This document shows positions 1 through 64,000 of a DNA stretch of 64,000 bases, piece by piece. The notes below the pieces were generated by a model that did not search any database, had not been told where the DNA came from, and saw only the letters and a program-made list of their open reading frames with translations. The position numbers and the translations under genes are program-made. Position 1 is the stretch's first letter, and each line of letters starts with the position of its first letter. This DNA comes from Ahrensia sp. (GTDB taxonomy: Bacteria; Pseudomonadota; Alphaproteobacteria; Rhizobiales; Rhizobiaceae): assembly GCA_028817895.1 (NCBI GenBank), contig JAPPOQ010000030.1, positions 248,001-312,000 of the forward strand, given 5' to 3'.

Positions 1-1151
1 TCGCCGGCCTTGTAGTTAGCGCCGACCTTAACACCGTCATTGGTGTCGATCAGGCTCCAACAAGTATTGGCGAAACGCGGCTCAAAGACCCGAGAGCCGG
101 TCAAGGCGCCACGCACAGCCATTGCGGCGACCTTGGCCTGGCTGTTGGCCGAGAAACCGGATTTCGGCATGGCAGACGCAACAGATGCATCGCCCAAAAC
201 ATGGATGTTCTCATCCTTGGTGGACTGCATCGTGGCCGGCTTGATCGGGCACCAGTCTCCTTCTGTGAGTCCGGCGGCATGGCAAATTTGGCCAGCTTTC
301 TGCGCCGGGACGACAGATGCCGCGGACGCCTTGAACGTGTCGATATCGGTTTCGATCTCCATCGTATCGGGATTGACGTTTTGAACGCCGCCGGAAATCG
401 AAGCCGGGATCCATTCGACCATGCCCGAATAGTGCTTCTCCCAGCCTTCTGTGAAGAGCGCCTGCTTTGAGAACTTCTCCTTCGGATCAAGCACGATTAT
501 CTTAGCTGTCGGGTTCTTCGCCTTCAGGATATGGGCGATCATCGAGATACGCTCATAAGGTCCCGGCGGGCAGCGATAGGGATTTGGCGGCGGCACCATG
601 ACGAAAGTTCCGCCCTCTTCCATTGCTTCAACCTGTGCCTTCAGCAACGCGACTTGCGTGCCGGACTTCCAGGCATGGGGCATGGCGTCCTGCGCGGACA
701 ATGAGTAGCCGGGCACGCTGTCATATTTCAGATCAATGCCGGGCGACAGGATCAGGCGGTCGTAGGCAAGCGTTTCGCCTGATGCGAGTGCAACCGTCTT
801 GGCATCGCGATCGACGCCCGTGGCCCAGTCATGCACAACGTTGACGCCGTGAGCCCGTGCCAGAGTATCGTAGCTGTGACCGATGGAGGCATACTCGCGC
901 AATCCACCAAGATACAGATTTGAGAAGAAGCAGGTGTAATATTGCTTTGACGGCTCAACGAGCGTCACATCGATCGCGCCTTCGGAATCCTTGGCGATGT
1001 AGCGTGCTGCTGTTGCACCCCCGGCACCGCCGCCAATCACAACGACTTTCGGTTTGGCTCCCTGAGCGTAGGCAGGCAGACCGAGACTGGCGGCTACGGC
1101 TCCTGCGCCCAAGAGGCCGGTAAACTTTCTTCGGTTGATTTCGGTCATCAT
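1..1151 (-). CDS. soxF: Flavocytochrome c sulfide dehydrogenase, flavoprotein subunit (SoxF/FccB), partial
   Basis: FAD subunit of flavocytochrome c sulfide dehydrogenase, which oxidises sulfide or related sulfane sulfur in the periplasm and hands electrons to a cytochrome c. About 383 N-terminal residues are present; the gene runs off the left edge. I see a twin-arginine type leader (NRRKF then an Ala-rich stretch), a GGGAGG dinucleotide-binding loop just after it, and YYTCFFSN. The cysteine of YYTCFFSN pairs in this family with the cysteine of the CWSLI motif, which is present close to the window edge. Two tandem ATG codons (1151 and 1148) lie behind GGGAGG, and 1148 has the better spacing. 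It follows the small cytochrome c gene by 28 bp, so the two probably form the FccAB pair. Confidence 0.9.
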   Translation of the reverse strand, partial: MMTEINRRKFTGLLGAGAVAASLGLPAYAQGAKPKVVVIGGGAGGATAARYIAKDSEGAIDVTLVEPSKQYYTCFFSNLYLGGLREYASIGHSYDTLARAHGVNVVHDWATGVDRDAKTVALASGETLAYDRLILSPGIDLKYDSVPGYSLSAQDAMPHAWKSGTQVALLKAQVEAMEEGGTFVMVPPPNPYRCPPGPYERISMIAHILKAKNPTAKIIVLDPKEKFSKQALFTEGWEKHYSGMVEWIPASISGGVQNVNPDTMEIETDIDTFKASAASVVPAQKAGQICHAAGLTEGDWCPIKPATMQSTKDENIHVLGDASVASAMPKSGFSANSQAKVAAMAVRGALTGSRVFEPRFANTCWSLIDTNDGVKVGANYKAG

Positions 1152-1179
1152 GTCCTCCCGTCTGACCTGGTCATTCAGT

Positions 1180-1503
1180 TTATTGCGGTTCCGGCAGCGA
1201 TGAAAAATAAGCCGCAAGCGCAGCAATGTCTTCATCAGTCAATCGCTTGGCAACAGTCTGCATTGCCGGATTTTCGAGCACCTGTCCGCGATATGCCTTC
1301 ATAATATCGGCAAACCCCTGCGCATCCATACCCGCAATCGATGGAATCTGTCCTGCCGTTGCCCCGATCTGATGACAGGTGACACATTCGGAAGACAGAT
1401 ATTCGCCATATTCTTTATCGCCATCGGCACGGGCGGTGTCGGCAAAGGCCAAAACCAACAGCGCCGCAAAAGTGTGCGCGGAGAAACGTGGAAACAAAAT
1501 CAT
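1180..1503 (-). CDS. Small monohaem cytochrome c (FccA/SoxE-like partner of the sulfide dehydrogenase)
   Basis: A 107-residue class I cytochrome c with a cleavable signal peptide (cleavage near ...TARA-D) and one haem site, CVTCH, near residue 40. A candidate Met axial ligand lies in the NPAMQ segment in the C-terminal half. Length and sequence resemble cytochrome c553 and the FccA-type electron acceptor, not the larger dihaem SoxE of Paracoccus. It sits 28 bp upstream of the flavoprotein gene on the same strand, so I infer it is the haem subunit of that enzyme. No clear Shine-Dalgarno sequence precedes the ATG, so the start is chosen from the signal peptide. Confidence 0.8.
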   Translation of the reverse strand: MILFPRFSAHTFAALLVLAFADTARADGDKEYGEYLSSECVTCHQIGATAGQIPSIAGMDAQGFADIMKAYRGQVLENPAMQTVAKRLTDEDIAALAAYFSSLPEPQ

Positions 1504-1646
1504 GTTCTTGAATGTATCTCAGGCCCGGGTGACGTCAAGCGGTCTGGCGAACTGAACCGCCATACAGTGTTGGTCAGCAATTCTGACCAGCATTGCACAC
1601 GCGAAATTGGTTTCATGGAAATCTCCCGAGTCGAGTGGTTTGAGGT

Positions 1647-2726
1647 CTATTGGCGAACGCTCAACAGACTGCGTATGGGCCCCATCAGCGACCCGCCAAC
1701 AAGGTAATGAAGCCCGAGCCATGCGCCGACATAGATCGACACAAGCGCCGCCGGTGCTGACCAGGCAAGCATCGACGCTGCCGAAAGACCCTGGCCCACC
1801 GTGCAGCCAAGTGCGACCACACCTCCAAAGCCCATGAATACACCGCCGAGTATCTGGCGACGCATCTCTCTCGCATCATCACAGGCTTCCCACCGGAATT
1901 GACCTTGGGACAGGCTGGTCAATGCAGCGCCGATAACAACGCCTGCGACCGCCCCGATACCGAATTTGAGATAGGAACCCGACATCGTCATCGCATAGAT
2001 GATGGTCTCACCCAGTGGTGCGGAAAAAGTGAAGCTTTCAAGCGGATAAGGTTCGAACTCATCGGCGGCGATGATGCCCGTGCTGACCCATCCCCAGACG
2101 ATAGTCAGCCCGACCAGACATCCCACAACAATCTTCTTGCGATCCTGGCGGAACGATGACGACAGCAAGCACACAAAAGCGATAAGAACGGCAATCGCAT
2201 ATGCGGCAACATGTGGAGAGAGCGCCGCATAGGATGCTAATGAATACGCCATGGAAGCCGGAGCCTCCACCCGTTGCGGGGTGTCGAACAGAGCCAGCCG
2301 CAAATAAGCGGTCGCACCGCGCAGTGTGGCATAGGCGGTGATGCCCATAACAAGAAAGGTGACAACTGACTTCAGATCGCCACCGCCGACACGGGCCAGT
2401 GTGCCGAACCCACAGGTACCGACCAGCGCCATACCAAGACCGAAGATCGCACCACCGGCGATCGTCGCCATGATGGTTGCAGGTGACATCAGATAAAAGG
2501 AATTGGCAATGTTGATAAGACCGGCGTGGTCAAGGGCGTAGGTGCCTGCTGCCGCAACCGCGATCGCCAGCCCCCACATGCGCAGCCCGGACGAGTCGGC
2601 GCCAAGCGCGGAGTCTTCGATCGCTTTCAATGTGCAGAAGCGGCCCCAGCGCGCAGCAAAGCCGAGCCAGACACCACCCAGCAACCCTCCCAGCGCGGCC
2701 ACCGTGCCCGCAGCCAACTCCTCCAT
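1647..2726 (-). CDS. soxT: SoxT, YeeE/YedE-family sulfur-compound transporter
   Basis: A 359-residue polytopic membrane protein of the YeeE/YedE (TsuA-like) family, which moves thiosulfate or related sulfur species across the inner membrane. Family marks are the paired small-residue and cysteine motifs GRFCTLK near the N-terminus, GTCGFGTLAR in the middle and GCTVGQGLS near the C-terminus. In Pseudaminobacter the gene in this position, next to soxS and soxR, is called soxT. The start ATG is preceded by GGGGAG at good spacing. It lies 163 bp downstream of soxR and is probably cotranscribed with soxSR. Which sulfur species it carries cannot be read from the sequence. Confidence 0.85.
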   Translation of the reverse strand: MEELAAGTVAALGGLLGGVWLGFAARWGRFCTLKAIEDSALGADSSGLRMWGLAIAVAAAGTYALDHAGLINIANSFYLMSPATIMATIAGGAIFGLGMALVGTCGFGTLARVGGGDLKSVVTFLVMGITAYATLRGATAYLRLALFDTPQRVEAPASMAYSLASYAALSPHVAAYAIAVLIAFVCLLSSSFRQDRKKIVVGCLVGLTIVWGWVSTGIIAADEFEPYPLESFTFSAPLGETIIYAMTMSGSYLKFGIGAVAGVVIGAALTSLSQGQFRWEACDDAREMRRQILGGVFMGFGGVVALGCTVGQGLSAASMLAWSAPAALVSIYVGAWLGLHYLVGGSLMGPIRSLLSVRQ

Positions 2727-2889
2727 GTTGCGCTCCCCAGCAACATATATGATTTCTTGAATGTTAAATCAGCACGCCATGCGAAGCAAGTGGCCGGTTG
2801 AGCGCGCGTCGGGTCCCTCCATCCCATCAAGCCGATCAAAGCAAATTGCCTGGTGCTTTAAGCGGCAGCGGTCCAGGCGAGCGTTTTGT

Positions 2890-3318
2890 TCACTCGCTGG
2901 CGCAGAACATGCGATGAATGACGGGAATGATCGTCTTCACCCGGTCGTCGGCCAGAAAGTAGTAAATCGATTTGCCTTCGCGCCTCGTTCCAACCAGGCC
3001 TTCCAACCGCAAACGGGCCAATTGCTGCGAGACAGCGGCCTGCCGAGCGGACAGCAGATTTTCCAACTCCGTCACGGTGCATTCGCCTTCAACGAGGCGG
3101 CAAAGAATCATCAAACGACCTTCATGCGCGATGGCTTTCAGAAAGTCGGTTGCCATCTCGGCATTGTCGGCCATGTCCTCGGCATTGAAGTCGATGACGT
3201 CGTTATCAGGCGTCCGCTCATCGACTTTGAGATCCGAAGTGACGTCGCGCGTCGTTTTCGCGGTCATGAGGAGACCCTGTTTGTGTACAAGCAAGCCCTC
3301 TAAAGTGTCCTCAACCAT
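2890..3318 (-). CDS. soxR: SoxR, ArsR/SmtB-family repressor of the sox genes
   Basis: Winged-helix ArsR-family repressor. The HTH region contains TVTELENLLSARQAAVSQQL, followed by a wing with REGKSIYYF. SoxR, SqrR and BigR proteins of this group sense sulfane sulfur through a pair of cysteines. Here candidates are the cysteine in GECTV and the one in MFCASE at the C-terminus. I chose the start at 3318 because its ATG overlaps the soxS stop as ATGGTTGA, giving 142 residues. A second ATG at 3267 (MTAKTT) would give 125 residues, and neither has a strong Shine-Dalgarno sequence. By analogy with Pseudaminobacter and Paracoccus it should repress the divergent soxV and soxX promoters. Confidence 0.87.
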   Translation of the reverse strand: MVEDTLEGLLVHKQGLLMTAKTTRDVTSDLKVDERTPDNDVIDFNAEDMADNAEMATDFLKAIAHEGRLMILCRLVEGECTVTELENLLSARQAAVSQQLARLRLEGLVGTRREGKSIYYFLADDRVKTIIPVIHRMFCASE

Positions 3319-3679
3319 CAACGGCTTTGGTGCCGGGAAGCTTGTCGAGCATCTGGCCGAGCAGACCCCAGAAAAAATCGTTCCCACCATAGCCGCGTAT
3401 TCTGCCGATTTCCACACCGCCTTCGATCAGAACGAATGTGGGCGTAAAGCGCCCGGTCGGAATATGTGCGATGTCTTCTGGCAGCGTTTCGTGAATGTCG
3501 ACACGACGCAACGGCGCCCGCTTGCCCTCCGGAGTCTTGTGATAAATTCCGCCAACCTCATCCTCCCAAAGATCGCAATATTCGCAGTATTTCTGTTCAA
3601 ACATGATGAGTTCAGCCGCGGCGACCGAACTTCCCAAGACCATCCACATTGAAAAGCACAAAATCAGAATCTGGCGCAT
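3311..3679 (-). CDS. soxS: SoxS, periplasmic thioredoxin that keeps the Sox system active
   Basis: A 122-residue exported thioredoxin-fold protein. It has a hydrophobic N-terminal signal ending ...VAAA, the redox pair CEYC near residue 32 and a cis-Pro loop (TPTF) further on. In Paracoccus SoxS reduces a mixed disulfide on SoxY and so reactivates thiosulfate oxidation; it receives electrons from the CcdA-like SoxV. I chose the start at MRQIL because it begins directly at the signal peptide. The open frame extends upstream to about 3811 but would then overlap the soxV start. Divergent from soxV across a 131-bp gap and translationally coupled to soxR. Confidence 0.86.
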   Translation of the reverse strand: MRQILILCFSMWMVLGSSVAAAELIMFEQKYCEYCDLWEDEVGGIYHKTPEGKRAPLRRVDIHETLPEDIAHIPTGRFTPTFVLIEGGVEIGRIRGYGGNDFFWGLLGQMLDKLPGTKAVDG

Positions 3680-3766
3680 GGGGGCGGAACTCAGGGCATG
3701 TGGTAATGCAATCATCAGCGGCGGAGCGATGAGGGCGATCCAAGATTGTGTTTGGCATCGCCATGA

Positions 3767-3790
3767 TACATTATGAAACATGAATATGTA
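3767..3790. promoter_or_regulatory. Candidate SoxR operator in the soxS-soxV divergent gap
   Basis: An AT-rich stretch with the inverted ends TACAT and ATGTA separated by 14 bases, with inner TTATG and CATGAA that are also roughly inverted. It lies just before soxV in the gap where SoxR is known to bind in related organisms. The match is to the general shape of ArsR-family operators only, so this is a guess from position and symmetry. Confidence 0.35.
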
Positions 3791-3810
3791 ACCGCTCCCC
3801 GGGGCGATCA

Positions 3811-4548
3811 ATGAATCTTGATATTGGCTTCACCGGCGCGTTTTTGGCGGGGCTGATTTCGTTCATATCGCCCTGCGTTCTGCCGCTGGTGCCTCCCTAT
3901 CTCTCTTTTCTGGCAGGGGTGAGCCTTGATCAGTTCAGCGACGATGAGCGGCCCGTTGATGTAACTCGACGGGTTGTTTTGACGGCAGCGGTGTTCGTCC
4001 TTGGCTTTTCCACCGTGTTCGTTGCTTTGGGTGCGAGCGCGTCGCTCATCGGCAGTTTCGTCACCGAGCACCTGACCGTACTTGGATACATAGCTGGCGC
4101 GATCATTCTGCTGCTCGGCCTGCACTTTCTGGGCGTCTTTCGCATCGGCTTGCTCTATCGTGAAGCACGTTTTCAAGGACCGTCCAAACCACTTGGCCTG
4201 GCCGGCGCCTATGTGATCGGTCTTGCTTTCGCCTTCGGCTGGACGCCCTGTGTCGGGCCGGTCCTGGCGGCGATATTGCTTTATGCGGGCAGCGAAGCAG
4301 ACGTGGCTCGTGGAGCGGCGTTGCTGTTCGCCTATTCGCTGGGGATCGGTCTGCCTTTCATTATCGCCGCCTTTTTTGCCGGTCCCTTCATGCGGTTGAT
4401 GCAACGATTTCGGCAGCACATGGGGACGGTCGAAAAGACAATGGGCTTCATGCTCGTCATCACCGGGATTTTGTTCCTGACAAATTCCATGTCCACAATC
4501 GCCTTTTTCATGCTTGATCTGTTCCCGTCTCTGGGAACATTCGGCTGA
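3811..4548 (+). CDS. soxV: SoxV, CcdA-type membrane thiol-disulfide transporter
   Basis: A 245-residue polytopic membrane protein of the CcdA/DsbD-beta family. It takes electrons from cytoplasmic thioredoxin and passes them to periplasmic thioredoxins (here SoxS and SoxW). The two signature cysteines are in SPCVLPLVPPY near residue 22 and TPCVGPVL near residue 148, each at the start of a helix as usual. Membrane segments alternate with short loops throughout. It is the first gene of the rightward sox arm and is followed after 13 bp by soxW, the order known from Paracoccus and Pseudaminobacter. Confidence 0.93.
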   Translation: MNLDIGFTGAFLAGLISFISPCVLPLVPPYLSFLAGVSLDQFSDDERPVDVTRRVVLTAAVFVLGFSTVFVALGASASLIGSFVTEHLTVLGYIAGAIILLLGLHFLGVFRIGLLYREARFQGPSKPLGLAGAYVIGLAFAFGWTPCVGPVLAAILLYAGSEADVARGAALLFAYSLGIGLPFIIAAFFAGPFMRLMQRFRQHMGTVEKTMGFMLVITGILFLTNSMSTIAFFMLDLFPSLGTFG

Positions 4549-4561
4549 ACCGCGGAGCAAA

Positions 4562-5137
4562 ATGATGAAAAGACTGATTCTTTCAATCGTAACGATCCTG
4601 GCCATCGCGACCTCGCATGGAGCCGCTGAAATCGGCGAGGACGGCCTGCACAAACAACCCTGGTTCACGACAAGCTTCAAAGATATCGCGGAGGATATCG
4701 AAACGGCGCAGGCGGAAGGCAAAAGGCTGGCCATAATCTTTGAGCAACGCGGCTGCATCTATTGTCGGAAGCTGCATGAAGAGGTTTTGAGCGATGAGGC
4801 CATCGCATCTTACATCTCCGACAACTTCGTGATCGTGCAATACAATATGTTCGGTGATGAGGAAGTCACCGACCTCGACGGCGAAACGCTCAGCGAAAAA
4901 ACGGCGGCCCGCAAATGGCGCGTTGTCTACACGCCCACCATCATGTTCCTGCCTGAAACCGCCTCAGCCGAGGGCGATGCGAGCAAGGCAGCGGTTTCCG
5001 TCATGCCCGGTGCCTTCGGCAAGGGAACCACACTCAACATGTTCCGCTGGGTCAGAGAAAAGGGCTATGAAGGCGAAGAGCACTTCCAGAAATACCACGC
5101 CCGCATGCTGCAAGAGGGAAAGGTGACCGACGACTGA
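4562..5137 (+). CDS. soxW: SoxW, periplasmic thioredoxin-like protein
   Basis: A 191-residue secreted thioredoxin-fold protein with an N-terminal signal peptide and the redox motif CIYC (in RGCIYCRKLH) near residue 60. A cis-Pro region (YTPTIMFLP) lies about 65 residues later. Longer than SoxS and of the DUF255/thioredoxin-7 type. It follows soxV by 13 bp behind a GGAG site. There are two tandem ATG codons at 4562 and 4565. In Paracoccus SoxW accepts electrons from SoxV but is not essential for thiosulfate oxidation, so its exact target here is open. Confidence 0.9.
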   Translation: MMKRLILSIVTILAIATSHGAAEIGEDGLHKQPWFTTSFKDIAEDIETAQAEGKRLAIIFEQRGCIYCRKLHEEVLSDEAIASYISDNFVIVQYNMFGDEEVTDLDGETLSEKTAARKWRVVYTPTIMFLPETASAEGDASKAAVSVMPGAFGKGTTLNMFRWVREKGYEGEEHFQKYHARMLQEGKVTDD

Positions 5138-5255
5138 CGCAGTCTGCGTCACCGGATTGCATTCAAGTTTTTGCATCTGTTATTGCCAATTGCGGCATCA
5201 TCCGCTACGAGAACACGACCGGCTGGGGAGAGTCGGATTTTGGGAGGAATGGAGT

Positions 5256-5717
5256 ATGAGGCGTAGCGTAGCCCTGACCGCGATCGCGACGATCGGTCTG
5301 ACGGGGTCGGTGTTCGCTTCTCAAATTGCGCCGGAGAATGTGACTTTCGTGGACGACATCGAAGTTCCGATATCACTTACCGGGCAAGCGGGGGACGCGG
5401 CCAAAGGCCGTGAATGGTATGCCGGGCGCAAGTTGGGCAACTGCCTGGCGTGTCACGCGACGACCGATCTGAACGAATTGCCCTTCCACGGCGAAGTCGG
5501 TCCTGCGATGGATGGCGTAGCGGATCGCTATGAAGAGGCTCAGCTGCGGGCCATTCTGGTCAACTCCAAAAAGGTCTTTGGCGATCAGACCATCATGCCG
5601 GGCTTTTATGTCGTCAATCCCGGTGCGCGGACGGCAGGGGACTTCCAGGGGCAAACCATCATGTCCGCACAGCAGATCGAAGACGTGATCGCTTATCTGA
5701 AAACTCTCACGGAATAA
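5256..5717 (+). CDS. soxX: SoxX, monohaem cytochrome c subunit of the SoxXA complex
   Basis: A 153-residue exported cytochrome with one CXXCH site (CLACH) near residue 65 and a Met-containing TIMPGFY stretch that supplies the likely axial ligand. SoxXA couples thiosulfate to the carrier cysteine of SoxY with release of two electrons. The start at 5256 is set by GGGAGG eight bases upstream and by the signal peptide that begins there (MRRSVAL). A 118-bp gap separates it from soxW, enough for a second promoter as in Pseudaminobacter. Confidence 0.93.
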   Translation: MRRSVALTAIATIGLTGSVFASQIAPENVTFVDDIEVPISLTGQAGDAAKGREWYAGRKLGNCLACHATTDLNELPFHGEVGPAMDGVADRYEEAQLRAILVNSKKVFGDQTIMPGFYVVNPGARTAGDFQGQTIMSAQQIEDVIAYLKTLTE

Positions 5718-5752
5718 GCTGCCCGAGCGCAGCTTTGTTAGGAGATTCAAAC

Positions 5753-6205
5753 ATGTTGAACAGACGTGACCTAATCAAATACGGCTCAGCAGGTGCCGCC
5801 GTAGCGGTCTTGGGCGTGCCACAATTGGCCCTGGCAGAAACCGTGCCGACCACAGATGACCGCATCAAAGAGTTTACCGGCGGCGCGCAGATCGGCGAGG
5901 GCAAGGTTTCTCTGAGCACACCGGAAATCGCTGAGAACGGCAATACCGTACCGGTGGAAGTGTCGGTGGAAAGCCCGATGACAGCCGAGGATCACGTTGC
6001 GGAGGTGCTGATCCTCGCTGACGGAAATCCGCGCCCCGGCGTCGCCACCTTCAAGTTTACCGAAATGTCGGGGGAAGCATTCGCATCCACCCGTATTCGC
6101 CTGGCGATGACCCAGGATGTCGTGGCGGTTGCCAAAATGTCTGACGGTACATTCCAGATGGCGCGCAACACCGTAAAAGTCACCATCGGCGGCTGCGGCG
6201 GCTGA
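5753..6205 (+). CDS. soxY: SoxY, sulfur-carrier subunit of SoxYZ
   Basis: A 150-residue Tat-exported protein (leader NRRDLIK followed by a hydrophobic Ala-rich run). It ends in the carrier arm GGCGG, whose cysteine carries thiosulfate-derived intermediates between SoxXA, SoxB and SoxCD. The start at 5753 follows TTAGGAG at good spacing, and the upstream in-frame ATG at 5735 has no comparable site. SoxZ follows after 21 bp and forms the heterodimer. Confidence 0.95.
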   Translation: MLNRRDLIKYGSAGAAVAVLGVPQLALAETVPTTDDRIKEFTGGAQIGEGKVSLSTPEIAENGNTVPVEVSVESPMTAEDHVAEVLILADGNPRPGVATFKFTEMSGEAFASTRIRLAMTQDVVAVAKMSDGTFQMARNTVKVTIGGCGG

Positions 6206-6226
6206 TCAGTTTAAGGGAGCACGAAT

Positions 6227-6556
6227 ATGGCGAAACCAAAACCACGCGTGAAAGTCCCCAAAAAGGCGAAAGCCGGCGAGGTCATCACGATCAAGACGCT
6301 GATCAGCCACAAGATGGAATCGGGTCAGCGTAAGGACAAGAAAACCGGGGAGCTCATCCCTCGGCAGATCATCAACAACTTCAAGGCTGAGTTCAACGGG
6401 CAGCTTGTGTTCGAAACGGATCTGGAGCCGGCGGTGTCGTCCAATCCCTATATTCAGTTCAGCATGAAAGTGCCCGAGTCTGGTGAGGTTGTCTTCACCT
6501 GGACCGACGATGATGGCTCTGTCTACACGACGTCTAAGAAGATTGCGGTCGGCTGA
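6227..6556 (+). CDS. soxZ: SoxZ, partner subunit of the SoxYZ carrier
   Basis: A 109-residue protein with no signal peptide of its own, consistent with co-export on the Tat leader of SoxY. It begins with the lysine-rich KPRVKVPKKAKAGEVI typical of SoxZ and ends with the immunoglobulin-like strand pattern GEVVFTWTDDDGSVYTT. SoxZ forms a beta-sandwich heterodimer with SoxY and helps present the carrier cysteine. Spacing to soxY is 21 bp, with a GGGAG site before the ATG. Confidence 0.95.
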   Translation: MAKPKPRVKVPKKAKAGEVITIKTLISHKMESGQRKDKKTGELIPRQIINNFKAEFNGQLVFETDLEPAVSSNPYIQFSMKVPESGEVVFTWTDDDGSVYTTSKKIAVG

Positions 6557-6649
6557 TCAAGCAGAACGGCGCTTGAGCAGCCCATCGCATGGGCCATTGG
6601 CCAATGATGCGGGTGTAAGGGCCCGTATCTCACGGGGAGGAAAGTTGGC

Positions 6650-7516
6650 ATGAAATGTGGAGGAAAGGGCTCGCTCCGGTGGGGAGCCGGGCTGGCTCTC
6701 GCATCGCTCTTGGTGGGGGCTGGTGCGGCTTACGGAGAACCCAATGACAACAAGCTTGTGATCGATGGGCAAACCCTGACGACCGAGGCGGCAGCCCCGG
6801 AAGGAGTTGAACTCGACAAACTCTATTCGGGTTGGCGCTTTCGCAGCCCCGAAACCCAAGAGCTTCAGACTGATGATTTTGAAAACCCGGCCATGGTCGC
6901 CGTCGATCAGGGTGCCGAATTGTGGGGAACAGTTGACGGCAGCGCCGGGAAATCCTGCATGTCCTGTCACGGAGAGGCCGAGGCGTCGATGAAGGGCGTC
7001 CGTGCTGGTTACCCGAAATGGAGTGACAAGCGCGGCAAACCTCACACGCTGGAGACGCAGATCAACGAGTGTCGCACCGATCGCATGGAAGCGGATGCCT
7101 GGAAGTGGGAATCCTCTAACATGCTCGGCATGACGGCTTTTGTGGGGCTTCAGTCGCGCGGCATGCCGGTGAAGGTGCAGACTGATGGCCCTATGGCGCA
7201 GTGGCATGCCAAAGGCAAAGAGTTGTATTTCACCCGTGTGGGCCAGCTAAACATGTCCTGCGCCAACTGCCACCAGGAAAATTACGGCAAAATGATCCGA
7301 GCAGATCATCTCAGCCAGGGGCACATCAATGGATTTCCAGTCTATCGATTGAAATGGGGTGGCCTCGGTTCAAGCCATCGCCGCTTCAAGGGCTGCATGG
7401 AGAACATTCGCGCAACGCCATTCAAGCGCGGATCTGACGAGTTCGTCGCTCTCGAGCTTTATCTTGCCTCGCGAGGCGCTGGTCTGTCCGTGGAAACACC
7501 ATCCGTCAGGAACTGA
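6650..7516 (+). CDS. soxA: SoxA, dihaem cytochrome c subunit of the SoxXA complex
   Basis: A 288-residue exported cytochrome with two CXXCH sites, CMSCH at residues 103-107 and CANCH at 204-208. It also has the active-site cysteine C249 in RFKGCMENI that ligates the catalytic haem as a persulfide. This is the dihaem type of SoxA. It catalyses formation of the SoxY-thiosulfonate. A GGGGAGG site precedes the ATG. A 93-bp gap separates it from soxZ and a strong hairpin follows it. Confidence 0.95.
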   Translation: MKCGGKGSLRWGAGLALASLLVGAGAAYGEPNDNKLVIDGQTLTTEAAAPEGVELDKLYSGWRFRSPETQELQTDDFENPAMVAVDQGAELWGTVDGSAGKSCMSCHGEAEASMKGVRAGYPKWSDKRGKPHTLETQINECRTDRMEADAWKWESSNMLGMTAFVGLQSRGMPVKVQTDGPMAQWHAKGKELYFTRVGQLNMSCANCHQENYGKMIRADHLSQGHINGFPVYRLKWGGLGSSHRRFKGCMENIRATPFKRGSDEFVALELYLASRGAGLSVETPSVRN

Positions 7517-7581
7517 GGCTGGCCACTATTGCCTGAATTCGACCCTTCTGTCGGTTCCTGCAAAAGAGACTTGCGCTAGCA

Positions 7582-7618
7582 AAAAAGGGCGGACTTCTTC
7601 CGGAAGCCCGCCCTTTTT
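7582..7618 (+). terminator. Hairpin terminator between soxA and soxB
   Basis: Two 16-base arms (7582-7597 and 7603-7618) pair with one mismatch around a 5-base loop. The 3' arm ends in TTTTT and the 5' arm begins AAAAA, so it could act on both strands. It lies inside what is otherwise one run of sox genes. It is therefore either a partial terminator or attenuator that lowers soxBCD expression relative to soxXYZA, or an RNA-end protector. Confidence 0.85.
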
Positions 7619-7651
7619 GTATCCGACCTTCTCTCACTGGGAGACTTACGC

Positions 7652-9343
7652 ATGATTTCAAGACGCGACTTTTTACAATGGACCGCCGTCGCGGGCGCTT
7701 TTGCAACCGGCTATTCGGGCGGACTGACACGCGCCGCCGCCCAGCAAAAGATCACTCAGAATGATCTGCTGCGTTTCGATTCCAAAGGCACGATCACACT
7801 GCTGCACCTGACCGACATCCACGCGCAGCTAAAGCCGATTTACTTCCGCCCACCCGACACCAATATCGGCGTGGGGGCGTTTGAAGGCATCCCGCCGCAT
7901 CTCGTTGGCCAGACCTTCCTTGATCACTTTGGCATCGAGAATGGCACGATGCTCGCTTACGCGCACACCATGGTCGACTATGTCAACCTGGCACGCAGCT
8001 ATGGGAAACTGGGTGGACTGGACCGCACGGCAACGCTTGTCAAAGCCATCCGCGCGGATCGAGGCGAGGACAAGGTATTGCTGCTGGATGGCGGCGACAC
8101 GTGGCAGGGCTCTTACACATCGCTGCAAACAAACGGCCAGGACATGGTCGATTGCATGAAACTGCTGAAGCCCGACGCCATGGTCGGACATTGGGAGTTT
8201 ACCTTCGGTGCTGACCGTGTGGAAGAGATCATTGAGAACATGGGCTATCCGTTCCTCGCCAGCAACATTTTCGACAATGAATGGGACGAACCCGTTTTCG
8301 AGCACACCGCTTTCTATGAAAAGGGTGGGCACAAGGTGGCCGTAATCGGCCAGGCCATGCCCTACACGCCGATTGCCAATCCGCGATGGATGTTTCCACA
8401 ATGGTCGTTTGGCATACGCGCGGATGTGCTTCAGGCGAATGTCGATGCTGCGCGGGAAGCTGGGGCAGAAGTGGTGGTCCTGCTGTCTCACAATGGCTTC
8501 GATGTGGACCAGAAGCTCCCAACGGTGGTCAATGGTGTCGATGTCATATTGACGGGGCACACGCATGACGCCGTGCCCAAGGCCATCGAGATCGGTTCAA
8601 CCCTTGTTCTGTCCTCGGGGTCGCATGGCAAGTATCTCGGGCGTGTCGATCTTGAGGTCAAAGGCGGTAAAGTGGTGGGGCACAATTCCCATCTCATTCC
8701 TGTTCTGTCAGATGCGATCAAGCCCGACCAGGAGATGTCAACCAAGATCGACGAAGTGCGTGCGCCATATGAAGAGGAGTGCAGCCGGGTGATCGGCAAG
8801 ACCGAAAGCCTGCTCTACCGCCGCGGAAACTTCAACGGAACATGGGATGATGTCATTTGCGATGCGCTGATCGAGCAGCGCGATGCCGAACTTTCCTTCA
8901 GTCCAGGCTTCCGTTGGGGAACAACCAATTTGCCGGGGTCCGACATCACGGTCGATGATCTCTACAACCAAACGTCGATGAGCTACCCGTCGGTCTACCG
9001 CCTGGAATTTTCGGGCAGTCAGATCAAGGAGATTCTCGAAGATGTATGCGACAATCTCTTCAACAAGGACCCGTTCTTCCAGCAAGGCGGGGACATGGTT
9101 CGTGTTGGCGGCATGGGATACACATGCGCCCCCAAGGAAAGCATCGGCAATCGCATCTCCGACATGACTTTCCTGAAAACAGGCGAACCGATCGACCCCA
9201 ACCGCAACTACGTGGTTGCGGGTTGGGCTTCCGTCAATGAAGGCGTAGAAGGGCCGGCGGTCTGGGATCTTGTCGAGGCGCATATCAAGGCGCGTGGGGC
9301 ACTCAAAACCCAACCCAATCAATCCGTAAAAGTACTGCTTTGA
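7652..9343 (+). CDS. soxB: SoxB, thiosulfohydrolase
   Basis: A 563-residue Tat-exported (SRRDFLQW leader) dimanganese hydrolase of the 5'-nucleotidase/metallophosphatase family that removes sulfate from the SoxY-cysteine S-thiosulfonate. Metal-binding signatures are LTDIHAQLKP near residue 55, LDGGDTWQGS near 150, GHWE near 180 and the TGHTHD motif near 305. Length is normal for the family. It starts 33 bp after the hairpin that follows soxA. Confidence 0.96.
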   Translation: MISRRDFLQWTAVAGAFATGYSGGLTRAAAQQKITQNDLLRFDSKGTITLLHLTDIHAQLKPIYFRPPDTNIGVGAFEGIPPHLVGQTFLDHFGIENGTMLAYAHTMVDYVNLARSYGKLGGLDRTATLVKAIRADRGEDKVLLLDGGDTWQGSYTSLQTNGQDMVDCMKLLKPDAMVGHWEFTFGADRVEEIIENMGYPFLASNIFDNEWDEPVFEHTAFYEKGGHKVAVIGQAMPYTPIANPRWMFPQWSFGIRADVLQANVDAAREAGAEVVVLLSHNGFDVDQKLPTVVNGVDVILTGHTHDAVPKAIEIGSTLVLSSGSHGKYLGRVDLEVKGGKVVGHNSHLIPVLSDAIKPDQEMSTKIDEVRAPYEEECSRVIGKTESLLYRRGNFNGTWDDVICDALIEQRDAELSFSPGFRWGTTNLPGSDITVDDLYNQTSMSYPSVYRLEFSGSQIKEILEDVCDNLFNKDPFFQQGGDMVRVGGMGYTCAPKESIGNRISDMTFLKTGEPIDPNRNYVVAGWASVNEGVEGPAVWDLVEAHIKARGALKTQPNQSVKVLL

Positions 9344-9419
9344 ACCGTCGACGTTGCGCTTCGGAATTTACATTCATGAATTAGAATATATAATGATCGT
9401 CGTGGAGGAGATTTGACCT

Positions 9420-10685
9420 ATGAGCGATCTTGACAAGCCTATTTCATCCCGTCGGCTTTTTCTGAAGTCGGGGCTTGCACTGGGCGGCGCCGCGGCCGCG
9501 GGGACGGCTGCCCTGGCCAATGGCGACCCCGCCATTCTGGAGAAGAAAGACTGGAATCAGTATCCGGGCGACGGTGTTGATGCGCGTCCCTATGGCACGC
9601 CATCGGAGTTTGAAAGCCGGGTTGTCCGGCGCAGCGTTCCATGGCTGACGGCTGACCCCATCTCATCGGTGAACTTCACTCCGCTGCATGAACTTGACGG
9701 CATCATCACACCCAACGGGCTGTGTTTCGAGCGTCACCATTCAGGCATCGCCGAGATTGATCCGGCCGAACATCGGTTGATGATCAATGGTCTGGTCGAC
9801 GATGAGCTGGTTTTCACCATGGACGATCTGACGCGCTTTCCGCGCAAGAACCAGGTTAACTTTTTGGAATGCGCAGCCAATTCCGGCATGGAATGGCGCG
9901 GGGCGCAGCTCAATGGCTGTCAGTTCACACACGGCATGATCCACAATGTCATGTATACCGGCGTACCGTTGAAAACACTGCTGGAGGAAGCCGGCCTGAA
10001 GGGCAATGCCAAATGGCTGTTGCCGGAAGGTGCGGACGCATCCGGCATGACGCGGTCCGTCCCGCTTGAAAAAGCGATGGATGACTGCCTGGTTGCCTGG
10101 AAAATGAACGGCGAGGCTCTGCGACCTGAACAAGGCTATCCGTTGCGTCTGGTCGTTCCGGGCTGGGAAGGCAATATGTGGGTCAAATGGCTGCGCCGTA
10201 TCGAAGTTGGCGACATGCCCTGGCACCACAGAGAAGAGACGTCGAAATATACCGATCTCATGGCCAATGGTAAGGCGCGCCGCTTTACCTGGGAGATGGA
10301 CGTAAAGTCGGTCATCACGAACCCTTCACCTCAGGCCACGCTCAAGCACGATAAGGGCTTCACGGTTCTGACCGGCGTGGCATGGTCGGGACGGGGAACC
10401 GTTAAGCGAGTCGATGTCTCCCTTGACGGCGGCATGAACTGGCAGGCGGCGAGGATTGATGGACCGTCGCTCGATAAGTCCATGCACCGTTTCTACTATG
10501 AGTTTGATTGGGACGGCTCACCGCTCTTGCTGCAGTCGAGAGCCATCGATTCGGAAGGCTTTGTCCAACCGACGAAGGATGCACTTCGAGCAGTGCGCGG
10601 GGAAAACTCGATCTATCACAACAACGGCATCCAGACCTGGCATGTCAAGAATAACGGGACGGTTGAAAATGTCGAAGTTTCCTAA
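9420..10685 (+). CDS. soxC: SoxC, molybdopterin subunit of sulfane dehydrogenase SoxCD
   Basis: A 421-residue molybdoprotein of the sulfite-oxidase family with a Tat leader (SRRLFLKS). The molybdenum-ligating cysteine is C151 in LECAANSG. The C-terminal immunoglobulin-like dimerisation domain (VDVSLDGGMNWQAA region) is complete. With SoxD it oxidises the sulfane sulfur left on SoxY, which is why organisms with SoxCD do not store sulfur. A 76-bp AT-rich gap precedes it, and the ATG follows GGAGGAG. Its 3' end overlaps soxD by 17 bases. Confidence 0.95.
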   Translation: MSDLDKPISSRRLFLKSGLALGGAAAAGTAALANGDPAILEKKDWNQYPGDGVDARPYGTPSEFESRVVRRSVPWLTADPISSVNFTPLHELDGIITPNGLCFERHHSGIAEIDPAEHRLMINGLVDDELVFTMDDLTRFPRKNQVNFLECAANSGMEWRGAQLNGCQFTHGMIHNVMYTGVPLKTLLEEAGLKGNAKWLLPEGADASGMTRSVPLEKAMDDCLVAWKMNGEALRPEQGYPLRLVVPGWEGNMWVKWLRRIEVGDMPWHHREETSKYTDLMANGKARRFTWEMDVKSVITNPSPQATLKHDKGFTVLTGVAWSGRGTVKRVDVSLDGGMNWQAARIDGPSLDKSMHRFYYEFDWDGSPLLLQSRAIDSEGFVQPTKDALRAVRGENSIYHNNGIQTWHVKNNGTVENVEVS

Positions 10686-11310
10686 GCTGGTGGCGCTTGG
10701 CCTACTGGCCTCTTTTGCAGCAACCACCGCGCTGGCTGACAAATATGATCTTGGTCGCAAGGCTACCCCGGAAGAGGTGGCGGCGTGGAATATCGATATC
10801 CGGCCTGACGGTCAGGGCCTTCCTGAAGGGCGCGGCACCGTTGAGCAGGGTGAAGAAATTTGGGCGGACCAGTGCGCCTCCTGTCATGGCGATTTCGGTG
10901 AAGCGGTTGACCGTTGGCCGGTCATTGCAGGCGGCTTCGACACGCTGGCCAGCGATGACCCAATCAAAACTGTCGGTTCCTACTGGCCTTACCTTTCAAC
11001 CGTGTGGGACTATGTAAATCGTGCCATGCCGTTTACTGAGGCCCGCTCGCTCGAACCTGATCAGGTTTATGCCCTGACGGCCTATATCATGAGCATCAAC
11101 GATCTGGTCGACAGCGACTTTGAGCTGTCGCATGAAAACTTCGCCGAACAAAAACTCCCCAATGAGAGCGGGTTTTTCGACGATGATCGACTGTCATCGC
11201 CGATCTTCGACAAGTCTGAACCTTGCATGAGCAACTGCAAGCCCAAGGCCGAAGTGGTGATGCGCGCGCGCATCCTCGATGTGACCCCGGATGACGAAAC
11301 GGACAATTAG
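10669..11310 (+). CDS. soxD: SoxD, monohaem cytochrome c subunit of SoxCD
   Basis: A 213-residue exported cytochrome with a single CXXCH (CASCH, residues 69-73). It begins inside the soxC 3' end, giving a 17-base overlap. Paracoccus SoxD is about 380 residues with two haems; here the second haem domain is absent and the C-terminus holds only a CMSNC motif. Work on Paracoccus showed the haem-2 domain is dispensable for activity, so this short form is probably functional. It is the last gene of the sox run, and the next gene converges on it 58 bp away. Confidence 0.9.
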   Translation: MSKFPKLVALGLLASFAATTALADKYDLGRKATPEEVAAWNIDIRPDGQGLPEGRGTVEQGEEIWADQCASCHGDFGEAVDRWPVIAGGFDTLASDDPIKTVGSYWPYLSTVWDYVNRAMPFTEARSLEPDQVYALTAYIMSINDLVDSDFELSHENFAEQKLPNESGFFDDDRLSSPIFDKSEPCMSNCKPKAEVVMRARILDVTPDDETDN

Positions 11311-11368
11311 GCCAATTCCATTGATCGGCCTGCGATGCCGCTTCCACGTTCGATAAGGCGACCGGTGC

Positions 11369-12547
11369 TCAGTTCAGCAGGACCGGCATGTTTATCGGTC
11401 CCCGAAAGCCGAATCCGCGCCAGATCACGGCATCTGGATCGGGAAGGCTCATTTTCGGAAATCGGTCGAACAGGATTGGCAGCATGACGTCGCCAACCGC
11501 GCGTCGTGCCATATGTGTGCCCTGACAAAAATGCGGCCCATTGCCAAAGCTCTGATGGGCCACCTTTTCGCGATAGACATTGAAGACTTCTCCATCCTCG
11601 ACGAGATCTTCATCGCGGTTGGCGCTGGCTTGAATCGTCATCACCGTGTCGCCCTTGGGAATGCGGCATCCCCGAATTTCCGTGTCCTCGGTCGCACGTC
11701 GGGACGAAGCTGAAATTGGCGCAACCCATCGCACGCCTTCTTCAAAAGCCTTGTCCCAATCGCCATTGCGCTTCACCTCTTCAAGCTGGTCGGGGTTCGT
11801 CAAAAGACCGAACAGGATCGTGTTCAAGGCATCGCGTGGCTCATTAATGCCACCCCCGATGGCAATTTTGATGTTGGCGTAGATCTGCTTTTCAGGAATG
11901 GGATCGGGTGCGTTCAGCATAACGGAGAGTGCAGAATGGCCCGGCTCGGTCCTGTGTCGGTCCTGAAGGCGGTCGAACAGCGCGTGCTTCTCTTTGTTCG
12001 CCTTGTCAGCACGGGCGAAAGGCTCGTCGCGCCAGCCAAAATTTCCCGCACCATCGATCAGCGCTTGTGACCAGCGCTGCATGTCTTCGTCGCTCGCCTC
12101 ATCAATTCCCAGCATGATTGCGAGTCCGCGCGCGCAATAGGGCCCGTTGAGCGCGGGGAACAGATCAACGACTTCACCACGCGGCAACCGCGCGACATAG
12201 CCTTCGGCGACCCGCATATAGGCCGGCACCCATTCGTCTCGGATGACACGTGGGGCGAATGCTGGAGCCATGGCATTGCGTTCGCGCAAGTGCTCCTCAC
12301 CGTCCTTGCGCATCAGCGTATGCGCCCAAAACGCCCGCTTCATCGGTGTGTTTGGATCGTCCGAACTGAACAGTTGCGGATTGTTTTTGACGTATCTGGT
12401 ATCTTCAGCCTTGGTTAGAAACGTCCGACCTGCAGCCTTGACCCGGCAGACCGGGGCTTGCGCGCGCAATTGACGATAGATCGGAAACGGTGACTGATCG
12501 AGCTGCTCAAGCGTGATGGACTCGTTGAGGGGAGCGAGGTCAGCCAT
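11369..12547 (-). CDS. Cytochrome P450 with atypical I-helix
   Basis: A soluble bacterial P450 of about 392 residues. The haem-thiolate loop is FGNGPHFCQGTHMAR and the ExxR motif is EGVR. The I-helix reads AIGGGINEPRDAL, so the usual acid-Thr pair (AGxDT) is missing and replaced by N-E-P. No ferredoxin or reductase gene is adjacent. The start at 12547 overlaps the stop of the upstream amidohydrolase as ATGGCTGA; an in-frame ATG at 12559 is also possible. Its neighbours suggest a role in aromatic or CoA-linked acid breakdown, but I cannot name a substrate. Confidence 0.85.
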   Translation of the reverse strand: MADLAPLNESITLEQLDQSPFPIYRQLRAQAPVCRVKAAGRTFLTKAEDTRYVKNNPQLFSSDDPNTPMKRAFWAHTLMRKDGEEHLRERNAMAPAFAPRVIRDEWVPAYMRVAEGYVARLPRGEVVDLFPALNGPYCARGLAIMLGIDEASDEDMQRWSQALIDGAGNFGWRDEPFARADKANKEKHALFDRLQDRHRTEPGHSALSVMLNAPDPIPEKQIYANIKIAIGGGINEPRDALNTILFGLLTNPDQLEEVKRNGDWDKAFEEGVRWVAPISASSRRATEDTEIRGCRIPKGDTVMTIQASANRDEDLVEDGEVFNVYREKVAHQSFGNGPHFCQGTHMARRAVGDVMLPILFDRFPKMSLPDPDAVIWRGFGFRGPINMPVLLN

Positions 12548-13430
12548 CGGTTTCGCCAAGCAGCCTTAATGCGTTCTCCTTCAGAATAAGCGGACGCACC
12601 TCATCCTTGAAGGGAGCGTTTTCAAAATCTGCAAGCCAGCGATCCGGCGTTATTGCGGGCCAGTCGGAGCCAAACAGCATTTTTTTCTTCAAGATTGAAT
12701 TGGCGTAGCGGATAAAGGCGTCCGGGAAATATTTTGGGCTCCAACCGCTCATGTCATAGTAGACGTTCGGCTTATGCTGGCACACGGCCAGACCCTCCTC
12801 CGTCCAGGGAAAACTCGGATGGGCAAGTATTATCGGCATGTCAGGAAAGTCGACCGCCACATCGTCCAGGTGCATGGGATTGGAGTATTTCAACCGCATC
12901 CCCATTCCGCCGCGCATGCCCGATCCAACGCCCGTCTGGCCCGTGTGAAACAGTGTGATCACACTCTCTTGCGCGCAGGCTTCCAGCACGGTGTAGCAGG
13001 CGTCGCGATCATTTGGGAAGAAACCCTGCATCGTTGGGTGAAACTTGAACCCCCGAACACCGAAATCGCGAACCAGTCTCTTGACTTCGCGCGCTCCGGC
13101 CTTGCCCTTGTGTGGATCGATGGAAGCGAACGGAATGAGGATGTCATCATTCTCGGCGCAAAGCCCGGCGACTTCTTCATTGGAATAGCGCTTGAAACCG
13201 GTTTCGCGCTCAGCATCAACCGGGAATATCACAGCCGCAATGTTACGCTCGCGATAATAGGTTGCCGTGTCCTGCACGGTTGGCAACATACCTTTCGCCT
13301 CGGCGGGATTCTTGAAATAGGCTGCCATACCAGCCTGAAACTCATTGTAGCCGTCATCTCGACCGTGATTGCACGGTTCTTCAGCATGAGTGTGGAAATC
13401 AATCGCCCTGACTGAACTGAAATCTACCAT
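12540..13430 (-). CDS. Amidohydrolase-2 family metal-dependent hydrolase or decarboxylase
   Basis: A 296-residue TIM-barrel protein of the amidohydrolase_2 (ACMSD-like) family. It shows DFHTHAE at the N-terminus, a mid-barrel KFHPTMQ, AHPSFPW and the C-terminal FGSDWP with the metal-binding Asp. The family includes hydroxybenzoate, resorcylate and aminocarboxymuconate decarboxylases and some hydrolases. It is translationally coupled to the P450 gene. It is divergent from the enoyl-CoA hydratase, so both may be controlled from the operator region at 13.5 kb. Confidence 0.8.
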   Translation of the reverse strand: MVDFSSVRAIDFHTHAEEPCNHGRDDGYNEFQAGMAAYFKNPAEAKGMLPTVQDTATYYRERNIAAVIFPVDAERETGFKRYSNEEVAGLCAENDDILIPFASIDPHKGKAGAREVKRLVRDFGVRGFKFHPTMQGFFPNDRDACYTVLEACAQESVITLFHTGQTGVGSGMRGGMGMRLKYSNPMHLDDVAVDFPDMPIILAHPSFPWTEEGLAVCQHKPNVYYDMSGWSPKYFPDAFIRYANSILKKKMLFGSDWPAITPDRWLADFENAPFKDEVRPLILKENALRLLGETDG

Positions 13431-13499
13431 TGCATCCTCCCGGGTCGATCCAACGAGTTGTGCCGAACGGCAATCCCAAATTTGCTATACAGGAAAACC

Positions 13500-13517
13500 G
13501 TTATCCTATACAACAAT
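13500..13517. promoter_or_regulatory. Operator-like motif GTTAT-N7-AACAAT upstream of the hydratase gene
   Basis: The sequence GTTAT, seven bases, AACAAT recurs with identical spacing at 18334-18351 in front of the MarR gene. Here it lies 27 bases before the enoyl-CoA hydratase start. A CTATACA sequence also occurs twice with a 21-base period (13485 and 13506), about two helical turns. I infer a binding site for the MarR-family regulator encoded at 17829-18293. Confidence 0.5.
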
Positions 13518-13543
13518 ATTGCAGACCGAGACGAGGCGAGCTT

Positions 13544-14332
13544 ATGGCAGACGAGTCAGTTCACACCGACGTGACGCGGGTCGAGATAGACGGCGACATC
13601 GCCACCTTGATCTTCGACCGTCCTGAAAAGCGCAACGCCATGAATGATCAGCTTATCGCGGAACTGGATGCGTTTTTCTCAGAGCCACCCGAAGGTGTCA
13701 GCAGCGTTGTCCTCCGCGGAGAAGGCGGGCATTTCTGCTCGGGCCTTGATCTGGCCGAACATGAGCATCGTGACCCCATTGACGGCGTTTATCATTCTCG
13801 CAACTGGCATCGCGTCGCCGATTTGATCGAGTTTGGCAGACTGCCTGTCGTGTCCGTGCTGACCGGTGCGGTTATTGGCGGTGGTCTGGAAATCGCCGCG
13901 GCGACGCATGTGCGCATCGCTGAACCGGATGTGCGGTTTCAACTGCCCGAAGGGCGACGTGGCATTTTTGTGGGCGGCGGCGCGACGGTGCGGGTTGGCA
14001 AGGTTCTTGGCGCGGATCGCATGCGGGAGATGATGCTCACCGGGCGCAGCTATGGCGCGGAGGACGGCCTCGCGATGGGATTGGCTCATTACAGCGTGGC
14101 AGCCGGTGAAGGGCTGGCACTGGCAAAGAAGCTGGCACGCAAAATGGCCGACAACGCGCCTTTCTCGAATTATCTTATGATGCAGGCGATCCCGCGTATC
14201 GCGGACATGTCCCCATCAGAAGGTCTGTTCACCGAAAGCCTTGCTGCGGCAATGTCGCAAACATCCGACGGAGCCAAGGAAGGCTTGCGCGCCTTTCTCG
14301 AAAAGAGGCCGCCCAAGTTCAGGACCCGTTGA
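13544..14332 (+). CDS. Enoyl-CoA hydratase/isomerase (crotonase) family protein
   Basis: A 262-residue crotonase. The oxyanion-hole segments are HFCSGLDLAEH near residue 65 and GAVIGGGLEIAAATHVRIAEP near 110. The Glu in QLPEGRRGIF marks one usual catalytic position. Crotonases in this setting hydrate or cleave CoA thioesters of aromatic acids such as feruloyl-CoA, but this sequence alone does not fix the substrate. The start follows GAGGCGAG. It is divergent from the amidohydrolase, and the next gene downstream is a truncated flavin hydroxylase. Confidence 0.85.
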   Translation: MADESVHTDVTRVEIDGDIATLIFDRPEKRNAMNDQLIAELDAFFSEPPEGVSSVVLRGEGGHFCSGLDLAEHEHRDPIDGVYHSRNWHRVADLIEFGRLPVVSVLTGAVIGGGLEIAAATHVRIAEPDVRFQLPEGRRGIFVGGGATVRVGKVLGADRMREMMLTGRSYGAEDGLAMGLAHYSVAAGEGLALAKKLARKMADNAPFSNYLMMQAIPRIADMSPSEGLFTESLAAAMSQTSDGAKEGLRAFLEKRPPKFRTR

Positions 14333-14351
14333 TTTTGGCTGGAATACGCCC

Positions 14352-14636
14352 ATGCAGTTTCACGATAAAGGTTTTCGCGCCGGTGACCCCGAGCTGAAAG
14401 CGATTGCGCCGGACCTTTCGGGCGATCTGGATGTTCTCATTGTCGGAGCCGGGCCAGCAGGTCTCACGCTTGCAGCCTATCTTTCGCACTTCCCGAACAT
14501 CAAAACGGCGATCCTGGAGCGCAGATCAGGACCTCTGGAAAAGGGACAGGCCGACGGCGTGTCTTGTCGCTCGATGGAGATGTTTCAGAAGTTTGGGTTT
14601 GCGGACCGCGTGCGGCTTGGACTTGCCCAGAATTAG
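14352..14636 (+). pseudogene. N-terminal fragment of a FAD-dependent aromatic hydroxylase
   Basis: Ninety-four residues matching the start of phenol 2-monooxygenase / 3-hydroxybenzoate 4-monooxygenase type flavoproteins: the FAD-binding VLIVGAGPAGLTLAAYL and the family-typical DGVSCRSMEMFQKFGF. Full-length members have about 550-650 residues. The frame ends at a stop at 14634 and the rest of the enzyme is not found downstream. It starts 19 bp after the hydratase gene, so it was the next gene of that operon. I read it as broken by arrival of the 14.6-17.6 kb insert. Confidence 0.8.
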
Positions 14637-14714
14637 TGGAGAGGCTTTCACTCTGTGATGGCCGTATCGGCCTCGCACAATGCCGGCGTTGCGTCGGGCA
14701 ACGCAGCTGTCGAT

Positions 14715-15089
14715 ATGAAGAACCGGGATACATTCGCGTCTACAATCGGCCACATCACCTGGTTGGCTTCGATGTCAACCCCGCACAAGGATAAGCCGAT
14801 CTCGTGGTTGGAAGAGGTTGTGTTTCCGGCACTGCTGCTGCGGCAGTTCAAACTCTATTTCAAAGAAAAGCAGCCGGTGGCGCTGATTGTCTACGGCCTC
14901 CTGTCGGAAGAGCAAAAGGCAGCTTTCGAAGCGAGCGGGGAACTGCCGCATCTCGACCGCTGGCGAAGCGGAGAGAATGTTGTTGTGTTTGAGTGTATCA
15001 GCCCGTTTGCGGAGCGAGAGAGCATGATTGCGGAGTTTCTGCGGGATACGAAAAGTAGAGTGAAAAAGTCGGGTAACGGCGGTGAGTGA
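14715..15089 (+). CDS. HlyC-like toxin-activating lysine acyltransferase
   Basis: A 124-residue protein that lines up without gaps with HlyC over the first 95 residues. GHITWLASMSTPH matches HlyC GHVSWLWASSPLH, then FPALLLRQFKLY, PVALIVYGLLS and a SPF motif matching IAPFG. The essential His23 of HlyC is H24 here; the essential Asp92 is Glu at position 93. HlyC-family enzymes move a fatty acyl chain from acyl carrier protein to lysines of an RTX protoxin. The start was set by the HlyC alignment; an upstream in-frame ATG at 14658 is possible. It lacks about 40 C-terminal residues of HlyC. No intact RTX toxin is in the window. Confidence 0.75.
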   Translation: MKNRDTFASTIGHITWLASMSTPHKDKPISWLEEVVFPALLLRQFKLYFKEKQPVALIVYGLLSEEQKAAFEASGELPHLDRWRSGENVVVFECISPFAERESMIAEFLRDTKSRVKKSGNGGE

Positions 15090-15236
15090 CAGCCCGCCTG
15101 AGTTGAAGACTCCGCGGCAAATTGCATGAACGCGGTTGTTGTATTCCGGACACGGTGAGCGGTGTTCCGTCTTTTGACACGGACTCCGGTTGGACGGACG
15201 CGGGAAATATGGTTAACGGGGCACGAGGGTGTCAGC

Positions 15237-15437
15237 AGACAGAGTGGGTACCTGATCGCGGCAGCGGTCTTCGCTCTGTTGTCTGATAAACATTGAGCAA
15301 CTTGGGAGATGACTAGCGAGTTGCCGCATCTCGACCAATGGAGAAACGGAGAAGAGGTGGTGTTATTCGAGTGTTTCGGCGTTAGGGACGAGAATTTGAC
15401 TGTCGCCGGATTTATGAAATCTGTGATTTCCAGGTAA
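15237..15437 (+). pseudogene. Decayed second copy of the HlyC-like gene (C-terminal part)
   Basis: In one frame the translation runs GYLIAAAVFALLSDKH, stop at 15294, then ATWEMTSELPHLDQWRNGEE and VVLFECFG, ending at 15437. It aligns with no gap to the C-terminal half of the gene just upstream (LLSEEQKAAF, SGELPHLDRW, VVVFECIS). The in-frame TGA and the missing N-terminal half make it a pseudogene. Like the intact copy it has Glu where HlyC has the catalytic Asp. The rest of the 15090-15452 gap shows nothing I recognise. Confidence 0.72.
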
Positions 15438-15452
15438 TTTTAAGAGCGGAGT

Positions 15453-15884
15453 ATGACGAAAACTATTGGCAGAACCGATTTTGGGAGATTTTTGATACTC
15501 TTGGTTTCCGTCCTGGCATCTTGCGCTGTTGCCCCCTCAGACGGTGGTCAAGGCCAACTCCAAACCCGCGAGGAAACCAAAGCGCTCGCGTTCAAGGCAT
15601 GGAGCGAAGCAAATAAGTCAGGCAGACGGGCGGCAAGTATTCTTTCCAAAAAAGGATATAGATGTGGAACACACAAGAGCGAGCCTAGTGTAAGATGTAT
15701 TAAGGTGGATTGCCCAATCAATCTGAGAGATGAATATGCAGCGTACTACATTTTTTTTAGGAGAGATCAAATATTTTCTGCTGAAACTATAATAACTCGA
15801 GGGAAATGCCCTGGCAAAAATGACAAATATGGAATTGAAATTCGATCTTCTGTTCCGAATGAATCCTATCAAGAGGTAGAATAA
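15453..15884 (+). CDS. Small exported lipoprotein, unknown function
   Basis: A 143-residue protein with a lipoprotein signal (hydrophobic run ending VLASC, lipid-modified Cys 24). The mature part has four cysteines (GYRCGT, VRCIKVDC, RGKCPG) that could form two disulfides. The second half of the gene is clearly AT-rich, with T and A runs, unlike the GC-rich neighbours, a sign of transfer. It ends one base before the start of the Hint-domain gene, so the two are coupled. An immunity or chaperone role for its neighbour is possible but is inference only. I recognise no family. Confidence 0.7.
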   Translation: MTKTIGRTDFGRFLILLVSVLASCAVAPSDGGQGQLQTREETKALAFKAWSEANKSGRRAASILSKKGYRCGTHKSEPSVRCIKVDCPINLRDEYAAYYIFFRRDQIFSAETIITRGKCPGKNDKYGIEIRSSVPNESYQEVE

Positions 15885-15885
15885 C

Positions 15886-17679
15886 TTGTCTGAAGCCAAC
15901 ATATTTGTAAGAGAATACGATATCGTCGGCCTTTCGGCCAATCTTCCTGGAAGTTATTCTCATCTCGGAATTGTCGTGCAAAAATCCTCAGGTGAGATTG
16001 CTGAGTTCAATTTCGGGTCTTTTACAAGCCAAGGGTTTCGGTCAGTTGGTCTACCTTTCGATCCATCGGATTGGCTTGGTGGTTTGGAGGGGCCTTTGCC
16101 GGTGGATCCCGGTTATCAGCCTCTGCCCTCTCGATATATTTTGGCCGGTACCGTTACTGACTTGTTTGCAGAGCAGGTCATTGTGCAGGCTAATTCCCTA
16201 ATCGATGAGCTGGAGAGCGGTGGAGTGGGCTACGCTCCCGTTCCAGGGTGGCCAATATTTGCGAATGCTAATTCAAACTCAGCGGCTGCGCACCTGTTGC
16301 GAATTGCAGGCATTGATCCGACTGCTCTGGATTATGCTGGAAACCCAGTCGGTTTCTACGCCGATCTGAATGCATCTAGGTTCAATCTGAAAGGATCGAC
16401 CGAACGATTCGTCGAAATTAAGAAAGCACTTGGGCAAGAATGCTTCCCTGCTGGGACCTCGGTTCTCACCTCTACTGGTGAGGTTCCTATTGAGTCGATC
16501 ACACCGGGCCAGATGGTTCTTGGCCCCGATCCAGCCGTTCTTGGCGGGTTCGGACCGCTGGTGGAGTCGCGGGTGGTGCGGTTGTTGCCTTCGGTGACAC
16601 AGGAATGGCTGGAGGTGACGGCGAAGCCGGTTGCGGGTGGTGCGGAGCAGGCGTTTACGGTGACGCCGGGGCATCATTATCTCAACGAGCTTCGGCAATT
16701 CGAGGAGATCCACTCGATCATCGCGCGTGGCGGACAGATCGTCACATGGGACGGCAAGTTATGCGAGGCCACCGCTGAGCGCGTCGTCTACGGAGCCGAT
16801 ACCGCGCATCTGTTCGAAGAAACCGAGATCGTGCGCTACACCACACAGGGCGGGCTGGCGTGCGAACCCTATGTCGAGCGCGGCTGGAAGACGTATAACT
16901 TCGAGGTTGAGGGCATCCACACCTATGTGGCCGCCGGCATGCGGGTGCACAACGAATCCGCCTGGAGCTTTGTCAAACCGGGCGACGGAATTCCGGTGTC
17001 GTGGGAAGACACCAACGGCGACGGCAGGGACGATGTCGTCGTGCTGGTGACAGACACCAGGGCTACGCGGATCATGTTCGCGGACAATGGCGACCACAGC
17101 ACCGCCATCCGCCAGATCACGACGCAGGAGAACGATCAGTTCGGCAGCGACGAGTATTACGTCTACACCGAAAAGGTTGATATCGGCGCTGACGGTGTTC
17201 CACTGGGACCAGTGCAACATCTATTCGGCCGCGGTGTGGGCGAGGCTGCGGCCAAGGCGCTGACGCCGTTTCTTTCCCAGGCGATCATTGGCGACGATGC
17301 GAGTGTTTTCGAACAGATCGCAACCGAAACCGTGATCGACACGATCACCGGTAATATCGGCGAGTTTATTGGATTGTCTCTTCACCACTCGATCCTCGCC
17401 AAAACCGGTGCAGGCGAGGTGTCGGTCCTCAACAATGTGTTCGACGATTTCGGCACGGATTTCGGCGTCAATCTGGCGCAGAATTCCGTCTCCGTCAGAC
17501 GAACCGCTTCCTGCTTGAAATCGTCGGTGAATGTTCTGCGTTCTCGTTTGCCCATCGGGTCCTCCTGTTGCGTTCAACGCTATCAGACAGTCCCTCCACT
17601 TTTCACGGACAAGCCCAATAGTCCAAATAGTCGGCAAGGGTTGGCAGGTGGTCCGGCAAAGGCTCAGTCTGCATCATGA
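15886..17679 (+). CDS. Papain-like/Hint domain protein, C-terminus lost at an IS remnant
   Basis: Starts at TTG directly after the lipoprotein stop, behind GAGGT. Residues 1-185 contain SHLGIVV (His 26) and NSNSAAAHLLRIAGI (129-143), which resemble circularly permuted papain-like proteins of the DUF3750 type with Ser at the usual Cys position. Residues 186-356 form a Hint domain, beginning CFPAGTSVLTSTGEVPIESI and ending THYV/VHN-like (IHTYVAAGMRVHN). A Ca-binding-like DTNGDGRDD follows at about 375, then an Ala/Gly-rich helical region seen near Hint domains of alphaproteobacterial RTX-type proteins. From about residue 534 the frame reads antisense IS and ligase sequence, so the native C-terminus is gone. 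Probably secreted and self-cleaving originally. Confidence 0.7.
   Translation: MSEANIFVREYDIVGLSANLPGSYSHLGIVVQKSSGEIAEFNFGSFTSQGFRSVGLPFDPSDWLGGLEGPLPVDPGYQPLPSRYILAGTVTDLFAEQVIVQANSLIDELESGGVGYAPVPGWPIFANANSNSAAAHLLRIAGIDPTALDYAGNPVGFYADLNASRFNLKGSTERFVEIKKALGQECFPAGTSVLTSTGEVPIESITPGQMVLGPDPAVLGGFGPLVESRVVRLLPSVTQEWLEVTAKPVAGGAEQAFTVTPGHHYLNELRQFEEIHSIIARGGQIVTWDGKLCEATAERVVYGADTAHLFEETEIVRYTTQGGLACEPYVERGWKTYNFEVEGIHTYVAAGMRVHNESAWSFVKPGDGIPVSWEDTNGDGRDDVVVLVTDTRATRIMFADNGDHSTAIRQITTQENDQFGSDEYYVYTEKVDIGADGVPLGPVQHLFGRGVGEAAAKALTPFLSQAIIGDDASVFEQIATETVIDTITGNIGEFIGLSLHHSILAKTGAGEVSVLNNVFDDFGTDFGVNLAQNSVSVRRTASCLKSSVNVLRSRLPIGSSCCVQRYQTVPPLFTDKPNSPNSRQGLAGGPAKAQSAS
17487..17611 (-). mobile_element. 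IS3-family insertion sequence remnant (one end plus start of orfA)
   Basis: On the minus strand the sequence starts at about 17611 with TGTCCGTGAAAAGTGGAGGG, a typical IS3-family terminal sequence. After a GGAGG site an ATG at 17555 opens a frame MGKRERRTFTDDFKQEAVRL, the N-terminus of an IS3/IS911 OrfA transposase. The match stops near 17487, where the Hint-protein frame takes over. Only about 125 bp of the element is left, so it cannot move by itself. It marks the right boundary of the 14.6-17.6 kb insert. Confidence 0.8.
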
Positions 17680-17752
17680 GGATCGACCCATCCTCGCGTG
17701 TCTCGATGTCAAAATCGGGCGACCAGAAATCTGTTGGGTCAAGCTGGCTCAT
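17603..17752 (-). pseudogene. N-terminal fragment of a feruloyl-CoA-synthase-like acyl-CoA ligase
   Basis: Forty-nine codons from ATG 17752 to a TGA made by the IS end. The sequence DFDIETREDGSILMMQTEPL, then LPTLADYLDYWA, has the pattern seen at the start of feruloyl-CoA synthases and related AMP-forming ligases (an ERRxDGxxLLRSPxPL strand and LxxRLxHWA helix). The adenylation domain is missing. It lies 76 bp downstream of the MarR gene on the same strand, as in hydroxycinnamate operons of the couR/ferR type. The assignment rests on a short N-terminal match. Confidence 0.55.
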
Positions 17753-17828
17753 GGCGAACCCCTCTCTTGCGACCGAAAGACTGCGCGCTCAAATCGGGCC
17801 CCGCTTGCGATGCTGTTACGCATGGCGG

Positions 17829-18293
17829 TTATCCTTCACCGCGCATTCGTATTTTCTTGAGCAGCTTCAATAGCGTCTCCTTTTCCTTTGCCGTCATGAC
17901 ATCAAGGAGCGCATCTTCATGCGCACGCACGGCTTTCAGCGCTTCGACACAGGCAAACCGGCCTTCTTGGGTCGGGACAAGAGCCTGGACGCGCCTGTCT
18001 CCGGGAACAGCCACTCGATTCAGAAATCCGCGCTGCTCCAACTCGTCGACGATCGAAACCAGACCGGATCGCTCGATCCCCATCATGCGAGCCAACTCGC
18101 TTTGGGTGATGTTGGGAAACTCCACCGCCAGGGACAGGGCGGAAAACACTCGCGCAGACATGCCATCATCACCCAACGCCTCCCGAAAATCGGCGCGCAC
18201 GATGACATAGGCGCGCTTGAGATTGTAGCCGATCAGATCTTCAAGATCCGATGCCACCAACTTCCAATTCTGATTTTCGGCATGTCGGGCCAT
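17829..18293 (-). CDS. MarR-family transcriptional regulator
   Basis: A 154-residue winged-helix regulator. It shows TQSELARMMGIERSGLVSIV as the recognition helix region and a DRRVQALVPTQEG wing, both standard for MarR proteins. Regulators of this type control hydroxycinnamate and hydroxybenzoate CoA pathways and are released by the aryl-CoA thioester. The remnant ligase gene downstream and the shared GTTAT-N7-AACAAT motif in front of both this gene and the hydratase support such a role here. Divergent from the DUF3237 gene. Confidence 0.85.
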   Translation of the reverse strand: MARHAENQNWKLVASDLEDLIGYNLKRAYVIVRADFREALGDDGMSARVFSALSLAVEFPNITQSELARMMGIERSGLVSIVDELEQRGFLNRVAVPGDRRVQALVPTQEGRFACVEALKAVRAHEDALLDVMTAKEKETLLKLLKKIRMRGEG

Positions 18294-18333
18294 ATCAACC
18301 TCCGGCTTGACGCCTCCATCTTATCCGCAGATT

Positions 18334-18351
18334 GTTATGCTGGTAAACAAT
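18334..18351. promoter_or_regulatory. Operator-like motif GTTAT-N7-AACAAT between marR and the DUF3237 gene
   Basis: Extended form ATTGTT, nine bases, AACAAT is an inverted repeat, as expected for a MarR dimer. It lies 40 bases before the marR start and 16 bases before the DUF3237 start, so it could govern both directions. The same core with the same spacing is at 13500-13517. Confidence 0.55.
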
Positions 18352-18367
18352 CAGAGCAAGCATCGCC

Positions 18368-18832
18368 GTGGATTTGCCCATCCCGCAACTCGACCATGTC
18401 TGCACCCTTTTTGTCGAGCTTGCCCCCATTCGTGAAATGGGCATCGGTCGCGCTGGTCAAAGACGCATCATCCCGATCACGGGTGGCCAGGTGGAAGGTT
18501 CGCGAATCGCTGGACGCATTCTCAATCTTGGTGCTGACTGGCAGACGGTGTTTGAGAGCGGTATGGCGGAGTTGAACACGCGCTACGCTATGGAAACGCA
18601 TGATGGCGCGGTAATCGAGGTCGTCAACTTTGGATATCGTCATGGGCCGTCAGATGTCATGGAAGCCGTCGCGCGGGGTGAGGATGTTGACCCATCGCGC
18701 TACTACATGCGCACCCATGCCCGTTTGGAAACCGGCGACACACGTTATGAGTGGGTGAACCGCACTTTGTTTGTGGGTGTCGGCGCCAGACAGAAACAAT
18801 CCGTCAAGATCGACCTCTACGCTATTGGGTGA
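18368..18832 (+). CDS. DUF3237 family protein
   Basis: A 154-residue protein of the DUF3237 family, small beta-barrel-like proteins of unknown chemistry that often sit in aromatic and aliphatic acid catabolic clusters. Seen here are the family-typical opening (LDHVCTLFVELAP), a GGQVEGSRIAGRILNLGADW segment and the C-terminal YEWVNRTLFVGVG. It starts at GTG and shares the operator region with marR. I infer it belongs to the same catabolic regulon. Confidence 0.75.
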   Translation: MDLPIPQLDHVCTLFVELAPIREMGIGRAGQRRIIPITGGQVEGSRIAGRILNLGADWQTVFESGMAELNTRYAMETHDGAVIEVVNFGYRHGPSDVMEAVARGEDVDPSRYYMRTHARLETGDTRYEWVNRTLFVGVGARQKQSVKIDLYAIG

Positions 18833-18940
18833 GGGACAGCAGAATAGTCTTTTGGGTGCCGACTTTCGAGCAAGTTTGGCCCAGCCATCATCGAACTCTG
18901 GTCCGCCCCGAAAATGTGTAAGCAACCGCCGCGATTGGCT

Positions 18941-20221
18941 TCAATTCACGCTCACGCGGGGTAAGTCGGATTGATGAGGGACCTTCATTGCATCGGCCTT
19001 ACCGCGCGGCACGAAAAGTTCACATTCATGCGCGACCCCGTTCAGCCGGAAGAGGCCCGCCGATGTCCAACGTTCCGGTTCCGTCTCGGTAATTTCGCGC
19101 GAGACCAGTGCTTTTGAATCGACCGATTTGGTGAGTGCTTCTATGCGTGTTGCTTCATTGATCGTCGGGCCGATCACAGAGAAGGATAGCCGCTGATCAA
19201 CGCCAATATTGCCGAATGTGAGAACGCCCGCATTGATCGCAATTCCGAAATCAAAAGGTTGCAAGCCTTCCGACTTGCGCCGCTCATCGGATCTTTCCAG
19301 ACAATCGAGGGCCATCTCCATGGCCATCGTGGCGCAGCGGATCGCCTGATGCTTTCCGTCCTCGCCTTCATAAGGAAAGATCGCCAACACGGCATCACCA
19401 ATGAAGTCCAGAACCTCGCCGCCCAACTCTATCGCAGGCGCGGCCGTGCATGAAAAATACTCATTGAGCAGCTTGATGAAGTCTTCCGCCGCCATTGTAT
19501 CAGCCAATGCGGTGGAATTGCGCATGTCGGAATACCAGACCACCGCTTCGGTCTGTTGGCCGTCACCGAGCTTTATTTTGCCGTCCAAGACCTGCAAGCC
19601 GGCCTGACGGCCCAGATAGGTCTCGGTAATGTTTGCGGAGATACGCCGTTGAATGACGGTTTTCACCGCGACAGCAAAACGACGCTGGATCTGCTTGAGC
19701 GCTACGATGTCATCGTCGGTGAAGCCTCCGGGACGGTCACAAGCCCATGTCAGAATGAGCCCGCTGACCCGCCTCGAATATTTCGTTTCCGGCAGCCCTC
19801 GCTCCAGCTTCTTGCCATCGAAGCTCGTGATGACGATGAGGTAATCAGTCATCCCTTCATCGATCATGTCCTGGAGAATATCGAAGTCGACCATCTTGTT
19901 TGGGCCGTCGAGATTGCGGCGCATCTCGGCGACACCGTTCTCAAACATGTAAGCCATCGGGCTTCTCTGCCAGGATTCAGAAACATCATCCTGATGGCGA
20001 AATTGCTCAAATTCGATCTCCTTGCCGCTCTTCCAGAGGATGGTCTCAGCGCCAAACAGAGGGTGCAAAGTCGGCCAAGTCAGGCGTGCACGCGCGATAG
20101 GAACTCCGATCCCGTAAAGTCGGTGACAAAGATTCTCGAACATTTCCACGATATCGGGTTCGGACAAGGCCTGATCGACCAGCCATTCACCGACATCATT
20201 GACAAGCGTTGCACGACTCAT
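18941..20221 (-). CDS. Class III adenylate/guanylate cyclase with N-terminal sensory region
   Basis: A 426-residue cytoplasmic protein. The C-terminal half is a class III cyclase catalytic domain: the first metal-binding Asp in WYSDMRNSTAL, the second in LDFIGDAVLAIFP, and the transition-state Asn and Arg in INEATRIEAL. The N-terminal ~200 residues resemble the GAF-like region found before such domains in rhizobia, with no membrane segment. Rhizobial genomes carry many such cyclases of mostly unknown input. It stands alone between the DUF3237 gene and the putrescine transporter. Confidence 0.88.
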   Translation of the reverse strand: MSRATLVNDVGEWLVDQALSEPDIVEMFENLCHRLYGIGVPIARARLTWPTLHPLFGAETILWKSGKEIEFEQFRHQDDVSESWQRSPMAYMFENGVAEMRRNLDGPNKMVDFDILQDMIDEGMTDYLIVITSFDGKKLERGLPETKYSRRVSGLILTWACDRPGGFTDDDIVALKQIQRRFAVAVKTVIQRRISANITETYLGRQAGLQVLDGKIKLGDGQQTEAVVWYSDMRNSTALADTMAAEDFIKLLNEYFSCTAAPAIELGGEVLDFIGDAVLAIFPYEGEDGKHQAIRCATMAMEMALDCLERSDERRKSEGLQPFDFGIAINAGVLTFGNIGVDQRLSFSVIGPTINEATRIEALTKSVDSKALVSREITETEPERWTSAGLFRLNGVAHECELFVPRGKADAMKVPHQSDLPRVSVN

Positions 20222-20304
20222 GGGTGACCTTCGCCCTCATCCTCGACATCTGTTCATGTCGGTTGGCGGATGGGACGATTCAAGGGCTGGTGTCAGTGGC
20301 CACT

Positions 20305-21123
20305 TCAGGCGCGCGCGGCCATCTGCTCAGCTCGCAACCGGCCTACCTCCCGTCGCTTTGCTGCAAGAGATGCTATGATGACCCCCGTCGCGACAATGCC
20401 CACGAGGATCGTGCAAACAGCGTTGATCTCCGGTGTCACGCCAAGACGCACCTGCGAGAATATCTTCATGGGTAAAGTGTTGGCGCCGGGGCCGGAGGTG
20501 AACTGCGCAATCACCAGATCATCCAGAGACAATGTGAAAGCCAGCATCCAGCCGGCCAGCACTGCTGGGGCTATGATGGGCAAGGTGACGCTGAAGAAGG
20601 CCCGAGCCGGAGTGGCACCGAGATCAAGCGCCGCCTCTTCCAATGACCGGTCGAAATTCAACAGGCGCGACTGAACAACGACGGCGACGAAACACATGGA
20701 AAAGGTGATATGCGCGAGCACCACCGTGGTCATGCCGCGATCAAAACCGATGGCTACAAACAGCAGAAGCAGCGACAGGCCGGTGATGACTTCCGGCATG
20801 ACGAGCGGAGCATAGATCATGCCGGAGAACAAAAACCGTCCGCGAAAGCGGGTGTGGCGAACCAGCGCCGTGGCCGCCATCGTGCCAAGCACCGTTGCGA
20901 TGGATGCGGAAATGATCGCCACCCGAAACGTCACCCAGGCAGCATCCATGAGGCTGCGATTGGCGAACGCCTCCGCATACCATTTGGCAGAAAACCCGGC
21001 CCAGACCGTGACCAGCCGCGATTCATTGAACGAATAGATGATCAACAGCAGGATCGGGATGTAGAGAAAAGCGAAGCCAAACGTCACCGAGATGATGTTG
21101 AAGGCAGTCCATTTGCGGTTCAT
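20305..21123 (-). CDS. potI: PotI, putrescine ABC transporter permease
   Basis: A 272-residue inner-membrane permease of the spermidine/putrescine group, with six predicted membrane segments and the permease-ATPase contact loop EEAALDLGATPARAFFSVTLP. Its ATG overlaps the potH stop as ATGA. Last gene of a potFGHI operon. The order (binding protein, ATPase, two permeases) and the sequence types match the putrescine-specific PotFGHI system rather than PotABCD. Confidence 0.9.
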   Translation of the reverse strand: MNRKWTAFNIISVTFGFAFLYIPILLLIIYSFNESRLVTVWAGFSAKWYAEAFANRSLMDAAWVTFRVAIISASIATVLGTMAATALVRHTRFRGRFLFSGMIYAPLVMPEVITGLSLLLLFVAIGFDRGMTTVVLAHITFSMCFVAVVVQSRLLNFDRSLEEAALDLGATPARAFFSVTLPIIAPAVLAGWMLAFTLSLDDLVIAQFTSGPGANTLPMKIFSQVRLGVTPEINAVCTILVGIVATGVIIASLAAKRREVGRLRAEQMAARA

Positions 21124-22040
21124 CGGCCCGCCTCCCGGCCCCGAGCCTCGCTGCGCTGAAACAGCATGATCGGTACGATAAGGATGAGCAGTAGGATGAC
21201 CGCAACCGCTGACGACACGGGCCAGTCACGGTTCTGGAAGAATTCGTCAAAGAGCACGCGCCCGATCATCAGCGTGTCCGAGCCGCCGAGCAGAGATGGA
21301 ATGACGAACTCGCCAACTGCCGGAATGAAGACGAGTAGACTTCCGGCAACAATGCCGCTGAACGACAGCGGAACCGTAATCTTCCAGAAGGCCGCCATAC
21401 GCGTGCAGCCAAGATCATTAGCCGCTTCCAACAATGTCGGGTCCTGCCGCTCAAGATTCGCGTAAAGCGGCAAAACCATGAAAGGCAGGTAAGAATAGAC
21501 GATGCCGACATAGACGGCGGTACTGGTGTTCAAAATGGTCAAAGGCTCGCCGATCACACCCAGCCAAAGCAGAAACTGATTGAGCAGACCTTCCTTCTTC
21601 AGGATCCCGATCCAGGCATAGACCCGGATCAAAAAAGACGTCCAGAATGGCAGGACGACAAGCATGAGCAGCGTCGGCCGCCAGTTTCGTGGCACCCGTG
21701 CCATGCCGTAGGCCAGAGGATAGCCCACCAATAGGCACAGAAATGTCGAAATTACCGCGATTTGCAGGCTCGAAAGATAAGCCTTCCAGTAAAGCGAATC
21801 CTGCGTAATGAAGACGTAGTTTGCGAAAGAGAATTGCTGGAGTTTAGCCCAGATATCCGCCAATCCATCAGAGAAGAAAAAGGCCGGAATATAGGGCGGC
21901 TGCGCGATGGCCGGTTCAGACAGGGAGAGCTTTGCTACCATGGCAAAGGGCGCCAGAAACAGCAGCAAGAGCCAGAGATAAGGCACCCAGATGGTGGCGC
22001 GTGAAACGATGCGTTGCAGCGGAGTTGGCGCCCCGGTCAT
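21120..22040 (-). CDS. potH: PotH, putrescine ABC transporter permease
   Basis: A 306-residue membrane permease with six predicted helices and the coupling loop LEAANDLGCTRMAAFWKITVP. It overlaps potG and potI by four bases (ATGA) at each end, so translation of the three is coupled. Paired with PotI it forms the membrane channel of the putrescine importer. Confidence 0.9.
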   Translation of the reverse strand: MTGAPTPLQRIVSRATIWVPYLWLLLLFLAPFAMVAKLSLSEPAIAQPPYIPAFFFSDGLADIWAKLQQFSFANYVFITQDSLYWKAYLSSLQIAVISTFLCLLVGYPLAYGMARVPRNWRPTLLMLVVLPFWTSFLIRVYAWIGILKKEGLLNQFLLWLGVIGEPLTILNTSTAVYVGIVYSYLPFMVLPLYANLERQDPTLLEAANDLGCTRMAAFWKITVPLSFSGIVAGSLLVFIPAVGEFVIPSLLGGSDTLMIGRVLFDEFFQNRDWPVSSAVAVILLLILIVPIMLFQRSEARGREAGR

Positions 22041-23179
22041 GAGGTCAGCAAACGCGCAGCGTCACGAGAACAACTCAACCAGACACGATCCTCCCAGGTG
22101 ATCCGGCTGCCGGACGTGAGGTCTCGATTCATCACCATCGCCTTGGCGAAATCACCATCGTCAAGCTTCACCTTGTAGATGGTCATGCCGCCCATATAGG
22201 CGATGTCCCAGACTTCGCCGGAAAGCAGATTGTCCGCCGATTTTGGCTTGGCCTTTGTGATCGCAAATTTCTCCGGCCTGATGGCAAACCATGCCGTGCT
22301 GCCGACCGACGGAACATCCTCGCTTGCAACTTTCAGCGAAACTCCACCTGCGGTTTCAAGTTGCACGAAACCTTTGGCGTGTTTGGCGACCGTGGTTTCG
22401 ATCAAATCGATATCACCAAGAAAATCCGCGACATAGCGGTTAGTCGGGCGCTCATAGATTTCCATCGGCGGCGCGACCTGAACGATCTTACCCCGCTCCA
22501 TAACGGCAATGCGATCAGCAACTGTCATGGCCTCTTCCTGATCATGCGTGACGATCAGGAAGGTGATGCCGAGCTGTTCCTGCAGTTCCATCAATTCGAA
22601 CTGGGTTTCCTCGCGCAACTTGCGGTCGAGCGCACCGAGCGGTTCATCCAGCAGCAAAACCTTAGGCTGCTTGGCAAGCGAACGTGCCAGCGCCACGCGT
22701 TGTTTCTGCCCGCCGGAAAGCTGATCAGGCTTGCGACGCGCAAAGTCTTCCATCTTAACGAGCGCGAGCATGCGCCCAACCCGCTCTGCAATATCGGCCT
22801 TGGCCATACCCTCCTGCTTGAGGCCAAAGGCGATATTGGCCTCGACATTCATATGCGGGAACAACGCATAGGACTGGAACATCATGTTGACCGGGCGCCG
22901 GTAGGGCGCGACACCGGCCAAGTCTTCGCCCGCCAGATGCAGCGAGCCTTCGGAGAGTTCCTCAAAGCCCGCCAGCATGCGCATCAGCGTCGTCTTCCCA
23001 CAGCCGGATGGCCCGAGCAGAGCAAAAAACTCACGCTCGTAAATGTTGAGCGTGAGGTTATCAACGGCGACAACATCGCCGTAGCGTTTCGTTACATTTT
23101 GAAACGTGATGAAGGGCTGCGCGTTCGGGTCGGTCCAGGGATGAAAACTGGACCGCTCAGGAAGCTGCGCAGCGCTCAT
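22037..23179 (-). CDS. potG: PotG, putrescine ABC transporter ATPase
   Basis: A 380-residue ABC ATPase. Walker A is GPSGCGKTT at residues 56-64. The Q-loop (MMFQSYALFPHM), signature LSGGQKQR, Walker B LLLDEPLGALD and switch His (IVTHDQEEAM) are all intact. The C-terminal TOBE domain (about 290-370) is the regulatory domain of the MalK/PotA group. It powers uptake through PotHI and is placed 31 bp after potF. Confidence 0.93.
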   Translation of the reverse strand: MSAAQLPERSSFHPWTDPNAQPFITFQNVTKRYGDVVAVDNLTLNIYEREFFALLGPSGCGKTTLMRMLAGFEELSEGSLHLAGEDLAGVAPYRRPVNMMFQSYALFPHMNVEANIAFGLKQEGMAKADIAERVGRMLALVKMEDFARRKPDQLSGGQKQRVALARSLAKQPKVLLLDEPLGALDRKLREETQFELMELQEQLGITFLIVTHDQEEAMTVADRIAVMERGKIVQVAPPMEIYERPTNRYVADFLGDIDLIETTVAKHAKGFVQLETAGGVSLKVASEDVPSVGSTAWFAIRPEKFAITKAKPKSADNLLSGEVWDIAYMGGMTIYKVKLDDGDFAKAMVMNRDLTSGSRITWEDRVWLSCSRDAARLLTS

Positions 23180-23210
23180 AGTGTGTTCTGGGCGTGTTCG
23201 GGGCGATCGA

Positions 23211-24299
23211 TTACTGGCCCGTCTTCACCTTTGTCCATGCCCGGGTGACCGCACGCTGAACGCGCGCATTGTAAGGCGTGGTGATGTAGGTTTTGGCAAG
23301 TGTCGCATCGTCCGGATAGATCGCCGGATCTTCCAGCACTTCCTTGTCGAGCAACTCTTTGGACGCTGCATTGCCGTTGGCGTAGAACACGTAGTTCGAA
23401 GCCTTGGCGATCACCTCGGGGCGCATGATGTAGTTGATGAATTCATGCGCTTCCTCAACATTGTTGGCGTCCTTCGGGATCGCCATCATGTCGAACCACA
23501 TCAACGCACCTTCCTTGGGAATGGCATAGCCAACCTCGACCCCCTTATCGGCTTCGGCGGCACGGTCGCGGGCCTGAAAAATGTCACCCGACCAGCCAAC
23601 AGCCAGGCAGATGTCACCATTGGCCAGCGCGTTGATGTATTCCGACGAATGGAATTTCTGAACGTTTGGCGTCATTTTTTCCAGCAGCGCTTCGGCTTCC
23701 TTAATCTCATCAAGGTCCTTGCTGTCAGGATTTTTGCCCAGATAGTTCAGCGCGGCCGGAATAAGCTCTTCCGGGGCATCCAGAACATGCACGCCGCAGT
23801 CCTTATATTTGGCAAGTTGGTCGGGCTCGAAAACAGTTGACCACGAAACCACTTCGCCGCCACGTTCTTTCGCCGCGCCAACATTGTAGCCAATGCCCGT
23901 CGTGCCCCACATATAGTTGATAGCGTGCTGCCCGCCCGGATCGTACTTGTCCGTACGCGCGGAGATCACATCCCACATGTTGGAAAGATTGGGCAGTTTG
24001 GATTTGTCGAGCGGCTGGAACACACCGGCCTGAATCTGGCGAGCGAGGAATGTGCCTGACGGGACAACGATATCGTAGCCAGTTCCACCAGCCAGAAGTT
24101 TGGTTTCCAGAATCTCATTTGAATCAAACGTGTCGTAGACGACCTTGACACCGGTTTCTTTTTCAAAGTCCTTCAGGATCGATTCATCAATATAGTCGGA
24201 CCAGTTGTAGACATTCACGATCCGGTCTTCGGCCTGCGCCATGCCAGCGATAGCAATGATGGCGGATGTTGCTGCGAGGGTTCTCAGCACGGATTTCAT
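23211..24299 (-). CDS. potF: PotF, periplasmic putrescine-binding protein
   Basis: A 362-residue solute-binding protein with a signal peptide ending GMAQA. VNVYNWSDYI at the mature N-terminus is the hallmark of PotD/PotF proteins, with a polyamine-binding aromatic/acidic pocket (GTTGIGYNV and VGWSGDIFQARD regions). I chose the start at 24299 because GGGAG stands upstream and the signal peptide begins there. First gene of the operon; its promoter must lie in the gap next to the mltB terminator. Imported putrescine could feed the gamma-glutamylation genes at 38-40.7 kb. Confidence 0.9.
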   Translation of the reverse strand: MKSVLRTLAATSAIIAIAGMAQAEDRIVNVYNWSDYIDESILKDFEKETGVKVVYDTFDSNEILETKLLAGGTGYDIVVPSGTFLARQIQAGVFQPLDKSKLPNLSNMWDVISARTDKYDPGGQHAINYMWGTTGIGYNVGAAKERGGEVVSWSTVFEPDQLAKYKDCGVHVLDAPEELIPAALNYLGKNPDSKDLDEIKEAEALLEKMTPNVQKFHSSEYINALANGDICLAVGWSGDIFQARDRAAEADKGVEVGYAIPKEGALMWFDMMAIPKDANNVEEAHEFINYIMRPEVIAKASNYVFYANGNAASKELLDKEVLEDPAIYPDDATLAKTYITTPYNARVQRAVTRAWTKVKTGQ

Positions 24300-24379
24300 A
24301 GACAAGCTCCCATGGATACCGGCGAGCGACTGCCCGCCTTTGACCGTCAAACTAGGTCACTGTCTCCCGCCAATGCAAC

Positions 24380-24407
24380 AAAAAAGCCGCCCCGGAGGAG
24401 CGGCTTT
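24380..24407 (-). terminator. Intrinsic terminator of the lytic transglycosylase gene
   Basis: An 8-bp stem (AAAGCCGC / GCGGCTTT) with a 9-base loop. Read on the minus strand it is followed by a T run. It lies 27 bases beyond the mltB-like stop and before potF on the same strand. Confidence 0.8.
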
Positions 24408-24433
24408 CAATTCGTAATGAATGGAAGGACTTG

Positions 24434-25249
24434 TTACAGTGATGCGGCAAATTTCGCGATGGTGCGCTGATAAGCCGAAGAGGCGTTCCATTCGTGCAAT
24501 ACGTTGAAGTTACGTGTGCCCGGTTGGTAGCTGCCCATGGGTTGCCACCCTTTTTGACGCAGATAGTTGGCCGTTGAGGCCAGAACGTCTGCGGTGGAGC
24601 GGATCAGGTCGCGGCGTCCATTGCCATCATAATCCACGCCATAACGGATATAGTTTGCTGCCATGAACTGGGTCTGGCCGATCTCACCATGCCGCGCGCC
24701 GCGCATATTCTTGCGGGACACCCAGCCATTGTCGATGATCTTCAGCGCCGCCAAAAGATTGGGCCGGAAAAAACCGGACCGGCGGCAGTCATGGGTCAAG
24801 GTGGCCAAAGAGGTCACAATGTCATGCTTGCCGGTAAAGCGGCCAAAGCCGGTTTCCATACCCCAGATCGAAGCGAGCACTTCGCGCTGAACACCATAGT
24901 TGCGCTCGATGGAGTCAAACAGCCGCTTGTGCTGACGCAATTTGCGCTTGGTGATGGGCGCCAAGCCCTTCGTCTTCTTTGCATAGAAGCGCTGGAACGA
25001 GCCAGAAGAACTGGCGGCTTTCCGGAAAGCGCGATTGACCCGGCGGTCAAACTTGATCACGCCGGGCGAGTATTTCGTGCTCATCAGCGCATTGATGCCG
25101 CGCTTGCCCACGCCCTGTGAGCGAGCATATTGGGCGAAGTCCTTTTTGAACGCTTCAAATCCTGAACCTGAATTGCTGCACTTTGCAGCATAGGCAGGAC
25201 CGGCCAGCAGAGCGAAGGCTGCGGCGAAGAGAATGGATTTTTTGATCAT
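24434..25249 (-). CDS. Periplasmic lytic murein transglycosylase (MltB-like, GH103)
   Basis: A 271-residue exported enzyme that cleaves peptidoglycan between MurNAc and GlcNAc with anhydro-product formation. The signal peptide ends AYA. The catalytic Glu is in IWGMETGFGRF, and the GEIGQTQFMAANYI segment and the C-terminal YLRQKGW region complete the MltB fold. I chose the start at 25249 (MIKKS) because of GAGGAAC upstream and the signal peptide. The family role is cell-wall turnover. Confidence 0.9.
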   Translation of the reverse strand: MIKKSILFAAAFALLAGPAYAAKCSNSGSGFEAFKKDFAQYARSQGVGKRGINALMSTKYSPGVIKFDRRVNRAFRKAASSSGSFQRFYAKKTKGLAPITKRKLRQHKRLFDSIERNYGVQREVLASIWGMETGFGRFTGKHDIVTSLATLTHDCRRSGFFRPNLLAALKIIDNGWVSRKNMRGARHGEIGQTQFMAANYIRYGVDYDGNGRRDLIRSTADVLASTANYLRQKGWQPMGSYQPGTRNFNVLHEWNASSAYQRTIAKFAASL

Positions 25250-25442
25250 GCGTTCCTCGTCGGTCGGTTCCGTGCGTGATGCGGAACCGTCCTTGGCTCG
25301 CATGAACTGCATCGGAGAATCAATGTCGTCCGCCCCAAGGCGTTATGTCAGGCCTTGCCCGTCTCAAGCAATGGCTCATCTCAACGCATTGTCTGGTGTC
25401 TGCGACGAACATGACGACATTATGCCCGAACACTCTTAACGT

Positions 25443-26963
25443 TCAGGTAAGACCGTAGGCGCCGAAGCCCTGCACGAGATCATCAAGACCCAGCGGGCGT
25501 GTGATGGGCGGGGCAGAGCGGGCCACACAGTCTTGTCGTTCACACAGCCGGCAGGCCGGTCCGATCGCAATCGGGCTTTGCAGTTGCGGGTCGGGCAACA
25601 GCCTGGCATGCGAAATCATCCTCGTATGCACATCGCCGGAAGCTATGATGGCCCCACGCTTCGAAGCGCCGGAAGCTGCCTGCAAGACTTCCCGCGCATG
25701 CGTATCTTCAATACCCAACAAAACGGCCATGCGGCGCGGTCTCTCCCCCGCTCCCGCCAACGGCCCATCAACCGTTCGCGCCATTGTCAGATAGACATCA
25801 CCGTCCGGGTTCGCGACGCGCTCGGCAACCACCTCATCGGGCCTTGCGAAAACCGCATGCACGGCGAGTTTCGGGCAGTGACCTCCGAAACGGGACAACG
25901 GAAATCCCTTCGCGCCCACGCGCCGCATGATCGTGCCGGACTGGTCGACTTCCATGGCGAAAAAGGGCAGCCCGGCGCGTCGGCCCGCGCTTTTGTCCTG
26001 CAATGACACAAGGCGATGCGCGACCTGAGCGAAATTCGTCTCAAACCGCCCCGCCAGAATCATCGGATCATAATGCACGCGCTCCGCCGTACGCAGCATG
26101 CGCTCATAGGGCATGAGCACCGCCAGCGCGGCATAGCGCGCCAGTTCCATACGAGCGAGGCGCCGCGCTTCATCCCCCTCTATCGACAATAGATCGACTT
26201 CCTCATCGACGATACTGGATTCGCGCCTCAGGATCAGTTCTTGCGCCAGAAGCTCCGCCCGTTCCGTTCTCGGCAGCCGTTCCGATACAAGCAGGCGATT
26301 GGAATGACGGTCAAACCGTTTGCGCCAAACCGGCATTGTTTCGACCGGCAAAACCTGAACCGAAATACCGTGATCCGCGCGCAGCAAATGACAGAGCGCC
26401 GCCATCTTTCCGCGCTGACCATCCAAAGCCGAAGCGACCCGCGCTGCCGCATTCTCCAGCGCCGGAAAGCACCAGGGCTGCGCCTCAAGCGCTGAACGCA
26501 CCACGTCAAGCGGCAGCCTGTTGGTTTCACCGGGCGAAGACGAACCAGACACCATACCGCCCTCACCCATGAGCCGCGACAGGTCGGACAAACGCTCCTG
26601 CTGTTCACGATAGGCGCGATAGAGCTTGACGATCCCAATGGCGGCATTTGGTGCGCCTTCGGAAATTTCCAGAAGCTCCGTGTCGCCAGGAAGTTCACCC
26701 GAAAGCAGCGGGTCGACAAACACTTCTTTGAGCGCTGCAACCGAGCCACCCTCCCCCGATGGCTGAAGCGCAGCGACATCGATCTCGTAGGTCGAGACCA
26801 GTTTGAGCACGAGTTGCGCGGTGAGTGGCCGTTGATTGCGCTCAATCAGATTGAGGTAGCTTGGCGAAATGGCAAGTTCTTCCGCCATGGCTGTCTGAGT
26901 TAGGCCGCGTTCCATGCGCAATCGGCGAATGCGTGGCCCGGCGAAGATCTTGGCATCAGCCAT
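25443..26963 (-). CDS. ramB: RamB/ScfR-type XRE regulator of acetate metabolism
   Basis: A 506-residue regulator. An N-terminal XRE helix-turn-helix (residues 10-65: GLTQTAMAEELAISPSYLNL) is followed by an IrrE-like middle region that lacks the HExxH zinc motif. A DUF2083 C-terminal domain carries CRLCERQDC. This is the layout of the short-chain fatty acid regulators (RamB, ScfR). In Corynebacterium and Paracoccus RamB controls isocitrate lyase. Here it is divergent from a block ending in aceA, which supports the same target. The symbol is by family and context. Confidence 0.8.
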   Translation of the reverse strand: MADAKIFAGPRIRRLRMERGLTQTAMAEELAISPSYLNLIERNQRPLTAQLVLKLVSTYEIDVAALQPSGEGGSVAALKEVFVDPLLSGELPGDTELLEISEGAPNAAIGIVKLYRAYREQQERLSDLSRLMGEGGMVSGSSSPGETNRLPLDVVRSALEAQPWCFPALENAAARVASALDGQRGKMAALCHLLRADHGISVQVLPVETMPVWRKRFDRHSNRLLVSERLPRTERAELLAQELILRRESSIVDEEVDLLSIEGDEARRLARMELARYAALAVLMPYERMLRTAERVHYDPMILAGRFETNFAQVAHRLVSLQDKSAGRRAGLPFFAMEVDQSGTIMRRVGAKGFPLSRFGGHCPKLAVHAVFARPDEVVAERVANPDGDVYLTMARTVDGPLAGAGERPRRMAVLLGIEDTHAREVLQAASGASKRGAIIASGDVHTRMISHARLLPDPQLQSPIAIGPACRLCERQDCVARSAPPITRPLGLDDLVQGFGAYGLT

Positions 26964-26971
26964 GTCCAGAT

Positions 26972-26997
26972 TTTTACAAATGTGACAATTTTACAAA
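26972..26997. promoter_or_regulatory. Direct repeat TTTTACAAA x2 at the ramB start, candidate operator
   Basis: TTTTACAAA occurs at 26972 and again at 26989, a 17-base period, immediately upstream of the ramB start codon. A TTTGACAAAA variant lies a little further on. The sequence is close to the TTTGCAAA core reported for RamB sites, so autoregulation and control of the divergent aceA block are plausible. Not tested beyond visual match. Confidence 0.4.
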
Positions 26998-27185
26998 CGC
27001 ATACGCCTCATTCTTTGACAAAACAACACTAATTCGGGCAATTCCGGCATGATTTGCCCGCACGCAAGGCGGATGACGTGTTAATTGTCCCCTCACCAAC
27101 AGTCACACAGGCCATTTTAAGGCCATTGTGACAAAATCAACAGGCTTTGCATCGCGCGGGGCCGCTCCAAGGAAAGGGCTTAGCC

Positions 27186-27440
27186 ATGACCGAGACCGTC
27201 ACCCCCATCAAGAAAGCCAAGCAGCGCGCTGCTGACATTTCCAACGAGCGTGAGTCGGCCGTATCCGGCGATCAGGAAATGGCGATCCGTCAATTGGCCA
27301 ATGATCTTCACCGCCTCAACCATGCCGTCATGAAGGCCGTTGATGCGGGCGTTTCCGTCGAACTGGTGCGCTCCGCCCGCCATCACGGCGGCAACGGCAA
27401 CTGGGGTGACATGATGGTGCCCGTGATCGTCAAGGGCTGA
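27186..27440 (+). CDS. Small conserved-looking protein upstream of isocitrate lyase, unknown
   Basis: An 84-residue cytoplasmic protein. The N-terminal third is lysine-rich and charged, followed by a helical segment (QEMAIRQLANDLHRLNHAVM) and a glycine-rich tail with HHGGNGNWGDMMVP. The start at 27186 follows AAGG and is better placed than an upstream alternative at 27147. Codon use is like that of its neighbours. It sits between ramB and aceA, on the aceA strand, so it may be coexpressed with isocitrate lyase. I recognise no domain. Confidence 0.65.
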   Translation: MTETVTPIKKAKQRAADISNERESAVSGDQEMAIRQLANDLHRLNHAVMKAVDAGVSVELVRSARHHGGNGNWGDMMVPVIVKG

Positions 27441-27587
27441 CGCTACCAAGGCCGCAATCGAACCAACAGCGCGATCGGTCGAAGCAGCCGATCACGGGCC
27501 AACCACACCAAACCAACGATATGTGAAGCCGCCCGGCGCGACGTAGACCTCAATGCGCGGGCGCGCTGATCCTGAGAGGGGAAGACA

Positions 27588-29180
27588 ATGACCTACACAC
27601 AACAAATTGCGCAGGCTAAGGGCCTGATTGAGAAAAACGGGACGCCCTGGAGCGGTATCGACGGTGAATCCGTCGCCCGCATGCGCCTGCAAAATCGCTT
27701 CAACACCGGCCTCGACATCGCCAAATACACCGCCGGTGTGATGCGCCGCGACATGGCCGCCTATGACGCTGACCCGGCCGATTACACCCAATCGCTGGGG
27801 TGCTGGCACGGCTTCATTGGCCAGCAGAAGCTGATCTCCATCAAAAAGCATTTTGGCAGCACAAAGGGCCGCTACCTTTATCTTTCCGGCTGGATGGTCG
27901 CCGCCCTGCGCTCTGAGTTCGGCCCCCTGCCCGACCAGTCCATGCATGAGAAAACCTCCGTGCCGGCGCTGATCGAAGAGCTATACACCTTCCTGAAACA
28001 GGCCGATGCCCGCGAGCTTGGCGGCATGTTCCGCGACCTCGACAAGGCCCGCGCCGCCGGAAACGAGCTGGAAGCCAAGCGCATCGAGCGCGACATCGAC
28101 AATTACGAAACCCATGTCGTGCCGATCATCGCCGATATCGATGCCGGTTTCGGCAATGCGGAAGCGACCTATCTGCTCGCCAAGAAGATGATAGAAGCCG
28201 GTGCCTGCGCGCTGCAAATCGAAAACCAGGTGTCGGATGAAAAGCAGTGCGGCCACCAGGACGGCAAGGTGACCGTTCCGCATGAGGATTTCATCGCCAA
28301 AATCCGCGCCTGTCGCTACGCCTTCCTGGAACTGGGCGTGGATGACGGTGTCATCGTCACACGCACCGATTCCCTCGGCGCCGGTCTCACCAAGCAGATC
28401 GCTGTGAGCCACGAGCCGGGCGATCTGGGCGACCAGTACAATTCCTTCCTCGACTGCGAGGAGATTTCGGCAGACGACCTCGGCACCAATGATGTCGTCA
28501 TCAAGCGCGACGGCAAATTGCTGCGCCCCAAGCGTCTGCCGTCGAACCTGTTCCAGTTCCGCGAAGGCACGGGCGCTGACCGCGTTGTCATGGACTGTAT
28601 CGCATCGCTGGAAAACGGTGCTGACCTGCTGTGGATCGAGACCGAGAAGCCGCATGTCGAGCAAATCGCATCCATGGTGGACCGGGTTCGCGAAGTGCAC
28701 CCCAATGCCAAGCTCGTCTACAACAATTCGCCGAGCTTCAACTGGACGCTGAATTTCCGCCAGCAGGTCTATGATGCCTGGGAAGCGGAAGGCCGCGACC
28801 TCACCGGCTATGAGCGCGACCAGCTTATGGGCGTGCAATATGACGACACGGAACTTGCCGCCGAGGCTGACGAGAAAATCCGCACCTTCCAGCGCGACGG
28901 TTCGGCCCGGGCCGGGATTTTCCACCACCTCATCACGCTGCCGACCTATCACACGGCTGCTTTGTCGACCGACAATCTCGCCAAGGAATATTTCGGCGAC
29001 CAGGCGATGCTTGGTTACGTCGCTGGGGTCCAGCGTCAGGAAATTCGCCAGGGCATTGCCTGCGTGAAGCACCAGAACATGGCCGGTTCCGACATGGGCG
29101 ACGACCACAAGGAATATTTCGCCGGAGACGCTGCGCTGAAAGCGGCTGGCGAAGACAACACGATGAATCAATTCGCCTGA
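27588..29180 (+). CDS. aceA: Isocitrate lyase
   Basis: A 530-residue isocitrate lyase that splits isocitrate to succinate and glyoxylate in the glyoxylate shunt. The active-site loop is EKQCGHQDGK with the catalytic cysteine at residue 221. The substrate-binding segments TRTDSLGA and NNSPSFNW are present. Length fits the longer proteobacterial class (about 530 residues, as in Pseudomonas AceA) rather than the 430-residue class. A GAGGGGAAG site precedes the ATG and a strong terminator follows. Confidence 0.95.
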   Translation: MTYTQQIAQAKGLIEKNGTPWSGIDGESVARMRLQNRFNTGLDIAKYTAGVMRRDMAAYDADPADYTQSLGCWHGFIGQQKLISIKKHFGSTKGRYLYLSGWMVAALRSEFGPLPDQSMHEKTSVPALIEELYTFLKQADARELGGMFRDLDKARAAGNELEAKRIERDIDNYETHVVPIIADIDAGFGNAEATYLLAKKMIEAGACALQIENQVSDEKQCGHQDGKVTVPHEDFIAKIRACRYAFLELGVDDGVIVTRTDSLGAGLTKQIAVSHEPGDLGDQYNSFLDCEEISADDLGTNDVVIKRDGKLLRPKRLPSNLFQFREGTGADRVVMDCIASLENGADLLWIETEKPHVEQIASMVDRVREVHPNAKLVYNNSPSFNWTLNFRQQVYDAWEAEGRDLTGYERDQLMGVQYDDTELAAEADEKIRTFQRDGSARAGIFHHLITLPTYHTAALSTDNLAKEYFGDQAMLGYVAGVQRQEIRQGIACVKHQNMAGSDMGDDHKEYFAGDAALKAAGEDNTMNQFA

Positions 29181-29279
29181 CGGCAGCAGGGCTGAACTCC
29201 CCGAACAGAACACCTTCATCGCTTTGGCTGGCGGGTCGGCACCTCCTCCCAACCGCCACCACCCGCCGAAGACTACAAG

Positions 29280-29305
29280 CCGCCCGGAAAACCGGGCGGT
29301 TTTTT
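29280..29305 (+). terminator. Intrinsic terminator of aceA
   Basis: A perfect 8-bp GC stem (CCGCCCGG / CCGGGCGG) with an AAAA loop, followed by six T residues. It lies 99 bases after the aceA stop and just before the convergent end of the restriction-modification gene. Confidence 0.92.
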
Positions 29306-29309
29306 GCCG

Positions 29310-32300
29310 TCAGCGCGGCACAAAATAGCGCACTTCTCCCTCTATCTGCCCGGTGCGCGCCGCGCCGGTGGCTACCAATGTTTCAAGCACAGCCGCGACC
29401 CGTTTCTTGCGCGCCGCGCTGTTGTTGCCCGCAAAGGACGCGGAAATCTCGAAAGCTATGGCGGGCTCGGGCGCCTTCGCCAGCACGTCTTTCACCAGCC
29501 TGATCTGGTCGAGCCCGTCCTTCGGCCATTTTGGCTGCTCGGCGGCGGAGACGATAGCGAGATCGGCTTCGGCCTGTTCCTCGCCCGTCACCTTGTGGCC
29601 GAGTTTGGGGATCTGATAGTCTGGCCGCAGCCAGCGCACATGGCCGCGTTTCTCCTCCTCGCGGCGTTCGATATTGAGCGCGACGAGCCGCGCCAGCAAT
29701 TCTTCCTCCGCCTGTTCCTGGTCTTCGCTTTTGTGCGGCGAAGGCATTGTCGCCCCCGGCCGGCCCACCAACCGCGCGCCAAGGTCTCCCCAACCATAGG
29801 CTTCAAAGGTGGCCCGATCGATCTCGTCATGGATTTCCTTCAGAACTCCGATCAGCCCGGCCTCGTAGATGTCGCGTTCCTTGTCGGTGAGCGGCGGGAT
29901 CAGCGGTTCTTGCTGAGAACCCTCAGCACTCTCCCCGCCTCCCCCTTGTGGGGGTCCAGAGGACGGGTCGAGGCCCGTGGCTCGACCCTGAGAAACGGCA
30001 CTGCCGTTTCGGTTGGGGGTATCGCAGTCAGCGTCGCCTTCAGTGTTTGCAGCCAGTTCGGCACCCCCACCCGCATCAGCTTCGCTTCTGCGGCCTCCCC
30101 TCAAGGGGTAGGCGGGAGTTTGCCGCCCCACCCACTCCAGTTCCCGCACCCGCTCCAGCACATTGTACATGCCCGTCATGGTCAGAAACTCATGACGCTC
30201 CAGCCGGTCCTTGCGATGCGCATCCAGCCGCTCGCCGAGCTCCGCGAGGCCGTCGCGGAGATCGGGGTTGGAGTCGTCGGTCAGGCAGGCGGGGAAGGGG
30301 AAGGGGTCGAAGGTGGAAGTCTTTGTATAAATTGGTCGGTCTTCCAACACACCGCCGACAGATAATGTCCATTGAACGTGCGGACGAGATGTAAGTATCG
30401 TCAGAAGGTCTGCTCTCTCAACCCCAATATTCACTAACCTGTTGTCAGGCCTGATGCTGGCATCGAGAAACTGAAAGAAGCGATGCTTGGAAGTTTCGAC
30501 AGTCGTGATGTAGCGGGGTAAGGTCTCCAATGCGGGCCGCATCTCGGCTCGGGGTTCACCAAACACCCACCAATTTTCGCGATAACTCTTGCGATTGTTC
30601 TGATCGCGTTCTGGTTTCACATGATCGAGAACGTGCTGATGAATTGCTGGGTATTTTCGCGACACCTGCTCTGGTTTCAAGCCAAAAAGATCGATGACCT
30701 TCACGCCTCTTGGCCTCTGAGTGATATCGCGGCCATTTCGGTATTCATAGATTACATCGGACACTTCTGGATCGATCCCGTATCCGAGTACCTTAGCTTT
30801 GTTGGGGTCCACGATAAATCCAGCGCCGTGAAGCTTTACGCCTGCGCTTGAGATTTCCTCATTCGCCAGCAGCGGCTCCACCTTCGACAAATCAGCCCCA
30901 AGCGTCAGCTTCGCCGTGACCTTCCCTTCCCGCCGGTCCAGCCGCACCTCCGGCGTGTCGGTGTTCAGCCCTTCCTCCTTCGCCACAGTGCCAAGCACAC
31001 CGTCATGCTCGCCCTTCTCCACCACCGTCATGGCGATGCGCACGGCGGCCTTGTCGCTGGCCTTCAGCCAGGGATGGTCCGGCACGGCAAAGACGAGGCT
31101 GACGGGCTGCTTGCCAGACAGCGCTTTCTCCACTACGCGGCGCGAGAAGGTCTGGGTGATGGAATTGGTGGTGATGAAACCGAAGCGACGCAGCGGGTTC
31201 GGCTCTTTCTTGGTGACTTTTCGCGCCAGCCGCACCGCCGCTTCATCCCAGAAATGCATCACGAAATCGGCGCCACCCGGCATGTGCTTGCGCGCTTTCC
31301 AGCAGGCTTCCGCATAGCCGTCGCCAAGCTCCGCGCGCATATCTTTGCCGCCAATAAAGGGCGGATTACCGACGATAAATTCCACTTCCGGCCACTTTGC
31401 CGGACGTGGGTTTGAGTATGAATAAAGCGGCAGCGTGGCATCAGGGTCGGGAATTTCCTCGCCGGTGATCGGATGCAGCTTTTTCGTTACGCCGTCCCAC
31501 CGCGAAAGCGGCTTGCCATTCTCGTCCCGCAGCATCTCCTGCTTGTCGTAAGCCAGAATGGCGTCCCGCTTCTTGATCGTCCCATAGGCGTCCAGCACCG
31601 GCTCGGTGATCGACTCCGCTCCTACCGTTTTCAACTGCCATTTCAGATAGCCGATCCACAGCACAAGATCGGCAATCGGCTCGGCGCGAGGGTTGATTTC
31701 GAGGCCGTAGAACTGGCGTGGACCGACCGTTTCGCCTTCCATCGCGAATTTCGGCGCGTCCTCACCGAGCGCGTCAAGCGCGTCGAGCACATCGCCTTCC
31801 AGTCGCTTCATCAGTTCCAGCGAGACGTATAGAAAATTGCCCGTGCCGCAGGCCGGGTCGAGCACGCGGGTGATGCAGAGCGTGTGGTGAAACGCCTTCA
31901 CGGCCTTGATCGCGTCTTTCATCTTGCCCGCCTCCCGCAATTCGGCGGCGCGCGCCTGCACATCCTCCCAATCCTCACGTAGCGGCTCGATGATAGTCGG
32001 AATGACCAGCCGCTCAACATAGGCGCGCGGCGTGTAATGCGCGCCGAGCTTGGAGCGCTCGCGCGGGTCGAGCGCGCGTTCCAGCAGCGTGCCGAAGATC
32101 GCCGGTTCGACATCGCGCCAGTCCTGCTTCGCCGCGACCCACAATTCGTGGATGCCATCGGCATCGAGCGGTAGCGCCTTGCGAGTTTTGAACAGCAAGC
32201 CGTTGAAGCGCTTCACCGCGATACCCATGCGCGGTTCGAACCCGCCCTCATCCATCGTTTTCCACAGATGCTCGAGCTGTGGCACGAAGGTGTCCGGCTT

Positions 32301-33104
32301 CTTATGCAGCTCTTCGAGCAGATCGGCGAATGACGCTTTCGGCAGCAGGCCGACATCCTCCGCGAACATCGTGAACAAGCAACGCATCAGGAACTCGGCG
32401 ACGTCACGCGGGTCGTGCTTTCCTTCCAGACGCTTGGCGATCTTCGCCAGCCGCGCCGCGATGTCGCGTGTCACCTTGGCGGAGATGGCGGCGGGGTTGA
32501 GCGATTGCGGGTCGGTCCAGATCTTGGTGAGCCGCTCCTGAATGTCGGCCTCGCGCAAATCCTCCATCGCAATGCGGAAGCTCTTGCGGTCGGGGAAATG
32601 CGCGTAGTTCTTTCCCTGTCCGGAGAAGTCGGCAAAGACCTCAATGACATTGCCGACATCGACCACCAGCAGGAAGGGCGGGTAACCGTGTTCTACCGGC
32701 AAGGCCTTGGCATAGTCTTCCGCCTGCTTCCGCGCGGCTCGCATCACCACGTCCCACTGCTTGGTGCCGCGTTTGGCGTGGCCGGATTTTTGCTGTCGGG
32801 CGTCTTCGCCGAGCATTTCCAGTTGGTTCGGGTTGGTTGTCTTGCGCTTGGCTGACTGCTTGGCTTCCAGAATGAAGCAGTCGCGCTTGTAGCAGTCGAT
32901 ACGGCCGCTGGTCGTGGAACCGTCAGGATGTTTGAAATCGACGCGGCGCTCGAAAACGTAGTCGTTGTACTGGTTTTCCTCACCGGCAAAGTTCGGCTGC
33001 GGCAGGCCAAGTGCATCGGTCAGCCGTTCGATAAAAAGCTGGGCATTGGCCATTTCCGACCCGCCGGACGCCTGTGCCGTTTCAATCAGATCGTCAAGCT
33101 TCAA
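29310..33104 (-). CDS. MmeI-type (type IIG/IIL) restriction-modification enzyme
   Basis: A 1264-residue single-chain enzyme. The N-terminal nuclease motif is D70-X9-E80-A-K82, the same D-X9-EXK spacing that MmeI uses. A helical connector follows. The methyltransferase part has motif I LDPACGTGNFL near residue 415 and motif IV VGNPPFIGG, the N6-adenine type. The C-terminal half should hold the target recognition domain. It starts at TTG; ATG at 33053 is an alternative. Residues of about 996-1058 are an in-frame insert of a palindromic repeat. One protein both cuts and methylates, so no partner gene is needed and none is present. Target sequence unknown. Confidence 0.82.
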   Translation of the reverse strand: MKLDDLIETAQASGGSEMANAQLFIERLTDALGLPQPNFAGEENQYNDYVFERRVDFKHPDGSTTSGRIDCYKRDCFILEAKQSAKRKTTNPNQLEMLGEDARQQKSGHAKRGTKQWDVVMRAARKQAEDYAKALPVEHGYPPFLLVVDVGNVIEVFADFSGQGKNYAHFPDRKSFRIAMEDLREADIQERLTKIWTDPQSLNPAAISAKVTRDIAARLAKIAKRLEGKHDPRDVAEFLMRCLFTMFAEDVGLLPKASFADLLEELHKKPDTFVPQLEHLWKTMDEGGFEPRMGIAVKRFNGLLFKTRKALPLDADGIHELWVAAKQDWRDVEPAIFGTLLERALDPRERSKLGAHYTPRAYVERLVIPTIIEPLREDWEDVQARAAELREAGKMKDAIKAVKAFHHTLCITRVLDPACGTGNFLYVSLELMKRLEGDVLDALDALGEDAPKFAMEGETVGPRQFYGLEINPRAEPIADLVLWIGYLKWQLKTVGAESITEPVLDAYGTIKKRDAILAYDKQEMLRDENGKPLSRWDGVTKKLHPITGEEIPDPDATLPLYSYSNPRPAKWPEVEFIVGNPPFIGGKDMRAELGDGYAEACWKARKHMPGGADFVMHFWDEAAVRLARKVTKKEPNPLRRFGFITTNSITQTFSRRVVEKALSGKQPVSLVFAVPDHPWLKASDKAAVRIAMTVVEKGEHDGVLGTVAKEEGLNTDTPEVRLDRREGKVTAKLTLGADLSKVEPLLANEEISSAGVKLHGAGFIVDPNKAKVLGYGIDPEVSDVIYEYRNGRDITQRPRGVKVIDLFGLKPEQVSRKYPAIHQHVLDHVKPERDQNNRKSYRENWWVFGEPRAEMRPALETLPRYITTVETSKHRFFQFLDASIRPDNRLVNIGVERADLLTILTSRPHVQWTLSVGGVLEDRPIYTKTSTFDPFPFPACLTDDSNPDLRDGLAELGERLDAHRKDRLERHEFLTMTGMYNVLERVRELEWVGRQTPAYPLRGGRRSEADAGGGAELAANTEGDADCDTPNRNGSAVSQGRATGLDPSSGPPQGGGGESAEGSQQEPLIPPLTDKERDIYEAGLIGVLKEIHDEIDRATFEAYGWGDLGARLVGRPGATMPSPHKSEDQEQAEEELLARLVALNIERREEEKRGHVRWLRPDYQIPKLGHKVTGEEQAEADLAIVSAAEQPKWPKDGLDQIRLVKDVLAKAPEPAIAFEISASFAGNNSAARKKRVAAVLETLVATGAARTGQIEGEVRYFVPR
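29931..30118 (-). repeat. Palindromic repeat element inserted in frame in the RM gene
   Basis: About 188 bp bounded by imperfect inverted ends (29931-29955 and 30093-30118, core CCCGCCT-N-CCCCTTG-N-GGGG). Inside are two more stems: GGGTCGAG with CTCGACCC (29965/29981) and AACGGCA with TGCCGTT (29994/30002). It looks like the multi-hairpin intergenic repeats of Rhizobiales genomes, but here it is translated as a Gly/Ala/Ser-rich stretch of about 63 residues in a linker of the enzyme. No second copy occurs in the window. Confidence 0.7.
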
Positions 33105-33174
33105 GACCGGCTGTTCCTTGGTTCAGACATGCCGGGCCAGCGTAGCGGCGTGCCGGGCGGGTGGGCAAGTTTCC

Positions 33175-34014
33175 TCACCTCTCCAAATGGTGGGTCAGGC
33201 GCGTCTCTAATGCGTCCCAGATGCGGCGCAGGGTTTCCACCAGCGCCAGATACATCAGCGCCGCCCACAGATAGACCTGAAAATCAAAGCTGCGGGAGAA
33301 GGCCAGACGCGTTTCGCCCATCAGGTCAAACACGGTGATGACGCTGGCAATCGCCGAGCCCTTGATCATGATGATGATCTCATTGCCGAGCGGGCGCAGC
33401 GCAATCGTCATTGCCTGCGGTGCGATGATCTGGCGGAAGATCACCTTGCGCGGAAGCCCGAGCGCCCAGCCAGCCTCGCGCTGCGTATCGGGCACGGACT
33501 GGATTGCCCCGCGATAGATTTCGGCTTGATAGGCGGCGGTGTTGAGCGTGAAGGTGAACAAAGCGCAGTAAATCGCCTCGCGGAAGAACCACCACAGGCC
33601 GATGGCTTCAAAGAAGGCGCGGAATTCGCCCGACCCGTAATAGACCAGAAAGACCTGCGCCAGAAGCGGCGTGCCACGAAAGAACGTCACATAGGCGAAA
33701 CCGATGCCGGCGACCGCCCTGTTTTGCGACAGCCGAGCCGCCGTGATGAGCATGGACAGCAACGCGCCCAGCACCAGCGATACGGCCACGATCCACACCG
33801 TCGTCCACAAGCCGCCCAGCATGCGCGGCGCATAGCGGGCGACGAAATCGTGATCATAGCCGATGATGAAATTCACCAGGATGGCGAGGCCGATCAGCGC
33901 CCAGAAAGCCGTGCCGAGCGTGCCGCCAATGCGCGCAGCGCCCCAGCCGCGCGCTTTCTGGAGAGGTGCGGGCTGCGGCTTCAACATGCGCTCGCTCACA
34001 TAGGCCGTGCGCAT
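33175..34014 (-). CDS. Polar amino acid ABC transporter permease (HisM-like)
   Basis: A 279-residue membrane permease of the HisMQ family. It has an N-terminal cytoplasmic extension and membrane helices, and the coupling loop REAGWALGLPRKVIFRQIIAP. It shares one base with the upstream permease gene (TGATG), so the two are coupled and likely form a heterodimer. Last gene of this set. The expected ATPase gene does not follow; the restriction-modification gene lies next, 70 bp away. Confidence 0.87.
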   Translation of the reverse strand: MRTAYVSERMLKPQPAPLQKARGWGAARIGGTLGTAFWALIGLAILVNFIIGYDHDFVARYAPRMLGGLWTTVWIVAVSLVLGALLSMLITAARLSQNRAVAGIGFAYVTFFRGTPLLAQVFLVYYGSGEFRAFFEAIGLWWFFREAIYCALFTFTLNTAAYQAEIYRGAIQSVPDTQREAGWALGLPRKVIFRQIIAPQAMTIALRPLGNEIIIMIKGSAIASVITVFDLMGETRLAFSRSFDFQVYLWAALMYLALVETLRRIWDALETRLTHHLER

Positions 34015-34721
34015 CAGCGTGCCTCCCCGCGCCGGGTCCAGCGTTCCACCTTGCCAAGGCCGAAGGCGGAGATCAGCGAGAAAGCCAGATAAATGAGGCA
34101 GGCCACCATGTAGAACAGAAACGGCTCTTTCGTGTTGCCAACCGCAACGGAGGTGCGCCGCAACAGATCATCCAACGCGATGACGGAAACAAGCGCCGTT
34201 TCTTTCAGCAGGATCAGCCAGAGATTGGAAAGGCCCGGCAAGGCAAGGCGGATGAGCTGCGGCAGGATCACGCTTTGCAACGTCGCGCGGCGCGACATGC
34301 CGAGCGCCCAGGCCGCCTCGCCCTGCCCTTTGGGAATGGCCTTGAGCGCCGCGACGAAGACTTCGCTGGAAAAGGCGGAAAAAACCAGCGCCAGCGCGAT
34401 CATGCCCGCGACAAAGCCCGAAACCTCGACATAGGTATCGGTAAAAAGTCCGATGAAGGCTTGCAGCGCGATCTGACCACCATAATAGACGATGAACAGC
34501 GTCAACAATTCCGGCACGCCACGAAAAATAGTGGTGTAGATGTTGGCCCCGCGGCGCAGCGCCGGTTCGCCGGAAACCTTGGCCAGCGCGATCAGAAAGC
34601 CAAGCACAAGGCCGAATGGCAGCGTCGCCAGCGCAAGCCTGATTGTGAGCCATGCGCCTGCGGCGAGTTCATCGCCCCAGCCGGTCTCACCGAAGGATAA
34701 AAGGGCCAGGCTCTCTGCCAT
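34014..34721 (-). CDS. Polar amino acid ABC transporter permease (HisQ-like)
   Basis: A 235-residue membrane permease of the HisMQ family with the coupling loop GEAAWALGMSRRATLQSVILP and the TIFRGVPELL motif near the start of the core. It lies between the binding protein gene (105 bp upstream) and the second permease. Specificity cannot be told; the family covers histidine, arginine, octopine and other polar amino acids. Confidence 0.88.
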   Translation of the reverse strand: MAESLALLSFGETGWGDELAAGAWLTIRLALATLPFGLVLGFLIALAKVSGEPALRRGANIYTTIFRGVPELLTLFIVYYGGQIALQAFIGLFTDTYVEVSGFVAGMIALALVFSAFSSEVFVAALKAIPKGQGEAAWALGMSRRATLQSVILPQLIRLALPGLSNLWLILLKETALVSVIALDDLLRRTSVAVGNTKEPFLFYMVACLIYLAFSLISAFGLGKVERWTRRGEAR

Positions 34722-34826
34722 TGTCAGTTTCGGCGCGTGGTCAAGTCAGACGGTGCGTCCGTTGACTGCCCGCGCGAAGTTGCGGGCCGGATGGCTTAGA
34801 TCGCCACCCGGCCCGTCAAACTGTGA

Positions 34827-35594
34827 TCAATAGACGGAGAAGTCGAAATATTTGTCGTTGATCTCTTTGTATTTGCCGTTGGCAAGGATCGCGGCAATGG
34901 CGGCGTTGAACTTCTCGCGAAGCTCATCCTCGCCCTTGCGCACCGCAATGCCGGCACCATCGCCAAAATATTTGGGATCATTTTCCATCATCCCAACCAT
35001 CTTGGCGCCGCTTCCGGCTTCAGTCTTCAGATATTCGCCGAGCACCACAGAATCAGCCGCCACAGCATCGAGACGACCGGCCGCAAGGTCTGCATTGGCC
35101 TCATCCTGCGTCGGGTAAAGCTTGATGGTCGAGCCGGTATATTTGTCCTCCAGGAAGGTCGCATGCGTGGTGGAGGACTGGGTGCCGATCGTCTTACCTT
35201 CAAGCGCGGCGGGCGTGGTTTCGATCAGATCAGTGTCCTTCGGCGCGATCAAGGCCGGTGGTGTGGAGTAGTATTTGTCGGAAAAATCGACTGTCTTCTT
35301 ACGTTCTTCGGTGATCGACATAGATGCGATGATCGCATCATATTTGTTGGCCAGAAGCGCAGGGATGATGCCATCCCAATCCTGCGCCACGAAGGTGCAT
35401 TCCACTTTCATTTCCTCGCAAAGTGCATTGGCAATGTCAATGTCGAAACCCTTCAGCTCACCCGATGCATCTTTAAAGTTGAAGGGAGGGTAAGCGCCCT
35501 CCGTGCCGATGCGAACCTTGTCCATTGAAAAAGCGCTGCCCGCCATAGCCGAGACAGCCACCGCAACGGCGGCAAGTTTGATTGCAAAACGCAT
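34827..35594 (-). CDS. Periplasmic amino acid-binding protein (family 3)
   Basis: A 255-residue solute-binding protein with a signal peptide ending GSAFS. The mature start KVRIGTEGAYPPFNFKD and the following GFDIDIANALCEEM are standard for the HisJ/ArgT family. I chose the start at 35594 because a GGGG site and the signal peptide support it, against a longer frame from 35723. It binds a polar amino acid, probably basic, and delivers it to the two permeases downstream. Confidence 0.9.
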   Translation of the reverse strand: MRFAIKLAAVAVAVSAMAGSAFSMDKVRIGTEGAYPPFNFKDASGELKGFDIDIANALCEEMKVECTFVAQDWDGIIPALLANKYDAIIASMSITEERKKTVDFSDKYYSTPPALIAPKDTDLIETTPAALEGKTIGTQSSTTHATFLEDKYTGSTIKLYPTQDEANADLAAGRLDAVAADSVVLGEYLKTEAGSGAKMVGMMENDPKYFGDGAGIAVRKGEDELREKFNAAIAAILANGKYKEINDKYFDFSVY

Positions 35595-35735
35595 GTGAAC
35601 CCCTTGTATGTTGAACCGGCCCCACCCTAAATTCAGGGACCGCTGGAGTTCAATGTGCAACCGATCAACAATCGAATGCAAGCGGCTTGTTGCGGTCAGG
35701 GTCGACAAGTCCTGCATCGACAAAGGCGATCCAGC

Positions 35736-37796
35736 TTAAGCGTCGCGCCCGCGCCAGCGTTTGATAAGATCGCTGCCCTTTCGGGCTGTATCGATGGCGT
35801 TTGAATTGCGGAAGACATCCACATCGGCACCGGGAAGCCAGGCGTCCGGCAGTTTGCGGAAGCGTAATCGCATAGGCGTGGACATACCTTCACCAAAGGC
35901 AATGGCTTCTCGATTGGCCAGCGACGAGAGGAATTTCACTGCACTGGCCGACGAGGCCGAGATGGCGCCGCGAATGATGTCCTGATCGAAATCATTGGTC
36001 AGCCGAAGGGCGAACACAGTCGAGCATTGCGACAAAATCGTCGCGTCTAGCTCGGAAGGCCGCTGCGACACGATCGCTAGAAAAGCACCGTATTTGCGGC
36101 CCTCTTTTGCGATGCGAGAGATTGCGCGACGGGTCGGCTCAAACCCGCCCTTGTGGGTCGGAATGTAGCGATGTGCCTCCTCGCAAACGACCAGCACCTT
36201 CAGATTGCCCTGCGCTGCCACCGCAAGGTCGAACGACAAGCGGCAAAGAACCGAAGCAACGGCATCGACAACTTCGCCCGGCATTCCGGCCATTTTAACA
36301 AGTGTTATCAATGAATTAGGTGAGTTTCCGAAGCAGAAAAGCTTTGAAACGATGCTGTCGGCGATATCAGAAATTGTCGAATGGCGGAACATGAACGCAT
36401 AGCGCTTGTCGTTGCAATGGGCGACGATCCGTGCACGCAACGTTTTCAAAGTGGGTTTGCGGAAATTCGATTCCAGCATTCCGAGTTCTTCATCGATCAA
36501 TGCCAGCACATCGCCGATCCTGTATGGCACAGCGGTGTCGGCGGTGAAGGAGTTGGTTGTCGCACGTGAACGCAGGCTTATGCGCTCATCGCCACCATGA
36601 AACTTGACTTTCGCTTCGGGGATAAATTCGCGCAGAATGTCCACTTCTTCAACGACCACCGGCTTCCCGCGGAACAGGACTTCAACATATTCCTCCAGTT
36701 GCAACATCCAGAACGGCAGATCGAACTCAGACTGCTCAATGATGTTGGCCTCCGGAAAGGCGCGGGCATATTCGTCGTGAGGATCGAGTATGACTGTGCG
36801 CAAGTCTGGCACAAACTCCTGCGCAGCATGCAGCAAGAGCGAAACCGACGCTGACTTTCCCGAGCCCGTCGAGCCCAAAATTGCGAAGTGTTTCGATAGC
36901 ATCTCTGCGATGTCGACGATGGCCGGAATCGACTCATCCTGCGACACGCTGCCAATGTGGGCTTTCAGCGTCCCGCTGGCAGCGTAGATGGCCGCCAGAT
37001 CTTGAGCTCGAATTTGGTGCACCACGGCTCCGACACCCGGATATGAAGAAATGCCTTTTCTGAATATCGGCATTCCATCCACCGGAGACTCGGTGAGTTC
37101 CCCCTGCAGTTCCACCTGAAAGCGCAGCATGGCGTGCCCTTCTGGCGAGAACTCGCCATTCGGCAAGTCGATGTCGCAGATGGATCCGACGACGCGGTTT
37201 TCACCCACGGTGATGGACAGCATGCGACCGACGGCCCAGGTCCGCTTGGTCAGTGTGTCAACGCATGACGTGTCACCCTGCACGACGGCCATTGAGCCGT
37301 TACAGGAAACGACGAAAGCTTCAGGCCGTTCGTCGCGCTTCATACGATTGTAAAAGGGGACTTCTCGGTTGTTGCTTTGTTGCGGAGGTCTGAAGCTGAT
37401 CAGAGGCTCTGCCCGTGGTGGTGGAGGCGCAGCTTTCTTGGTGTCGATGCCGAATTTCTGTGACGTCTGCTGGCGCAATTGCTCAAAGGGATCTTTGCGC
37501 TCGCCCTTTTCTTCCTCCTCTCCGCCGAAATTGGCAAAGCCGCGTGCGCGAATGTCGGCACCATCGGCCGACAGGGGCAACTTTGACGCAGCCTCATCCT
37601 CAGTATCAAACGTCGAAGCGTATGTTTGACCCGTATGTTCAGCAGAAGGTCTTGGAGCTGGTTGGAGGTCGGCACTTTGTGGAGCAGCCTGAGCGTATCT
37701 CTGGACAGCCGCCACCGAAACCGCGGAAGCGTTGCTGCTGGAAGCTCTGGAGCCCGTGGTTGCGTAAATGCGGCGCATCAGCGCTTCATTATCCAT
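35736..37796 (-). CDS. HerA-type hexameric ATPase/translocase (DUF87), no NurA partner
   Basis: A 686-residue protein. Residues 1-150 are low-complexity (Ser/Ala/Gln-rich, with a Pro/Lys patch) and probably disordered. A HAS-barrel-like segment follows. The ATPase has Walker A LGSTGSGKSASVSLL, Walker B LKVLVVCEEAHRYIP and an arginine finger and sensor region (RIAKEGRKYGAFLAIVSQRP). HerA proteins move DNA in repair, conjugation or defence (Sir2-HerA, DUF4297-HerA), usually beside a nuclease or effector. None is adjacent here. The start at 37796 follows AAGGGG. Confidence 0.82.
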   Translation of the reverse strand: MDNEALMRRIYATTGSRASSSNASAVSVAAVQRYAQAAPQSADLQPAPRPSAEHTGQTYASTFDTEDEAASKLPLSADGADIRARGFANFGGEEEEKGERKDPFEQLRQQTSQKFGIDTKKAAPPPPRAEPLISFRPPQQSNNREVPFYNRMKRDERPEAFVVSCNGSMAVVQGDTSCVDTLTKRTWAVGRMLSITVGENRVVGSICDIDLPNGEFSPEGHAMLRFQVELQGELTESPVDGMPIFRKGISSYPGVGAVVHQIRAQDLAAIYAASGTLKAHIGSVSQDESIPAIVDIAEMLSKHFAILGSTGSGKSASVSLLLHAAQEFVPDLRTVILDPHDEYARAFPEANIIEQSEFDLPFWMLQLEEYVEVLFRGKPVVVEEVDILREFIPEAKVKFHGGDERISLRSRATTNSFTADTAVPYRIGDVLALIDEELGMLESNFRKPTLKTLRARIVAHCNDKRYAFMFRHSTISDIADSIVSKLFCFGNSPNSLITLVKMAGMPGEVVDAVASVLCRLSFDLAVAAQGNLKVLVVCEEAHRYIPTHKGGFEPTRRAISRIAKEGRKYGAFLAIVSQRPSELDATILSQCSTVFALRLTNDFDQDIIRGAISASSASAVKFLSSLANREAIAFGEGMSTPMRLRFRKLPDAWLPGADVDVFRNSNAIDTARKGSDLIKRWRGRDA

Positions 37797-37985
37797 ACCA
37801 TCCCCTTGATTGCTATTTGTGACGACTGTCACCCTTCGCAGACGCTACACCCACACTGTTAAGATAAGGTGATGGTGGCAGACCCGCCCTCCAAACCCCA
37901 ACGTCTCGTCAAGCGTTGGGTATGGCTGTTCCCGTTGCCGCTGATCTGATACCGCAGCAGCAACAGTTTTCCTTTGGAACGCCCA

Positions 37986-39404
37986 ATGTCTTCCAGTTCG
38001 CGCACACCTCCGTCGTCATCGCCTCAAAAGAACGGCGGTCACGCAGTTCGTGGCGTTACTTCAACGCAGGAAGCAGCGTCATGGCTGCTTGCACGCGGTA
38101 TTGAAGACATCGAGTGCATCACGCCGGATATGGCGGGCGTTGCACGCGGCAAGATGATGCCATCCTCGAAGTTTCTGTCGGCAGCATCGCTCGCTTTGCC
38201 ATCTTCTATCTTCATGCAGACCATTTCCGGCGATTATCCGGAAGAAAATGAGACGTTTCACTATCCACCGCATGACGGCGATTTGCGGTTGATGGCTGAT
38301 CTTTCGACGCTGTCGGCTGTACCGTGGGAAAGCGATCCGACCGCGCAAGTGATCTGCGATATGGCGACGCATAGCGGCGATGTGGTTCCCTACACACCGC
38401 GCAATGTGTTGCGGCGCGTGGTCGATGCCTATGACAAGCGGGGATGGCAGCCGGTCGTCGCCCCGGAGATCGAGTTTTATCTCGTCAAAACCAATGAAGA
38501 CCCGGATTTTCCGCTCGAACCGCCGATTGGTCGATCCGGTCGCCAAATTGCAGGGGGAAGCTCTTATTCCATCGCGGGTGTCAATGAATTCGATGATTTC
38601 ATTGACGATGTTTACGACTACTCGTCGGCCCAGGGCTTGGAAATCGAAACTCTAATTCACGAGGAAGGCGCCGCCCAGCTTGAGATCAACCTCAATCACG
38701 GACCGCCGCTGGAGCTTGCTGATCAGGTATTTCTGTTCAAACGCACCATTCGTGAGGCCGCGTTGAAACACTCCATGTACGCGACCTTCATGGCCAAGCC
38801 GATTCAGGGGCAACCTGGTTCCGCCATGCATATCCACCAATCCGTTATAGACAAGGACAGCGGAGCCAACATTTTCTCCAATCAGGATGGATCAGAAAGC
38901 GAGAACTTTCGCGCCTTTATCGGTGGCATGCAGCATTATCTTCCCAAGGCCCTCGTGATGATGGCGCCATATGTCAATTCCTACCGCAGACTTGCCACCC
39001 ACACATCAGCACCGGTGAACACGCGCTGGGGCTATGACAATCGCACGACGGGCCTGCGCGTTCCGCATTCAGGGCCTGAAGCCCGTCGCGTTGAAAATCG
39101 TATCCCCTCCTCGGACGCCAATCCCTATTTGGCTCTCGCGGCTTCACTGGCCTGCGGCCTGTTGGGCATTGAACATGGTCTGGTGCCGGATTCCGCAGTT
39201 TCCGATACTGCCAATGAGGGCAGTAACGATCTGCCGCGCAGCTTGCTGGATGGCCTGGCTCTGTTTGAAAGTGACGATGCTCTCAAGAGTGTTTTCGGTG
39301 AAGAATTCACCGGCATTTATGCGGCGCTGAAACGTGAGGAATTTGAAACCTTTATGCGCGTCATCTCACCATGGGAACGCGAATATCTGTTGCTGAATGT
39401 CTAA
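37986..39404 (+). CDS. puuA: Glutamine synthetase-like gamma-glutamylputrescine synthetase
   Basis: A 472-residue member of the glutamine synthetase superfamily, shorter and more diverged than GlnA. It keeps the Glu/His metal sites (APEIEFYL, HEEGAAQLEINL and GSAMHIHQS) and the RVPHSGPEARRVENRIPSSDANPYL block that binds ATP and glutamate. Enzymes of this type ligate glutamate to putrescine or other amines. The next gene, an FAD oxidase overlapping by eight bases, and the potFGHI genes elsewhere in the window point to PuuA function. The start at 37986 is chosen over an in-frame TTG at 37974. Confidence 0.8.
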   Translation: MSSSSRTPPSSSPQKNGGHAVRGVTSTQEAASWLLARGIEDIECITPDMAGVARGKMMPSSKFLSAASLALPSSIFMQTISGDYPEENETFHYPPHDGDLRLMADLSTLSAVPWESDPTAQVICDMATHSGDVVPYTPRNVLRRVVDAYDKRGWQPVVAPEIEFYLVKTNEDPDFPLEPPIGRSGRQIAGGSSYSIAGVNEFDDFIDDVYDYSSAQGLEIETLIHEEGAAQLEINLNHGPPLELADQVFLFKRTIREAALKHSMYATFMAKPIQGQPGSAMHIHQSVIDKDSGANIFSNQDGSESENFRAFIGGMQHYLPKALVMMAPYVNSYRRLATHTSAPVNTRWGYDNRTTGLRVPHSGPEARRVENRIPSSDANPYLALAASLACGLLGIEHGLVPDSAVSDTANEGSNDLPRSLLDGLALFESDDALKSVFGEEFTGIYAALKREEFETFMRVISPWEREYLLLNV

Positions 39405-40701
39405 GGAAAATTACCAATCCCCCATTTCGCCCGGTCGCTCCTGGTACGAAGACAGTTGCGGCGAGCGCCCGACCTATGCGCCGCTCGATGGAGAGACATC
39501 CTGCGATGTCGCCATCATCGGGGGCGGCTTTTGCGGATTGTCCGCAGCTCTTCATTTGGCAGAAGGCGGAACGAATGTGGTGCTGCTTGAGGCGCACAGG
39601 ATCGGCGATGGCGCGTCAGGGCGCAATGGCGGACAGATGGGCAGCGGCCAGCGCGCCGACATTCTTGAACTTGAAGAAGAACTCGGTTTCCAACGTGCCA
39701 AAGCGCTTTGGGACCTGGCAGAAGACGCAAAGCACTCTCTGCTTCAAACGGCCTACCGACATAACTTTACGTGCGATTTTGCGCCGGGCCAGCTCACCCC
39801 GGTGCACAAATCCAAATATGAAGATGATTGCAGGCGTGAGGTCGAGGCCCTTGCCACGCGTTTCGGCTATGATGAGATGTCCTATCTCGACCAGCAGGCC
39901 ATGGCCGAAGCGCTGGGAAGCGGCGCCTATTTCGGCGGGACCAACGATGTTGGAACCGGCCACATTCACCCGATGAAATATCTTATCGGGCTGGCTTCTG
40001 CCGCACATCACGCCGGGGCCCAGCTGCATGAACAGACTGCGGCAACGGCAATCGAAGGGTCGTCGAAATCCGGTTCCAGATTCAGGATCAAGACCAAGCA
40101 TGGGACGATATCGGCAAATGCGTGTCTGCTAGCGATGAACGGGCATCATGGCGACCTGCGAGATGAACTCGCCGCGCATGTACTGCCCCTGCAAAGCTTC
40201 ATCGGCGCGACCGAGCCACTGCCTGATGACACACCGGTGCTGCCCGGAGGGCAGGCTGTCGACGACAGCCGTTTCGTCGTTCGATATTTCCGAAAGTCTG
40301 CGGACAATCGCCTGCTTTTCGGCGGAAGAGAGGCCTATGGTGCCGCCACACCCAAAGACATCGAAAAGGTGATCCGAAGGCAGATCACCGAGATTTACCC
40401 GTATCTACACGACGTTGCGATCACGCATGCCTGGGGTGGCAGTGTCGCAATTACCATGCCGCGCATGCCCTATGTGCGTGAATTGGAACCCGGCTTGTGG
40501 ACGGCAGGCGGGTTTTCCGGTCACGGCGTGATGATGTCGAATTATGCAGGTCGGCTGCTCGCGGAGCATCTGCTGGATGGAAGCGAGCAACTCAAGCTCT
40601 TGTTGGACCTCAAGATTCCCGCCTTCCCCGGCGGCAAACTGCTGCGACACCCGCTCAAGGTGCTGGCTTTGACCTGGTATTCCCTGCTCGACAGGCTTTG
40701 A
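39397..40701 (+). CDS. puuB: FAD-dependent gamma-glutamylputrescine oxidase
   Basis: A 434-residue DAO-family flavoprotein. The FAD loop VAIIGGGFCGLSAALHLAEGG is near residue 30, followed by GASGRNGGQMGSGQR, typical of PuuB/YurR oxidases. The C-terminal WGGSVAITMPRMPYV and GFSGHGVMMSNYAG contact FAD. It would oxidise gamma-glutamylputrescine to the aldehyde. Its ATG lies in the last codons of puuA (ATGTCTAA), so expression is coupled. No aldehyde dehydrogenase or PuuD hydrolase is next to it. Confidence 0.82.
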   Translation: MSKENYQSPISPGRSWYEDSCGERPTYAPLDGETSCDVAIIGGGFCGLSAALHLAEGGTNVVLLEAHRIGDGASGRNGGQMGSGQRADILELEEELGFQRAKALWDLAEDAKHSLLQTAYRHNFTCDFAPGQLTPVHKSKYEDDCRREVEALATRFGYDEMSYLDQQAMAEALGSGAYFGGTNDVGTGHIHPMKYLIGLASAAHHAGAQLHEQTAATAIEGSSKSGSRFRIKTKHGTISANACLLAMNGHHGDLRDELAAHVLPLQSFIGATEPLPDDTPVLPGGQAVDDSRFVVRYFRKSADNRLLFGGREAYGAATPKDIEKVIRRQITEIYPYLHDVAITHAWGGSVAITMPRMPYVRELEPGLWTAGGFSGHGVMMSNYAGRLLAEHLLDGSEQLKLLLDLKIPAFPGGKLLRHPLKVLALTWYSLLDRL

Positions 40702-40851
40702 TTCGACGGAAGTCAGTGTGCGAATCTGCACAGACTCCGTCGTACAGACGGTCGACCCTGCAAGAAGCGGCTCGGATGTGTTACGATCACCAAGGCGTCG
40801 CCCATCTCGCCCGGGTCGCAAGAGGGGACGCGGCGGTAGGGGAGCGTTGCC

Positions 40852-42384
40852 ATGACACAGACAGTGAAACCAGACAGCCAGTCGCCAGCGGACATGCAAG
40901 GGCCGCCACCCCCGCCAAATGACAATCCGGGGCGTCTCGTCGATGCCTTCATGATCATATCCCTGGTCATCGGGCTTTCCCTGATGGCCGGTTCCAAGAT
41001 GCTGGGCTTCTACACGGCGGCGGAGAGCCGTCTCATTCTTGTCATGGGACTGGGCATCGTTCTGGGTGCGCTCGGCTCGGCGGCGATGATCCAGTATCGC
41101 ACCTGGGTGATCACGGGTGGCGCGGCCATCGGGCTTATACTGGGCTGGTTTCTTTCTCACACCTCCGGCAGCAACTACGCGATTGTGCAGCTCAAAAAGC
41201 TCCCACCGGAAGCGACCGCGACCTTGTTCGACACGGAGGAGTTTTATAGGGCCCAAACCACGCGAGCGCACGAGTTCATCGTGTTGCCGGATCAGGTGAA
41301 AGCCAAGACTTTTCAAGCCGAGATCGCGATTGGAGATGACAATCCCATGATGTTCGGCTGCATTCCCTCTGAAGCTGTTCATGATGCGATGGGCACAGGC
41401 GAACCCGTTAGCTGGAACTACCACCTGGCAGAAGCGGGCCAGCGAGCGCGGTTGCTAGATGACGATACGAAAGTCATTGCAGAAGAAGGCCCGTGCACGG
41501 TTGCATCCTTGTCAGAACCGCCAAAGTCATCCTGGCGAGATGTCTTTGCAATGGTTGCATTCGCGGCCGACCAATCGACCGGCGAACTTCTTGATGCGCT
41601 TCGGTCGAAATCGAGCTTTGTGAGGCGCAGCGCCCGCTCCGGTCTGGCCCAGAGGGGACCCGCAGCGATCCCCGAGATGATGCAGGCGCTGACCTCGCGC
41701 TCCGATTACCGCACGCAGCTTGGCGTGCTCGTGGCCGCCTCGGACATGCTGAATGCCGATCCGTCCTTGCGAAATTCTATCGGCCAATCAATGGACGACG
41801 TTCAGCTTCAGCGTCTTGCAGACTTGGCGGGACATCGTGATGCGACCATGCGCTCCTACGCGGTCAGCATTCTCAATCAAATGGAAGATCCGAGGGTGGC
41901 CGAAGCCGTGGCCGGATCGCTGGCCCGGGCTGCACCTGAGGCGGAGGCTGACTTGCTTGTTTCACTGAAGGAGCAACTCAGCGATTCACAATCGCCACAG
42001 GGCAATTCTGCCGTCACACAGGCGGTGCGCAGCTTTCAGGTGACCCGAGCCAGCCGACCACAATCTGAGACGCAGACAGCCTTGATCGAGCAGATCGAAC
42101 AGGCCGCTACAGGCAACAAGGCCGCTGCCGATATGGTCTTTGTTCAACTCGGAGCTTTCACAGATGAAGATAAAGCACGCGCTTTCGCTGCGAAACTCAA
42201 TGAGAGCCAATCCCTGGCCAAGATCAGCGTGACGCAGAAACGTCCCAATGACCCGCTGGTTCGGGTGGTTGCCGGACACTACCAACCGCGCAGCGAGGCA
42301 GAGGCGCTTCGAAACCGGTTGGTTGAAGAACGCATTGTTGAAGATGCATTCTTGTCGAGCTTCCCGGATGTGATCGCTCAATGA
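40852..42384 (+). CDS. Membrane protein with HEAT-like repeats and C-terminal SPOR-like domain
   Basis: A 510-residue protein. A Pro-rich N-terminal tail is followed by three predicted membrane helices (about residues 28-105). A soluble region has short helical repeats resembling HEAT repeats (RSARSGLAQRGPAAIPEMMQ, RDATMRSYAVSILNQMEDPR). At the C-terminus DMVFVQLGAFTDEDKARAFA and VRVVAGHYQPRSEAEALRNR form a SPOR-like fold, the domain that binds denuded peptidoglycan. A cell-envelope role is likely, but I do not recognise the full protein. A GGGGAGC site precedes the ATG. Confidence 0.65.
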   Translation: MTQTVKPDSQSPADMQGPPPPPNDNPGRLVDAFMIISLVIGLSLMAGSKMLGFYTAAESRLILVMGLGIVLGALGSAAMIQYRTWVITGGAAIGLILGWFLSHTSGSNYAIVQLKKLPPEATATLFDTEEFYRAQTTRAHEFIVLPDQVKAKTFQAEIAIGDDNPMMFGCIPSEAVHDAMGTGEPVSWNYHLAEAGQRARLLDDDTKVIAEEGPCTVASLSEPPKSSWRDVFAMVAFAADQSTGELLDALRSKSSFVRRSARSGLAQRGPAAIPEMMQALTSRSDYRTQLGVLVAASDMLNADPSLRNSIGQSMDDVQLQRLADLAGHRDATMRSYAVSILNQMEDPRVAEAVAGSLARAAPEAEADLLVSLKEQLSDSQSPQGNSAVTQAVRSFQVTRASRPQSETQTALIEQIEQAATGNKAAADMVFVQLGAFTDEDKARAFAAKLNESQSLAKISVTQKRPNDPLVRVVAGHYQPRSEAEALRNRLVEERIVEDAFLSSFPDVIAQ

Positions 42385-42394
42385 ACCGGCGACC

Positions 42395-43525
42395 TCAACC
42401 CGTATTGACCTGATCCATGTCGCCATCCGCCCAGTGAAGCACCTTCGGGTTCATGATGCGGAACCAGAGCGGCGGAAAAGCCGCAAGCGCGAAGCTTCCG
42501 GGATAACCCGAAGGCAGATGCGGCAGGTCGTCAAAGTTACGCAAGGCCTGATAGGGCCGCATCGGATTAGCATGATGGTCGCTATGCCGTTGCAGGTGAA
42601 ACAGCATCAGGTTCGAGACAATGTGATTGGTGTTCCATGAATGATGTGGCTGGCAGGGTTCGTAGCGACCATTTTCCTTCCTGCGCCGCTTCAGACCGTA
42701 ATGCTCGACATAATTGGCCTGGGTGAGCATCAGCCAGCCCACCCCGTTATGGATGATCAGGAAAGGGATCATAATCCAACCGAACGCAAGAATAAGAAGC
42801 ACATCCGCCATCAACGTGACGGTATAGCCTTGCAGAGTTTCGTTGCGCCAATGCCAGAATGGCAACCCGCGCCGCGCAAGGCGCTCACGCTCGTGCACCC
42901 ATCCGCGCCGCAATGTGCCAGGAATTTCGCGCGCCGCAAATGCGTAAACGCTCTCATTAAAGCGGGCGGAGGCGGGATCTTCTGGCGTCGCAACGGCGCT
43001 GTGATGCCCGCGATTGTGCTCCACGCAGAAATGACCGTAGCCGGTTATCGCGTTGGCCAACATCGCCATGAACTGGTCGAACCGCGACTGTTTGTGGCCC
43101 AGTTCATGCCCAATCGTAATGCCGGTGCCCGATGAGACGGCGGCGGAAAGGGCGATCGCCACAACGCCCCACCAGGGTAGATCCTGAGTTCCAACGAACC
43201 AGGCGGACACAAGGAATCCGGCCCAGTAGATTGGCACCGAAAGGTGCAGCAGAACGCGGTAGTAATTGTCCTGCGACATGGCCTCCACGATTTCAGAAGG
43301 CGGATTGGTGGTATCCTTGCCCACCAGCATGTCCAGCAACGGGAGAAGCGCGAAAGCATAGACGAGTGGTGCGATGGTCCACAGCGCCTGCCCGCCGGAC
43401 CAGAAATAGCCGATGATGGCAATCAGCGGCATCAGCGGAGGAGTGAAAGACAGCACCCAAAGGTAGCGTTTGGTGTCGCGATAGCGGATTTCTTCGCCTG
43501 ACGCGTCTTTTGCAACGAAAATCAT
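42395..43525 (-). CDS. alkB: Alkane 1-monooxygenase (AlkB family)
   Basis: A 376-residue integral-membrane di-iron oxygenase. The histidine motifs are HELGHK, EHNRGHH and LQRHSDHHA, with NYVEHYGL between the second and third as in true AlkB proteins. It hydroxylates the terminal carbon of medium-chain alkanes using rubredoxin electrons. No rubredoxin gene or fused rubredoxin domain is in the window, so electrons must come from elsewhere. A GAGG site precedes the start. Its 3' end meets the convergent SPOR-domain gene with 10 bp between. Confidence 0.9.
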   Translation of the reverse strand: MIFVAKDASGEEIRYRDTKRYLWVLSFTPPLMPLIAIIGYFWSGGQALWTIAPLVYAFALLPLLDMLVGKDTTNPPSEIVEAMSQDNYYRVLLHLSVPIYWAGFLVSAWFVGTQDLPWWGVVAIALSAAVSSGTGITIGHELGHKQSRFDQFMAMLANAITGYGHFCVEHNRGHHSAVATPEDPASARFNESVYAFAAREIPGTLRRGWVHERERLARRGLPFWHWRNETLQGYTVTLMADVLLILAFGWIMIPFLIIHNGVGWLMLTQANYVEHYGLKRRRKENGRYEPCQPHHSWNTNHIVSNLMLFHLQRHSDHHANPMRPYQALRNFDDLPHLPSGYPGSFALAAFPPLWFRIMNPKVLHWADGDMDQVNTG

Positions 43526-43720
43526 GGCCCAACCTCGCGAAATTCTTGAGCCAGTTCAAAGGGCTCTGAACGCAACTACAGGACAAACACTGGCATCAGC
43601 ATGCGGTGTCTTGCCGCGCAAGGCAATCTTAAGTCAGGTTGATCACCGCATGCGGCTCGTTGTCAATGCCCTGTTCGTCACCCTCATAGCTGACGGCCGT
43701 TCTGACGAGCTCCGGCGCCG

Positions 43721-43933
43721 CTACGGAAAGGGCGGAAGCTGTTTGGCAACTTTCGGGTCGCTTGATGCGGCGCTCAGTTGCAGATCGCGCTGCAAGCGGA
43801 TCATTACTTCAACCTGCCCGCCGCCATCTTCGATCAGATCATTGATGGTCAACGATGGATGGGTGATTGCGTGGCATTCAATTTTGTCGGCTTGTTCTTC
43901 CCTTTTGTCGCGCTCCTTTTCGCATTCGCGCAC
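43721..43933 (-). CDS. Possible small hydrophilic protein in the alkB-fabH gap, doubtful
   Basis: The 588-bp gap 43526-44113 has no clear gene. On the minus strand a 70-codon frame (MRECEKERDKREEQADKIEC start, charged and Gln-rich) has ordinary codon use but no recognised domain and only a weak GAG upstream. On the plus strand the same DNA reads as two in-frame pieces, MRLVVNALFVTLIADGRSD (from 43650) and, after a one-base shift near 43775, QLQIALQADHYFNLPAAIFD to a stop at 43942 with a hydrophobic tail. Both have good codon use. At most one is real, and I cannot decide which. Confidence 0.25.
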   Translation of the reverse strand: MRECEKERDKREEQADKIECHAITHPSLTINDLIEDGGGQVEVMIRLQRDLQLSAASSDPKVAKQLPPFP

Positions 43934-44113
43934 TCAATGTAGAAGCAGCCGCGTTGCGGCGCCCAGCACATCGATCACGGTGCCGCATCATTGACGCCGG
44001 GAGAAAGGGCCCAACTGTCATCTGAGCCAGTACGACCAGCCCAAAGCGCATATTGGCTTCAAAAGGTGGCTTGCCGCCGATCAGGAATACTCACTCACGA
44101 ACAGCTCGCTGGA

Positions 44114-45241
44114 TCAGGCTGCCTTGCGCACAATGACGTTGCCCACCGAATAACCGGCACCGAACGAGCAGATGATGCCGAGAGACCCCGGCGGCATGTC
44201 GGCGCTGTTTTGGGCAAACGCAATGATGGACCCGGCGGAGGATGTATTTGCGTATTCTTGAAGAATGTTTGGCTGTTCCACCGGTTTCGGCGCACGACCA
44301 AGAACCTTGCGTCCAATGAAGTCGTTCATCGACTTGTTGGCTTGGTGCAGCCACATGCGGTCCAACTTGTCCGCCTCGATGTTTTCGTCGCGGCAATGTT
44401 CGAGAACGAAGTCCGAAACGATGGTGACGACCTCCTTGAAGACCTGCCGACCATTTTGCATGAACTGCATATCGCGCTGATCACTCAGCCCCGCAGGCAA
44501 GGAGCGGCGCAGAAATCCATTATTGTTGCGGATATTGTTCGAAAATTGCGTCAAGCAACGCGTGGAGACAATCTCGAAAGCACCTTCTGCCTGCGCGGCG
44601 TCCTTTTTCTCGAGAACCACCGCCGTGCACACATCACCAAAAATGAAGTGACAATCGCGGTCGCGCCACTCCAGATGGCCGGAACAGATTTCGGGATTGA
44701 CCATGAGGATGCAGTCGGCAGAGCCGGAGCGGATCATGTCAGCTGCGGCTTGAATTCCGAACGTCGCCGATGAACAGGCGACGTTCATGTCAAAGCCGAA
44801 GCCGTCAATGCCCAGCGCTTCCTGAATCTCGATTGCGATGGCAGGATAGGCTCGTTCATGATTGGAGGCAGCGCAGATGACCGCGTCGACATCAGCGCCC
44901 GTTTTGCCAGCAGCGACGAGCGCTTCTCGCGCTGCTTTCAGCGCCATCTCGGCCATGATACCAAGCTCGCTGTCTTTGCGCTTGCGGAGTTTTGGATACA
45001 TTCGGTCCGGGTCCAGAACGCCGGATTTGTCCATCACGTGGCGTCGCTCAATGCCGGACGCCTTGAAGATAAACTCTTCACTGGAATGCTGCATGGGCTC
45101 AATGGCGCCAGCCGCAATCTCGTCGGCATGATTCTCATTGTGGCGATCGGCATAGGCGTTGAACGCTTCGACCAATTCGGCATTGGTGATCACCTCTTGC
45201 GGCGTGAAGACACCTGTACCGCTGATGACGACCTGTCGCAT
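44114..45241 (-). CDS. Beta-ketoacyl-ACP synthase III (FabH-like)
   Basis: A 375-residue thiolase-fold enzyme with the full FabH triad: Cys in NVACSSATFG, His in MWLHQANKSM and Asn in EYANTSSAG. It is longer than housekeeping FabH (about 320). The insert region after the N-terminal strand (EAFNAYADRHNENHAD and the HSSEEFI part) is typical of a second alphaproteobacterial group often annotated FabH or FabY-like. It condenses an acyl-CoA with malonyl-ACP. No fatty acid synthesis genes adjoin it; alkB and argE are the nearest. AAGGG stands upstream of the ATG. Confidence 0.82.
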   Translation of the reverse strand: MRQVVISGTGVFTPQEVITNAELVEAFNAYADRHNENHADEIAAGAIEPMQHSSEEFIFKASGIERRHVMDKSGVLDPDRMYPKLRKRKDSELGIMAEMALKAAREALVAAGKTGADVDAVICAASNHERAYPAIAIEIQEALGIDGFGFDMNVACSSATFGIQAAADMIRSGSADCILMVNPEICSGHLEWRDRDCHFIFGDVCTAVVLEKKDAAQAEGAFEIVSTRCLTQFSNNIRNNNGFLRRSLPAGLSDQRDMQFMQNGRQVFKEVVTIVSDFVLEHCRDENIEADKLDRMWLHQANKSMNDFIGRKVLGRAPKPVEQPNILQEYANTSSAGSIIAFAQNSADMPPGSLGIICSFGAGYSVGNVIVRKAA

Positions 45242-45335
45242 AATGCACAACCCTTAACGCTGGACCCCAACGTGAAAGTAGTGTCACAACGACATCACCT
45301 CAAGCTGCCTGTCTCCACACCCACCGATTGATTCC

Positions 45336-46523
45336 ATGCTGAACGCCAATCCAACCGCCCAAGACTGTATCGACGCGCTTGGGCATCTGGTGTCTTTCGA
45401 TACCGTATCCCACAACTCCAATCTCGCCCTGATCGAGTCGGTGGCGAACGCTCTTTCCGATATCGGCGTGGAAAGCCGGTTGACCCACAATGAGGAGGGA
45501 ACCAAGGCCAATCTGTGGGCAACAATCGGGCCTGCCGACCGCGGAGGCATCGTGCTTTCCGGGCACACAGACGTTGTACCGGTTGAAAACCAGGACTGGT
45601 CGTCCGACCCGTTCGTGATGGAGGAACGTGACGGGCTGCTCTATGGTCGCGGCACCTCAGACATGAAGGGGTTTGTTGCCTGCGCCTTTGCCCATGCCGC
45701 GCAGATGGCAAAGACTGATCTGAAAGTGCCGATCCATCTCGCCTTTTCCTATGACGAGGAAGTTGGCTGCACGGGTGTTATCGATCTCGTCGAAGATGTG
45801 AGCGCCAATTTTCCCAAGCCACTGGCGGTGATCGTTGGAGAGCCAACCATGATGCAGATTGTCGGTGGCCATAAGGGCGGGCGCAGCTACACGACCACCG
45901 TGCGCGGGGTCGATGGCCATTCCAGTGCGCCGGATCTCGGAGCAAATGCTATTTTTGCGGCGGCCAGAATCGTCTCCTATCTGCAAGAGGTCCAGGCAAG
46001 GCTGAAGGAACAGGCCGATCGAGAAAGCGGCTTCTCGCCACCCTATACCACCGTGGATTGCGGGTTGATAACGGGCGGAACGGCCTTCAACATCATCCCG
46101 GCGGAATGCAGTTTTGGATGGGGTCTGCGCAGCGTGCCCGGGGAAGACACGGATGCGATCGTCGCTGACATCTTCAACTTCATTGAAACGCAGGTTGAAC
46201 CCGGCCTGAAAGCGATCTCACCACAGGCCGGGGTATCGCATGTGCAACGCAATGACCTGCCGCCTTTTGCGCCCGATGAATCATCTCCAGCGGAATCGCT
46301 GTTGCGTCACATGATCGGGCAGAACCGCTCGGGCCGAGTGGCTTATGGTACAGAGGCATCGCGCTTTCAGGAAGTCGGCATTCCTGCCGTCGTATTTGGC
46401 CCCGGTTCAATTGAACAGGCGCATATCCCTGACGAGTTCATCGCCATCGAGCAGATCCACAAATGCCATGATTTTCTCAACGATCTGACGCGTTGGGCCG
46501 CCAGCCATGACCGGATAGCCTGA
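45336..46523 (+). CDS. argE: ArgE/DapE-type deacylase, probable acetylornithine deacetylase
   Basis: A 395-residue M20-family dizinc amidohydrolase. Zinc ligands are in LSGHTDVVPV, GRGTSDMKGF and YDEEVGCTG (catalytic Glu-Glu). GEPTMMQIVGGHKG and the dimerisation lid follow. Closest in type to ArgE, which removes acetate from N-acetylornithine. Rhizobia usually make ornithine by ArgJ, and such genes near lyases may serve other N-acyl amino acids. The next gene starts four bases after its stop, so they are cotranscribed. Confidence 0.8.
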   Translation: MLNANPTAQDCIDALGHLVSFDTVSHNSNLALIESVANALSDIGVESRLTHNEEGTKANLWATIGPADRGGIVLSGHTDVVPVENQDWSSDPFVMEERDGLLYGRGTSDMKGFVACAFAHAAQMAKTDLKVPIHLAFSYDEEVGCTGVIDLVEDVSANFPKPLAVIVGEPTMMQIVGGHKGGRSYTTTVRGVDGHSSAPDLGANAIFAAARIVSYLQEVQARLKEQADRESGFSPPYTTVDCGLITGGTAFNIIPAECSFGWGLRSVPGEDTDAIVADIFNFIETQVEPGLKAISPQAGVSHVQRNDLPPFAPDESSPAESLLRHMIGQNRSGRVAYGTEASRFQEVGIPAVVFGPGSIEQAHIPDEFIAIEQIHKCHDFLNDLTRWAASHDRIA

Positions 46524-46527
46524 CACT

Positions 46528-47667
46528 ATGGCAAAATCCAACGTGGACGATCTCGCAACCCTGTTTGCGCAGGCTGATGGCGCGATCGATGCCGCGACCG
46601 GCGGTGTGGTGCCCCCGTTGCAGGGCGCGACCACTTTCGTGCGCGATGAGAATTACGATCTGATGAGCGCAGACCACACCTATGCGCGCGATGACAATGA
46701 TCTCTACCGCCTGGCTGAGAGCATTCTTGCCAAGGCCGAACATGCGCAGGCCGGCCTTCTGCTACCATCGGGCATGGCGGCGGTGGCGACGCTGGTGCGC
46801 AGCGTTCCGAATGGCGGACGCATCGTGCTGCAATCCGGCATCTATTGGGGTGCAACGCGGTTCATTCGGGAGTTTTGCGTACGACGGCAAGTCGATCTTA
46901 TCGAAGTCGATTGTGCTAACCTCGACGCGCTCAACACAGCGACCGCCGACCTCGAAGCCGATCTGCTTTGGATCGAAACGCCATCAAATCCCTATTTGAA
47001 GTCGGTTGATGTCGCCGTTTGCGCGAGCATTGCAGAACGACTGGGCGCGTCGCTCATTGTCGATTCCACGGCAGCGACACCGATCCTTTCTCAACCACTG
47101 GATCATGGCGCTGATGTCGTGATGCATTCGGCAACCAAGGCGATCAATGGCCACAGCGACGTGCTGGCCGGATTTCTAGCAACAGGGGATGAAAACAGCC
47201 CGCTTTGGCAATGGGTGCTCACCGACCGCGCCACCGCCGGTGCGGTGATGGGGTCGTTTGAGGCCTGGTTGCTGATCCGTGGCATGCGCACACTGCCCTT
47301 GCGTGTGGAGCGCATGAGCGAAAACGCGCTGGCGATGGCACACTTTCTTGAGAGCCATGATGCCGTTGACCGCGTGCTTTACCCCGGCCTTGATAGCGAC
47401 CCCGGCCATGAAATCGCATGCCGACAGATGCAAGGCGGTTTCGGCAGCCTCCTATCGTTCCTCGTGAAGGGTGACCGCGCGACGGCTTTGCGCGCTGTTG
47501 GACGACTAAAACTGTTCAAACGCGCGACATCGCTTGGTGGCGTTGAAAGCCTCGTGGAGCACCGCCACACGATTGAGGATACAGTGCCCGACACCTTGCT
47601 GCGCCTGAGCGTGGGCATTGAAAGCGCCCAGGCGCTGATCGACGATCTGGACCAGGCGTTGCGTTAG
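46528..47667 (+). CDS. PLP-dependent trans-sulfuration family enzyme (MetC-like)
   Basis: A 379-residue Cys/Met-metabolism PLP enzyme. The cofactor lysine is in MHSATKAINGHSDV. Other marks are LPSGMAAVATLV (phosphate-binding loop), WIETPSNPYL and VDSTAATPI (Asp that contacts the pyridine). The C-terminal SLGGVESLVEHR is typical of cystathionine beta-lyases and related lyases. It follows the deacylase by four bases, so the pair may handle an N-acylated sulfur amino acid; that link is inference. Confidence 0.8.
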   Translation: MAKSNVDDLATLFAQADGAIDAATGGVVPPLQGATTFVRDENYDLMSADHTYARDDNDLYRLAESILAKAEHAQAGLLLPSGMAAVATLVRSVPNGGRIVLQSGIYWGATRFIREFCVRRQVDLIEVDCANLDALNTATADLEADLLWIETPSNPYLKSVDVAVCASIAERLGASLIVDSTAATPILSQPLDHGADVVMHSATKAINGHSDVLAGFLATGDENSPLWQWVLTDRATAGAVMGSFEAWLLIRGMRTLPLRVERMSENALAMAHFLESHDAVDRVLYPGLDSDPGHEIACRQMQGGFGSLLSFLVKGDRATALRAVGRLKLFKRATSLGGVESLVEHRHTIEDTVPDTLLRLSVGIESAQALIDDLDQALR

Positions 47668-47676
47668 AACTGCCGA

Positions 47677-48423
47677 TTACACGGAGCGCCCTCCGTCCAC
47701 TTCAAGCGCGACCCCGGTGATGAAATCGGCTTCATCGCTCACCAGATACAAGGCGGCATTGGCCATATCACGGGGTTGGCAGAACCGGCCAAGCGGGATG
47801 ACGGACTGGAATTTTGCGCGCACTTCCGGCGTGTCCTGCCCCATGAAATCAGCCAGCATGCCGGTTTCCCCCGCCACGGGGCACAGCGCATTGACGCGGA
47901 TATTTTTGGGGGCGAGTTCCACCGCCATGCATTTGCAGGCATTGATGACCCAGGCTTTCGACGCATTGTACCATAACAGGCCGGGGCGAGGCCTCAGACC
48001 CGCCGTTGAAGCCGTGGCGAGAATGTTGCCGCCACCTTGCGTGTCCATAATAGGGATGACCACTTTGGATGCGTGAAACAATGCCTTCATGTTGACGTCG
48101 CAAATGCGGTCGAAGCTTTGCTCATCGACGTCCAGGAGCGGCTGGTTGCGATGGGTGTAGCCGGCATTGAAGACAAAGATATCAAGCGCGCCAAAATGCG
48201 ACATCGCAGCTGCCGCCATGGCCTGATTATCCTGCGCTCGCGTCACGTCAACTTCCATCGCGACCGCCCTGTCGCCGATTTCGTCAGCGACCCGCCGCGC
48301 CTCATCGCCCTTCAAATCGGCGATCACCACATTGGCGCCTTCCTGCGCGAAGCGTTTGGCCATACCCTCGCCAAATCCACCCGCTGCGCCCGTGATGACG
48401 GCCGTTTTCCCCTCAAGTCGCAT
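47677..48423 (-). CDS. Short-chain dehydrogenase/reductase
   Basis: A 248-residue classical SDR. The nucleotide-binding motif is TGAAGGFGEG near residue 11. The active-site Tyr-Lys are in WYNASKAWV. PVAGETGM after the active site and the C-terminal DGG are standard. The Ser of the catalytic triad lies in the ATASTAGL segment. It probably oxidises an alcohol with NAD(P). The start at 48423 follows GGGAGG. Convergent with the trans-sulfuration gene; substrate unknown. Confidence 0.85.
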   Translation of the reverse strand: MRLEGKTAVITGAAGGFGEGMAKRFAQEGANVVIADLKGDEARRVADEIGDRAVAMEVDVTRAQDNQAMAAAAMSHFGALDIFVFNAGYTHRNQPLLDVDEQSFDRICDVNMKALFHASKVVIPIMDTQGGGNILATASTAGLRPRPGLLWYNASKAWVINACKCMAVELAPKNIRVNALCPVAGETGMLADFMGQDTPEVRAKFQSVIPLGRFCQPRDMANAALYLVSDEADFITGVALEVDGGRSV

Positions 48424-48498
48424 CCAATCCTCCCAAAAGTGCACATGTTCTGAAGCCTTCGAAAAGGCTATTGTGCGGGGCAATCAACCGCAAGCACG

Positions 48499-48975
48499 GT
48501 GACGATCTTGCCAGCATGCTTTCGCATCCGCCCAGCCATTCGCGGCGACATCTCCTTTTTGGAGCGCTGCGCGCATGAAGCCTATGAGCAGTATGTAAAG
48601 GCCATCGGGCGCAAACCGGCTCCGATGGTCTTTGATTTCAAAGCGCGCCTTGATCGTTCCAACATCGACGTGTTCGAGGACGAGACCGGCCCTTTTGGCT
48701 ATATGGTCTGGAAAACAGGCCGCGATCACATCTTTTTGGAAAGCATAGCCATTTTGCCTGGCAGACAGGGCGAAGGTTGCGCCCGTCGTGCCATCAGCCA
48801 TTTGGAGGTCCTGGCGCGATCCGAGGAATTGGCTGCTATTGAACTTTACACCAACGAAAAAATGACGGGTAACCTCACGCTCTATCCCCATCTTGGGTTC
48901 CACGAAACAAACCGGGTCCGCGAGGATGGCTTCAATCGGGTCTACTTTCGCAAGGTCATAGAAGTGCAAAACTGA
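48499..48975 (+). CDS. GNAT-family N-acetyltransferase
   Basis: A 158-residue GNAT protein. The acetyl-CoA binding loop is LPGRQGEGCARRAI (Q/RxxGxG/A pattern) near residue 92, followed by ELYTNEKMTGNLTLYPHLGF, the usual motif B. It starts at GTG 48499, because no ATG gives a complete N-terminal strand. It may share a promoter region with the divergent SDR gene. Target not identifiable; possibly an amine or antibiotic. Confidence 0.78.
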   Translation: MTILPACFRIRPAIRGDISFLERCAHEAYEQYVKAIGRKPAPMVFDFKARLDRSNIDVFEDETGPFGYMVWKTGRDHIFLESIAILPGRQGEGCARRAISHLEVLARSEELAAIELYTNEKMTGNLTLYPHLGFHETNRVREDGFNRVYFRKVIEVQN

Positions 48976-49014
48976 CGCGTTTACAGCTTGAATTAAATCG
49001 ATTAGATCACCGCC

Positions 49015-50490
49015 ATGTCACGACAGATTATCCCCGTCGACCCGTTCGACTACATCATTTTTGGGGGCACAGGAGACCTTGCACAACGCAAGCTCCTGCC
49101 TGCCCTGTTCCAACGCGACCTCGATCGCCAATTGCCGGATGAGTGTCGGCTGATCGGGGCGGCCCGTTCGCAGCATGATGATGCCAGCTATCGCCATTTC
49201 GCTCGCGCCGCACTTGAGGAATTCGTTCCACAAGAGGAGCGGGAGACGGAGTGTGTTGAACGATTTCTGCAAAGACTGTGTTACGTGGTTGTCGACGCCA
49301 CGGCGGAAGATGGCTGGCACCGCCTCAAATCCCTGCTCGACGAGGCCGATGACGGGCGCATAAGAGCCTTCTACCTCGCTGTCGGCCCGGCTCTGTTTGA
49401 CGATATCGCGGAGCGGCTGGAAAGCGTCGGACTGATTGATGAGCGTGCGAGGCTGGTGATCGAAAAGCCGTTCGGGCGCGATCTTGCAACCGCACAAGAG
49501 CTGAACCGCGCCATCGGACAACACTTTGGTGAAGAGCAAGTCTTTCGCATTGATCACTATCTGGGCAAGGAAACCGTCCAGAACCTTCTCGCCCTTCGCT
49601 TCGCAAACACGTTGTTTGAGCCTCTTTGGAACTCGGCACATATCGATCATGTGCAGATCACGGTCGCCGAGACCGTCGGTGTGGGGGATCGGGCAAGCTA
49701 TTATGATCGTGCCGGCGCTCTGCGCGACATGATCCAGAACCATCTGCTGCAACTGCTGTGTCTCGTTGCCATGGAACCGCCCGCCAGCGGGAGCGCTGAC
49801 GCCATCCGCGATGAAAAACTCAAGGTTTTGCGCTCGCTCATGCCGATCTCGGTCGACAATGCCGATGCCAATACGGTGCGGGCACAATACAATGCCGGGG
49901 CCGGTCCTGACGGAAAAGTGGATGGCTATCTCGACGAGCTGGGTGAGGAGAGCGACACCGAAACTTTCGTCGCGCTGAAGGCAGAAATTGGCAATTGGCG
50001 CTGGGCTGGCGTGCCCTTCTACATGCGAACCGGAAAACGCATGGCCATGAAGATGTCGGAGATCGTGATCCAGTTCAAACCAATCCCTCATGCGCTTTTC
50101 AGCGAATCTTCCGGGAAAACCGTTGCAAACAGACTGGTGCTGCGCCTGCAACCGGATGAGAGCGTGAAGCAATGGATCATGATCAAGGATCCGGGACCGG
50201 GCGGAATGCGCCTGAAACATGTGCCACTTGATATCTCATTTGCCGACGCATTCGAGGAACGCACGCCTGAAGCCTATGAGCGCCTGCTCCTTGATGTAAT
50301 CCGCGGGAACCAAACCCTTTTCATGCGCCGCGACGAGGTTGAAGCGGCGTGGCAATGGATCGACCCGATTTACAACGCCTGGAGCGACACGTCCCAGCCT
50401 GTCCGCAAATATACGGCAGGAACATGGGGGCCGAGCCAGTCCGTTGCCATGATCGAACGGGATGGGCGAACCTGGCATGATGGTGACTGA
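49015..50490 (+). CDS. zwf: Glucose-6-phosphate 1-dehydrogenase
   Basis: A 491-residue enzyme that oxidises glucose 6-phosphate to 6-phosphogluconolactone with NAD(P). The coenzyme loop is FGGTGDLAQRKL near residue 18, and the substrate site RIDHYLGKETVQN holds the catalytic His. The conserved C-terminal dimer domain is complete. It overlaps pgl by one base (TGATG) and heads the zwf-pgl-edd block, the upper Entner-Doudoroff pathway common to alphaproteobacteria. Confidence 0.96.
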   Translation: MSRQIIPVDPFDYIIFGGTGDLAQRKLLPALFQRDLDRQLPDECRLIGAARSQHDDASYRHFARAALEEFVPQEERETECVERFLQRLCYVVVDATAEDGWHRLKSLLDEADDGRIRAFYLAVGPALFDDIAERLESVGLIDERARLVIEKPFGRDLATAQELNRAIGQHFGEEQVFRIDHYLGKETVQNLLALRFANTLFEPLWNSAHIDHVQITVAETVGVGDRASYYDRAGALRDMIQNHLLQLLCLVAMEPPASGSADAIRDEKLKVLRSLMPISVDNADANTVRAQYNAGAGPDGKVDGYLDELGEESDTETFVALKAEIGNWRWAGVPFYMRTGKRMAMKMSEIVIQFKPIPHALFSESSGKTVANRLVLRLQPDESVKQWIMIKDPGPGGMRLKHVPLDISFADAFEERTPEAYERLLLDVIRGNQTLFMRRDEVEAAWQWIDPIYNAWSDTSQPVRKYTAGTWGPSQSVAMIERDGRTWHDGD

Positions 50491-51155
50491 TGGCAGTCGA
50501 AGCGTTTCACAATTTTGAAGACCGAGAGTCGCTGGCTGCGGCACTGACCTCAACCGTTGCAGGTAAGTTGCGGCAGTCACTTGAGCAAACAGGCGTTGCC
50601 TCGCTCGCTGTGTCGGGCGGCTCGACGCCGGGTCTCTTCTTCGAGAGGCTCTCCACTCTGGCGCTTGACTGGAGAAACGTTACGGTTGCGTTGGTCGACG
50701 AGCGCGATGTGCCACTCGACCATGAGCGCAGCAATGAACGGTTGGTGCGCCAAACGCTTCTCACAAACGCTGCGGCGGAGGCGCAATTTCTCCCAATCCG
50801 AGATGCACAGGCGCTTGCCGGACTTCCTGACCAGTTCACTGTGCTCATTCTGGGCATGGGCACCGACGGTCACACAGCGTCGTGGTTTCCGAATGGCGAC
50901 ACGCTTGAGGCCGTGACCGACCCGGACTGCCTGGAACGGGTCATGGCGCTAGAGGCCCCCTGTGCTGGCGAGAAACGCTACACGCTCACTATGCCCGCCG
51001 TCGCCCAAGCCAGATTCCTTGCGCTGCACATTGAGGGCGACAAGAAACGTGAGACCTTCGATGCGGCAATGGATGTCCGCGAGCCAGAGTCCATGCCCGT
51101 CGCCCTTCTTCTTCGCGATGAAGCTGTGAAACTGCATGTATTTTGGGCGCCGTGA
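50490..51155 (+). CDS. pgl: 6-phosphogluconolactonase
   Basis: A 221-residue lactonase of the DevB/Pgl family that hydrolyses 6-phosphogluconolactone. Family marks are AVSGGSTPGLFFERL near residue 40, VDERDVPLDHERSNERL near 70 and ILGMGTDGHTASWFPN near 115. Its ATG shares one base with the zwf stop. It is followed after 52 bp by edd. Confidence 0.94.
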   Translation: MAVEAFHNFEDRESLAAALTSTVAGKLRQSLEQTGVASLAVSGGSTPGLFFERLSTLALDWRNVTVALVDERDVPLDHERSNERLVRQTLLTNAAAEAQFLPIRDAQALAGLPDQFTVLILGMGTDGHTASWFPNGDTLEAVTDPDCLERVMALEAPCAGEKRYTLTMPAVAQARFLALHIEGDKKRETFDAAMDVREPESMPVALLLRDEAVKLHVFWAP

Positions 51156-51207
51156 CCTGACGCTTTGACAGCGGTTTGCGGCAGCGAACGACCCTACGGA
51201 GACAGAT

Positions 51208-53016
51208 ATGACCATTGCCGCCATCACTGATGTGACCGAACGGATTATCGAACGCTCCAAGCCAACCCGCGAGCCCTATCTGGACAGAATGCGGGCAGCT
51301 GCCGAAAGCGGGCCTCATCGCGGCTCCTTGTCCTGCGCTAATCTCGCTCATGGTTTTGCCGCCTGCCCCGCTTCCGACAAGGAAAAGCTCGCCGGTGAAG
51401 TTGTCCCCAATCTGGCAATCATCACGTCTTACAACGACATGCTGTCAGCGCATGAGCCTTATCAGCGCTTTCCGCCGATCATCAAACAGGCTGCCCGGGA
51501 TGCAGGAGCGGTTGCCCAGGTGGCGTCCGGCGTGCCCGCCATGTGTGATGGCGTGACACAGGGCAATAAAGGCATGGAGTTGTCGCTGTTTTCACGCGAT
51601 GTCATCGCGATGGCGACGGCGGTGGGTCTGTCCCACAACATGTTCGACGCGGCGCTGTATCTTGGCATTTGTGACAAAATCGTGCCCGGCCTGATGATCG
51701 GTGCGCTGACCTTCTCGCATCTCCCCGCGATTTTTGTGCCAGCCGGGCCGATGCCGTCTGGGCAGCCCAATGACGAGAAGGTGCGCATTCGCCAGCTCTA
51801 CGCAGAAGGCAAGGTTGGCCGCGACGAGTTGCTGAAATCAGAAAGCGCGTCTTATCATTCACCCGGCACATGCACCTTTTATGGAACGGCCAATTCCAAT
51901 CAGATGCTGATGGAATTCATGGGACTTCATCTGCCGGGCGCGAGTTTCATTAATCCTGACACGCCTTTGCGCGACGCCCTCACGCGAGAGGCCACCAAGC
52001 GCGCTTTGGCAATCACCGCGAGCGGAAACGCATTCACCCCCATTGGTGAGGTGATCGATGAGAAGGCGATCGTCAACGGTGTCATCGGCCTGCATGCGAC
52101 GGGCGGTTCCACCAACCATGTGCTGCATCTCGTGGCCATCGCAAAGGCAGCCGGAATCGTGCTCACGCTTGAGGATATGTCCGATCTGGCCGCATGCACG
52201 CCATTGCTGGCGCGGGTCTATCCAAACGGAATGGCCGATGTGAACCACTTCCATGCGGCGGGCGGCCTGCCCTATCTGATCGGCGAGATGGTGCGTGAAG
52301 GCCATCTGCACGAGGACGTGAAAACGGTCAATGGCGAGGGCCTTGGCTCAATGGCTCGCGAGCCCAAGCTGGATGGCAACGATGTCGTTTGGGTCGACGC
52401 GCCAAAAAAAGCGGCCAACGACAAGATCCTCGCAACCGTATCCAAACCCTTCTCAACGGAGGGTGGCCTGCACATGCTGGATGGCAATATTGGTCGCGCC
52501 GTCATCAAGATTTCGGCGGTCAAAGAGCAGTTTCACGTCACCGAAGCACCGGTGCGGGTGTTTGCTGATCAGGAAAGCGTTCAGGCCGCCTTTAAGGCGG
52601 GCGAGCTTGATCGCGATGTGATCGTGGTCTGCCGTTTCCAGGGACCGAAGGCGAACGGCATGCCGGAGCTGCATCGTTTTGCATCGCCCCTCGGCGTGTT
52701 GCAGGATCGCGGCCACAAGGTTGCCCTCATCACGGATGGGCGCATGTCCGGCGCATCGGGCAAAGTTCCGGCGGCCATTCACTGTACTCCGGAAGCCGCT
52801 GATGGCGGTGGCATCGCAAAACTGCGCGACGGCGATATCGTGCGTCTCGATGCCCGCAATGGCACTTTGCAAGCCTTAGTCGATGAAGAGGAATGGGCAG
52901 CGCGTGAGGCGGTGACAGCCGATCTCAGTCACCACGACCATGGCATGGGAACGGAGCTCTTCCGTTGTTTCCGCAAGATGGTCTGCGGCTCCGATGCTGG
53001 CGCCAGCCCTCTGTGA
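51208..53016 (+). CDS. edd: 6-phosphogluconate dehydratase
   Basis: A 602-residue IlvD/Edd-family iron-sulfur dehydratase making 2-keto-3-deoxy-6-phosphogluconate. Cluster cysteines lie in [10 protein letters not shown] and in [16 protein letters not shown], with a third in [22 protein letters not shown] and [17 protein letters not shown] are family motifs. Length is normal. The matching aldolase eda is not in the window. The stop is followed by the convergent end of the sarcosine oxidase operon. Confidence 0.95.
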
Positions 53017-53045
53017 CGCCTTGCGGTGGCCCCTTTGAAAGCGCG

Positions 53046-53639
53046 TCAAGAGACGGTGTAACCAACTTCGGCGCTGGCCCGCGCAATCCAGCCCCAGAAC
53101 GATCGCACCATGCTGGTGACCACATAAAGGTCAAAAGCCTGATCGCCGGTGCGGTGAATGGTCAGCCCGATCTCGTGATGATGGCTGAGCTTAGCCGTAC
53201 CGACCGGAAAGGCATCCGCCGAGAAGTCGAGCGCGATGCCGGATGCCAGCACCCATTCGCAGCGCTCACCGGAAATCGAAACGACCGTTCTGGCATGCGT
53301 GAGAGCCGTCACGGCGCCGATATCGGCGCCGATGGCCTTGCGCAGACGCACTTCCAGATCATCAGTTTCGTCCTCGACAAGCCAACGTCCCGGTCCGGTC
53401 GACATAAGGACGACATCGCCTTTCGTGGCGACGGCGTTGCCCGGCTTGATGGACGCGCCGGTGACGGATTTCACCGCTTTCTTCAGCGCGGAAATCGAGT
53501 CCGGCCAGGCTTGAACCTGAACGAGAGAGTCACACAGGCGTTCCGACAGACCGACGCCCGGCTCTCCGCTTGTGTCTCCGAAACGGCCTGGCTCTGCCAA
53601 GGCGTGAAGCGGCGAGACTTTCTCGATTGCATCAGCCAT
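53046..53639 (-). CDS. soxG: Sarcosine oxidase, gamma subunit
   Basis: A 197-residue subunit of heterotetrameric sarcosine oxidase, of the aminomethyltransferase-like fold, which helps hold the alpha-beta interface. Its start overlaps the alpha-subunit stop as ATGGCTGA, giving an 8-base overlap. The segments VLMSTGPGRWLV, HARTVVSISG and HEIGLTIHRTGDQAFDLYV are family-typical. Last gene of the soxBDAG order. It is not related to the thiosulfate sox genes at 1-11 kb. Confidence 0.9.
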   Translation of the reverse strand: MADAIEKVSPLHALAEPGRFGDTSGEPGVGLSERLCDSLVQVQAWPDSISALKKAVKSVTGASIKPGNAVATKGDVVLMSTGPGRWLVEDETDDLEVRLRKAIGADIGAVTALTHARTVVSISGERCEWVLASGIALDFSADAFPVGTAKLSHHHEIGLTIHRTGDQAFDLYVVTSMVRSFWGWIARASAEVGYTVS

Positions 53640-56600
53640 GCATCCGCTCCCCCTTGGGATCGACCATATGTGGGCTGACAACTTCCACCGCGACATGGGC
53701 GCTGCGCACCGGGTTGGTGGCAAACATCTTTTCGCCGTGCCGTATCTTTCCACGTTCCAACAAGGCGAGCGATACGTAGCAATTCAGTTCGGGCGAGAAG
53801 CAGGTTGATGTTGTGTGGCCCTGACTGATACCCGGCTCGTCGCGGTTGCCAGCAACAAGATGGCTGCCACCGCGAATGCGCTGACCGTCGACTGACTTGA
53901 TGGCCACGAGTTGCAGCCGATCCTCGCTTTGCAAGGCCTCCCGTTGCAATAAGGCCTTTCCGATGAAGTTTTTCTTTGTGGACACCATGCCAGAGAGGCC
54001 AAGATCATGCGGCGTCGTGCGCCCGTTCAGTTCAGGCCCGGCAACGTGACCCTTCTCGATGCGCAGGGTGGAGAGCGCTTCCAGGCCGTATGGCGTGATG
54101 CGATGAGGCCTTCCTGCTTCCATAAGCGCATCCCACAAACCCTGGCCGCAATGCGCTCCGCAATACAACTCGTAAGCCAGTTCTCCTGAAAAGGAGAGAC
54201 GGGCAATCAGCACATCAATACCGCCCAGTTTAAGTTCACGCACGCCCATAAAGGGCAACTGGTCATTGGATATGGGCTTGGCCCCAAACAGGTTTTCCAG
54301 AACGGCTCGAGATTTCGGGCCGGCAAGCGCGACCCCCGCCCATTCATCGGAAACGGAGGTCAGCGCAACTTTCAGGTCTGGCCACACCACGTCTCGATGA
54401 TATTCCAGATGCTCCATGACACGCCCAGCACCGGCAGTGGTGGTCGTCATCAAGAACCGATGCTCGTCAAGCCGCCACGTCGTGCCATCGTCGAACAGAA
54501 AGCCGTCCTCGCGCAGCATCAGGCCATAGCGCGCCTTGCCGACAGGAAGCTTGGCAAAGCCATTGGAGTAAACCCGGTTGAGAAACTCCACCGCATCCGG
54601 GCCCTGCACATCGATCTTGCCGAGCGTGGAGACATCCACAATGCCGACGCTTTCCCGCACGGCTCTGGCTTCGCGAATATAGGCCTGCTCAACCGTTTCG
54701 CCCGGACCGTTATAGCTTTCCGGTCTCAACCAGGGGCCATTGGCATACATGCCGGCCCGGTTGGCGACGTGCCAGTCATGCATCGGGGTGAGCCGTTCAG
54801 CGGCGAGATGGCCAAACTTTTCGCCAGCCACTGCGCCTAACGCAACTGGGGTGTAGGGCGGGCGAAACCGCGTCGTCCCAACCTCGGGAATGGGCAGGTC
54901 ACGGGCCTCCGCCATGATGGCAAGACCGGTGACGTTGGACGTCTTGCCCTGGTCGGTTGCCATGCCAAGCGTTGTGTAGCGTTTCAAATGCTCAACAGAA
55001 ACGAACCCTTCCCGATGCGCCAGCCGAACATCGTCGGCCGTTACATCATGTTGCAGATCGACGAACGCCTTGTGCTTTGACCTGACTTCAAACACCGGTG
55101 CTGGCGCATAATCGATGCTGTCACCCTCAATTTCGGGGACGCTGCTTTCTCCTTCGCCCAGACCGCAATCGGCGAGGGCGAGAACCGCAGCCTCCTCACC
55201 GGAGCGAAACGCCTGCCGCAGCCCGAATTTCCCCGCCATCGCTCCGGCACCATGCCAGTTCGATGTCGCTTCTCCCGGCAGGAAGGCCTGCAATTCGCTG
55301 TCCCAGACCGGCTTGCCACCCTGTTGCGAGGTGAGATGCTTGCCACCCTGTTGCGAGGTGAGATGGAAGGCGGGCGACCATCCGCCCGAAACCGCCAGCG
55401 CATCGCAGGCGACGATCTGACGATTGCTACCGACGGTGTTCGTTGTTTCATTGAAGTCGGCGACCTCAACGGCACTCAGCGTCTGAAAACCCTTTGCCCG
55501 CAATACGGCAGACCCAGTGTGTATGGTTGCGCGCGTTTCTGCACCCGCTTCCCGAATTGCATCGCCCACATCGCTGCGCGTATCGATGATTGCGGTTATG
55601 ATGACGCCGCATCGCGCCATATCGCGGGCGGCGAGCCAACCCGTATCGTTGTTGGTGAACACCGCAACGGAACGACCCGGCGAAACGCCAAACTCACGGG
55701 CATAGCGACGCGCCGCATCCGCCAAGATGACGCCCGGCTTGTCATTGCCACCAAAAACCATGGGACGCTCTATCGCACCCGTGGCAATGACGGCGGATGT
55801 GGTGCGGATCGTCCAGGCTCGCTGACGTGGCTCATGCGGGGCAGGTCGCAATTTGTGGTCGGCCACACGCTCGATGGCGAGATAGGTTTCGCCGTCAAAC
55901 ATGCTTTGTACCGTGCAACGCGACAGCACACGGACATTCTCATGTTCTGCAAGCGCAGCAAGCTCTCGCTTCACCCAATCCTGCGCCGCCTCTCCATCGA
56001 GATACTCGCAGGCACTGCGCAGCGAGCCGCCAGCTTCCGCGCTTTCGTCGCAAAGGATGACCCTTGCACCCGCACTTGCCGCCCGTTTGGCCGCGGCAAT
56101 GCCAGCAGCGCCGCTGCCGACGACAAGGACATCGCAATAGGCATTCATACGAGCATAATGGTCGGGGTCGGGATCAACCGTCGGTTTGCCCAGCCCGGCA
56201 GCCCTGCGGATGAACTGCTCGCAAAACCACCAGAACTTGGTGCCCATGCCGGGCGTGCCCATGAATGTCTTGTAATAAAACCCTGCCGCAAACGCCTTGC
56301 CCGGGAGCTGGTTTATGGCCATCAGGTCGAACTTCGCCGAGGGCCAACGGTTTTGCGAACGCGCCTCCAGACCTTCGTAAAGCTCGATCTCGGTGGCCCG
56401 AATATTGGGTTCTTGCCGCGCACCGGACCGCAATGTGACCAGGGCTGACGGTTCCTCAGAACCAGCCGAAAAGATGCCGCGCGGGCGGTGATACTTGAAT
56501 GACCGCGCGACAATGTCGACGCCATTGGCAAGCAAGGCGGAAGCGAGTGTGTCGCCAACATGCCCTTCATAAGACTTGCCATCAAAGCTGAAGGTCAGCG

Positions 56601-56661
56601 TCTTGTCGGTATCGATGCTTGTGCCGACGCCGGGTCGCAAAGTGAGCCGTACCCCGCTCAT
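53632..56661 (-). CDS. soxA: Sarcosine oxidase, alpha subunit
   Basis: A 1009-residue subunit. An N-terminal ferredoxin-like domain is followed by an NAD-binding flavoprotein-like domain (VLVVGSGAAGIAAAKRAASAG near residue 180). The C-terminal half is a T-protein-like folate domain (GPDAVEFLNRVYSNGFAKLP region). The holoenzyme demethylates sarcosine to glycine, giving 5,10-methylene-tetrahydrofolate and peroxide. A 9-residue segment HLTSQQGGK occurs twice in tandem near residue 440, from a 27-bp duplication. It overlaps the delta gene by four bases. Distinct from SoxA of sulfur oxidation. Confidence 0.94.
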   Translation of the reverse strand: MSGVRLTLRPGVGTSIDTDKTLTFSFDGKSYEGHVGDTLASALLANGVDIVARSFKYHRPRGIFSAGSEEPSALVTLRSGARQEPNIRATEIELYEGLEARSQNRWPSAKFDLMAINQLPGKAFAAGFYYKTFMGTPGMGTKFWWFCEQFIRRAAGLGKPTVDPDPDHYARMNAYCDVLVVGSGAAGIAAAKRAASAGARVILCDESAEAGGSLRSACEYLDGEAAQDWVKRELAALAEHENVRVLSRCTVQSMFDGETYLAIERVADHKLRPAPHEPRQRAWTIRTTSAVIATGAIERPMVFGGNDKPGVILADAARRYAREFGVSPGRSVAVFTNNDTGWLAARDMARCGVIITAIIDTRSDVGDAIREAGAETRATIHTGSAVLRAKGFQTLSAVEVADFNETTNTVGSNRQIVACDALAVSGGWSPAFHLTSQQGGKHLTSQQGGKPVWDSELQAFLPGEATSNWHGAGAMAGKFGLRQAFRSGEEAAVLALADCGLGEGESSVPEIEGDSIDYAPAPVFEVRSKHKAFVDLQHDVTADDVRLAHREGFVSVEHLKRYTTLGMATDQGKTSNVTGLAIMAEARDLPIPEVGTTRFRPPYTPVALGAVAGEKFGHLAAERLTPMHDWHVANRAGMYANGPWLRPESYNGPGETVEQAYIREARAVRESVGIVDVSTLGKIDVQGPDAVEFLNRVYSNGFAKLPVGKARYGLMLREDGFLFDDGTTWRLDEHRFLMTTTTAGAGRVMEHLEYHRDVVWPDLKVALTSVSDEWAGVALAGPKSRAVLENLFGAKPISNDQLPFMGVRELKLGGIDVLIARLSFSGELAYELYCGAHCGQGLWDALMEAGRPHRITPYGLEALSTLRIEKGHVAGPELNGRTTPHDLGLSGMVSTKKNFIGKALLQREALQSEDRLQLVAIKSVDGQRIRGGSHLVAGNRDEPGISQGHTTSTCFSPELNCYVSLALLERGKIRHGEKMFATNPVRSAHVAVEVVSPHMVDPKGERMHG
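55311..55364. repeat. Perfect 27-bp tandem duplication inside the sarcosine oxidase alpha gene
   Basis: The 27-base unit starting GCTTGCCACCCTGTTGCGAG occurs at 55311-55337 and again at 55338-55364 without a mismatch. It adds nine residues in frame. The lack of any divergence points to a recent replication slip. Confidence 0.95.
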
Positions 56662-56945
56662 GTCGCTCGGCCCCGCTTCAATGCCTTGGCGAAGGGCCCG
56701 ACCGGTTCGCAGGAAACGACCTCATGGGTCGTGACATTGCGCACTACCTTTATGTGGTTGCGGCAACCGGATGTGTGATTCCAGATCTCCTCATGCAATC
56801 CAGACGGGTTTTCGCGGTCAAAAACATAAGCCGCATGGGCCTCAATGCTTTCATCAGCGAAAGACGGACGACGCGCATTCGCATCCCCACGATAGGTGAA
56901 TTCGGATTGATCACGCAGACCGCAATAGGGGCAAGTCAACAGCAT
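56658..56945 (-). CDS. soxD: Sarcosine oxidase, delta subunit
   Basis: A 95-residue zinc-binding subunit. The N-terminal CPYCGLRD gives two zinc ligands, and a HEEIWNHTSGCRNHIKVVRN segment supplies the others. Its start shares one base with the beta-subunit stop (TGATG), and its stop overlaps the alpha start by four bases, so the whole operon is translationally coupled. The small size and position between beta and alpha are standard. Confidence 0.92.
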   Translation of the reverse strand: MLLTCPYCGLRDQSEFTYRGDANARRPSFADESIEAHAAYVFDRENPSGLHEEIWNHTSGCRNHIKVVRNVTTHEVVSCEPVGPFAKALKRGRAT

Positions 56946-58216
56946 CAGTGATACCACGGTGTCGGGCCCGCACCCAACTCATCAATGGGTCGGCCTTGCT
57001 TGAACCGCTCCAACGTGAAGGCCGAATTCAGCGCGTGCGGCTTGTCGTTTGCAATGGTGTGCGCAAAACACCAGCCGGATGCCGGGGTCGCCTTGAACCC
57101 GCCATAACACCAGCCCGCATTGAGATACATGCCAGGCAACGGGCCTGTGGTGATGATGGGAGACCCGTCCATCGACATATCCATGATGCCGCCCCACGAG
57201 CGCAAAAGCCGCAAGCGTGCGAAATTTGGGAACATTGCGACGAGTTCACTCATCACCTCTTCCCAAACCGGCAAATTGCCGCGCTGCGCATAGGAATTGT
57301 AGTAGTCGATATTTCCGCCAAAGACCAAACCGCCCTTGTCGGATTGCGACACGTAAAGATGGCCGGCTCCAAAAGTCGTGACCGAAGGGAGAATCGGCTT
57401 GATGCTTTCGGACACGAAAGCCTGCAACACTGTTGACTCAATCGGCAGACGATCTACGCCTGCGAGCTTCATCACCCGGCTGGTGCTCCCCGCCACCGCA
57501 ACTCCGGTTTTTCCAGCGCGGATTTCGCTGCGTTCGCCTGCCCGTTCCACTTCCACACCGACAATGGTGTCGCCCTCCTTGAGAAAGCCAACAACCTCAG
57601 TGTTCTCAAGCAGGTCCACACCCAGCTGGTCCGCCCCTCGTGCATAGCCCCAGGCAACAGCATCATGGCGTGCATTGCCAGCATCCGGTTGCAAGAGCGC
57701 CCCTTCAATCGGGAAGCGCGCAGAGCCCGACACATCCATGCCGGGATTGAGCTTCGCCACCTGGCCACGGTCCAGCAATTCAGACCGAACACCCATGAGA
57801 CGCATCTGATTTCCGCGTTCTGCATAGGCATCCATCTGGCCCGGCGTATGAGCCAGGTTCATGACACCGCGCGGCGAAAACATCACATTGTAGTTCAGTT
57901 CATGGCTGAGGCCGCGCCACAATTCCATGGATTTTTCGTAGAAGGCGCTGTTCGGAGGCAGGCGATAGTTCGACCGGACGATTGTTGTGTTACGGCCAAC
58001 GTTGCCAGAGCCGAGATATCCCTTCTCGACCACCGCGACGTTGGCGATGCCGTGCACCCTGGCCAGATAGAAGGCCGTAGAAAGACCATGACCGCCGCCA
58101 CCGATAATCACGACATCGTATTGCGCCTTGGGCTGCGGCTTGCGCCAGGCCGGCGTCCAATGGCGATTGCCGGTAAAGGCGTTGCGCAAAATGGCCAGTG
58201 CGGAATATCGAGACAT
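56945..58216 (-). CDS. soxB: Sarcosine oxidase, beta subunit
   Basis: A 423-residue FAD/FMN-binding subunit carrying the sarcosine oxidation site. The FAD loop is VVIIGGGGHGLSTAFYLARVHG. GSGNVGRNTTIVRSNY and the C-terminal DMSMDGSPIITTGPLPGMY, then GWCYGGFKATPASG, are family motifs. I chose the start at 58216 (MSRYSALAI) because it matches the family N-terminus; an upstream in-frame start at 58252 is possible. First gene of the operon, divergent from folD. Confidence 0.94.
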   Translation of the reverse strand: MSRYSALAILRNAFTGNRHWTPAWRKPQPKAQYDVVIIGGGGHGLSTAFYLARVHGIANVAVVEKGYLGSGNVGRNTTIVRSNYRLPPNSAFYEKSMELWRGLSHELNYNVMFSPRGVMNLAHTPGQMDAYAERGNQMRLMGVRSELLDRGQVAKLNPGMDVSGSARFPIEGALLQPDAGNARHDAVAWGYARGADQLGVDLLENTEVVGFLKEGDTIVGVEVERAGERSEIRAGKTGVAVAGSTSRVMKLAGVDRLPIESTVLQAFVSESIKPILPSVTTFGAGHLYVSQSDKGGLVFGGNIDYYNSYAQRGNLPVWEEVMSELVAMFPNFARLRLLRSWGGIMDMSMDGSPIITTGPLPGMYLNAGWCYGGFKATPASGWCFAHTIANDKPHALNSAFTLERFKQGRPIDELGAGPTPWYH

Positions 58217-58276
58217 ACGAGGCCTTGTGGCGCGCCCTTCAGGGCTTTGCAAGCGCCATATGTTTAGCGTCAGTCA

Positions 58277-58294
58277 CAAGCGAAATTTCGCTTG
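58277..58294. promoter_or_regulatory. Perfect 18-bp palindrome between the sarcosine oxidase operon and folD
   Basis: CAAGCGAAATTTCGCTTG is fully self-complementary and lies 61 bases before the sarcosine oxidase beta start and 62 bases before the folD start. It is placed to act as an operator for one or both directions. I cannot name the protein that binds it. Confidence 0.55.
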
Positions 58295-58355
58295 CGCTTT
58301 GGCGTGATTTCGCCGCAGATACGGATTAAGCGTTTTAGAAAATACGACTCGAAAC

Positions 58356-59258
58356 ATGAGCGATCCCAAAATTGATGGCAAAGCCGTCGCTGACGAGGTG
58401 ATGGCCAATGTCAAGCGCAGCGCGGACCTGCTGATCGCGGAAACCGGCATTACGCCGGGTCTCGCGGTGATCATCGTCGGCGAAGACCCCGCCAGCCAGG
58501 TATACGTCGCCTCGAAGGGCAAGCGCGCCAAGGAATGCGGCTTCCATTCAGTGCAGCACACGCTTCCCGCACAGACCAGCGAAGAAGACTTGCTGGACCA
58601 TGTATGCGCCCTCAACGATGACGCCTCGATTCACGGCATCTTGGTGCAACTGCCCCTGCCCGCCCACATCGATGAAAATCGGGTGATCCAGATCATATCA
58701 CCAGCAAAGGATGTTGATGGTTTTCACCTCACCAATGTCGGAATGCTGACGGTTGGCGATGTATCGAACGCCTTTGTGCCCTGCACGCCGGCCGGATCGA
58801 TGATTCTGCTGCGCCGGGCTCTGGGAGATGATCTTTCCGGCAGAAACGCGGTTGTTGTCGGTCGCTCCAACATCGTTGGCAAACCGATGGCGAGCCTCTT
58901 GCTGGCCGCAAATTGCACGGTGACGATTGCCCATAGCCGCACTAAAGACCTGGCCGATGTCGTTCGCGGTGCCGACATCGTGGTCGCAGCTGTCGGACGC
59001 CCGGAAATGGTGAAGGGCGACTGGATCGCCCCCGGTGCGACCGTGATTGATGTCGGCATCAACCGCATAGACGCACCCGAACGAGGCGAGGGCAAAACGC
59101 GGCTCGTGGGCGATGTCGATTACAATGAGGCGGCACAGCACGCAGCTCATATCACGCCTGTGCCCGGGGGTGTGGGACCGATGACCATCGCTTTGCTGAT
59201 GGCCAACACCCTCACCTCTGCCTATCGCAGCGCCGGGCGTGAACCTCCTCAGTTTTGA
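58356..59258 (+). CDS. folD: Methylenetetrahydrofolate dehydrogenase/cyclohydrolase
   Basis: A 300-residue bifunctional enzyme that turns 5,10-methylene-THF into 10-formyl-THF. The catalytic Lys is in [13 protein letters not shown] near residue 54. QLPLPAHID, the nucleotide-binding [15 protein letters not shown] and the C-terminal [14 protein letters not shown] are all present. Its place opposite the sarcosine oxidase operon makes sense because that enzyme produces its substrate. Confidence 0.96.
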
Positions 59259-59269
59259 GATCAAGAGCC

Positions 59270-60238
59270 ATGGCCGGAAACGATCTCGATAAGACGCATC
59301 GCCATCTGGCTTTTTTGGTTGTCGACGCTTTCTCAATGCTGTGTCTGGCGGCGGCGATTGATCCGCTGCGTGCGGCCAACAGACTCACCGGATCGGACTA
59401 TTATCAATGGAGCCTAGTCTCTATCGACGGTGAACCGGTCGAAGCGTCCAATGGCATGGTGGTTGAAGTCAATCAATCGCTTGAAGACCCGCTCTCCTGT
59501 GATGTCCTGTTCGCTTGCGCTGGATATCGCACCGAAGTACCGGGGCAGACACGCCTCCTTGGAAAGCTTCGCGAACGAGCCCGCCGCGGAGGGGCATTGG
59601 GCGCTTTGTCGATTGGCAGCCACATTCTTGGGCAAGCGGGACTCCTGAACGGTTATGATTGCACCATTCACTGGGAAAATCGGGCAAGTTTCCAGGAAGC
59701 CTTTCCGGCGGTGAACTGCACCGGCCATGTGTTTGAGGTTGATCGCGACCGCTACACCTCTGCCGGAGGAACCACCTCAATCGATTTGATGCTGTATCTG
59801 ATCGGCGAGGATTTTGGTGCGCAGGTCGCCAATGAGGTGGCCAACCAGTTTCAGCACGAGCGCATTCGAACCAATCAGGATCGTCAGCGCATCGGCCCGG
59901 AACGAGACCTCGGCGGCAAATCGGAAAAACTTCAGCGCGCGGTTGAGCTGATGGCGGAAAATCTTGAAGAACCGCTGACCGCGCTGGAAGTGGCGCGGCG
60001 GGTTGATCTGTCTCTGCGGCAAGTTGAACGGCTCTTTCTGCGCCATCTCAACTCGACACCCGGGCGCTACTATATGAGCGTTCGGCTGGAGCGAGCGCGC
60101 GAACTGTTGCGCCACACCAATGCCTCCATACTCGATGTGGCGCTTTCGACCGGCTTTACGTCGCACAGCTATTTTGCCCAAAGCTATCGCAACCATTTTC
60201 GCTGCTCTCCATCAGAAGAGCGGCGCGGGAGGCTTTGA
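59270..60238 (+). CDS. GlxA/GbdR-type AraC-family regulator
   Basis: A 322-residue regulator. The N-terminal part is a DJ-1/PfpI (class I amidotransferase-like) domain, and the C-terminal ~100 residues hold two AraC helix-turn-helix units (TALEVARRVDLSLRQVERLF and ILDVALSTGFTSHSYFAQSY). GbdR, of the same layout, activates glycine betaine and sarcosine catabolism in Pseudomonas, which fits the operon nearby. The start at 59270 avoids overlap with folD; an in-frame TTG at 59255 exists. Its stop abuts the next ATG. Confidence 0.82.
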   Translation: MAGNDLDKTHRHLAFLVVDAFSMLCLAAAIDPLRAANRLTGSDYYQWSLVSIDGEPVEASNGMVVEVNQSLEDPLSCDVLFACAGYRTEVPGQTRLLGKLRERARRGGALGALSIGSHILGQAGLLNGYDCTIHWENRASFQEAFPAVNCTGHVFEVDRDRYTSAGGTTSIDLMLYLIGEDFGAQVANEVANQFQHERIRTNQDRQRIGPERDLGGKSEKLQRAVELMAENLEEPLTALEVARRVDLSLRQVERLFLRHLNSTPGRYYMSVRLERARELLRHTNASILDVALSTGFTSHSYFAQSYRNHFRCSPSEERRGRL

Positions 60239-61348
60239 ATGTCCAAACCGTTGAGCGGTGTGCGGGTCGTCGAGCTCGCCTCGATCGGCCCCGGCCCGTT
60301 TGCCGCGATGATGCTGGCTGATCACGGCGCCGACGTCATCCGCATCGAAAAGCCGGGAGGTCGCAATGTCGGCACCAGCCGGTCGGACAAGGACATATTA
60401 TTGCGTGGCAGACGCAAGGTCGAACTCGATCTGAAGAGGCCAAACGATGTTGCGAAAACCTTGGCTCTTATCGCCAAGGCAGATGCTTTGGTTGAGGGCT
60501 TCCGCCCCGGCGTGACGGAACGTCTCGGATTGGGTCCGCAAGACTGTCATTCCGTTAATCCTGCGCTCGTTTATGGCCGCATGACGGGCTGGGGCCAGGA
60601 TGGACCTTTGGCGGAGCGAGCCGGGCATGACATCGACTATATCGCGATAACCGGTGCGCTCGCCGCTATTGGAACCAAGACGTCTGGCCCGGTGCCGCCA
60701 CTCAATCTGGTTGGTGATTTTGGTGGCGGCGGCATGCTGATGGCATTCGGTATTGCGGCAGCTTTGTTGCCAGCAAAGCTGAGCGGCAGAGGAACGGTGA
60801 TCGACGCAGCCATGGCAGAAGGCGCAGCCATGCTGATGGCCATGCCGTTTTCCCTGAAAGCGCAGGGTCTTTGGCCCGCCGGTCGAAGCAGCAATCTGCT
60901 GGATGGCGGCGCGCCCTTCTATGGCACCTATGAAACCAAGGATGGCGAGTGGATGGCTGTCGGCGCAATTGAGGAACCGTTCTGGCAGGAGTTGATCGCA
61001 AAGCTGGGACTGGACGATCCGCTGCTTGAAAGGCGCATGGATCCGTCAAGCTGGCCGCAACTTCGCGAGGTGATCGCAGAGCGCATTGCGAGCGAAACGC
61101 GCGATCACTGGACAACGGTATTCGAAGGCAGCGACGCATGCGTGGCGCCCATCCTTTCCATGGAAGAGGCGCCGCAGCATCCGCACAATGCGGCTCGCAA
61201 CGTGTTCGGTGAAAGCGATGGGGTCATGCAGCCAGCCCCTGCCCCACGGTTCGACGGCGACGTGCCACAAATCCCGCAAACCGATATGAGCGCCTGCGAC
61301 TATGACGCATTGCTGGCCGAATGGAGCGAGCCGGTCGCGCGAAGCTGA
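60239..61348 (+). CDS. CaiB/BaiF family CoA-transferase or alpha-methylacyl-CoA racemase
   Basis: A 369-residue class III CoA-transferase superfamily protein. The AGHDIDYIAITGALAAIG segment and the later VIDAAMAEGAAML match the His and Asp positions of alpha-methylacyl-CoA racemase, favouring racemase over CoA transfer. The N-terminal LSGVRVVELASIGPGPFAAM is typical of both. Its ATG directly follows the regulator stop with no gap, so they are cotranscribed. Substrate unknown. Confidence 0.82.
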   Translation: MSKPLSGVRVVELASIGPGPFAAMMLADHGADVIRIEKPGGRNVGTSRSDKDILLRGRRKVELDLKRPNDVAKTLALIAKADALVEGFRPGVTERLGLGPQDCHSVNPALVYGRMTGWGQDGPLAERAGHDIDYIAITGALAAIGTKTSGPVPPLNLVGDFGGGGMLMAFGIAAALLPAKLSGRGTVIDAAMAEGAAMLMAMPFSLKAQGLWPAGRSSNLLDGGAPFYGTYETKDGEWMAVGAIEEPFWQELIAKLGLDDPLLERRMDPSSWPQLREVIAERIASETRDHWTTVFEGSDACVAPILSMEEAPQHPHNAARNVFGESDGVMQPAPAPRFDGDVPQIPQTDMSACDYDALLAEWSEPVARS

Positions 61349-61358
61349 GGCTTCAAGC

Positions 61359-62432
61359 CTATCCAGGGGAGAGTCCGCGCAACCTTTCGGAACGGCGGCG
61401 CAGCAGTTCCACCGTGGTCAGCAGCAGGATCGACATGATCACAAGAATGGTCGCGACGGCGAGAATCGTCGGGCTGATCTGCTCGCGCAGGCCGGAGAAC
61501 ATCTGGCGGGGAATGGTGCGCTGATCGACATCGGCGAGGAAAATCACGGCCACCACTTCATCAAGCGACGTGATGAAGGCGAAGAGAGCGCCCGAGATCA
61601 TGCCCGGAATGATGAGCGGCATGATCACCTTGGTGAAGGTCGTCCAGCCATTGGCACCCAGGCCCTGGCTCGCGCGAATGAGTGACTGATCAAAACCCGT
61701 CAGCGTCGCGGTGACGGTTATGATGACAAAGGGCACGCCCAGCGTCGCATGGGCCAGAACGAGCCCAAGATAGGTGTTGGCGAGACCATTCTCATAGCCG
61801 GGAATGATGCCCTGCATCGTACCGCCATAGAAGAAGAACATGCCGGTTGCTGTGATCACGAGTGGCACGATCATCGGCGAAATCAACAGGCTCGTGATGG
61901 CCGTGCGAAACGGCATTTCCGGTCGCGACAGGCCGAGTGCCGCAAGGGTGCCAAACCCGGTGGCCAGAGCGGTTGAGACTATCGCGATGAAGAAGGAATT
62001 TCTGGCGGCGCGAATCCAGGTCGCGTTGGCCCACATATCGGCCCACCACCCTTCGATCGCGTCCGGCGCCGTCATGCCAAAGCGGAAGATATCGGCATAC
62101 CACCGCAGCGAATAGGCTGCCGAGTCGAGCGCCAGCATGCCGTCCGTGAAGGAGAAATAGGGTTCCGCATTGAAGGAAAGCGGGATGATGACAAGGATCG
62201 GCAGGACGAGAAAAATGAAGATCATCGTGCAGATCGTCAGATAGGCGTATTTCCCGATCTTCTGCGCGCGCGTCGCGTAAGGGGGGAGTTCGCCCATGGC
62301 GAAAAGCGGAATACCGAAAATGATCGCAAAACCGAGCGTTCCCGCCCATGAGCGAGTGTACAGCGCAAACAGCACAACCGCGGCTGCGAAAACGTAGAAG
62401 CCATTGCTTTGAATGCGTTGGGAAAGCTTCAT
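61359..62432 (-). CDS. ABC transporter permease, polyamine/opine type (PotC-like)
   Basis: A 357-residue permease with an N-terminal extension of two to three extra membrane segments before the usual six-helix core. The coupling loop is IRASQGLGANGWTTFTKVIMP. Four bases separate it from the upstream permease gene. With the large permease and the binding protein at the right edge it forms an importer of the spermidine/putrescine/2-aminoethylphosphonate group. Its ATPase gene is not in the window on this side. Confidence 0.85.
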   Translation of the reverse strand: MKLSQRIQSNGFYVFAAAVVLFALYTRSWAGTLGFAIIFGIPLFAMGELPPYATRAQKIGKYAYLTICTMIFIFLVLPILVIIPLSFNAEPYFSFTDGMLALDSAAYSLRWYADIFRFGMTAPDAIEGWWADMWANATWIRAARNSFFIAIVSTALATGFGTLAALGLSRPEMPFRTAITSLLISPMIVPLVITATGMFFFYGGTMQGIIPGYENGLANTYLGLVLAHATLGVPFVIITVTATLTGFDQSLIRASQGLGANGWTTFTKVIMPLIIPGMISGALFAFITSLDEVVAVIFLADVDQRTIPRQMFSGLREQISPTILAVATILVIMSILLLTTVELLRRRSERLRGLSPG

Positions 62433-62436
62433 CGCC

Positions 62437-63744
62437 CTATCCGAACTTCAGATTGTCGACGCCGACCAGCTTGTTGTAGAGCCAGTAAAACACGAGAACG
62501 ACGACCAGCAGGATGGTGCCGAGTGCTGCGCCAAGCGACCAGTTGAGCGTTTTCTTGATATGGTCAGCGATGAGATTGGAAATCAGCAGGCCATCATTGC
62601 CGCCAACCAATGCCGGCGTAATGTAGTAGCCAATCGCCAAGATAAAGACGAGCAAGGTTCCCGCCGCGATGCCCGGCACAGTCTGCGGGAAGTAAACCCG
62701 CATGAAAGCATAGGTGCCGCTGGCTCCCATGGATCGCGCCGCGCGCATGTAGCTTGGCGGGATGGTTTTCATCACGGAATAGAGCGGTAGGATCATGAAG
62801 GGCAGCAGGATATGCACCATGGCGATGATCGTGCCCTGCAAATTGTAAATCATCTGGATGCGCGACTCATCCGTGATGATCCCCAGATAGACGAAGATGT
62901 TGTTGACCACCCCTTCCGTCTGCAACATCGCGATCCACGCTGATGTGCGCACAAGCAACGATGTCCAAAACGGCAGCAAGACCAAAATCATCAACAGATT
63001 GGAGATGCGCAACGGCAGCGTTGAGAGCAGATAGGAGACCGGATAGGCGATAATGAAACAAAGAGCAGTGATCAGCGCAGACACCCAAATGGTCTTCCAA
63101 AGAATGGGCACGTAGATGCGGTAAAGTTCATCCGCCTGCACGATGCTGCCATCGGCGTCGTATTTTCGATCCGTCGCCGCCAAATAGAAGGCGAGCGTGT
63201 AGTCCTTGGTGATGCGCTGAAGGGTTGTCCAGACAATGCGCTCTTCCCAGCGCTTGTCGATTGCAAACAGAGCTTCCTTGTAGGGGCCTTCCGTGATCCG
63301 CGCCGCGCGCCGAGCGGTCTTTGTGACCAGGCTGCGATAACCCGGCAATTCATAGTTCAATCGCGTCGCCAGATTGCCAACAGTACGCCCGATTTCGCGA
63401 CTTCTGCGCGCCTTCGCCAAGTCCTCAACGAATATTTTAACCGTCTCTTCCGATGGAAGGTCCTGCCCATCCCATTGCTGAATGGCTTCGGCGAAAGCAG
63501 GCACAACATTGGAGCCAGTTGGATTGTAGAGAGACCGAAACAACATGTCGCCAATCGGTGCGACGAAGGCGATGAGCACGAACAGCACCAGCGGCATGGT
63601 GAGCATGAGCGCCCGCAGTTTCATGCGTCGTGTGGTCTGCGCCAGCTTTTGCTTGAGCGGCGTACCGTCAGCAGCAACGAGGGGTTCGTTACCCGCGCGC
63701 TGTGCCGTTCCGCCAACAGGCATGTCCAAGGTGGCGTCGCTCAT
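62437..63744 (-). CDS. ABC transporter permease with large periplasmic insert (PotB-like)
   Basis: A 435-residue permease. The first membrane helix (about residues 43-65) is followed by roughly 145 hydrophilic residues (helical, charged, including AKARRSREIGRTVGNLATRL). The other membrane helices begin near residue 215. The coupling loop is MRAARSMGASGTYAFMRVYFP. Ordinary PotB proteins are about 280-310 residues, so the insert is the odd part. It probably faces the periplasm and may contact the binding protein. The start at 63744 (MSDATL) is chosen by homology of the tail. Confidence 0.83.
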   Translation of the reverse strand: MSDATLDMPVGGTAQRAGNEPLVAADGTPLKQKLAQTTRRMKLRALMLTMPLVLFVLIAFVAPIGDMLFRSLYNPTGSNVVPAFAEAIQQWDGQDLPSEETVKIFVEDLAKARRSREIGRTVGNLATRLNYELPGYRSLVTKTARRAARITEGPYKEALFAIDKRWEERIVWTTLQRITKDYTLAFYLAATDRKYDADGSIVQADELYRIYVPILWKTIWVSALITALCFIIAYPVSYLLSTLPLRISNLLMILVLLPFWTSLLVRTSAWIAMLQTEGVVNNIFVYLGIITDESRIQMIYNLQGTIIAMVHILLPFMILPLYSVMKTIPPSYMRAARSMGASGTYAFMRVYFPQTVPGIAAGTLLVFILAIGYYITPALVGGNDGLLISNLIADHIKKTLNWSLGAALGTILLVVVLVFYWLYNKLVGVDNLKFG

Positions 63745-63790
63745 GAACGCACAACTCCCCAACCAAAGCGTCCAAAGCTTCGGCAAAACC

Positions 63791-63881
63791 ATTCCTCATT
63801 GAACCGGCCGTGACGATGCCGCGCAAAGCCCGTTGAACCAGAGCCGGTTGAATGAGGAATGGGGCGCGGCTTGCGCGCCCC
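63791..63881 (-). repeat. Long imperfect hairpin plus GC hairpin between binding-protein and permease genes
   Basis: Arms 63791-63808 and 63843-63860 pair over 18 bases with one mismatch around a 34-base spacer. Directly beside them GGGGCGCG (63861-63868) pairs with CGCGCCCC (63874-63881). There is no U run. Such structures between the binding-protein gene and permease genes usually stabilise the upstream message and let the binding protein be made in excess. Confidence 0.8.
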
Positions 63882-63897
63882 AAACCATGTGATTGAC

Positions 63898-64000
63898 TTA
63901 AACCGTCAGATTAGCCAGCGAGCCAAGCGTTGAAACGCTCGTTCAGCTGGTCGGCATTGTCTGCCCAGAACTCAAAGTTGTTCTGCACGGCATTGGTCAG
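63898..64000 (-). CDS. C-terminal end of a periplasmic solute-binding protein, partial
   Basis: The last 33 codons of a minus-strand gene that begins beyond the right edge. The tail FEFWADNADQLNERFNAWLA matches the C-terminal helices of extracellular polyamine- or opine-type solute-binding proteins. It lies 153 bp upstream of the large permease gene, in the usual binding-protein, permease, permease order. Confidence 0.65.

Follow-up and report, generated by a model that had tools for sequence, protein, structure and literature searches.

The window (the whole 64-kb stretch of DNA analysed) probably carries the decayed remains of a toxin-immunity cassette, from a polymorphic toxin system that is built in mirror image to the classical ones and exported by a type I route. 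This reading is built on the gene order, the residues of a Hint domain, the RTX repeats of the relatives, the presence of two alternative acyltransferases, the variable N-termini and a truncation, all of which can be read from the sequences. Whether the locus also stands for a new delivery class is close to an even question, on which we lean slightly to the negative: in such a class, type I-exported toxins would be loaded at the front of the protein, their immunity gene would precede the toxin end, Hint would set the toxin free, the carrier would be primed by an HlyC- or a GNAT-type acyltransferase and, in the window, the toxin would be a permuted papain-like variant with a Ser nucleophile. 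A first-pass annotation had seen here the remains of a secreted, possibly acyl-activated system. The truncation and the RTX repeats of the relatives support this in part, and the association with HlyC turned out not to be universal.

Gene order and left edge of the locus

An HlyC-like gene, a repeat of the HlyC end, a lipoprotein gene and a TTG-started gene follow one another in the same direction (Table 1). The lipoprotein gene encodes 143 amino acids (aa) and the last gene (15886-17679), hereafter the Hint gene, 597 aa; a single base (C) lies between the TAA of the former and the TTG of the latter. The GC content is 0.433 in the lipoprotein gene and 0.492 in the N-terminal part of the Hint gene, versus 0.575 in the whole window. 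Both the open reading frames (ORFs) and the composition agree with the initial description of an AT-rich lipoprotein gene coupled to a TTG gene.

Just 5' of the HlyC-like gene, a phenol 2-monooxygenase gene is broken, and this break is the left edge of the inserted locus; the phenol 2-monooxygenase match begins at residue 38 of the ORF 14241-14636. PADLOC gave no match for four proteins.

Table 1. Features of the locus, in window coordinates
Feature	Position	Strand	Evidence
Phenol 2-monooxygenase gene, shortened	14352..14636	+	NCBIfam NF006144, 6.3e-33, profile positions 1-94 of 637
HlyC-like lysine acyltransferase, 144 aa, GTG start (slot 1)	14655..15089	+	Pfam HlyC PF02794
HlyC C-terminal end repeated over 41 residues, second HlyC 3' fragment	15312..15437	+	Protein local score 100, matching DNA
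Slot 2: lipoprotein, or exported protein with Cys residues; putative immunity protein	15453..15884	+	Hydrophobic signal region, lipobox-like ASC
Variable N-terminal domain, ~residues 1-185, proposed toxin	15886..16440	+	H26 and NSNS with S130; permuted papain-like judged from the motif alone
Hint (bacterial intein-like) domain, residues 186-356, proposed autocleavage	16441..16953	+	Catalytic Cys, TxxH, HN
Conserved carrier start, residues 357-537, DxNGDxxxD loop	16954..17496	+	phmmer to relatives
IS3-type relic, orfA start	17497..17640	-	Outer limits approximate; firm match 17512-17550

The Hint domain and the full-length relatives

On the window protein alone, Pfam returned sub-threshold matches to Hint_2 (E 0.0012) and PT-HINT (E 0.089). 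When 13 relatives were aligned (A8), the Cys at residue 186, the TPGH box and the HN at the end of the domain (355-356) proved invariant and are kept in the window, and the A8 profile found among solved structures the bacterial intein-like domain 2lwy as its best match (E 2e-10), with PI-MtuI intein entries matching from E 1.3e-9. A Hint domain ending in HN at residues 186-356, as it had been proposed, is therefore well founded. Since Glu comes right after HN in the window, cleavage and not splicing would be expected from intein chemistry; none of the 13 aligned sequences has a Cys, Ser or Thr directly after HN. Such an autocleavage would free the front domain.

Other alphaproteobacteria, among them Paracoccus alkanivorans (L020) and Bosea (L042), carry fuller versions of the locus. 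The relatives, which we denote by locus number, share an architecture composed of a variable N-terminal domain, the Hint domain, a carrier and RTX repeats, and their lengths are 1517 aa in L019 (cut by the contig end), 1359 aa in L020, 2112 aa in L021 and more than 3000 aa in others. The phmmer matches cover residues 160-537 of the window protein for L019, 183-537 for L020 and 181-504 for L021. At about residues 375-383, the window carrier holds the EF-hand-like loop DTNGDGRDD, already noticed at first sight; similar DxDGD/DxNGD loops were seen by eye in L019 and L020, and weak FG-GAP matches stayed below the cut-off. In L019, L020 and L021, the carrier runs on into RTX repeats, a point that had been put forward for testing in full-length versions, and Pfam found RTX nonapeptide repeats in L019 and L020. 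Besides one weak match in the front of L019, the Pfam matches of these two proteins are to RTX repeats and of Hint type. By pattern, at least two RTX units are present in 24 of the 52 compared frames, the others being short or cut by contig ends.

Exchangeable fronts and small genes

The front regions ahead of the Hint domain are highly diverse: 13 of the 1326 pairs among 52 front regions, which include fragments and contig-end cuts (e.g. L039, L044 and L050), are similar at E<=0.01, and one of these pairs (L002/L041) overlaps the Hint domain itself. Duplicates by Hint sequence were removed (L026 does not figure in the set of 52; L003, L053 and the window excerpt duplicate other entries), and L047 and L048, having no Hint, were left out of the Hint counts. 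The relatives present variable fronts on a carrier with an aligning Hint domain, which is one mark of polymorphic toxins. The front of L023 is a TseH-type domain (Pfam E 6.9e-19), while the match of the L007 front to Ntox44 (E 0.0099) is weak and does not reach the cut-off. By eye, HExxH was recognised in L008, L031 and L042, a PIN-like front in L024 and a lysozyme-like one in L021; Pfam gave no match for these five fronts. The N-termini of L005, L022, L034 and L036 look, again by eye, beta-rich or Gly-rich and without an enzyme motif.

Cassettes also occur in arrays. In L024, one HlyC-like gene is followed by three Hint genes, each after a small gene, and then by one more front part, the fourth, to which a fragment of Hint is attached. 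A second locus of the window's genome (L157) contains a GNAT-like gene, a small gene, an 866-aa Hint gene and a 622-aa gene; the last two share 565 bp of carrier at 99.8%, with no front similarity detected, and 62 bp are shared at 90% with a third frame. In the window, the HlyC-end repeat sits directly 5' of the lipoprotein gene and is likely a recombination footprint; its position suggests cassette exchange between hlyC and Hint.

A small ORF immediately precedes the Hint gene in 32 of 34 loci, counting the slot-2 ORF of L051, which is a transposase; 26 show a membrane segment, by a plain hydropathy window, or a lipobox. Of the 39 Hint genes that passed the E-value limit of 1e-25, the 34 counted here also have at least 840 bp of upstream sequence. 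By the same rule, an ORF was present at 353/1360 (26%) random same-strand positions, 74 of which had one of these two features as well, and at 4/34 antisense boundaries.

For the window lipoprotein itself, the AlphaFold model is of low confidence (pLDDT 52.4), a search for relatives in plasmids gave chance-level matches only, and a Pfam RELT match (E 0.0064, below cut-off) was taken as chance. Among 44 slot-2 proteins, the motif G[FYW]xC-x10-C[VIL]xxxC, framed after both sequence groups had been viewed, is found only in the window lipoprotein and in the small genes before two homologous Sinorhizobium papain-like domains; in the background, it occurs in 10/9072 ORFs, all copies or members of those sequences, and in 0/300000 shuffles. 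Pairwise alignment of the window lipoprotein with the small genes of the Sinorhizobium relatives was not significant, and rank 14 in the window lipoprotein comparison gives no support to co-variation. The small genes before related fronts were unlike each other in the four pairs tested. Taken with the profile signal, itself weak, for the window, L047 and L048, the motif points weakly to a co-variation of the small gene with the toxin domain.

The same observations bear on another explanation, namely that the large proteins are surface or extracellular Ca-binding proteins of an adhesin-, S-layer- or biofilm-like kind, with fronts trimmed by Hint and small proteins serving as chaperones or anchors. 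We regard this as unlikely, though by no means negligible. It would agree with the beta-rich or Gly-rich N-termini and with the differences among the small genes of related fronts, and RTX proteins fill many non-toxic roles, as stated in passages of PMC3034196. On the other side are the TseH-type domain of L023, the weak Ntox44 match and the HExxH and PIN-like fronts seen by eye, together with the cassette arrays and with small genes that vary as much as the fronts do, unlike a general chaperone.

The front domain of the window gene

Under the toxin-immunity reading, the front domain of the window would be the toxin. In eight aligned sequences, H26, Y116, N129-S130-N131 and G142 are invariant; because Ser130 is present in all eight, it is a feature of the family, and the possibility that it represents decay of a Cys enzyme was rejected. 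The relatives L047 and L048 are at 40-42% over 159 residues. No Hint follows the front-domain relatives in Sinorhizobium plasmids, and in L048 the domain heads a 2775-aa frame, after which comes a type I ABC gene. No relatives of the domain were confirmed in viral contigs. Two weak matches of the first search (L055 and L056) sit in unrelated frames and were dropped.

In alignment A9, the His of the TseH-type L023 falls on window H26 and its Cys on window S130, while in A10 and A11 the Cys/NSNS motif of L023 and the window are not superposed; A6, A7 and A11 misplaced motifs and A9 was used, with L046 still misaligned at the His. The AlphaFold model of the domain has a mean pLDDT of 50.6, and Foldseek with this model gave nothing at E<=0.001, so the matches listed were disregarded. 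A profile of the domain found no match in the PDB, and Pfam gave none either, the TseH model PF25218 included. The proposal of a permuted papain-like domain with Ser in place of Cys stands for the Ser; for the fold it has the motif behind it, and the structure searches did not confirm it. The toxin of the window would then be a papain-like hydrolase of the Ser/His type with a periplasmic site of action; its target, at a guess peptidoglycan or a lipid bond, is suggested by the exported lipoprotein and by the TseH-type cousin.

Truncation of the window gene

Homology to the full-length relatives ends at residue 537 (window position ~17495). Over the last ~60 residues, the reverse strand reads MGKRERRTFTDDFKQEAVRL, a transposase-like orfA start, and these residues were therefore rejected as protein of the Hint-carrier family. 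A stretch of 39 bp of the relic agrees at 87% with the transposase gene of an IS3-family element (E 4e-3), and L015 matches the relic region at 71%. As the frame from residue ~537 runs antisense through an IS3-type orfA, the gene is truncated, and the end of the carrier and the RTX part are evidently missing beyond the relic. There are no RTX repeats in the window copy, nor does an RTX partner adjoin the acyltransferase gene. With an IS3-type relic in the place of the rest of the carrier and of the RTX part, this copy could hardly be exported as its relatives are.

Rather than a remnant, the window gene could be a short toxin-Hint protein that still functions, a state conceivable for orphan cassettes. 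Its frame is open and its Hint residues are intact, and short Hint frames without RTX are found elsewhere (L024, L025 and the 388-aa frame of L004). The end of homology at 537, the antisense transposase-like run-on and the missing RTX partner nonetheless make this quite unlikely, and favour a decayed cassette.

The acyltransferase slot and the export route

The window HlyC matches PF02794 at 4.7e-20 (72.2 bits, cut-off 25) and ApxC (4whn) by phmmer at E 2.8e-5; it keeps the active-site His and has a Glu at the position aligned with the ApxC Asp. We take His and Asp to be the catalytic residues of the HlyC family. In a passage of PMC3034196, His and Ser are named as catalytic.

Upstream of the 34 Hint genes, slot 1 is occupied by an HlyC-like gene in 9 cases, a GNAT-like gene in 15, both in 0 and neither in 10, which gives an acyltransferase of either type in 24/34 loci; 3 of the 10 Hint genes with neither are members of the L024 array, headed by one HlyC. 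For these counts, genes were assigned as HlyC, GNAT-like or Hint with HMMs built from the fetched loci. The two acyltransferase types appear as alternatives within one slot. The first-pass annotation had asked whether full-length versions always adjoin an HlyC-like gene, and HlyC was rejected as a marker of every Hint locus. An HlyC-like gene is upstream in L007, L009, L010, L018, L019, L020, L024, L031, L042, L049 and the window, and more weakly in L050; among the 110 acyltransferase frames, the same gene recurs in overlapping loci. Three GNAT-like proteins were tested with Pfam: one passed the cut-off of PF00583 with E 4.6e-5, another fell short of it with E 0.0016, and the third was unmatched. 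HlyC and a GNAT-like gene are neighbours in L100 and L089, where the region examined showed no Hint gene.

At the genome level, a sample of 385 genomes of the class, counting the window's own, included 31 with HlyC and 9 with a Hint match at E<=1e-12; outside the window's genome, most of these Hint matches do not extend past the initial two thirds of the domain. HlyC was present in 6/9 Hint-positive genomes versus 25/376 others (Fisher p 1.2e-5).

As regards export, an ABC gene is directly downstream in 2 of the 16 testable Hint genes (L042 and L051, the latter named so in its record). ABC or HlyD matches (E<1e-20) were obtained in 7 of 36 HlyC regions, which extend little upstream, and some of these may be other ABC exporters; ABC and/or HlyD matches are also found in L158, L159, L164 and L165. 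The window's genome contains other RTX proteins and no transporter above the HlyB cut-off. From the RTX repeats and the type I genes near some loci, we infer a type I export of the relatives.

In CyaA, an N-terminal effector is placed ahead of an acylated RTX carrier. A host-directed RTX cytotoxin of this CyaA/MARTX-like kind, with N-terminal effectors and no role in self-protection, would share this build and the association with HlyC, but it is very unlikely here, given that Pfam at E<=0.1 found no pore-forming RTX family in L019 (cut by the contig end) and L020, the two full frames scanned, that a toxin of the CyaA type does not require a cognate exported protein encoded right ahead of its toxin end, where 32/34 loci have a small ORF, and that TseH is, by its Pfam name, a T6SS effector family.

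Proposed mechanism and meaning

For the polymorphic toxin system, toxicity, immunity, acylation, cleavage, each export route and the target are all predicted from sequence, and the scheme would be as follows. In fuller relatives, the genes run from an acyltransferase (HlyC-like or GNAT-like, absent in some) through a variable small exported or membrane protein, the proposed immunity protein, to the large protein with the proposed toxin at its front. The acyltransferase would modify the carrier, and the RTX end would lead the protein out of the cell through a type I system. Once the carrier encounters a target cell, the Hint domain would cleave, freeing the toxin at the front of the carrier, while the periplasmic or membrane immunity protein would shield sibling cells. 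In the reading as a new delivery class, the toxin might leave Hint as an activated thioester, open to hydrolysis or to transfer onto a nucleophile in the manner of Hedgehog. In the window, the lipoprotein would be the immunity protein matching the front domain.

If true, acyl-activated RTX export and interbacterial polymorphic toxins, so far separate fields, would become joined, and many large "Hint domain-containing" or "calcium-binding" proteins of alphaproteobacteria would gain a role. Toxin and immunity genes could moreover be predicted by position, with the toxin first in the protein and the immunity gene before it, and the GNAT family would provide a candidate for toxin acylation alongside HlyC.

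Comparison with known systems

Among the literature matches listed, in a coverage that leaves subscription papers outside, no title or abstract start describes this combination.

Bacterial intein-like (BIL) domains, to which the best PDB profile match (2lwy) belongs, occur beside Ca-binding repeats in alphaproteobacteria. The Hint domain here shares with them the lack of a Cys, Ser or Thr directly after HN, in all 13 sequences aligned, and differs in being set in a proposed toxin-immunity-acyltransferase locus.

Polymorphic toxins with pretoxin-HINT, as presented in parts of PMC3482391, have in common with this locus an exchangeable toxin, a HINT between toxin and carrier and a small neighbour gene; here, by contrast, the toxin would be N-terminal and the small gene is upstream. 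One passage of that work (Zhang et al. 2012) ties HINT to T2SS, T5SS, T7SS and TcdB/TcaC, and never to T6SS/PVC. In its first 300,000 characters, "T1SS" and "type I secretion" occur 0 times, and "Type I system" is used for RTX toxins once, as an example.

The HlyCABD, CyaA and MARTX systems share with the locus an HlyC-family acyltransferase and RTX repeats, according to passages of the RTX review PMC3034196, in which Hint is absent. Different from them are the Hint domain, the variable N-termini, the small gene at the toxin end and the GNAT-like gene in 15/34 loci. The Min-Wnt domains of the lipocone paper (PMC12419801) offer a further likeness, a toxin domain before RTX-like repeats that suggests T1SS export; the portion of text examined contains no linkage to Hint, HlyC or GNAT. 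Lastly, the T6SS effector TseH (PF25218) is met in the TseH-type front of L023, where a Cys stands at the place of the Ser of the window domain. On these comparisons, the locus would be best placed as a variant within the polymorphic toxin kind.

Possible small-gene arrays and loci with a GNAT-like gene

The small genes that directly precede Hint genes are proposed to encode immunity proteins; the table gives the coordinates. In the Sinorhizobium plasmid region L047, which carries a relative of the window's front domain, five frames with the small-gene cysteine motif resemble an array of putative immunity genes, and additional partial papain-like frames are also present. At L163, duplicated small frames stand before a Hint-RTX gene and are possibly an immunity array. 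At L051, transposase-like frames lie immediately 5' of the Hint gene, in the expected place of the small gene.

The window's own genome holds a second toxin-like array, L157, of the GNAT type. Two of its genes, whose fronts are unrelated, have 565 bp in common at 99.8%, and for the third frame the common stretch is 62 bp at 90%. At L100, both the GNAT-like and the HlyC acyltransferases adjoin one transporter; no Hint gene was found within the region examined around this row.

Coordinates of the features discussed
Locus	Feature	Position	Remark
Window	Phenol 2-monooxygenase gene start	14352-14636	Broken off after 94/637 profile positions
L047	Cys-motif frames (5)	9493-9975, 12384-12968, 13440-14009, 15075-15626, 18128-18673	One plasmid region
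L047	Partial papain-like frames	18648-19317	
L051	Transposase-like frames	8509-9644	
L100	GNAT-like gene, HlyC, type I ABC match, HlyD match	828-1388, 1379-1888, 2078-4204, 4140-5630	Consecutive
L157	Frames	5243-7840, 8030-9895, 10241-11404	Contig 18, 86000-98000
L163	Duplicated small frames	4279-5052, 5376-6161, 6427-7338, 7323-8246	Membrane segment or signal

Left edge of the locus and distant relatives

At the left edge, the rest of the truncated phenol 2-monooxygenase gene seems to have been replaced by the toxin-like locus. The surroundings of the cut gene are aromatic-degradation-like.

The NSNSV motif, mostly accompanied by RGGP, occurs in a broader family (L130, L131, L133, L134, and L137), with RTX repeats in L131 and L137; its members are likely distant cousins of the window's front domain.
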